Assembly: GCA_905205085.1 (NCBI GenBank)
Contig: CAJLCG010000025.1
Location: forward strand, 1-27,192
Origin: an uncultured Oscillospiraceae bacterium
GTDB lineage: Bacteria > Bacillota > Clostridia > Oscillospirales > Oscillospiraceae
Length of the DNA stretch: 27,192 bases
Direction: 5' to 3'
Numbering within the stretch: the stretch's first letter is position 1; the number at the start of each line of letters is the position of its first letter. Below are positions 1 to 27,192 of this stretch, one piece after another. The notes under the pieces were generated by a model that saw only the letters and a program-made list of their open reading frames with translations, was not told the origin of the DNA and did not search any database. Made by a program: the position numbers and the translations under genes.

Positions 1-590
1 GCAATGGCCTGGGCCAGCTCCATGGCCTTGTCCATCAGCTCCTCCGCGGGGTACACGTGGCTGACCAGGCCCATCTCCTTGGCCTCCTCGGCCTTGATGA
101 CCTTGGCGGTGAGGATGAGCTCCATGGCGTTAGACACGCCCACGATGCGGGCCAGACGCTGGGTGCCGCCGAAGCCGGGGGTGATGCCCAGACCCACTTC
201 GGGCTGGCCGAACTTGGCCTTCTCACTGGCCAGACGGATGTCGCAGGACATGGCCAGCTCACAGCCGCCGCCCAGAGCAAAGCCGTTGACCGCGGCGATG
301 ACAGGCTTGGGGAAGTTCTCCAGCTTCAGGAACACGCCGTTGCCGTAGGCGCCGAACTTCTTGGCCTGGACAGAGGTAAAGTCCTTCATCTGGCCGATGT
401 CGGCTCCGGCCACAAAGGAACGGCCCGCGCCGGTGAGGATGACCACCAGGATCTCGTCATTGGCCTCCACCGCATCCAGGGCGGCGTCCAGATCCCGCAG
501 GACCTGATCGTTCAGAGCGTTAAGGGCCTCCGGCCGGTTCATGGTAAGAATACCGATGGAGCCACGCTGTTCCAGATCTACAAATGCCAT
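1..590 (-). CDS. enoyl-CoA hydratase/crotonase (3' end beyond left edge)
   Basis: The frame read from 590 leftward gives MAFVDLEQRGSIGILTMNRP and about 196 residues before the window ends, so the C-terminal part is missing. Crotonase landmarks are visible: NRPEALNAL near residue 18, the oxyanion-hole region GAGRSFVAGADI near 55, the second oxyanion segment NGFALGGGCELAMSCDIRLA near 103, and the stretch FGQPEVGLGITPGFGGTQRL that carries the catalytic-glutamate region of short-chain enoyl-CoA hydratases. Family members hydrate trans-2-enoyl-CoA in the cytoplasm; in Clostridia the 3-hydroxybutyryl-CoA dehydratase (Crt) of butyrate synthesis belongs here. The start has AAGGAGG 9-10 bases upstream and a good promoter behind it (665-693). 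I cannot tell Crt from other crotonases without the rest of the operon to the left. Confidence 0.9.
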   Translation of the reverse strand, partial: MAFVDLEQRGSIGILTMNRPEALNALNDQVLRDLDAALDAVEANDEILVVILTGAGRSFVAGADIGQMKDFTSVQAKKFGAYGNGVFLKLENFPKPVIAAVNGFALGGGCELAMSCDIRLASEKAKFGQPEVGLGITPGFGGTQRLARIVGVSNAMELILTAKVIKAEEAKEMGLVSHVYPAEELMDKAMELAQAI

Positions 591-664
591 AACACAGGTT
601 CCTCCTTATTTCTCGCGTCAAGCGCATCTATTCTGAGGGACGGCGCCTGATGGCGCTTTGACTT

Positions 665-693
665 ATTATACAATAGAAACCCCGCCGGGGCAA
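665..693 (-). promoter_or_regulatory. predicted sigma-A promoter of the crotonase gene
   Basis: On the minus strand there is TTGCCC (plus 688-693) and TATAAT (plus 665-670) separated by exactly 17 bases. The leader to the start at 590 is about 70 bases and holds a small GCGCC/GGCGC hairpin (643-656) and the ribosome-binding site. Confidence 0.6.
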
Positions 694-749
694 GGTCTGA
701 AAGGTCACATATCCGGCAGGAATGGGGAATAGAGTGGAGGGAAGGGGGG

Positions 750-2273
750 ATGGACGTGGATCCGAACTACAAGAGTGCCGCCCGGCGCAGCGTGGTGCTG
801 CTCACCGTGCTGGGGGCCCTGTCCCAGCTGCTGGGCTTTGGATACCGGGTGGCCCTGTCCCGAATGGTGGGGGCGGAGGTCATGGGGCTCTACCAGCTGG
901 TGATGCCCGCCTTCTCGGTGCTGCTGTCCCTGACGGCGGTGGGACTGACGGCGGCGGTGTCCAACCTTACCTCCCAGTATCTGGCCTGGGAAAACAGCCG
1001 GGGGGCCGCCCAGATCGTAGGTTCCTGCCTGCGGTGGCTCATTTTGCTGATTTTGCCGGTGGGGGCGGGAGTTATCCTGCTCAGCGACCCCATTTCCGTC
1101 TATCTTCTGGGGGATGCCCGTACCCAGCTGGGCCTTATGCTGCTGGTGCCCTGTGCTGCCCTGACCGGGGTGGAGAATATCCACAAGCACTTTTTCTACG
1201 GAGCGGGGCTGGTGGGGCCGCCGGCGGTGGTAGAGCTGCTGGAGCAGCTGGTGCGCACGGCGGCGGTGTTGGGGCTGCTGGCCCTCTTTCTGCCCCAATA
1301 TCCGGAGCGTGTGGTGGGCCTCATCGTCACCGGTATGGTGATCTGTGAACTGTTCTCCTCGGCCACACTTTCCGCTCTCTTTCACCGCCGCAAGCACCGC
1401 CAGGGGCTGATTGGGCCGGGAGAACGGGCGGGAATCCGGCGGCGCAGGATCGCCACCATCGCCCTTCCGGTGGGCTGCAACGCCCTGCTTGGCAATGTGA
1501 TGGGGGCCATCAATGCTACCCTCATCCCCCGCAAGCTGGTGGAGGGAGGTATGGAACGCAGCGCTGCTATGGCGGAGTTTGGCGTGGTGTGCGGCATGAC
1601 CCTGCCCATGCTGGCCCTGCCCACGGTCTTTTTGGGGGCCATGAATCTGGTGATGGTGCCCCGGCTGTCCCACTGCGCCGCCCTGGGACACAAGGAGGAA
1701 ATTCGGGAGAACATCTCCCAGTCTTTGACCACGGTTTCCCTGCTGGCGCTGCCCTCCATGGGGCTGATGGCGGTGGTGGGGAGCGACCTGGGCGGGGCTC
1801 TCTTCCATCAGGATGGGGTGGGGGAGTTTCTGGTCCCCTTGGCGGCCATCATGGCGCTGAGCTGCTATCAGGCGGTGTTAGGCGCCGCCTTGAACGGCGT
1901 AGGGCGTCAGGGGACGGTGGCCTGGATCTCCATTTTGTGCGACGGGGTGCAGCTGGCCCTCACTGCCTGGCTGGTGCCGGAGATGGGCATGGAGGGCTTT
2001 GTGGTTAGTACGGGGGTTTCCACCGTGCTGGGCCTGCTACTGTGTGCCCAGCGGCTGATGATCTGCACCGGGCTGCGGCTGGAGCTGTTTCGCTGGCTCA
2101 CCGCGCCGGGATTGGCCACCCTGCTTATGGCGCTGACCACTAACCTGCTGGTGCGCGCCCTGAAGGACTGGGGAACGGGCGCCCTGTGGGCCAACCTGGC
2201 GGGTGCGGCCTTTGGGGTAGTGCTCTATCTGGCCGCCCTCAGCGCCCAGGGAGTCAAGCGGCCGGAGTTATAA
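750..2273 (+). CDS. SpoVB/MurJ-like polysaccharide flippase (MATE/MOP superfamily)
   Basis: A 507-residue, strongly hydrophobic protein with about 12-14 predicted membrane segments. The N-terminus (RRSVVLLTVLGALSQLLGFGYRVALSRMVGAEVMGLYQLVMP) matches the start of SpoVB-type oligosaccharide/lipid II flippases, where a GxxYR...GxEGxGLYQL pattern is typical. Such proteins move lipid-linked cell-wall or cortex precursors across the cytoplasmic membrane. The length fits the family (about 500-550). A purine-rich stretch GGGAAGGGGGG lies just before the ATG at 750. Its stop overlaps the convergent NTPase gene by 6 bases. Whether this is the sporulation-specific paralog or a general flippase cannot be read from the sequence. 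Confidence 0.85.
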   Translation: MDVDPNYKSAARRSVVLLTVLGALSQLLGFGYRVALSRMVGAEVMGLYQLVMPAFSVLLSLTAVGLTAAVSNLTSQYLAWENSRGAAQIVGSCLRWLILLILPVGAGVILLSDPISVYLLGDARTQLGLMLLVPCAALTGVENIHKHFFYGAGLVGPPAVVELLEQLVRTAAVLGLLALFLPQYPERVVGLIVTGMVICELFSSATLSALFHRRKHRQGLIGPGERAGIRRRRIATIALPVGCNALLGNVMGAINATLIPRKLVEGGMERSAAMAEFGVVCGMTLPMLALPTVFLGAMNLVMVPRLSHCAALGHKEEIRENISQSLTTVSLLALPSMGLMAVVGSDLGGALFHQDGVGEFLVPLAAIMALSCYQAVLGAALNGVGRQGTVAWISILCDGVQLALTAWLVPEMGMEGFVVSTGVSTVLGLLLCAQRLMICTGLRLELFRWLTAPGLATLLMALTTNLLVRALKDWGTGALWANLAGAAFGVVLYLAALSAQGVKRPEL

Positions 2274-2783
2274 CAGCGCGCGGATCTGCTGGTACAGCGC
2301 TTGGCGGTTGTCCGGAGTCAGACGGAACACCCGTGCCTGGGGATGGGCGAGGACGGCCTGGAGAAAGGGCACATCAGGCCGGTCCTTCACGGCGGCGATC
2401 ACCTGGGCGGGACCGTCCAGGGCATCCAGCACTGCCTGGGTAAATCGGGGTGCCTGGGACTCCAGAAAGCCCAGCTCGTCCATGACCACCAGCGCCTCCG
2501 GGGCGATGCCGCTCAGGCAGGCGGTACCCAAGGTATCAAAGACAGCGGGGAAGGCCTGCATGGTCCGTCCGTCCCAGCGGCCCACCCGGTTGTCCGGGGT
2601 GTAGGAGCGCGCCTGAAGGGGAAGCCCGGCGGGATGGAGATAGACGCTGTGGGCTCCCGTTGAGTCGGTGAGGCGCTTTTCGGTACAAAATCCACCGATG
2701 GGGCGGGACGTATCGGAGATTAGGCGGCGGATGAGGGTGGTCTTGCCCACATCCCGGGCCCCCACAATTAGAATCGGGCACAT
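2268..2783 (-). CDS. THEP1-type nucleoside-triphosphatase (NTPase_1 family)
   Basis: A 171-residue cytoplasmic P-loop protein. The Walker A motif GARDVGKTT is at residues 8-16, followed by GGFCTEKR near 30-37, which matches the GGF-T-E signature of THEP1-like NTPases. The Walker B segment LVVMDELG is at 98-105. These enzymes hydrolyse NTPs to NDPs, and their physiological role is unclear; in several anaerobes they occur beside cofactor or metalloenzyme genes. The length is typical for the family. The ribosome-binding site TTGGAGG precedes the start by 7-8 bases. The gene converges on the flippase gene with a 6-base overlap of the two coding ends. A strong hairpin with a U-tract lies in its leader (see 2799-2827). 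Confidence 0.8.
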   Translation of the reverse strand: MCPILIVGARDVGKTTLIRRLISDTSRPIGGFCTEKRLTDSTGAHSVYLHPAGLPLQARSYTPDNRVGRWDGRTMQAFPAVFDTLGTACLSGIAPEALVVMDELGFLESQAPRFTQAVLDALDGPAQVIAAVKDRPDVPFLQAVLAHPQARVFRLTPDNRQALYQQIRALL

Positions 2784-2798
2784 GGATATACCTCCAAG

Positions 2799-2827
2799 AA
2801 AAAGGCCCGGGGCTCTGCCTCGGGCCT
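2799..2827 (-). terminator. intrinsic terminator in the leader of the NTPase gene
   Basis: The arms 2803-2813 and 2817-2827 form an 11-bp stem (one G-U pair) with a 3-base loop. On the minus strand it is followed by TTTTT (2803-2799) and, within about 2 bases, by the ribosome-binding site of the NTPase gene. It is therefore placed to stop transcription just before that gene, either as an attenuator or as a barrier to read-through from the right. Confidence 0.7.
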
Positions 2828-3027
2828 GAATTATATGAGTTTTACAGCTGAAATCTAGGGAAAATTTGCCCCAGTGTTTAAAATCTTACCATCCTTAAGC
2901 TGATTTTTCAAGAGGCCATTGGCAACAGCTGACCCTCATTTGATAGCAGGCAAACATGAGAAAGAACATTGGCCAGTACACGTCCTTGGAAAACTTCTGC
3001 ATGATCATCGCAGCCGGCAAAATAGGA
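2828..3027. other. non-coding gap upstream of blaI-like gene 1
   Basis: Together with its flanks this is a gene-free stretch of about 310 bases between the divergent NTPase and BlaI-like genes. It is more AT-rich than the surrounding coding DNA. I see no supported ORF or RNA gene. The only clear signals are the minus-strand terminator on its left and the double-operator promoter on its right. Confidence 0.5.
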
Positions 3028-3084
3028 TTGACAATGGGAGTCTAATGGGATAGACTGTTGTTGAAGAGTCTATTCCATTAGACA
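3028..3084 (+). promoter_or_regulatory. promoter with two dyad operators, BlaI/BlaR1 cassette 1
   Basis: The -35 box TTGACA (3028-3033) and -10 box TAGACT (3051-3056) are 17 bases apart. Operator 1 (3039-3056) is AGTCTA-N6-TAGACT, a perfect 6-base dyad whose right arm is the -10 box. Operator 2 (3067-3084) is AGTCTA-N6-TAGACA, nearly the reverse complement of operator 1 including its spacer. The centres are 28 bp apart. The position, directly before a BlaI-like gene, is that expected for autorepression by a dimeric winged-helix repressor. BlaI binding itself is an inference. Confidence 0.75.
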
Positions 3085-3097
3085 GGAGGGGAGCCTT

Positions 3098-3448
3098 ATG
3101 GATACACCGAAAATTTTTGAGAGCGAATATCGCTTCTGCCTCATTTTGTGGGAGCGGGAGCCGGTGAGCACCACGGAGCTGGTGCGGCTGTGTCAGGAGA
3201 AGCTGGGGTGGAAACGTACCACCACCTACACGGTCATCAAGCGCCTGGGGGAGCGTGGCGTACTGAAAAATGAGGAGGGAATCGTTTCATCGCTCATCTC
3301 CAAGGAAGAAGCCCAGGTATCCGAGCTGGACGAGCTGATGGAGAAGAAATTCCAGGGTTCTCTGCCCGCTTTCCTTGCCGCCTTTGCCCGCAGGCAGGAA
3401 TTGTCCCAGGAGGAAGTGGAGGAGATCCGGCGGATCATCGAAAAGTAA
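3098..3448 (+). CDS. BlaI/MecI/CopY-family repressor, cassette 1
   Basis: A 116-residue protein with the winged-helix layout of BlaI: the N-terminal helix pair SEYRFCLILWEREPVSTTELV, the recognition-helix segment GWKRTTTYTVIKRLGERGVL (about residues 43-62), a wing with LKNEEG, and a C-terminal dimerisation helix region with the cleavage-prone part FLAAFARRQELSQEEVEEIRRI. BlaI-type dimers repress their own operon and are inactivated when the partner membrane protease is triggered. The AGGAGGG site lies 8-9 bases before the ATG. The M56 protease gene starts 12 bases downstream, so the two genes form one transcription unit. The target beyond autoregulation is unknown. Confidence 0.9.
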   Translation: MDTPKIFESEYRFCLILWEREPVSTTELVRLCQEKLGWKRTTTYTVIKRLGERGVLKNEEGIVSSLISKEEAQVSELDELMEKKFQGSLPAFLAAFARRQELSQEEVEEIRRIIEK

Positions 3449-3460
3449 GGGGGGCGGGTC

Positions 3461-4972
3461 ATGGAAGCGGTATGTTTGAAGCTGATCAATCTCAGCATCT
3501 CCGCCAGCTGGCTGGTGCTGGCCATTCTGGTGCTGAGACTGGTGTTCCGAAAAGCGCCCAAGTGGATTGTTTGCCTCCTGTGGGGGCTGGTGGGCCTGCG
3601 CCTGGTATGTCCGGTTTCCATTGAGAGCGCCCTGAGCCTCATCCCCAGTGCCCAGACCCTGCCGCCGGAAATCCTCTACACGGCCACCCCGCAAATCGAC
3701 AGCGGAATCCAGGCCATCAACAGCGTGGTGAACCCTGTGCTGGGCCAGAGCATGGCCCCGGCGCAGGGGGCCAGCGCCAACCCCACTCAGATATGGTCCT
3801 TGATACTTGCCTGGGTTTGGGCTGTGGGAATGGTTGTGATGGCACTTTACGCCCTGGTGAGTTATTGGCTGGTAAAGCGCAGGGTGGCAACCGCCACCCT
3901 CCTCCGGGAGAATATTAAGCAGAGTGAGCGTGTGAGCACCCCCTTCGTGCTGGGGATCTTCCGTCCGGTCATCTACCTGCCCTACCACCTGGCAGAGGAG
4001 GACCTGGCCTATGTGGTGGCCCATGAGCGGGCCCACATCGGGAGAAGAGACCACTGGTGGAAGCCGTTGGGCTTTGCTCTGCTGTGCGTCTACTGGTTCA
4101 ATCCACTGCTGTGGCTGGCCTATGTACTGCTGTGCCGGGACATGGAGGGGGCCTGTGATGAGGCGGTGATCGAAACGATGGGGCTGGAGGACCGTCGGGG
4201 CTACTCCACCGCTCTGCTCCACTGCGGTGTACGCCGCAGATCCATTGCTGCCTGCCCCCTGGCCTTCGGCGAGGTGGGAGTAAAGCAGCGGGTAAAATCA
4301 GTGATGAACTATAAAAAGCCCGCCGTCTGGATTGTGGCAGTGGCCCTCATCGCCTGCGCGGCAGCGGCAGTGTGCTTTTTGACTAATCCGCCCCCCAGCC
4401 GTGACTTTCCCATGAAAGGTACGAACATCGCTGATCTTGATGCGCAAGAGATCGTGGACCGGATCGCAGACATGGAGAAGGTGGAGGACGGGACCCACCT
4501 ATACGCCAATGGGGATAATTTTGAGATCACCCTCACCAGCGATTTCCGGTGGCTGAAGGATGGAACCGTGCGTTTTTTCTATCTCCGCAATCAGCAGACC
4601 TACAGCGCGCAGCTGCGCGTTTTTCCTGAGGAGAACCAGTATTTTGTTACCGAGGCGGGCAAGTGGCCGGAGCAGGACCGCTATTATATGCTCCAAACCT
4701 ATCTGGAGGCGCTGAAGTACCTGCCCCAGGCAGAGATTCGGGCGTTTCTGCCCCAGGCGGCGGGGTATGTGGTGCATCTGATGGAAGAGGGAGCCCCGAA
4801 CGACCAGGCACGGTCCATCACCTATACCGCACAAGGGGTGGGTGCCATGGACGGGTGGTATATCCATCTGCTGGTTGAGCCTGTCTATGAAGGAAATGGA
4901 GGAGTCCCGACCAGTGAGGCGGTCCATCTCTTTTACGGCGAGGAGAACGACGCGCCTGCCGTGATGTCATAA
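3461..4972 (+). CDS. BlaR1-like M56 membrane metalloprotease/sensor, cassette 1
   Basis: A 503-residue membrane protein. TM segments lie at about 12-30, 36-50, 111-135 and 288-308. The zinc site HERAH is at residues 188-192 inside VVAHERAHIGRRDHWWK, and the third-ligand motif CDEAV (E234) is in the usual position for M56 peptidases. BlaR1 homologues cleave or trigger cleavage of their BlaI partner after an external signal. The extracytoplasmic part (about 309-503) is not a penicillin-binding domain: I see no serine-transpeptidase SxxK or KTG arrangement, and I do not recognise the fold. The signal is therefore unlikely to be a beta-lactam sensed in the classical way. It follows the repressor gene by 12 bases and is closed by a strong terminator. 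Confidence 0.88.
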   Translation: MEAVCLKLINLSISASWLVLAILVLRLVFRKAPKWIVCLLWGLVGLRLVCPVSIESALSLIPSAQTLPPEILYTATPQIDSGIQAINSVVNPVLGQSMAPAQGASANPTQIWSLILAWVWAVGMVVMALYALVSYWLVKRRVATATLLRENIKQSERVSTPFVLGIFRPVIYLPYHLAEEDLAYVVAHERAHIGRRDHWWKPLGFALLCVYWFNPLLWLAYVLLCRDMEGACDEAVIETMGLEDRRGYSTALLHCGVRRRSIAACPLAFGEVGVKQRVKSVMNYKKPAVWIVAVALIACAAAAVCFLTNPPPSRDFPMKGTNIADLDAQEIVDRIADMEKVEDGTHLYANGDNFEITLTSDFRWLKDGTVRFFYLRNQQTYSAQLRVFPEENQYFVTEAGKWPEQDRYYMLQTYLEALKYLPQAEIRAFLPQAAGYVVHLMEEGAPNDQARSITYTAQGVGAMDGWYIHLLVEPVYEGNGGVPTSEAVHLFYGEENDAPAVMS

Positions 4973-4993
4973 TTTAGTGAAAAGAATTTCCCC

Positions 4994-5035
4994 GATAGGG
5001 AGATGTGAGAAAATCACATCTCCCTATCTTTTTTT
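4994..5035 (+). terminator. rho-independent terminator of BlaI/BlaR1 cassette 1
   Basis: A perfect 15-bp stem (4994-5008 with 5014-5028, loop GAAAA) is followed by seven T residues (5029-5035). It lies 22 bases after the stop of the M56 protease gene. Confidence 0.95.
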
Positions 5036-5301
5036 GCTGGCAGACGGTCAGACCACGATCACGAAGCGGAGTCGATGTTCCGGCAGAGAACATGGGGCAG
5101 GGGGAAAACTGCAACTTATGTATATATCCTTTCTAATTGTAGTAGTTATTACGCACAAAAAGCATACACTGAAATTATCTATTTCATCGAAAATGACGCA
5201 GCACCTGTTGTTTTTGATATGCTTCTTACTTTCTTGATATACCCAAAAAGTGATCATAACTATACTTCATATCAAGATAACACGCCAAAAGGGGAGAGAA
5301 A
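5036..5301 (+). promoter_or_regulatory. AT-rich control region of the GH5-symporter-GH43 operon
   Basis: This non-coding stretch is much more AT-rich than its flanks. A TATACT -10 candidate (5261-5266) has no good -35 at 17 bases (TATACC), while TTGATA at 5234-5239 is too far (21 bases), which suggests activator dependence. Two inverted repeats stand out. The first is TGAAAT-N5-ATTTCA (5170-5186). The second is TCTTGATAT (5232-5240) with its exact complement ATATCAAGA (5269-5277), which flank the -10. The AraC-family gene downstream of the operon is a plausible binder of one of them; this is inference. Confidence 0.5.
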
Positions 5302-6486
5302 ATGATGAAAAAGATCAATGGCGTAAATTTAGGAAACTGGTTGGTTTTGGAAAAGTGGATGAGCCCGGCACTGTTTGACGGGACCACGGCGGAAGACGAA
5401 TACTACCTGGCTCACCAGCTGTCTCCGGAGATGTTTGAGATGCGGGTGAAGATCCACCGCAGCGAATACATCACCGAGCGGGACTTTGCCTACATTGCCC
5501 ACATGGGCATGAACAGCGTCCGCATCCCCATCCCGTACTTTATTTTCGGAGACCGTCCCCCGTTTGTGGGATGCATCGACGAGCTGGACAGGGCTTTTTC
5601 CTGGGCGGAGAAGTACGGACTTTCCATCCTGCTGGACCTGCATACCGTTCCCATGAGCCAAAATGGCTTTGACAACGGCGGTATCTCCGGCGTGTGCAAA
5701 TGGAGCCAGATGCCCGAGGAAGTAGATTTTGTGCTGGATGTTCTGGAGCGGCTGGCCCAGCGCTACGGAACACGGAAGGGACTGCTGGGAATCCAGCCTG
5801 TGAATGAGCCCCTGACCGATGCCGCGTGGGATATGTTTGATATTTCCAACCGCTATGCCCCCGTAGATCCGGAGCTGGCAAAGGGGAGCGCCCCCATTAC
5901 CCTGGAATTCCTCCGTGACTTCTATACAAAGGCCTATGACCGGATCCGTAAGCACATGGATGGGGATAAATATGTGGTCTTCCACGATGGCTTCCAGCTC
6001 CATGCCTGGAAGGACTTTTTCCAGAACGGAAACTTCCACAACGTGATTTTGGATACCCACCAGTATTTGATGATGGCCGAGAGCATGGGCTGCGAACAGA
6101 CCCAGGAGGGCTATCTCTCCTATATCCAGGAGCACTACGCCAAGGAGATTGCCCAGGTACAGGAGTATGTAGATGTCATCTGCGGCGAGTGGAGCCTGTT
6201 TAATTCCCTGGCCGTGGGTGTGGATACTAAGGGCGGACAGTCTGTTCTCAACGGCATGGACTTTTCCCAGCAGGATAACCGCCTCTCCGACACAGCCCGC
6301 AAGCAGCTCTATCGCTCCATCGCCCAGGCTCAGCTGGATGCCTGGAATCAAGGCAGCGGCCACTACTACTGGAACTATAAGCTGCTGCTGGACCCCGCCA
6401 ACGATCCCAACTGGTACGGCTGGGACTGCTGGGATTTGGGAAAGAGCGTTTCCGAAGGCTGGTTCCCGGTGCCCAGCGAAGCCTGA
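5302..6486 (+). CDS. glycoside hydrolase family 5 (exo-glucanase/beta-glucosidase-like), cytoplasmic
   Basis: A 394-residue TIM-barrel hydrolase. It starts with GVNLGNWLVLEKWMSP, close to the GVNLGxWLVLE motif of GH5 exo-beta-1,3-glucanase-like members. The conserved Arg is in VRIPI (R74), the acid/base Glu in QPVNEP (E169), the His/Tyr of the active site in LDTHQY (H254) and the nucleophile in ICGEWS (E296). All key residues are present. There is no signal peptide, so it should act in the cytoplasm on imported oligosaccharides or glycosides. GGGGAGAG precedes the start. It is the first gene of an operon with a GPH symporter and a GH43 enzyme (gaps 41 and 18 bases). Exact linkage specificity (beta-1,3-, beta-1,4-glucan or another glycoside) cannot be assigned by eye. 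Confidence 0.85.
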   Translation: MMKKINGVNLGNWLVLEKWMSPALFDGTTAEDEYYLAHQLSPEMFEMRVKIHRSEYITERDFAYIAHMGMNSVRIPIPYFIFGDRPPFVGCIDELDRAFSWAEKYGLSILLDLHTVPMSQNGFDNGGISGVCKWSQMPEEVDFVLDVLERLAQRYGTRKGLLGIQPVNEPLTDAAWDMFDISNRYAPVDPELAKGSAPITLEFLRDFYTKAYDRIRKHMDGDKYVVFHDGFQLHAWKDFFQNGNFHNVILDTHQYLMMAESMGCEQTQEGYLSYIQEHYAKEIAQVQEYVDVICGEWSLFNSLAVGVDTKGGQSVLNGMDFSQQDNRLSDTARKQLYRSIAQAQLDAWNQGSGHYYWNYKLLLDPANDPNWYGWDCWDLGKSVSEGWFPVPSEA

Positions 6487-6527
6487 CGATCCACGCAGAC
6501 AAATGCAAGGAATGAGAGGGAAAAACA

Positions 6528-7895
6528 ATGGTAAAAGAGAAGTTGACGTTTCGTAAGATTTTAGAGCGCTTTTCCTATGGATGCGGCGACTTTGGCTGCA
6601 ACATTATCTACACCGCCATGTCGGTGTACCTCATGTTCTACTACACCGATTACGCCGGGGTAAGCAGCGCGGCTGTGGGCGTGATCATGCTGATCTCCAG
6701 AGTGTTTGACGGCGTGAGCGACATTATCATGGGCGTGATTGTAGACCGCACCAAATCCCGCTTTGGCAAGGCAAGACCGTGGCTTCTGCGCATGTGCATC
6801 CCCTTTGCGGTGTCCGGCGTGCTGCTGTTCTCCGTTCCCACAGGCTGGTCCTCCGGGGCGAAGCTGGTGTACGTATTTGTTACATACAATCTGGTTTCCA
6901 CGGTGGTCTATACGGCCATCAACGTTCCCTATTCCGCGCTGAACGCTCTGATGACCCAGGACCCCTATGAGCGGTCCGTGCTGAGCATTTTCCGCAACCT
7001 GCTGGCCACGGCCGGTACGCTGACCATCAACACCTTTACCCTCCCCCTGGTGGAGCTGTTTGGCAACACCGCCTCCGCCTGGACCAAGGCCTTTGTGGTG
7101 CTGGGCGCTGTTTCTGTGGTGGCATTTCTCATCAACTTCTTTGGCACCCAGGAGCGTGTGCGGCCTGCAACCAAGGACGGCAAAGCGGAGGATGTTCCCT
7201 TTGCCAAGGGCGTGAAGGCCCTGTTCCAGAACAAATACTGGATTATGATGACCGGGATGCTGGCCCTTTTCTTCCTGATGTACTCGGTCAACGGCGGCGC
7301 CACCGTCTATTACGCCAAGGATATTCTGGGAGACAAGGACCTGGTCACCACCATCAACGGCATCTTCAATGTGGTTCAGATCGTCGGGATGTTCTTCATC
7401 GCCATGCTGGTCAAGCGGTTTGGCAAGCGCAATGTCTTTGCTCTGGGCCTGGTTTTTGACATTGTGGGTATGCTGGTACTCAATTACTCCGGCGGCGCTA
7501 TGAACCTGATCGTGGTCTCCAGCGTGATCCGCGGCATCGGCAATGCCTGCGGCGGCGCCACCATGTGGGCTATGGTATCCGACACCATTGACTACGGCGA
7601 GTGGAAAACCGGCTACCGCACCGAGGGTCTGGTCAACAGCGCGTGCAGCTTTGGATATAAGATTGGCAACGGCATCGGTTCCGCCCTGCTGGGCCTCATC
7701 CTGGAGATTGGCGGCTATGTGGGTGAGGCCGCCGTTCAGACCGCGGAAGCCCTGTTCTCCATCGAGATCTGCTTTGTTTGGATTCCCATTGTGGTGTATG
7801 TGTGCGGCCTGATCATCATGAAGTTCTGGCACCTGGACAAGGAGTTCAGCGGCATCCTTGCCGACCTGGAGAAGAGAAAAACGGAAGGTAACTGA
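6528..7895 (+). CDS. GPH-family sugar:cation symporter (MFS), probable xyloside/oligosaccharide importer
   Basis: A 455-residue membrane protein with 12 predicted TM helices. The N-terminus ERFSYGCGDFGCNIIYTAMSVYLMFYYTD and the loop motif DRTKSRFGKARPW are hallmarks of the glycoside-pentoside-hexuronide family (MelB, UidB, XynP). The segment DTIDYGEWKTGYRTEGLV near residue 348 is also typical. Members bring sugars in with Na+ or H+. Its place between a GH5 gene and a GH43 beta-xylosidase gene suggests a short xylo- or gluco-oligosaccharide as substrate. GAGAGGG lies 8 bases before the ATG. The substrate is inferred from neighbours only. Confidence 0.92.
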   Translation: MVKEKLTFRKILERFSYGCGDFGCNIIYTAMSVYLMFYYTDYAGVSSAAVGVIMLISRVFDGVSDIIMGVIVDRTKSRFGKARPWLLRMCIPFAVSGVLLFSVPTGWSSGAKLVYVFVTYNLVSTVVYTAINVPYSALNALMTQDPYERSVLSIFRNLLATAGTLTINTFTLPLVELFGNTASAWTKAFVVLGAVSVVAFLINFFGTQERVRPATKDGKAEDVPFAKGVKALFQNKYWIMMTGMLALFFLMYSVNGGATVYYAKDILGDKDLVTTINGIFNVVQIVGMFFIAMLVKRFGKRNVFALGLVFDIVGMLVLNYSGGAMNLIVVSSVIRGIGNACGGATMWAMVSDTIDYGEWKTGYRTEGLVNSACSFGYKIGNGIGSALLGLILEIGGYVGEAAVQTAEALFSIEICFVWIPIVVYVCGLIIMKFWHLDKEFSGILADLEKRKTEGN

Positions 7896-7913
7896 TAGGA
7901 GGAGCTTGTTGCT

Positions 7914-9563
7914 ATGATCAAAAATCCCATTCTTCCCGGGTTTAACCCCGACCCCTGCATCTGCCGCAAGGGTGACGACTACTACCTGGCGGTGTCCACC
8001 TTTGAGTGGTTTCCCGGCATTCCCATCTATCACTCCCGGGACTTAAAGCACTGGGAGCTCTACACCCATGTTCTCACCGACGACGAGAAGGTGGATCTGA
8101 AAAAGCTGCCCAGCGCCAAGGGAATTTGGGCTCCCTGCCTGACCTACTGCCAGGAGGAGGACCTGTTCTACGTGGTCTACGGCGTGATGAACTCCATGAA
8201 TGCCCGCTACTTCGATGTGGACAACTACCTGATCACCGCAAAAGATATCCGAGGGCCCTGGAGTGAGCCGGTGTATCTGCACTCCTCCGGCTTTGACGCC
8301 TCCATCTTCCACGACGACAATGGCAAAAAGTACATCGTCTCTCTGGAGTGGGAGACCCGCCTGGGCTATGAGAAGCCCGGCTCCATCTGCATGGTGGAAT
8401 ACGACCCCGTAAAGAAGGAGATCGTAGGCTATCCCAAGCGGATGTGGCGCGGCGGAACGGACCGGGGCTGCATCGAGGCCCCCCACCTGACCAAACGGGG
8501 TGAGTATTACTACATCATGTGCGCCGAGGGCGGCACAGGCTATAACCACTGTGTCACCATGGGCCGCAGCTCCCAGGTCTGGGGCCCCTATGAGCGAGAC
8601 CCCCAGAATCCCATTGTGACCAGTGTGCCCGGTGTGTCCTACGAGCGCAGCGACCCGGATCACCTCAAGCCCAAGTATTTTAACCCCGATTCCGTCCTGC
8701 AGAAGTCCGGCCACGGCAGCTACGTGGAGCTGCCCACCGGCGAGGTCTATCTGGTGCACCTGTGTGCCCGTCCCTTTGTCCCCGAGCTCAGCTGCACCCT
8801 GGGCCGTGAGACAGCCATCCAGAAGATGATGTGGACGGAGGACGGCTGGCTGCGCATGGCGGACGGCTCCAATCTGGCTAAGATGGAGGTTCCCGAGTCC
8901 CACTTGCCCGAGGTGCCCCTCCAGATGCCGCCTGCCTTTGATGACTTCGACAGCCCTCAGCTGGGGAATTTTTACTACGCCCCCCGCATCATGCCCTCCC
9001 GGTTTGCCGATGTCACGGCTCGTCCCGGTTGGGTACGCCTGCGGGGCCAGGAGTCCCGCACCTCACTGAACAAGGTAAGCATCCTGGCCCGTAAGCTGAC
9101 CAGCGTCCATGCAAGGATCACCACTAAGATGGACTTCACCCCGGAAGTACACCAACACAGCGCGGGTCTCATTCTCTACTACGATAATATGAACTATATC
9201 AACCTGCGCAAGTACTACAGCGAGACTCTGGGACGCAGCGCCCTGTCCATCATCCATCTGGAAAACGGGGAGAAAACGGAATTCCTCAATACCCGCATTC
9301 CAGTGGACGATGTACCCATCTATCTGCGTCTGACCATCGAGGGCCGCCGGGCGCAGTTCTTCTGGAGCTATGACAATGAGGTGTACCATGCCATCGGCCG
9401 CTGCTTTGCCACCGCCCATTTCTCCGATGAGTACTGCAAGTTTGGAGAGTTTACCGGCACCATGGTAGGCATCACCTGCGCCGACCGGGTGAAGCATTGC
9501 CACTATGCCGACTTTGATTTCTTTGAATATCTGGCCGACGAGGATCGTGCTGTCGACGATTAA
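7914..9563 (+). CDS. glycoside hydrolase family 43 beta-xylosidase/arabinofuranosidase
   Basis: A 549-residue protein, the usual length of the two-domain GH43 beta-xylosidases (about 530-550). The five-bladed propeller starts with NPILPGFNPDPCI, where D13 is the general base. The pKa-modulating Asp is in GFDASIF (D128) and the general acid in GCIEAPHL (E188). The positions agree with the D14/D127/E186 pattern of characterised bacterial beta-xylosidases. The C-terminal part (about 330-540) resembles the concanavalin-like GH43 C-terminal domain that shapes the active-site rim (FDDFDSPQLGNFYYAPR at its start). There is no signal peptide, so it acts on imported xylo-oligosaccharides. An AGGAGG site precedes the ATG. 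It is the last gene before a strong terminator. Confidence 0.92.
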   Translation: MIKNPILPGFNPDPCICRKGDDYYLAVSTFEWFPGIPIYHSRDLKHWELYTHVLTDDEKVDLKKLPSAKGIWAPCLTYCQEEDLFYVVYGVMNSMNARYFDVDNYLITAKDIRGPWSEPVYLHSSGFDASIFHDDNGKKYIVSLEWETRLGYEKPGSICMVEYDPVKKEIVGYPKRMWRGGTDRGCIEAPHLTKRGEYYYIMCAEGGTGYNHCVTMGRSSQVWGPYERDPQNPIVTSVPGVSYERSDPDHLKPKYFNPDSVLQKSGHGSYVELPTGEVYLVHLCARPFVPELSCTLGRETAIQKMMWTEDGWLRMADGSNLAKMEVPESHLPEVPLQMPPAFDDFDSPQLGNFYYAPRIMPSRFADVTARPGWVRLRGQESRTSLNKVSILARKLTSVHARITTKMDFTPEVHQHSAGLILYYDNMNYINLRKYYSETLGRSALSIIHLENGEKTEFLNTRIPVDDVPIYLRLTIEGRRAQFFWSYDNEVYHAIGRCFATAHFSDEYCKFGEFTGTMVGITCADRVKHCHYADFDFFEYLADEDRAVDD

Positions 9564-9567
9564 CCAA

Positions 9568-9608
9568 CAGGCGAACTGTGGGCATAGACCCATAGTTCGC
9601 CTGTTTTT
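9568..9608 (+). terminator. rho-independent terminator of the GH5-symporter-GH43 operon
   Basis: CAGGCGAACT (9568-9577) pairs with AGTTCGCCTG (9594-9603), with a further TGGG/CCCA inner helix, and is followed by five T residues. It begins 5 bases after the GH43 stop codon. Confidence 0.92.
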
Positions 9609-9674
9609 AAGCCGAATATTGGGAAAAAATATCATGTTACAGTAGTTCTTCAAGCCCCTTCCTGGTAAAATAAA

Positions 9675-10883
9675 ATGGAAAGGTCGGTGATACGCTTGTT
9701 AGATACAACGGAGCTGTGCAGTCATCTGGTTCACCTGAGCCATGTGCCCATCCGCTGTTATAATTCCAATGGAGAGTACCAATGTACCTATGCCGATCAA
9801 GGTGGATACCCAGACCCACTGCGATGTGATCCCGAGCTGGAAGCCATGCTGCTGGAAAAGGCGTCGGTCTGTGTGCCCAAACTGTATTTTGAACTGGATG
9901 CCGTGGTCTATGGAATCATCCATGCCAAAGAGCAGGGAATCTTTGTTGTTGGTCCCGGCTGCCTTGTGCAGCGCACCCAGGAGATCACACAGCAGATGGT
10001 GCGGATTCACCATATGGACCCCCAAAAGCCTTATCGCATGTCCAGCTGTTCTTTGGAGTTTTTCTTTTTCCTTTTGTCCATGCTGTACCATCATCTCACC
10101 GGTATCTATTTGAGTTGGACGGAAATCATGGCCCGAGGGACCGAGGAGGAACATTTAAAAGGCCTTGTGCAGAAAAAATTGGATCATGTATATGACAATT
10201 ACAATGGGCAGGGCAAGGTCCATAACCCATATAGCCAGGAGGAGCGGGAACAGGACAGCATCCGTCGGGGGGATCTGGAGTCGCTGCGCAAAAGTGTTCA
10301 GGAGACCTATGTGGGCGAAATCGGAACGTTGGCCAATAATCCGCTGCGCCACTCCAAAAATATAGCCATCACCTTGATCGCCTTATCCAGCCGCTCTGCC
10401 ATTGCAGGCGGTATTCCTTCTGAGATTGCCTATTCCTTGTCCGACGCCTATGTGCTGCAGGTGGAGGAGCTTCTCCATGCAGATGAGGTAATTGCGCTGG
10501 CGCGTCAGGCCGAGGTGCACTATGCTACTTTGGTGCGAGACCACATTGACGGGATGCAAAAAAACGCACTGGTGACCCGCTGTAAAGAAGAAGTGGCAAA
10601 GCGGCTTCATCAAAAGATCACAGTTGCACAGCTGGCGGACGAGCTGGGAGTCACCCGCAACTACCTCTCCCAGCTTTTTATGAAGGAGGAGGGAATCCCA
10701 CTGATGGACTATATCATGGAGCAAAAGATCCGCTCCTCCTTGCAAGCTCTGCGCTACACCAAGGCAACGTATGGAGAAGTTGCCTATCAGCTGGGTTTTT
10801 CCTCCCAGAGCCATTTTGGGCAGGCGTTTAAAAAAGTTATGGGCATGACACCCAAACAATACCGTGACAAGTATGCAACATAA
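9675..10883 (+). CDS. AraC-family transcriptional regulator of the xyloside operon
   Basis: A protein of about 402 residues with a C-terminal double helix-turn-helix (about 305-400): the first HTH in ITVAQLADELGVTRNYLSQLFMKEEG and the second in ATYGEVAYQLGFSSQSHFGQAFKKVMGMTPKQYR, the AraC signature. The N-terminal 200 residues are a divergent sensing region I cannot place in a named family; the segment about 195-290 occurs before the HTH in many Clostridial AraC proteins. It lies just after the GH5-symporter-GH43 operon and is probably its activator, binding an intracellular sugar. The start is uncertain: the ATG at 9675 has a poor ribosome-binding site, and TTG at 9696 has GGAAAGG about 11 bases upstream. 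Confidence 0.85.
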   Translation: MERSVIRLLDTTELCSHLVHLSHVPIRCYNSNGEYQCTYADQGGYPDPLRCDPELEAMLLEKASVCVPKLYFELDAVVYGIIHAKEQGIFVVGPGCLVQRTQEITQQMVRIHHMDPQKPYRMSSCSLEFFFFLLSMLYHHLTGIYLSWTEIMARGTEEEHLKGLVQKKLDHVYDNYNGQGKVHNPYSQEEREQDSIRRGDLESLRKSVQETYVGEIGTLANNPLRHSKNIAITLIALSSRSAIAGGIPSEIAYSLSDAYVLQVEELLHADEVIALARQAEVHYATLVRDHIDGMQKNALVTRCKEEVAKRLHQKITVAQLADELGVTRNYLSQLFMKEEGIPLMDYIMEQKIRSSLQALRYTKATYGEVAYQLGFSSQSHFGQAFKKVMGMTPKQYRDKYAT

Positions 10884-11007
10884 TTATTGACGTCCATTTT
10901 AGTACCTCAATGTCCTTACTAAAGTCCACAGCGCGGCTACTCCCATACCGACAGATGCTTACTACATGATGAGCTGTAACCACATATTGCTGTATTTTAA
11001 AAATAAG

Positions 11008-11047
11008 GAGTCCAAGGCAATCATTACGATTACCTTGGACTCTTTTT
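11008..11047 (+). terminator. rho-independent terminator downstream of the AraC gene
   Basis: GAGTCCAAGG (11008-11017) pairs with CCTTGGACTC (11033-11042). An inner AATC/GATT helix lies across one mismatch, and five T residues follow. It is about 125 bases after the AraC stop. Its loop region resembles the large hairpin at 24604-24652. Confidence 0.85.
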
Positions 11048-11056
11048 AAGTCATGA

Positions 11057-11119
11057 TTTAGGGACAATGTGCTTGTTTGCGGGGGGACAAGTACAAGGTA
11101 CCTAAGAGAAATTCGTTTC
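11057..11119 (+). repeat. dispersed intergenic repeat, copy A
   Basis: The 63 bases align without gaps to 24898-24960, with about 49 identical positions counted by eye. The blocks ACAATGTGCTTG and GGTACCTAAG are exact. Both copies are in the same orientation and each follows a hairpin ending in GGGACTCTT or TGGACTCTT. Confidence 0.7.
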
Positions 11120-11261
11120 TTTCAAAAAGTCTTAACGTCTTAGGGGTGGATTTTCAAGAATGAATCATATCTGCTTGCTGGCCTAAAACGTGTAAACCTC
11201 GAAAACGGCGTTAAAAATGTAGGCTATTCCTCACTCCTTACAAAGTTTTTGTAAGAATGAA

Positions 11262-11319
11262 TTGACAAACTGGTTTACTAGGTGTAAACTTCAATTAGAG
11301 CGGTTTACAAGCAGTAGAC
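11262..11319 (+). promoter_or_regulatory. promoter with two dyad operators, BlaI/BlaR1 cassette 2
   Basis: The -35 box TTGACA (11262-11267) and -10 box TAAACT (11285-11290) are 17 bases apart. Operator 1 (11273-11289) is the perfect dyad GTTTAC-N5-GTAAAC, whose right arm overlaps the -10. Operator 2 (11303-11319) is GTTTAC-N5-GTAGAC, with one mismatch. The centres are 30 bp apart. The design equals that of cassette 1, but the half-site sequence is different (GTTTAC versus AGTCTA). Confidence 0.75.
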
Positions 11320-11347
11320 TTTTGCTGCATACGATGGGGGTAATCAT

Positions 11348-11704
11348 ATGGCTGATATGAAATTAGGTGTAGTAGAAACCCGTTTTGCGGACTTGATATG
11401 GGAACATGAACCCATATCTTCCGGAGAATTAGTCAAACTCTGTGAGGAAAAACTGAGCTGGAAAAAGTCAACAACATATACCATTTTGCGACGGTTGTGT
11501 GAGCGGGGTATTTTCTCAAACGACAAAGGTGCAGTCACATCGCTGATATCCAAAGACGAATTTTATGCCATGCAGAGCGAGAAGTTCGTTGAGGACACAT
11601 TTGAGGGTTCTTTGCCAAGGTTTTTGGCAGCCTTTTCTACGCGAAAAAAGTTATCCGATGACGAAATCAATCAGCTGCAAAAGTTTATCGATGAAATGAG
11701 GTGA
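11348..11704 (+). CDS. BlaI/MecI/CopY-family repressor, cassette 2
   Basis: A 118-residue winged-helix protein, a clear paralog of the cassette 1 repressor. The DNA-reading segment is LSWKKSTTYTILRRLCERGI, compared with LGWKRTTTYTVIKRLGERGV in the other. The C-terminal dimerisation part shares GSLPRFLAAFSTRKKLSDDEINQL. The differences in the recognition helix agree with the two different operator sequences. The ribosome-binding site is weak (GGGGG about 8 bases upstream). The protease gene starts 4 bases after the stop. Codon use here is noticeably less GC-rich than in cassette 1, which hints at a separate origin or later acquisition. Confidence 0.9.
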   Translation: MADMKLGVVETRFADLIWEHEPISSGELVKLCEEKLSWKKSTTYTILRRLCERGIFSNDKGAVTSLISKDEFYAMQSEKFVEDTFEGSLPRFLAAFSTRKKLSDDEINQLQKFIDEMR

Positions 11705-11708
11705 GCGT

Positions 11709-13250
11709 ATGCCATTACCGGCTGCTTTTTTTGCTGTACTCAATATGTCAATTACCGCAAGCATTGCTATTCTTATCATATTGCTTGCAAGGATTGTGTT
11801 GAAGCGCGCACCTAAAATTTTTTCCTATGCACTTTGGGCCGTTGTGCTGTTCCGTTTGCTTTGTCCGGTATCGTTGACGTCGTCGCTCTCCGTGTTGGGC
11901 CTCTTTCCGGCACCCACCACAGAAACGGGCAGAGTGGAGTATGTGTCTTTGGATGTGCCCAATACACAAAGACCAGCAGTTGATGTTGATGACCCTGCTT
12001 CCAATCTTGGTTCAGCGACGGACCATGGTGTTGAATTGCCCATAGCGGAAGGTACGCCAGCGGGTTCTGTTGACGATCTGGTATTGATTGCGAGCATGGT
12101 TTGGATTTGCGGTGTAGCGGCAATGTTGATGTTGAATCTTTTCCAGCTGATACGACTGCGCCGCAAATTAGTTGGCTCGATCCTTTTGCACGATAATATT
12201 TACCTTGCGGATTATATTCCCACGCCCTTTGTGATGGGCTTGATTCACCCGAAAATCTATTTGCCTTCTGCCATGTCCGAGGTCGAGCAATCCTATATCA
12301 TCCAGCACGAAAGGCACCACATCCGCAGAGGCGATCACGTGATCAAGCTGCTTGCGTTTGCGGCCGTGTGCATACACTGGTTTAATCCGCTTGTTTGGCT
12401 GGCATTTGCGCTGGCCAGCAAGGATATGGAAATGTCCTGTGATGAGGCAGTAATGAGGCAAACAGACAGAGATATCAGGGCGGACTATTCCTCCTCTTTG
12501 CTGCAATTCTCCACCGGGAAAAGAGTGGTCATTGGCACGCCCCTTGCCTTTGGGGAGGGAGATACCAAGGAAAGGATTGAGAACATTATGAAGTATAAGA
12601 AGCCGACCATGGTCATCATGGTATTGGCCGTGATCGTATGTGTTGGATTGACGGCCTGCTTGTCCTCCAATCCTCAATCCGGCGCAGGAAAAAACAATCT
12701 CTCGGCAATGGGAGATTTGAAGGCAGAAGATGTGGGAAAAACACTGAGCGAATTAAAAGATGAGCATCCGGAAGGCGAATTGGTCGTAAGGCCAGATGGC
12801 CTCCCAGGCAGTGCTGCTATATGTTTTGGAGAACCGGAAGGAGAATATGCTTACTACTTTTTTGGAACACAGAGCGGCGATGCGGAAAAAGCCATGAATG
12901 AGCTGGAAGACCAGCTGAAATGCGCTGGTTTTCTCACCACAGCAAACATTCTTTTCCCGGACATGGAAGATGAAATGTCCTTTGGAGAGTTCTTCTCCTG
13001 GATCGGTGTGGACGATTATGAGTACTTAGTAGGAGAAGAGGTGATAAGTGGAGAAGGTTGGTTAAGATTCACGTATCATGGTATGGAAGTGATGGTGAAT
13101 ACAAACGAAGTGGATGTCGCTGGCGGATGGGATTTCACAGGAGAAGAGATCGTGAAGCGCAATGCTCCAGTGGCTATTTCAGACCCAGAAATCGTAAATG
13201 CCAATCAAGAATTGGCGGATGCGGTGATGTTCGATGAAGTGGCGTCATGA
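11709..13250 (+). CDS. BlaR1-like M56 membrane metalloprotease/sensor, cassette 2
   Basis: A 513-residue membrane protein with the same plan as the cassette 1 protein: TM segments at about 12-30, 36-52, 123-147 and 300-318, the zinc motif HERHH at residues 200-204, and CDEAV (E246) as third-ligand region. The segment PFVMGLIHPKIYLP before the zinc motif is also shared (PFVLGIFRPVIYLP in cassette 1). The outer C-terminal part (about 319-513) is acidic (FPDMEDEMSFGEFFSWIGVDDYEYLVGEE) and shows no evident similarity to that of cassette 1, so the two should respond to different signals. No penicillin-binding motifs are visible. It lies 4 bases after its repressor gene. Function is inferred from the BlaR1 family. 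Confidence 0.88.
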   Translation: MPLPAAFFAVLNMSITASIAILIILLARIVLKRAPKIFSYALWAVVLFRLLCPVSLTSSLSVLGLFPAPTTETGRVEYVSLDVPNTQRPAVDVDDPASNLGSATDHGVELPIAEGTPAGSVDDLVLIASMVWICGVAAMLMLNLFQLIRLRRKLVGSILLHDNIYLADYIPTPFVMGLIHPKIYLPSAMSEVEQSYIIQHERHHIRRGDHVIKLLAFAAVCIHWFNPLVWLAFALASKDMEMSCDEAVMRQTDRDIRADYSSSLLQFSTGKRVVIGTPLAFGEGDTKERIENIMKYKKPTMVIMVLAVIVCVGLTACLSSNPQSGAGKNNLSAMGDLKAEDVGKTLSELKDEHPEGELVVRPDGLPGSAAICFGEPEGEYAYYFFGTQSGDAEKAMNELEDQLKCAGFLTTANILFPDMEDEMSFGEFFSWIGVDDYEYLVGEEVISGEGWLRFTYHGMEVMVNTNEVDVAGGWDFTGEEIVKRNAPVAISDPEIVNANQELADAVMFDEVAS

Positions 13251-13252
13251 GA

Positions 13253-13323
13253 ACACATTATCTCAGCTGATATGTGTGTCTGTTTTTTGAGGGCTTGGAG
13301 CTGTTGACCTTGTCAACAGCTCC
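13253..13323 (+). terminator. possible terminator and perfect palindromic hairpin after cassette 2
   Basis: A first weak stem (ACACA/TGTGT with TATC/GATA, about 13254-13278) is followed after a few bases by TTTTTT. Next to it is an exact 12-bp stem with a 3-base loop, GGAGCTGTTGAC (13297-13308) and GTCAACAGCTCC (13312-13323), without a U-tract. The first could end the cassette 2 transcript; the second is of unknown role. Confidence 0.45.
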
Positions 13324-13483
13324 GATTTATCACCAGTTAGCATCCAACCGTATGAAGACCTTGACCGCAGCTATGTCGTGTCCGGTTTCCGGCAGTAGCC
13401 TGCGGCACAAATGGAGGAGCCAAATGATAACAAAAATATTCTAATGTATTTAAGTTGCTTACTCTATGCATGCCGTATTTCGC
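13324..13483. other. non-coding stretch, possible gene debris
   Basis: The stretch lies between two strong hairpins. One frame reads about 22 codons to a stop (ending SYVVSGFRQ). Further on a good GGAGGAG site precedes an ATG that opens only six codons (MITKIF). A ribosome-binding site without a gene suggests the remains of a deleted gene, but I recognise nothing in it. Confidence 0.3.
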
Positions 13484-13524
13484 AAAACCCTGATACAGGA
13501 AACAGTTCCTGTATCAGGGTTTTT
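13484..13524 (+). terminator. bidirectional 18-bp hairpin terminator
   Basis: Bases 13484-13501 pair perfectly with 13506-13523 (loop ACAG), with A-runs on the left and T-runs on the right, so it can act in both directions. It is 234 bases after the end of cassette 2. Confidence 0.85.
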
Positions 13525-13617
13525 CCAATTGTCTCAAAATCAATTTAACATGTATAGATTATAGCATTTTAGTTGGAATAAGATATAGCCTTCCACACCA
13601 CAACAAACGGGGTAAAT

Positions 13618-13806
13618 ATGATGCAAACAGTATTGTTGACACGCATTATCCCTGGGAAAGGTGATAAGTTTTCCAATCTTTCTCAGGTGAAAAAACACAT
13701 TGCTTATCTACATAAGGGGATTAAACGGTTGCTCCATCCCTCTGCACAAAAGGATGTGGGTGAAGTAGTGTCATTCCTGCATACCATCAAAGAGGTAGGA
13801 GCCTGA
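13618..13806 (+). CDS. possible small hypothetical protein (62 aa)
   Basis: An open frame starting MMQTVLLTRIIPGKGDKFSN and ending with FLHTIKEVGA, basic in the middle, without a recognisable domain, membrane segment or signal peptide. A weak CGGGG lies about 7 bases upstream of the ATG. It stands alone between a terminator and the promoter of the sugar ABC operon. It may be a chance ORF or a remnant. Confidence 0.2.
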   Translation: MMQTVLLTRIIPGKGDKFSNLSQVKKHIAYLHKGIKRLLHPSAQKDVGEVVSFLHTIKEVGA

Positions 13807-13910
13807 TAAGAAGACAAAGATTGGCTATCTCGTGCAGTTTCGAGTTTTGGTTCAAGACTAAATTGTGAAAAGACAATAAAAAACCCCACCTAAATCAAAA
13901 GAATGCCCAC

Positions 13911-13939
13911 TTTTATATAGAACGTCAAAAATATATAAT
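13911..13939 (+). promoter_or_regulatory. promoter candidate of the sugar ABC transporter operon
   Basis: A consensus TATAAT (13934-13939) lies about 50 bases before the ATPase gene, but at 17 bases upstream there is only TTTTAT (13911-13916). The poor -35 fits a promoter that needs an activator, possibly the YesN-type regulator encoded later in the locus. Confidence 0.45.
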
Positions 13940-13990
13940 GTAGAAAAACAAGTTTCGGCAATATGATGGATTGGGGGACGGGTGAACAAC

Positions 13991-15505
13991 ATGAATGAAA
14001 CGATTGTTTCCATGAAGGGCATCTGCAAATCCTTCCCGGGCGTCAAGGCGCTGGACAACGTCCAGCTGGAGCTGCGCTCGGGTGAGGTGCTGGCTCTTCT
14101 GGGAGAAAATGGCGCAGGTAAGTCCACGCTGATGAAGATCCTCAGCGGGGTATACACCCGGGATTCGGGAACCATGGAGATCTTTGGCCAGCAGTATGGC
14201 GATCTGACGCCCAAGCAGGCCCAGGAGATCGGCGTGGCCATTATCCACCAGGAGCTGAACATGTGCCGGCACCTGTCGGTGGCGGAAAACATGTTCCTGG
14301 GCCGGGAGGAGCGCCGGGGCATCCTCCTCTCCAACCGGAAGATGGAGCAGGAGGCTCAGCGGGTGCTGGATGAGCTGAAGATCGACATCGATCCCCACCA
14401 GGTGGTGGGCGACCTGCCGGTATCCAAGCAGCAGATGGTGGAGATCGCCAAGGCCCTGTCCACCAAGGCCCGCATCCTCATCATGGATGAGCCCACCTCC
14501 GCGCTGACCTCCAAGGAGATCGACGAGCTGTTCCGCATCATCCGCCAGCTCAAGGCCAGCGGCTACGGCATCATCTATATCTCCCACCGTCTGGAAGAGC
14601 TGCAGCACATTGTGGACCGGGTCAGCATCATGCGGGACGGTCAGTACATCACCTCTATGAACTTCCAGGACGCCACCATGGACGAAATCATCGCCCACAT
14701 GGTGGGCCGGGAGATCAAGGAGAAGTTCCCCCGGGTGACCTGCCCCAAGGGGAAGAAGATCTTTGAGGTCAAGAACCTCAACGCCGGGCGGATGGTCCGG
14801 GATGTAAGCTTTGATCTTTACGAGGGAGAGATCGTGGGCTTTGCCGGCCTGATGGGTGCCGGGCGCACCGAGACCACCCGGGCCATCTTCGGCGTAGACC
14901 CCAAGGAGAGCGGTGAGCTCATTCTGGACGGGCAGCCGGTTTCCATCCAGAAGCCCCAGGACGCCATCCGGGCGGGCATCGTGCTGGCTCCCGAGGACCG
15001 GAAGAAGGACGGCCTGTGCACCAAGCTGTCCATCCGCCACAACATCGCCCTGCCCAACCTGGACCTGCTGTGCGGCCCCCTTGGCGTGGTGAACCGCCAA
15101 AAGGAGGACGCCATGTGCCAGCAGGCGGTGGAGAATCTGAAGATCAAGACCCCCGGCGTAGACATCGACGCAGGCAATCTGTCCGGCGGCAACCAGCAGA
15201 AGGTGGTTGTGGGCAAGTGGCTGGCCCGCAACTCCCGGGTGGTCATCTTTGACGAACCCACCCGCGGCATCGACGTAGCCGCCAAGGTGGAAATCTACAA
15301 CCTGATGAACCAGCTCAAGGAGCAGGGCATCGCGGTGATGTTTGTCTCCTCGGAGATGCCCGAGGTCATGGGCATTGCCGACCGGATCATCGTCATGTGC
15401 GACGGACGCATCACCGGAGAGGTCATGGCCCGGGAGACCACCCAGAACGAGATCCTGACCCTGGCCACCAAGTTTGAAACAAAAGTTGCCGGTGCGGCGC
15501 AATAA
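13991..15505 (+). CDS. sugar ABC transporter ATP-binding protein (RbsA/MglA/XylG type)
   Basis: A 504-residue tandem ATPase of the monosaccharide importer (CUT2) class. The first domain has Walker A GENGAGKST (38-46), the signature VSKQQMVEIAKAL and Walker B ILIMDEPTSAL. The second has the usual degenerate P-loop GLMGAGRTE, the signature LSGGNQQKV and Walker B VVIFDEPTRGIDV. It powers uptake through the permease encoded 14 bases downstream. The ATG at 13991 has GGGTGA 5-6 bases upstream and is preferred over the GTG at 13982. CUT2 substrates include ribose, xylose, galactose, allose and lyxose-like sugars; the neighbouring isomerase favours lyxose or mannose. Comparison with the degenerate paralog at 22947-24425 is instructive, as their first P-loops occupy the same residue numbers. 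Confidence 0.93.
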   Translation: MNETIVSMKGICKSFPGVKALDNVQLELRSGEVLALLGENGAGKSTLMKILSGVYTRDSGTMEIFGQQYGDLTPKQAQEIGVAIIHQELNMCRHLSVAENMFLGREERRGILLSNRKMEQEAQRVLDELKIDIDPHQVVGDLPVSKQQMVEIAKALSTKARILIMDEPTSALTSKEIDELFRIIRQLKASGYGIIYISHRLEELQHIVDRVSIMRDGQYITSMNFQDATMDEIIAHMVGREIKEKFPRVTCPKGKKIFEVKNLNAGRMVRDVSFDLYEGEIVGFAGLMGAGRTETTRAIFGVDPKESGELILDGQPVSIQKPQDAIRAGIVLAPEDRKKDGLCTKLSIRHNIALPNLDLLCGPLGVVNRQKEDAMCQQAVENLKIKTPGVDIDAGNLSGGNQQKVVVGKWLARNSRVVIFDEPTRGIDVAAKVEIYNLMNQLKEQGIAVMFVSSEMPEVMGIADRIIVMCDGRITGEVMARETTQNEILTLATKFETKVAGAAQ

Positions 15506-15519
15506 GGGAGGAAATGAGA

Positions 15520-16533
15520 ATGAATGGAACAAAACGGGCCCCGCGCTTTCTCAGCGTCCGGGGCATGGGGGCGGCGCTGACCGCCTTTGCAGGGCTGATC
15601 GTCATCTACATCGCCTTTGGTATCATTGACCGCACCATGTTCTCCGGCAGCAACATCATGAACCTGCTGCGGTCCATGTCCAAGTACCTGCTCATCGGCA
15701 TTGGACAAAGCTACGTCCTCATCACCGGCAACATCGACCTGTCCATCGGCTCGGTGGTCGGCATGAGCGCCATGACCTCGGCCACCCTGATGGTATCCGG
15801 CGTCAACCCGGTGCTGGCCATCCTCATCACCCTGCTGTGCTGCCTGGTGGTGGGCGTGATCAACGGCTTTTTGGTAGGCCAGTTTAAGCTGCCCCCCTTC
15901 ATTGCCACCCTGGGCACCATGTTTGTGGCCCGCGGCATCGCCTACATGGTCAACGGCAACCGCAACACCAACGCCATCTCCTCGGGCATCGGAAAGGAAG
16001 CGGCCGACTCCTTCCAGAACTTCTTCTACTACGGCTCCACCGCCGGCGTGTACAACACCTTCTGGATCGCCCTGATCCTCTTCCTGATTTTCTTCTTCCT
16101 GCTGTCCAAGACCCGCACCGGTCGGCATATCTATGCTATCGGTTCCAACGTGGACGCGGCCAAGCTCTCCGGCGTCAGTGTGGTCACCACCGTCACCAAG
16201 ACCTATCTGGTCAGCGCCTTCTGCGCCGGCGTGGTGGGCCTCATCCTGTGCGCCCAGGCCGGCATGGGCAACATGGAAGCCGGCAACATGTATGAGATGT
16301 ACGGCGTAGCCGCTGGCGTTATCGGCGGTGTGTCTCCTCTGGGCGGCACCGGCTTGTTGCTGGGCACTCTGGCCGGCGCGGCGGTGTGGCAGACTCTGGA
16401 GAACGGCCTGAGCATCATCCATGCCCCGGTTGGCATCCAGCGCATCGTCATCGGCATCATCGTAGTCTTCGCGGTCCTGCTGGACGTGGTGTTCCGCAAG
16501 GGCCTCATCAACCGCAAGAGCATCAAGAAATAA
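15520..16533 (+). CDS. sugar ABC transporter permease (RbsC/XylH type)
   Basis: A 337-residue membrane protein of the BPD_transp_2 family with about 8-10 hydrophobic segments. The characteristic stretch GQSYVLITGNIDLSIGSVVG and the segment LPPFIATLGTMFVARGIAYM match CUT2 permeases. It forms the membrane channel with the preceding ATPase. The start at 15520 is chosen because GGGAGG (15506-15511) is 8 bases upstream; the earlier in-frame ATG at 15514 would leave only 2 bases. The substrate-binding protein gene follows after 63 bases. Confidence 0.93.
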   Translation: MNGTKRAPRFLSVRGMGAALTAFAGLIVIYIAFGIIDRTMFSGSNIMNLLRSMSKYLLIGIGQSYVLITGNIDLSIGSVVGMSAMTSATLMVSGVNPVLAILITLLCCLVVGVINGFLVGQFKLPPFIATLGTMFVARGIAYMVNGNRNTNAISSGIGKEAADSFQNFFYYGSTAGVYNTFWIALILFLIFFFLLSKTRTGRHIYAIGSNVDAAKLSGVSVVTTVTKTYLVSAFCAGVVGLILCAQAGMGNMEAGNMYEMYGVAAGVIGGVSPLGGTGLLLGTLAGAAVWQTLENGLSIIHAPVGIQRIVIGIIVVFAVLLDVVFRKGLINRKSIKK

Positions 16534-16596
16534 GGTGTGTACAGCTGCAAGCGCAGTTGACAGATAGGACAATCATAATTTAAGGAGGAAACGAAC

Positions 16597-17562
16597 ATGA
16601 AAAAGAAGATTCTTGCCCTCACCTGCTGCCTGGCTCTGGGGATCGGCCTGCTGGCCGGCTGCAGCAGCGGCGGTTCCGGCTCTGGTTCCGGCTCCGGCTC
16701 CCAGACTCCCTCTGGCTCCGGCTCTCAGACCAGCTCCGACGCCAAGATCGCCCTGATCACCATGGACTCCATCGACCAGCACTGGGTCACCCTGAACGAG
16801 GGCGCTCAGAAGGCCGCCAAGGAGCTGGGTGTCACCGTGGACTTCATGGCCCCCAACACCAAGGATGACGCTCTGCAGATCGAGCAGGTCAACAATGCCG
16901 TGGCCGGCGGCTATGATGCCATTCTGGTGGCCGCCAACGGCCCCGACGCCATCTCCGGTGCCCTGAAAGAGGCTGCCGCTGCCGGCGTGAAGATCGTCTA
17001 CGTAGACTCTCCCGCCAATGTGGACGCTGCCGCCACCTTCTCCACCGACAACGCCGCCGCCGGCAAGAAGGCCGGTGAGGAGATGCTCAAGGCTCTGACC
17101 GACGCTGGCGTGACCTCCGGCGACATCGGCGTCATCAACGTCAACGCCGCTACCGACTCCTGCGTCAAGCGTGAGGAAGGCTTCCGCTCCGCCTTTGAGG
17201 GTACCGATTTCAACATCCTGGAGACCCAGTACTGCGAGGGCGACGCTGCTAAGAGCCAGTCCAGCGCTGAGAACTTCATCACCCAGGGCGTGGTCGGCAT
17301 CTTCGGTGCCAACGAGGGTTCCACCACCGGCATCGGCAACGCCATCAAGGCTTCCGGCAAGACCGACATCATCGGTGTGGGCTTTGATAAGTCTGACGCC
17401 ATCCTGAACCTCATCAACGACGGTTACCTGCTGTGCACCATGGCTCAGAACCCCGACGTGATGGGCTATGAGGGCGTGAAGGCCGCTGTGGCCGCCATCA
17501 ACGGCGAGGACCTGGGCGGCAAGGTCACCGACACCGGCGTCTCCGTGCTGACCAAGGAGTAA
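16597..17562 (+). CDS. sugar-binding lipoprotein of the ABC importer (RbsB-like)
   Basis: A 321-residue type I periplasmic-binding-protein fold. The N-terminal signal MKKKILALTCCLALGIGLLA ends in the lipobox LLAGC, so it is a membrane-anchored lipoprotein. A Gly/Ser-rich linker of about 25 residues (about 24-48) tethers the domain. The body starts with AKIALITMDSIDQHWVTLNEGAQKAAKELG, typical of ribose/galactose-type binding proteins, and has the hinge-proximal segment IFGANEGSTTGIGNAI. AAGGAGG lies before the start. Codon use is extreme (almost only C/G or preferred third bases), suggesting very high expression. A hairpin follows (17595-17626). The ligand is probably an aldopentose or aldohexose, inferred from the isomerase gene next door. 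Confidence 0.93.
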   Translation: MKKKILALTCCLALGIGLLAGCSSGGSGSGSGSGSQTPSGSGSQTSSDAKIALITMDSIDQHWVTLNEGAQKAAKELGVTVDFMAPNTKDDALQIEQVNNAVAGGYDAILVAANGPDAISGALKEAAAAGVKIVYVDSPANVDAAATFSTDNAAAGKKAGEEMLKALTDAGVTSGDIGVINVNAATDSCVKREEGFRSAFEGTDFNILETQYCEGDAAKSQSSAENFITQGVVGIFGANEGSTTGIGNAIKASGKTDIIGVGFDKSDAILNLINDGYLLCTMAQNPDVMGYEGVKAAVAAINGEDLGGKVTDTGVSVLTKE

Positions 17563-17594
17563 TCGCTTCTCTTCTGCAACCAAATATGTCATCC

Positions 17595-17626
17595 GAGAAA
17601 CGCCGGCCCTAGGACCGGCGTTTCTC
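17595..17626 (+). terminator. GC-rich hairpin after the binding-protein gene (partial terminator or mRNA 3' cap)
   Basis: GAGAAACGCCGG (17595-17606) pairs perfectly with CCGGCGTTTCTC (17615-17626), loop 8 bases. There is no clear T-run after it. It sits between the highly biased binding-protein gene and the enzyme genes, so it may limit read-through or protect the importer mRNA. Confidence 0.6.
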
Positions 17627-17704
17627 TGGAATTGTGGAATATTCCCATTTGTGCTAAAATGAAGAGCAAACCAGTGGTGCTCAAAAGATTAGGAGGCTGT
17701 AAGC

Positions 17705-18388
17705 ATGAAACGCAGTGAGATCAACGCCGCACTGAAAGAGATGGAACAGATGGTAAAGGAGTACCGCTTTGCCCTGCCCCCCTTCTGTGATTTTACTCCG
17801 GAGCAGTGGCAGGAAAAAGGCCACGACTACGATGAGATTCGGGACAACATGCTGGGCTGGGACATCACAGACTACGGCATGGGTAACTTTAACAAGATGG
17901 GCTTCTCCCTTATTACCATCCGCAATGGCAACCTGAAGATGGATAAGTACACCAAGACCTACGCTGAGAAGCTGCTGTACATCAAAGAGGGCCAGTACTC
18001 CCCCATGCACTTCCACTGGTCCAAGATGGAGGACATCATCAATCGGGGCGGCGGCAACGTGCTGATCCGGGTGTATAACTCCACCCCCGACGAGGATCTG
18101 GATAAGGAGTCTGAGGTCCATGTCCATGTGGACGGCCGGGAGATGGTGGTCCCTGCGGGCAGCCAGGTCCGTCTGACCCCCGGTGAGAGCATCACCATCT
18201 ACCCCTATCTCTACCACGACTTTGAGGTGGAGCCCGGCTCTGGCCCCGTGCTGCTGGGCGAAGTGAGCCAGTGCAACGACGACAATACGGACAACCGCTT
18301 TTATGAGAAGCTGGGCCGCTTCCCCGCCATTGAGGAGGACGAAGCCCCCTACCGCCTGCTGTGCAACGAGTACCCGGCGGCTAAGTAA
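17705..18388 (+). CDS. D-lyxose ketol-isomerase (also acts on D-mannose in this family)
   Basis: A 227-residue cupin-type enzyme matching the D-lyxose isomerase family (YdaE-like) over its full length. Metal ligands are visible: HFHWSKME gives H102, H104 and E109, and H171 is in YLYHDFE. Known members convert D-lyxose to D-xylulose and D-mannose to D-fructose with Mn2+. An AGGAGG site lies 8 bases before the ATG. The next two genes (mutarotase, PfkB kinase) follow within 12-15 bases, so the set forms a compact catabolic module behind the importer. Which sugar is physiological cannot be decided from sequence. Confidence 0.9.
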   Translation: MKRSEINAALKEMEQMVKEYRFALPPFCDFTPEQWQEKGHDYDEIRDNMLGWDITDYGMGNFNKMGFSLITIRNGNLKMDKYTKTYAEKLLYIKEGQYSPMHFHWSKMEDIINRGGGNVLIRVYNSTPDEDLDKESEVHVHVDGREMVVPAGSQVRLTPGESITIYPYLYHDFEVEPGSGPVLLGEVSQCNDDNTDNRFYEKLGRFPAIEEDEAPYRLLCNEYPAAK

Positions 18389-18400
18389 AAGGAGGCCGAC

Positions 18401-19279
18401 ATGGGTTACACCACCCTTGAAAACAGCCGGCTGAGGCTGACCGTGGACTCTCTGGGCGCCCAGATGATGAGCCTGCAGACCCTGGATGGCCGGGAGTATC
18501 TGTGGCAGGGAGACCCCCGCTACTGGTGCGACCGGGCGCCCGTCCTCTTCCCGTTTGTGGGGCGCCTCACCGGCAATTCCTACCGGTATGGGGGCCAGGT
18601 CTACTCCATGGGCATCCACGGCTTTGCGGCCCATCAGGACTTTTCCTGCCTTTGTCCCGAGCCCAATCGCCTGGTTCTGCAGCTCACCGATAACGGGGAA
18701 ACCCGGGAACAGTATCCCTTTGCCTTCTCCCTGAACATTATCTATGAACTGATCGACAACCGGGTACAGGTCACCTATCAGGTGGAAAACTCAGGCACTG
18801 GGATGCTGCCCTTCGGTATCGGCGGGCACCCGGGTTTTCGGGTCCCCCTGGAGGAGGGAGAACAGTTTGACGACTATATTCTGGAGTTTACCGGCGGGTG
18901 CCAGCCGGATCGGGTCGGCTTCACGCCCCAGGTATTTTTAAGCGGCCAGGCCCAGCCATATCCTCTGAAAGAGGGAAAATATCTGCCTCTGCGGCATGAC
19001 CTCTTTGATGAGGACGCGGTGATTTTGAAGAACATGTCCCGGGAAGTGACCCTTCGTTCCCAGGTATCGCCCCACGGCGTACAGGTGAGCTATCCGGACA
19101 TGCCCTATCTGGGACTGTGGCATATGCCTAACACCGACGCGCCCTATCTTTGCATCGAACCCTGGAGCTCCCTGCCTGCCCGCCAGGACGTGGTGGAGGA
19201 CTTCGCATGCAAAAGCGACCTGATCCAGCTGGGCCCCGGTAAAACCTACGTCAACACCTGGAGCATCACAATTTTCTGA
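18401..19279 (+). CDS. aldose 1-epimerase (GalM/LacX-like mutarotase)
   Basis: A 292-residue cytoplasmic beta-sandwich enzyme. Family landmarks are FPFVGRL near residue 50, the active-site histidines in MGIHGFA (H73) and GGHPGF (H143), and the catalytic glutamate in LCIEPWSSLP (E253). It interconverts alpha and beta anomers of free aldoses, useful here because the imported sugar must be in the form the isomerase accepts. AAGGAGG precedes the start. It is spaced 12 bases from the isomerase and 15 from the kinase gene, so co-translation is likely. Confidence 0.9.
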   Translation: MGYTTLENSRLRLTVDSLGAQMMSLQTLDGREYLWQGDPRYWCDRAPVLFPFVGRLTGNSYRYGGQVYSMGIHGFAAHQDFSCLCPEPNRLVLQLTDNGETREQYPFAFSLNIIYELIDNRVQVTYQVENSGTGMLPFGIGGHPGFRVPLEEGEQFDDYILEFTGGCQPDRVGFTPQVFLSGQAQPYPLKEGKYLPLRHDLFDEDAVILKNMSREVTLRSQVSPHGVQVSYPDMPYLGLWHMPNTDAPYLCIEPWSSLPARQDVVEDFACKSDLIQLGPGKTYVNTWSITIF

Positions 19280-19294
19280 AAGGAGAGCAGGAAG

Positions 19295-20251
19295 ATGGAT
19301 GTTGTTGCGTTGGGAGAGCTTTTGATCGACTTTGCCTGCCTGGACACTGACCAGGACGGCTATCCTACCATGGCGGCCCACCCCGGCGGCGCACCCTGCA
19401 ACTTTTTGGCGGCGCTGAACAAGTACGGAGCCAAGACCGCCTTTCTGGGCAAGGTGGGGGATGACGCCTTCGGCGCCCTGCTGCGCAGGACCCTGGAGCA
19501 GTCGGGCATTGATACCCGGGGGCTGCTCACCGACCCGGCGGTATTTACCACCCTGGCTTTTGTTACCTTTGACGCCCAGGGCGACCGCTCCTTCAGCTTT
19601 GCCCGCAAGCCGGGGGCGGATATCCTTTTGCACGAGAAAGAGCTGGACTTCTCCCTCATCGACCAGGCCAAGGTATTCCACTTCGGTACCCTCAGCCTGA
19701 CCGATGAGCCGGCCCGCTCCGCCACCCGGGCGGCGGTGGCCTATGCCAAAGAGAAGGGCAAGCTCATCACCTTTGACCCCAACCTGCGCAAGCCCCTTTG
19801 GTCTAGCCTGGACCGTGCCCGGGAGGAGATTCTGTGGGGGCTGAGCCAGGCGAATGTGGTAAAGATCAGCGAGGACGAAGTGGACTTCCTCTGGGGCTGT
19901 GATCCCCAGGAGGGGGCCCGGCGGCTTCTGGAGGAGCACGGCGTGTCCCTGGCTATGGTCACTCTGGGCAGTGAGGGATGCCTGTTGGCCAACGCCCTGG
20001 ACAGCGTGCGGGTTCGAGGGCCCAAGGTGACGCCGGTGGACACCACCGGTGCGGGAGATATCTTCGGCGGCAGCGCGGTGAGCCGCCTGCTGGAGCTGGG
20101 TAAGGACCCGGCCCAGCTGAACCGGGAGGAGCTTTTGTATGTGGCTCAATTTGCCGTCACCGCCGCCAGTCTGTCTACGCAGGTTCCGGGAGGAATCCCA
20201 AGCATCCCCGACCGGGCCGTCGTGGAACAGACCATGCAGAAGTTGGGCTGA
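19295..20251 (+). CDS. PfkB-family sugar kinase (fructokinase-like)
   Basis: A 318-residue ribokinase-fold enzyme. The first signature is HPGGAPCNFLAALNKYG...LGKVGDDAFG (30-60) and the second DTTGAGDIFGGS (249-260) with the catalytic base D255. The anion-hole GAGD is intact. ATP-dependent phosphorylation of a ketose is expected: fructose to fructose 6-phosphate or xylulose to its phosphate, which would complete the mannose or lyxose route begun by the isomerase. PfkB proteins with the GGAPxNxA start are most often fructokinases, so the mannose/fructose branch is slightly favoured. AAAGGAGAG lies before the ATG. Confidence 0.9.
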   Translation: MDVVALGELLIDFACLDTDQDGYPTMAAHPGGAPCNFLAALNKYGAKTAFLGKVGDDAFGALLRRTLEQSGIDTRGLLTDPAVFTTLAFVTFDAQGDRSFSFARKPGADILLHEKELDFSLIDQAKVFHFGTLSLTDEPARSATRAAVAYAKEKGKLITFDPNLRKPLWSSLDRAREEILWGLSQANVVKISEDEVDFLWGCDPQEGARRLLEEHGVSLAMVTLGSEGCLLANALDSVRVRGPKVTPVDTTGAGDIFGGSAVSRLLELGKDPAQLNREELLYVAQFAVTAASLSTQVPGGIPSIPDRAVVEQTMQKLG

Positions 20252-20285
20252 GCGCCCATCGCACATTGGAAGGGAGAGAGAAACA

Positions 20286-21869
20286 ATGCTCAAAGTGATC
20301 ATCGCAGACGATGAAGAGCGGGTCTGTCGGCTGGTACAGGTGTTGGCAGACTGGGATGCTTTGGGCATGGAGGTGGCAGGCACGGCTTCCAACGGGCTGG
20401 AGGCCCTGGAACTGGTCAAGCAGGTCCGGCCGGATATTCTCATCACTGACATCCGCATGCCGGGATGCTACGGCCTGGAGCTCATCCAGCACGCCAAGGA
20501 AAGCCTGCCTCAGCTGGAAATTGTCATTATCAGCGGCTACGCCCACTTTGAGTACGCCCAGAGCGCCATCAAGCACGGGGTGGGGGACTATCTGCTCAAG
20601 CCCATCCAAAAGGGAGAACTGATGGCCACCTTGCAGAAGCTGGGGGACCGGTGCCGGGCCCGGCAGGCCCAGGGGCAGCAGGCGGTAAGTCAGTACAGCC
20701 AGGAGGACCTGTTTCGCCTGCAAAACCGGCTGGTGCTGGATCTGGCGCAGCGGCGGCTGAAGGCCCCCTCCGCCAATCTTTTGGAGCAGGAGTACCACGT
20801 TTCTGTGCAGCCCGGCCTGCTGCAGGTCATACTACTGAAGCTGGACTACGATCTGGACCAGTTCTCCCCCGGCTCGGTGGGAGTAATCTGGGAGAAAGCC
20901 AAGAAAATTTTTGAGCCCATGCTCCAGCCGGTGTGTCACGGCATCGTCTTCTATTTTCAGGATGCCTGGGGATGTGCCATTCTCAACTATTCCCCCTCCC
21001 AGCGGGAGGCTCTGCGGAGCCGTCTCCGGGAGGGGCTCAATCAGCTGGTGGCCCAGCAGGCACTGTTTGGGCCGGTGGAGTGCTCCCTGGGGCTGAGCAC
21101 ACCGACAGACCGGCCGGAGGATCTGCCCCAGCGCTTCTGGGAAGCCAATGATGCCATTTGTGAGCGGCTGCTGGAGGGCAGCGGCCGCCTGCTGGAGGGA
21201 CGTCCCGCCTCCTCCGCTCTGGCGGAGGAGAATCTGTTGGAGCGCTATGGCCGCAGTGTGGAGCTGCTGATGGACACCCTGGGACAGCTCCAGGCCCAGC
21301 AGGCCGCCCAGCAGCTGGAGGAGAGCGCCTTGGCGGTGCCGGGTGTCCGGGGCCGGGAGCTGCTGGAGCTGGTGCGCTCGGCGGGAAAGCTGTTTGCCCT
21401 GCGGGTGTGCGGCGAGGACGCCCGCCAGGAGACCGAGCACTTTGAGAAGCAGTGCCTGCAGTGCAGCCGGGCGTCGGACCTGTTTGTGTGCCTGCGGCAA
21501 TTTCAGGGCCGCCTGCTGGAGCGCACTCTCCAGCGCCGGGAAAGTGAGAGCCAGCGGCCCATCCGGGTGGCCAAGCAGTACGTGCAGAGCCACTACAGCC
21601 AGAACATCACCCTGGAAGACGTGTGCGCGGCCACCGGCTTCAGCGTAAGTTATTTCAGCGCCCTGTTTAAAAAGGAGACGGGGGAGGGCTTTGCCAAGTA
21701 CCTCACCCGAGTACGGATGGAGCGGGCCAAGGAGCTGCTTCAGGAGACCAATTTGCCGGTGGCGGAGATCTGTTCCCAGGTGGGCTACGGTGATTTGAAG
21801 CACTTCAATCAGACCTTTAAAAAGGTGACCAGCCTCAGCCCCGGCCAGTACCGGAAGCTGTACGGATAA
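20286..21869 (+). CDS. YesN-type response regulator (receiver plus AraC HTH)
   Basis: A 527-residue regulator. The N-terminal receiver has the acidic pair ADDEE (D8, D9), the phospho-acceptor D55 in ILITDIRMPG, S83 in IISGYAHFEYA and K105 in YLLKPI. The middle (about 125-420) is a long linker domain common in YesN proteins. The C-terminal AraC HTH (about 425-525) has NITLEDVCAATGFSVSYFSALFKKETG and the end LKHFNQTFKKVTSLSPGQYRK. An earlier in-frame ATG exists at 20139, but it lies inside the kinase gene; the ATG at 20286 has GGGAGAG upstream and gives the canonical receiver start MLKVIIADDE. The sensor kinase follows 31 bases later. It probably controls this sugar locus. Confidence 0.93.
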   Translation: MLKVIIADDEERVCRLVQVLADWDALGMEVAGTASNGLEALELVKQVRPDILITDIRMPGCYGLELIQHAKESLPQLEIVIISGYAHFEYAQSAIKHGVGDYLLKPIQKGELMATLQKLGDRCRARQAQGQQAVSQYSQEDLFRLQNRLVLDLAQRRLKAPSANLLEQEYHVSVQPGLLQVILLKLDYDLDQFSPGSVGVIWEKAKKIFEPMLQPVCHGIVFYFQDAWGCAILNYSPSQREALRSRLREGLNQLVAQQALFGPVECSLGLSTPTDRPEDLPQRFWEANDAICERLLEGSGRLLEGRPASSALAEENLLERYGRSVELLMDTLGQLQAQQAAQQLEESALAVPGVRGRELLELVRSAGKLFALRVCGEDARQETEHFEKQCLQCSRASDLFVCLRQFQGRLLERTLQRRESESQRPIRVAKQYVQSHYSQNITLEDVCAATGFSVSYFSALFKKETGEGFAKYLTRVRMERAKELLQETNLPVAEICSQVGYGDLKHFNQTFKKVTSLSPGQYRKLYG

Positions 21870-21900
21870 CAGATACCTTAGGGAAGGGGAGAAAATCGGG

Positions 21901-22950
21901 ATGGACTGGCGGCGGCAGGCTCGCTTTTTGTCGGTGCGGAGCGTATATGTGGGACTGGGCCTTGGTCTGGCCGCCCTGACGGGGGCGGCGGGCATCGTGA
22001 TAGGTGCCGTCACAGGCCGTCCGGCGTTCGGTGCTTTGGCCTTATGCCTGATCCTTTTGGCAGCCAGCGCGCTGGCAGGCTGGTTTTGGATTGCCTTGCC
22101 CTACTATGGTTTTGAGCGGGCCATCCGCGCTTTTTTGGAAGAGTACCCCACAAACGGCACACCGGCAGGCGAGGCCCCCATCTCTCCGGGCACTGAGCGG
22201 CTACTGGAGCAGGCCCGGGCGGTGATGAACCCCTCCCAGCTCTTCAAGCTCAACAAGCGCCAGGCCCAGTACCTGGCCCTGCAAAACCAGATCAATCCCC
22301 ACTTTCTCTACAACACCCTGGAGAGTATCCGCAGTGAGGCTCTCATTGCGCAGCTGGACAGCGTGGCCGACATGACTGAGGCTCTGGCCTCCTTCTTCCG
22401 CTACACCATCAGCAAGGTAGAAAATCTGGTGTCGGTAGAGGAGGAGCTGCAAAACTGCCAGACCTATTTCCGCATCCAGCGCTACCGCTTCGGCGAGCGG
22501 CTGAAGCTGAGCATTGAGTACGACCCCGACGACCAGGAGGAGATCTTCCGCTGCCGCCTGCCCAAGCTGACCATGCAGCCCATCCTGGAAAACAGCATCA
22601 TTCATGGCACCGAGCTGAAGATCGGCACCAGCCAGCTCACCATCCACCTGGAGCGCACCCAGCGTAGGCTGCTCATCCGGGTGTCGGACAATGGCATCGG
22701 CATGGACGCGGAGACTCTGGCCCGAGTCAACGGCCGGCTGGGCCGGGGCGGTCTGTCAGCGGTGGGGCATGAGGGAGAGCAGCGCGGCGGCGTGGCTCTG
22801 GTCAATGTGGACGACCGCATCCGCCTGCTGTTTGGCAGCGAATACGGCCTGCACGTGTTCTCCATCCAGGGCAGCGGCACCGATGTGGAGATCACTCTGC
22901 CCGCCATCACCAGCGACCGGGATATTCCCAACCAGGAGGCTCTGTCATGA
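21901..22950 (+). CDS. short YesM/LytS-type sensor histidine kinase lacking an extracellular sensor
   Basis: A 349-residue kinase, far shorter than usual YesM proteins (about 550-600). Two hydrophobic segments at about 15-38 and 42-66 are joined by only a few residues, so almost nothing protrudes from the membrane. The His_kinase domain has QNQINPHFLYNTLE (128-141) with phospho-acceptor H134. The ATPase domain has the N-box LTMQPILENSIIHG (223-236), DNGIGMD (263-269) and VNVDDRIRLLFG (301-312). It pairs with the YesN-type regulator upstream. Because it has no ligand-binding domain of its own, it probably depends on a partner, and the next gene overlaps it by 4 bases (ATGA). GGGGAG lies about 9 bases before the ATG. 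Confidence 0.92.
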   Translation: MDWRRQARFLSVRSVYVGLGLGLAALTGAAGIVIGAVTGRPAFGALALCLILLAASALAGWFWIALPYYGFERAIRAFLEEYPTNGTPAGEAPISPGTERLLEQARAVMNPSQLFKLNKRQAQYLALQNQINPHFLYNTLESIRSEALIAQLDSVADMTEALASFFRYTISKVENLVSVEEELQNCQTYFRIQRYRFGERLKLSIEYDPDDQEEIFRCRLPKLTMQPILENSIIHGTELKIGTSQLTIHLERTQRRLLIRVSDNGIGMDAETLARVNGRLGRGGLSAVGHEGEQRGGVALVNVDDRIRLLFGSEYGLHVFSIQGSGTDVEITLPAITSDRDIPNQEALS

Positions 22951-24425
22951 GAGAGGAGATCCTTCGCCTGGAGCGGGTCACCTGCCGGGAGCAGGGCGTG
23001 GTACAGCTGGAAAACTTCAACTTACAAATTTTTCGAGGGGAAATCATGGGCCTCTTGGCGGTAAACAGTCACGGCCTGAACACTCTCGTCCGTCTGCTGC
23101 GACGCAGGCTTCCATTGGAGCGGGGCTATGTGTATTACCGGGAGCGGCAGATCAATGCCTGGGGCAGCCAAATCCCCGACCGCACCCTCCAGCGCATCGG
23201 CATCATTGAAAACCGCAGTTCCCTGGTCTCCGGCATGACAGTGTCCGACAACATCTTTGTGCTGCGTCCCAGCTTTAAAAGCTGGCTCATCCGCCCGTCT
23301 CTGCTGCGCACCCAGCTGGAGCCTGTTTTGGAGCAGTTAGGCGCTGACTTTTCTCCTGACGACTATGTGGACCGGCTGACTCCCTTCCAGCGCTTTGTGG
23401 TAGAGATGCTCAAGGCGGTATTGGGGGGATGTCGGCTGATTGTGCTGCGGGAGGTGTCCACCTTCATCAGTGACGCTGACCTCTCCCGTCTGCACGCCAT
23501 CATCCGAAAATTTGCCCAGGAGGGCATCTCATTTCTCTATATCGGCTACCACTTTGAGGAGCTGCGGGAGATCTGCGACCGCACTGCCCTGCTGATGAAC
23601 GGCACCATCCCCAAGGTGCTGCTGCGGGGCGAACCGCTGTTTCCCTGTGGTGAACCATACCACCAGCTGGTGCGGGGGCAGATGGAGCGGGAGAATAGCC
23701 CGGCTCATACAGAGCAGGTTGCTTTCCAGGCTTGCCATGTAACTGGTGGGGAGGTGCGCGATCTGAGCTTCTCTGTTCAGCCAGGGGAGTGCGTGGTGCT
23801 CCAGGACTTGAACAACCAGATTTTTGGAGACCTGCTGAACCTGATTACTGGACAGTTGTCCTTGGAGAAGGGAAACTTTGAGCTGGAGGGAAAACTGTTT
23901 GTCCCTGGCTATACCCGGGAGATGGCGATCCTGCTGGAGCATGCCCACGATTCTATGCTGATTAAAGAAATGAGCGTGCTGGATAATCTGTGCTTTACCC
24001 TGGACCACCGGTTGCCTGAGGTGTGGCGCAGCAACCGACTGCGCCGGGGTATCCAGCAGGAATGCGGAGAATTGTTGGACCCGGAACTGTTTTCCTTGTG
24101 GCCTGACCAGCTGACCAAGCCCCAGAAGTATGATTTGATCTATACCCGTGTTCTGCTGCAAAAACCCAAGGTTATTTTTTGTGTTCAACCGTTCCAAGGT
24201 GCGGATATGGAACTACGTATGCGGATATGGAACCATCTAAAGCGGCTGTTAGAACAAGGGGCAGCTTTAGTGATCCTGGCGGTAAATTTGGCCGACAGTC
24301 TATCTCTGGCCCATCAGCTCATACGAGTTCATCGCGGTGGTCCCCATGAATACTATAGCCGAGAGGACTTTTCGCGCCTATCCGATACAACTCCCTGGGC
24401 TGATTTTTATCAGCACTTTGGATAA
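22947..24425 (+). CDS. ATPase-dead RbsA-like tandem ABC protein, coupled to the histidine kinase gene
   Basis: A 492-residue protein that aligns end to end with RbsA/MglA-type ATPases (GEIMGLL-N-HGLNTLVRLL for the first P-loop region, YHFEEL for the H-loop region, MELRMRIWNHLKRLLEQG near the end) yet has lost the catalytic residues. The first P-loop reads AVNSHGLNT (38-46), with L44 in place of the invariant Lys. The first Walker B reads VLREVST, with R168 for Asp. The second P-loop region reads DLNNQIFGD, the second signature TKPQKYD and the second Walker B FCVQPFQGAD (V413 and Q414 for Asp-Glu). ATP hydrolysis is therefore very unlikely. AGGAGG stands 7 bases before the ATG. The start overlaps the kinase stop, implying coupled translation. 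I infer a sensory or scaffold role. Confidence 0.85.
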   Translation: MREEILRLERVTCREQGVVQLENFNLQIFRGEIMGLLAVNSHGLNTLVRLLRRRLPLERGYVYYRERQINAWGSQIPDRTLQRIGIIENRSSLVSGMTVSDNIFVLRPSFKSWLIRPSLLRTQLEPVLEQLGADFSPDDYVDRLTPFQRFVVEMLKAVLGGCRLIVLREVSTFISDADLSRLHAIIRKFAQEGISFLYIGYHFEELREICDRTALLMNGTIPKVLLRGEPLFPCGEPYHQLVRGQMERENSPAHTEQVAFQACHVTGGEVRDLSFSVQPGECVVLQDLNNQIFGDLLNLITGQLSLEKGNFELEGKLFVPGYTREMAILLEHAHDSMLIKEMSVLDNLCFTLDHRLPEVWRSNRLRRGIQQECGELLDPELFSLWPDQLTKPQKYDLIYTRVLLQKPKVIFCVQPFQGADMELRMRIWNHLKRLLEQGAALVILAVNLADSLSLAHQLIRVHRGGPHEYYSREDFSRLSDTTPWADFYQHFG

Positions 24426-24483
24426 AACGGAATCAATGAATTCCTATGGCCGGAGCAAGGTAGGTGCTTTAACTGCATTCTTA

Positions 24484-24537
24484 AATCCTCGCCCACTTGT
24501 CCGCCCAATCCTAACCATATGGGCAATGCCTGAGAGG
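24484..24537. repeat. dispersed repeat, copy C
   Basis: 54 bases, beginning AATCCTCGCCCACTTGTC, that match 27126-27176 with a 3-base gap. On the minus strand both copies can be read as DW(A)DKWARI, but here stop codons flank the phrase, so it would be a remnant if the family is coding. Confidence 0.65.
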
Positions 24538-24603
24538 AACTTTTGAGTCCCGAGAAAATAAAAAATGGAAACCCAAGGGCCTTGATTTTCCCTTGAGTCT
24601 ACC

Positions 24604-24652
24604 GCAAAAGGATCCCCAAGCAATCATGATGATTGCCTGGGGATCCTTTTGC
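24604..24652 (+). terminator. large near-perfect hairpin, probable bidirectional terminator
   Basis: GCAAAAGGATCCCC (24604-24617) pairs with GGGGATCCTTTTGC (24639-24652), and an inner GCAATC/GATTGC helix continues it across one mismatch, with the loop ATGAT. Short A- and T-runs are built into the stem. It is the first strong hairpin after the ABC-like gene that ends at 24425. Confidence 0.6.
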
Positions 24653-24897
24653 GTCCTCATCAAGTGGTCAAAGAGACTAAGATGCAGGGGGGATGGCCTC
24701 AATGGAGTGTGATCGTCCCTCCGCAAACGGCTGTTTGTCCGGGAATTTTGACCACAGATCCAGTTCCAAACCGGGACTCAAATTATCAAGAAGAGAAAGA
24801 AAACCCGGCCAAACAGGAGAAAATTTGCCTTAAATCCGGGTTCTACGTAAAAAAGCCCAGAGAAACGAATTTCCTGGGACTCTTATAGGAGTTATTA

Positions 24898-24960
24898 TTT
24901 AGAAACAATGTGCTTGCTTTTGAAGGGATAAGCTCGTGGTACCTAAGGGAAAATCGTTTC
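24898..24960 (+). repeat. dispersed intergenic repeat, copy B
   Basis: 63 bases matching copy A (11057-11119) at about 49 positions without gaps. It is preceded by a hairpin (CCCAG-GAAA / TTTC-CTGGG, 24856-24878) and the shared word GGACTCTT, as in copy A. Confidence 0.7.
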
Positions 24961-24975
24961 AGTTAAAGAAATTAT

Positions 24976-25155
24976 ATGATTCGGAACATTCAGATACAGA
25001 TCTGTGATAACTTAAAGAAGCAGAAGTTATTGCGTTCTGAATGAACCGGTTTGACCAGTCCTGATGACTACTACCAAACCGATACCTACGCTCTACAGTT
25101 GCAAATTGATTTTCCAGTAGAAACGCTCAATCCCAGAGATACTTTTTCCCAATAG
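24976..25155 (+). pseudogene. possible gene remnant with an in-frame stop
   Basis: From ATG at 24976 one frame reads 22 codons (MIRNIQIQICDNLKKQKLLR...) to TGA at 25042 and then continues 36 codons (...SPDDYYQTDTYALQLQIDFP...) to TAG at 25153. There is no ribosome-binding site and no recognised family. The composition looks protein-like, but chance is possible. Confidence 0.2.
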
Positions 25156-25276
25156 TGCATCCCCCAATACCCTGCTGCTGTCCCAGTCACGCTGCGGGCC
25201 GCAAAAAAATTGACCTGACTGCAACTATCCTGTTGGGTATGCAGTCTTACATAATGAAAGGAGGCCATTCACCTAT

Positions 25277-25789
25277 ATGCAGCTGCAAAAAGAAACCCAC
25301 CCGTTGTCTGATTCAGCATTTTTATCGCTGCTTCAGGCCCGTAAAACTTCCTTCTACCGTGTGGCCTACGGATATGTAAAAAACGAGGAAGACGCTAAAG
25401 ACATTGTCCAGGAGGCAGTTTGTAAAGCTTATATGGCAAAGGACAAACTCAAAGAGACAGCTAAGTTTTATCCCTGGTTTTACCGGATCCTGACCAATAC
25501 CGCTATCGCCTTCCTGCGGCAGTCCTCCCGCACGATCTCGTGGGATGAGGAATTGTTACAGCTTCCTTCCAACGAGGACACCGACTGTCAGGATGACAAG
25601 CTGTGGATCCACGACTCCCTGAAGCGACTTGATGCCAAGTCCCGCACGGTAATCATTCTGAAAGTCTACGAAGGTATGAAGTTTTTTGAAATTGCCCAAA
25701 TTCTGAACAAACCAGAAAGCACCGTGAAGTCCATGTACTATCGCGGACTGCAATTTTTAAAAGAAAGGATGCAATGCAATGGAACGTGA
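25277..25789 (+). CDS. ECF-type RNA polymerase sigma factor
   Basis: A 170-residue sigma-70 family protein with only regions 2 and 4. Region 2 is seen in RKTSFYRVAYGYVKNEEDAKDIVQEAVCKAY and FYPWFYRILTNTAIAFLR, and region 4 in LKRLDAKSRTVIILKVYEGMKFFEIAQILNKPESTVKSMYYRGLQFLKE. Such factors redirect RNA polymerase in response to envelope or other stress. AAAGGAGG lies about 12 bases before the ATG, slightly far. The next gene starts inside its last codons (11-base overlap) and encodes the probable anti-sigma factor. I could not identify its own promoter. Confidence 0.92.
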   Translation: MQLQKETHPLSDSAFLSLLQARKTSFYRVAYGYVKNEEDAKDIVQEAVCKAYMAKDKLKETAKFYPWFYRILTNTAIAFLRQSSRTISWDEELLQLPSNEDTDCQDDKLWIHDSLKRLDAKSRTVIILKVYEGMKFFEIAQILNKPESTVKSMYYRGLQFLKERMQCNGT

Positions 25790-26906
25790 TCACCGTTTTT
25801 CTATTTCCATTCCAGATGATCTGGACGATGTGATCCTCAGAGGAATGAACCAAGGAAAGACCCGCGCGGCTCACCGCAGACGACTCAAGCGCACTGCGGC
25901 CTGTATCGCCTGCTCCTTTGCGCTGGTAGCAGGACTATTTTTAGGCGGTGTCTACACTTCTCCTAGCTTTGCGGCCTCTGTGGAGCAGATACCTGTCCTG
26001 GGGCAGCTGGTGCATATTTTTTATAAAAACCAGCCCGTTGTGGAAGGCGGCACCCAGACAGAGGGCGGCACCGCCTCCATCACCATGGAGCGCACTGGTA
26101 GCACCGAGCAAATGCGCCTGACCTTCCAGCAGACAGACGCTGCGCTTTATAAGGCTGAGTTTGCCTCCTATCCTAAGACTATCACCATTTCTCTTCCCGG
26201 TACGAGGGGCGTTGAAGTTCTCTCGGAGATCTCCCGCGCCAAAGATACCAGCCAGTATATCAAGTCGGTTTATCAGCTCCCCACCAGTACAGAGGATACC
26301 ACGCTGATCCAGCTGGAACTAGAGTGTGACGCAGACGTGCAGATTGAGGAATACCGGGATCCCGGCAGTCTGGTGGTCTGGCTGTCTCCCACCGCCCCCC
26401 AGTTGGACACCATCTATTCTGTACGCACCTTGTCTTTTAACGCTGCGTCCGTCCAAGACGCACTTTCGCCATACGCCGAGCAGAAACTCCGTCTTCTCCA
26501 GGATGACCATGGTTACTTCTTTGGAGAACTGGCTCAGTATCCCACCAGGGCTGAGGCGGAAGCCGCCAGTGCTTCCTTTGCCGGAGATGTCATTGTGGAA
26601 ATGCGTACCGGAAACAATGTCCCCGTCTGCTTTGAGACAATGAGCGGCTATCAAAGCAGCCAATTCCTGGATGAGTACTATCAGCTTCTGATCTCCGCTT
26701 CTTCCTCCGAATCTGTTCTTGACTTCCTGGATCAGCATTTCGCTCAGGCCAGCGCCGAAGAACAGAGCGTGATGCTAAAAGGCTTGGACGGACTGTTGCA
26801 AGATACCGACGAAAACGCCGACTGGGCACATATTGCTTCTTTCTATCACCTGGCGGGACAGGAGGTCCCTGAGCATATTCAGCAGCGCCTGAGTGATCAA
26901 AAGTAA
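25779..26906 (+). CDS. membrane anti-sigma factor (DUF4179-like)
   Basis: A 375-residue single-pass protein. The N-terminal cytoplasmic part (1-38) contains an IPDDLDDVILRGM helix that can contact the sigma factor. A basic stop RRRLKR precedes the TM segment at about 39-60, followed by SPSFAASVEQIPVLGQLVHIF, which is typical of DUF4179-type anti-sigma proteins. The large outer domain (about 65-375) would receive the signal. It starts 11 bases inside the sigma gene, so the two are translationally coupled. The middle of the outer domain (KTITISLPGTRGVEV) I cannot place in a family. The role as sigma inhibitor is inferred from context and architecture. Confidence 0.85.
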   Translation: MERDHRFSISIPDDLDDVILRGMNQGKTRAAHRRRLKRTAACIACSFALVAGLFLGGVYTSPSFAASVEQIPVLGQLVHIFYKNQPVVEGGTQTEGGTASITMERTGSTEQMRLTFQQTDAALYKAEFASYPKTITISLPGTRGVEVLSEISRAKDTSQYIKSVYQLPTSTEDTTLIQLELECDADVQIEEYRDPGSLVVWLSPTAPQLDTIYSVRTLSFNAASVQDALSPYAEQKLRLLQDDHGYFFGELAQYPTRAEAEAASASFAGDVIVEMRTGNNVPVCFETMSGYQSSQFLDEYYQLLISASSSESVLDFLDQHFAQASAEEQSVMLKGLDGLLQDTDENADWAHIASFYHLAGQEVPEHIQQRLSDQK

Positions 26907-26944
26907 CTACGTCCCCTAAAGCACATTCTGCTGTTGGTATAAAA

Positions 26945-26984
26945 TGCGGCCCCTGGTTTCCACTTTCGAAAACCAGGAGCCGCA
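26945..26984 (-). terminator. hairpin terminator between converging genes
   Basis: TGCGGC-CCTGGTTT (26945-26959) pairs with AAACCAGG-GCCGCA (26970-26984) with one mismatch. On the minus strand it is followed by TTTTAT, which favours termination of a transcript coming from the right; on the plus strand it could still end the sigma/anti-sigma mRNA. Confidence 0.7.
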
Positions 26985-26999
26985 CTTCAATCTATATGT

Positions 27000-27192
27000 T
27001 CACGCTCTATACTTGGAAGCTCTTTCATTCCGACGCATAAAAAGGCCACCATTTAATTCAAAAACTCCCTGCAAAAACTCCGAATAATTCGATTTATCTT
27101 GAGTCTCCCTGATAGTCTCCCTCCCAATCCTCGCCCACTTGTCCCAATCCTGGCTATGTGAGCAATGACTGGGAGGGGGAGCCACGGATCCA
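27000..27192 (-). CDS. hypothetical protein, C-terminal part (runs off right edge)
   Basis: A minus-strand frame open from the right edge to a stop at 27000, about 63 codons, ending with NGGLFMRRNERASKYRA. It has the phrase DWDKWARIGRETIRETQDKS, part of which is echoed in repeat copy C. A GTG at 27185 could be a start but lacks a visible ribosome-binding site, so the true start is probably outside. The terminator at 26945-26984 has its U-tract on the matching strand. No known family recognised. Confidence 0.35.
   Translation of the reverse strand, partial: GSVAPPPSHCSHSQDWDKWARIGRETIRETQDKSNYSEFLQGVFELNGGLFMRRNERASKYRA
27126..27176. repeat. dispersed repeat, copy D
   Basis: 51 bases matching copy C (24484-24537) with a 3-base gap, in the same orientation. 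It is bounded by CTCCCTCCCA (left) and TGGGAGGGGGAG (right), which can form a stem closing the repeat. It lies inside the partial minus-strand ORF. Confidence 0.65.

Follow-up and report, generated by a model that had tools for sequence, protein, structure and literature searches.

The window analyzed here, that is, the whole stretch of 27,192 nucleotides, carries on its forward strand the genes of a sugar importer and of sugar-converting enzymes, followed by a two-component system and by the gene of an ABC protein deprived of its catalytic residues (hereafter, the dead ABC). The features on which the analysis bears are the following:

13982..15505, + strand: intact cognate sugar ABC ATPase, RbsA/XylG type
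15514..16533, + strand: sugar ABC permease, RbsC type (PF02653), putative docking partner of the dead ABC
16597..17562, + strand: sugar-binding protein, RbsB type (PF13407)
17705..18388, + strand: D-lyxose isomerase family protein (PF07385), which recurs near the module
18401..19279, + strand: aldose 1-epimerase family protein (PF01263)
19295..20251, + strand: PfkB family sugar kinase (PF00294)
20286..21869, + strand: YesN-type response regulator with an AraC-type DNA-binding domain, 527 aa (PF00072, PF12833)
21901..22950, + strand: short YesM/LytS-class histidine kinase, 349 aa (PF06580, PF02518), with two helices and almost no loop by hydropathy
22934..22939, + strand: AGGAGG ribosome-binding site of the dead ABC gene
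22947..24425, + strand: dead tandem ABC protein (pseudo-ATPase), 492 aa, RbsA/XylG-like, frame intact
23052..23084, + strand: remnant of the first Walker A, LLAVNSHGLNT, with Leu44 in place of Lys
23238..23264, + strand: segment after the first Q-loop, TVSDNIFVL, residues 98–106, one of the family's two most conserved 9-mers
23430..23462, + strand: remnant of the first Walker B, CRLIVLREVST, with Arg168 in place of Asp and Glu169 kept
23538..23564, + strand: remnant of the first H-loop, YIGYHFEEL, with Tyr201 in place of His and family-invariant H202 and E204
23799..23831, + strand: remnant of the second P-loop, LQDLNNQIFGD
23970..23996, + strand: segment after the second Q-loop, MSVLDNLCF, residues 342–350, the other of the two most conserved 9-mers
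24168..24200, + strand: remnant of the second Walker B, KVIFCVQPFQG, with the family motif FCxQPF at the site of the intact ABC's IFDEPT

The start codon of the dead ABC gene overlaps the stop codon of the kinase gene as ATGA. The encoded protein is homologous to RbsA/XylG over both halves and has the tandem ABC fold; its first ATP site no longer looks like a working one, Lys, Asp, and His being replaced and Glu169 being the sole survivor, and the Asp-Glu pair of the second Walker B is absent as well. As judged from its sequence, the protein is a pseudo-ATPase without the residues that ATP hydrolysis requires, in line with the earlier note, which had described an intact RbsA-like tandem ABC frame without catalytic residues. 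Its distance from working importer ATPases is also apparent in the NCBIfam models, the best equivalog score being 111.5 bits against a cut-off of 699, and ten sugar-type models scoring it at 79–112 bits against cut-offs of 586–850. Among the matches listed by Foldseek and VIA-align, we found no RbsA-type ATPase, and the best full-length ones are peptide importer ATPases, which demonstrate a shared fold and nothing more.

The kinase encoded just upstream contains the His_kinase (PF06580) and HATPase_c domains of the YesM/LytS class. By hydropathy, its very short loop and the lack of an extracellular domain place it among intramembrane-sensing kinases, so that it is predicted to be a short kinase without a sensor domain of its own. 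Most kinases of the loci described below are 337–386 residues long (mechanically defined ORFs), and nearly all of them show two hydrophobic helices and a short loop by hydropathy.

A protein search returned 674 homologues of the dead ABC, the best 120 of which lie at 46–94% identity. In these best 120 of 674 plus the window protein, neither the Walker A Lys nor the H-loop His is ever kept (0/121 each), the first Walker B retains its Asp in 6/121 and its Glu in 53/121, and the Asp of the second Walker B is always lost (0/121), with Gln in place of Glu in 120/121. New conserved motifs occupy the old sites: the first H-loop now reads HxE, the second Walker B FCxQPF, the second signature QKYDLV, and the second H-loop site VILAVNLAD. 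In a scan of genome contigs, of which we analyzed the best 80 of 245 loci, 65 loci (L001–L065) belong to the dead ABC family at 33–92% identity and 15 (L066–L080) encode ordinary RbsA-type proteins at 23–26% identity; since at least two pairs of loci share one assembly each (L003/L064 and L032/L063), 65 loci do not amount to 65 genomes. When the window is added to these 65 loci, the Walker A Lys is kept in 14 of the 66 rows, none of which has a complete first site: the next residue is always Asn, Gln, Glu, or Lys, never Ser or Thr. The first Walker B keeps its Asp in 14/66 and its Glu in 31/66, the H-loop His is found in 0/66 (one row having a gap), and either acid of the second Walker B in 0/66. 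The intact ABCs of the same loci have Asp, Glu, and His in 48/48 and Lys in 47, with one gap.

Twelve genomes, chosen because they hold the dead ABC family, were searched whole, and each (12/12) contains a single high-scoring member, at 580–773 bits, all other RbsA-type matches scoring at most 193 bits in a total of 7–39 matches per genome. Of 200 genomes sampled from the family to which one of the holders belongs, 12 carry the dead ABC, in 13 copies, which marks it as accessory and not universal. The dead ABC/kinase pair was encountered in gut and other anaerobic bacteria.

Pairwise YN00 estimates gave a dN/dS of 0.039–0.118 for the dead ABC in 14 of 20 pairs, five pairs having no value and one being set aside, and of 0.019–0.047 for the intact ABC (11 pairs with a value), several dS values above 1 making these figures rough. 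The value set aside, 0.367, came from the pair L018–L022, in which the mechanically defined ORF is overlong, beginning well before the dead ABC, around the kinase gene. The dead ABC thus evolves faster than its intact counterpart yet under clear purifying selection, and the ratios are not near 1, as one would expect of the maintained, nondecaying gene that the earlier note had described.

The dead ABC is tightly linked to its kinase. A kinase ORF lies directly upstream, with a gap of at most 285 bases, in 64 of the 65 loci (for L018 and L022, whose mechanically defined ORFs extend too far, the match itself begins at the end of the kinase), and in the sole locus without this neighbor, L037, the contig begins inside the dead ABC gene. 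The two ORFs overlap by exactly 4 bases in 34 of the 65 rows, window included, a count that uses mechanically set ORF starts. A YesN-type regulator is found within 120 bases of the kinase in 62/64 loci; as for the two exceptions, there is no room on the contig in L027, and L060 is irregular. The kinase or ABC frames of L060 and L065 look broken. Of the 65 rows, again counting the window, 36 have an intact ABC of this importer type upstream and 13 have one downstream; many of the remaining 16 are cut contigs. No component of this transporter was found at L018 (10 kb on each side) or L034 (10 and 6 kb), and its binding protein alone was found in the neighborhood of L023.

The reverse search, starting from the kinase, leads to the same association. 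In other groups (26 genomes of one class and 148 of one family), an ABC ORF adjoins each of the seven kinase hits at 1e-70, two of them being repeats. The kinase alignment was searched in the same 200 genomes, 118 of which matched at 1e-50, with no more than 10 candidates scored per genome, and the matches listed were taken by rank: 54 at 228 bits or more (L113–L165 and L193) and the next 27 (L166–L192), three more higher-scoring matches being left out as the neighbors of dead ABCs already counted as L108, L110, and L112. A tandem ABC ORF lies directly downstream (less than 200 bases, same strand), or is fused to the kinase (L145), in 51 of the 54 higher-scoring loci, and directly downstream in none of the 27 next-ranked ones (0/27). 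Among the 54 kinases, 43 have two helices separated by a loop of at most 26 aa, three have one detectable helix, seven have none, and L140 has a loop of 218 residues; the absence of helices in L146 was not used, its kinase ORF opening at the contig end with foreign-type sequence. The next 27 kinases are 488–639 aa long, with loops of at least 149 residues in the 26 that were measured. If the loci are split by loop length instead, the ABC is adjacent in 50/53 against 1/28 (Fisher p 5e-17, for loci that are related and far from independent).

As to the three higher-scoring loci without a tandem ABC ORF, L149 has, upstream of the regulator, a one-domain ABC whose Walker A Lys is missing, and L151 and L154 encode kinases of this clade that have no transmembrane helix and no dead ABC. 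In a quick tree of 96 kinases, built from kinase-domain columns only, the two sets separate with a support of 94, and two changes account for the adjacency label (L149 being counted as linked) and two for the loop label. The co-occurrence with short YesM-type kinases proposed in the earlier note is therefore borne out from both ends, by the 64/65 loci and by the ranked search.

Of this wider group of kinase-adjacent ABCs, 50 were aligned. The complete first-site set of Lys, Asp, Glu, and His is present in 1/50 (L159) and incomplete in the 49 others, the residues being kept singly in 30 (Lys), 23 (Asp), 7 (Glu), and 8 (His). L193, which falls outside the alignment, has Lys and Asp and has lost Glu when inspected by eye. 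By comparison, the first set is complete in 25/25 ABCs found further off in the same loci and selected for scoring more than 380 against the intact model. Hydrolysis is thus likely to have been lost nearly throughout the wider group, and the Walker A Lys retained in 30/50 implies that nucleotide binding may persist in some of its members. The expectation of the earlier note that homologues lack the same residues is supported, the Lys being always missing in the best 120 and the window, with the nuance that it is kept in 14/66 locus rows, none of them with a complete site, and in 30/50 of the wider group. In a quick ABC tree, from which L143 and L145 were left out and in which 12 branches are long, the 25 intact ABCs fall on one side with a support of 99, and the nearest to them are L159 and L140, the latter combining a long-loop kinase with a part-dead ABC; this placement fits a progressive decay. 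The dead ABCs form one group with a support of 20, so that a single origin is not established.

Several clues bear on the partners of the dead ABC. In L145, the kinase and one dead ABC half are encoded in a single frame of 616 residues, whose residues 486–610 match the NCBIfam AraG model (E 1.2e-7) and which our family model scores at 90 bits; no ABC domain rises above the Pfam cut-offs in this fusion, kinase domains only. The best 120 of its 712 homologues, one of which is annotated in Oribacterium parvum as a sensor histidine kinase, are 612–617 residues long and 92–97% identical, indicating that the fusion represents one narrow lineage. An AlphaFold2 model of the fusion (pLDDT 52.7, pTM 0.36) is of too low confidence to read the packing of kinase against ABC. 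In a distance analysis of 48 loci, based on partial correlations that control for the three remaining genes and carry no significance test, the kinase–dead ABC pair reached 0.517 and the intact ABC–permease pair 0.505, followed by regulator–kinase (0.383), regulator–dead ABC (0.350), kinase–intact ABC (0.214), kinase–permease (0.209), dead ABC–permease (a weak 0.169), and dead ABC–intact ABC (−0.055). The dead ABC co-diverges with the kinase as tightly as the intact ABC does with the permease. The fusion and these distances favor the kinase as a probable partner, and the kinase link is well supported.

Other clues favor the permease as a further candidate partner. In ABC importers of known structure, the segments that follow the Q-loops face the coupling helix of the permease, and it is precisely these segments, in both halves, that supply the family's two most conserved 9-mers, TVSDNIFVL and MSVLDNLCF, which we take to be a likely groove for a membrane partner. 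The post-Q-loop regions stand at conservation percentiles of 0.96 and 0.91, and both Walker A sites and signatures are of near-average conservation. The old second Walker B (0.97) and first H-loop (0.93) regions are conserved to the same degree and carry new residues, as expected of a new pocket. Besides, four loci (L138, L162, L163, and L165) encode kinases of 257–283 residues without any hydrophobic stretch, followed by the dead ABC, and these kinase genes begin so close to the end of the regulator gene that they leave no space for a helix hidden further upstream. In L162 and L165, the very next gene after the dead ABC encodes a BPD_transp_2 permease; the contig ends after the dead ABC in L163, and the permease and binding protein are upstream in L138. 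The 14-kb stretches that follow L162 and L165 yielded no intact tandem sugar ABC. The one beyond L165 (L202) contains two ABC ORFs, of 317 and 336 aa, but these are accompanied by ORFs for a peptide-importer-like permease and binding protein and, by sequence, do not encode a tandem sugar ABC. From the conservation of the segments and the gene order in two loci, we infer the permease link.

On this basis, we favor, with a probability of about 0.55, the reading that the dead ABC serves as a pseudo-ATPase adaptor, sensing the state of a sugar permease and controlling the sensorless kinase accordingly. Such an adaptor would derive from a sugar-importer ATPase, having kept the tandem ABC fold and the permease-facing segments and lost the residues for hydrolysis. 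It would bind the short kinase and dock on a sugar permease, either the RbsC-type protein of its own operon or one encoded elsewhere; the binding protein and its sugar would change the permease, the adaptor would in turn change the kinase, and the latter would phosphorylate the YesN regulator, adjusting the genes of uptake and sugar catabolism. Docking on both partners, the direction of signaling, and the controlled genes are inferred parts of this reading.

The main rival, which we regard as rather unlikely, places the dead ABC on the kinase alone, as a cytosolic sensor of a ligand: a sugar, sugar phosphate, or nucleotide would occupy the former ATP pocket, and there would be no contact with the permease. 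Several observations speak for it: the fusion is to the kinase alone, co-divergence is strong with the kinase and weak with the permease (0.169), L018 and L034 lack this transporter in the 6–10 kb on either side, and new conserved residues (FCxQPF, H202/E204) have appeared at the old sites. In particular, conservation is not limited to the post-Q-loop segments, since the old second Walker B and first H-loop rank equally high, which lowered our confidence in the adaptor and raised that in the ligand sensor. The adaptor must also accommodate the kinases of its clade that have neither membrane helix nor dead ABC (L151, L154) and the Walker A Lys of 30/50 wider-group members, some of which may still bind nucleotide. 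A sensor on the kinase only would, however, leave aside that the two top 9-mers are post-Q-loop segments when the Walker A sites and signatures are near average, and that a permease gene directly follows the dead ABC beside kinases without membrane helices.

It is improbable, in our view, that the dead ABC acts as a decoy displacing the intact ABC from the permease to throttle transport, with its proximity to the kinase reflecting shared regulation only. Its fold is that of the operon's intact ABC and its docking surface is likely the same, as a decoy would need, but the kinase-specific linkage (51/54 vs. 0/27) and the kinase/dead ABC fusion would be left unexplained, modules exist near which no intact tandem ABC was found, and co-divergence is with the kinase rather than with the intact ABC. 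Far less credible still is a decaying pseudogene or a sequencing artifact: the lost catalytic residues of the window would be in keeping with it, but full-length homologues exist by the hundred (best 120 of 674), the dN/dS of 0.039–0.118 in 14/20 pairs speaks of constraint, and each of the 12 genomes chosen as holders has a single high-scoring copy amid its 7–39 ABC matches.

Beyond the adaptor itself, we consider it possible, at odds somewhat short of even, that these modules represent a widespread and so far undescribed kind of sensor, in which an importer ATPase stripped of catalysis has become the cytosolic sensor subunit of a kinase. The extreme would be reached in L162 and L165 (soluble kinase, dead ABC, permease), where permease and dead ABC together may form a receptor built on the scaffold of a transporter that does not pump. 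We found no paper treating a dead ABC protein as the partner of a YesM kinase in open-licence PubMed Central, which is weak evidence of novelty. If the dead ABC were the missing input of the kinase, proteins named as sugar ABC transporter ATP-binding proteins would in fact be signaling proteins, and an evolutionary series could be drawn from L159, with its complete first site, through L140 to the fully dead family and on to fused kinases and kinases without membrane helices.

With regard to known systems, the dead ABC resembles the RbsA, XylG, and AraG importer ATPases in homology, tandem layout, and fold, and differs from them in its lack of catalytic residues. In MalK-MalT, PstB-PhoU-PhoR, and SUR/Kir6, a regulator or channel is under the control of an ABC ATPase or of the complex to which it belongs; the ABC subunits there still bind or hydrolyze nucleotide and form part of functioning proteins. 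BceAB is an active detoxification transporter, and BceS belongs to another kinase class than YesM/LytS. The earlier note had likened the window to BceAB-BceS, an analogy that holds in its principle, a kinase without its own sensor domain coupled to a transporter, and not in its family: the transporter of the window is an RbsA-type importer instead of an exporter-type system, its kinase is of the YesM/LytS class, and next to the intact ATPase there is a separate one that is dead instead of active. A passage of PMC6978683 describes flux sensing by BceAB-BceS-BceR of Bacillus subtilis, in which the ABC transporter signals to the kinase that controls the transporter genes, and classes BceS as a kinase of the intramembrane-sensing type. 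The abstract of PMC3023708 gives as the hallmark of BceS-BceAB a BceB-type permease with a large extracytoplasmic domain, encoded beside the kinase, when the transporter of the window is a BPD_transp_2 importer. XylFII-LytS and CuaD-CuaS-CuaR are presented in a section of PMC10384115 as three-component systems where a second binding protein contacts the extracellular domain of the kinase. As portrayed there, they share with the window clostridial sugar uptake and the coupling of an ABC-transporter-type protein to a kinase and a regulator, but the extra protein here is a dead ABC ATPase, and by hydropathy the kinase of the window has no extracytoplasmic domain with which a binding protein could meet.

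Among the higher-scoring loci of the ranked kinase search in 200 genomes, one (L145, 3218-5068) encodes a short YesM kinase naturally fused to one half of the catalytically dead tandem ABC protein (the dead ABC), and this architecture is conserved in the best 120 of the 712 homologues of the fusion protein, the sole named one of which is called a sensor histidine kinase. At another such locus (L146), the kinase ORF lies at a contig end and begins with a GTPase-like sequence, which is either an assembly chimaera or a genuine fusion. In two further loci from this search, the dead ABC is encoded together with a soluble kinase and a permease:

L162, 1510-4831: genes for a regulator, a soluble kinase, the dead ABC and a permease in one operon
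L165, 1644-4838: an operon with the same four genes

The 14-kb stretches examined downstream of the two operons yielded no intact tandem sugar ABC, and it is possible that both encode a receptor that does not pump. The dead ABC is itself absent at L151 and L154, whose TM-less kinases fall in the same clade and are preceded upstream by a binding protein and a permease.

Within the 65 family loci, in 64 of which the dead ABC stands beside a short YesM kinase, the intact ABC and the permease are missing at L023, and their place is occupied by an integrase-like ORF (4631-5728), upstream of the binding protein, regulator, kinase and dead ABC, which from its sequence looks like a mobile-element insertion. 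At 22 of the 65 loci, this transporter's sugar-binding protein ORF runs to some 600 residues (range 591-651 aa). In the three long sequences that were read, those of L003, L021 and L043, it consists of two domains arranged head-to-tail, whereas that of the window has a single domain.

Elsewhere in the window (5302-9563), three consecutive genes look from their sequence to encode a cellulase-like hydrolase, a protein resembling sugar symporters and a GH43-like hydrolase; an AraC-type regulator follows, and the group may be part of the same sugar diet. Further downstream (25277-26906), a sigma-factor-like ORF, judged by sequence, overlaps a membrane ORF resembling an anti-sigma partner for it. 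Finally, two gene pairs (3098-4972 and 11348-13250), judged by sequence, each resemble a BlaI/MecI-type repressor with a BlaR1-type membrane protease.
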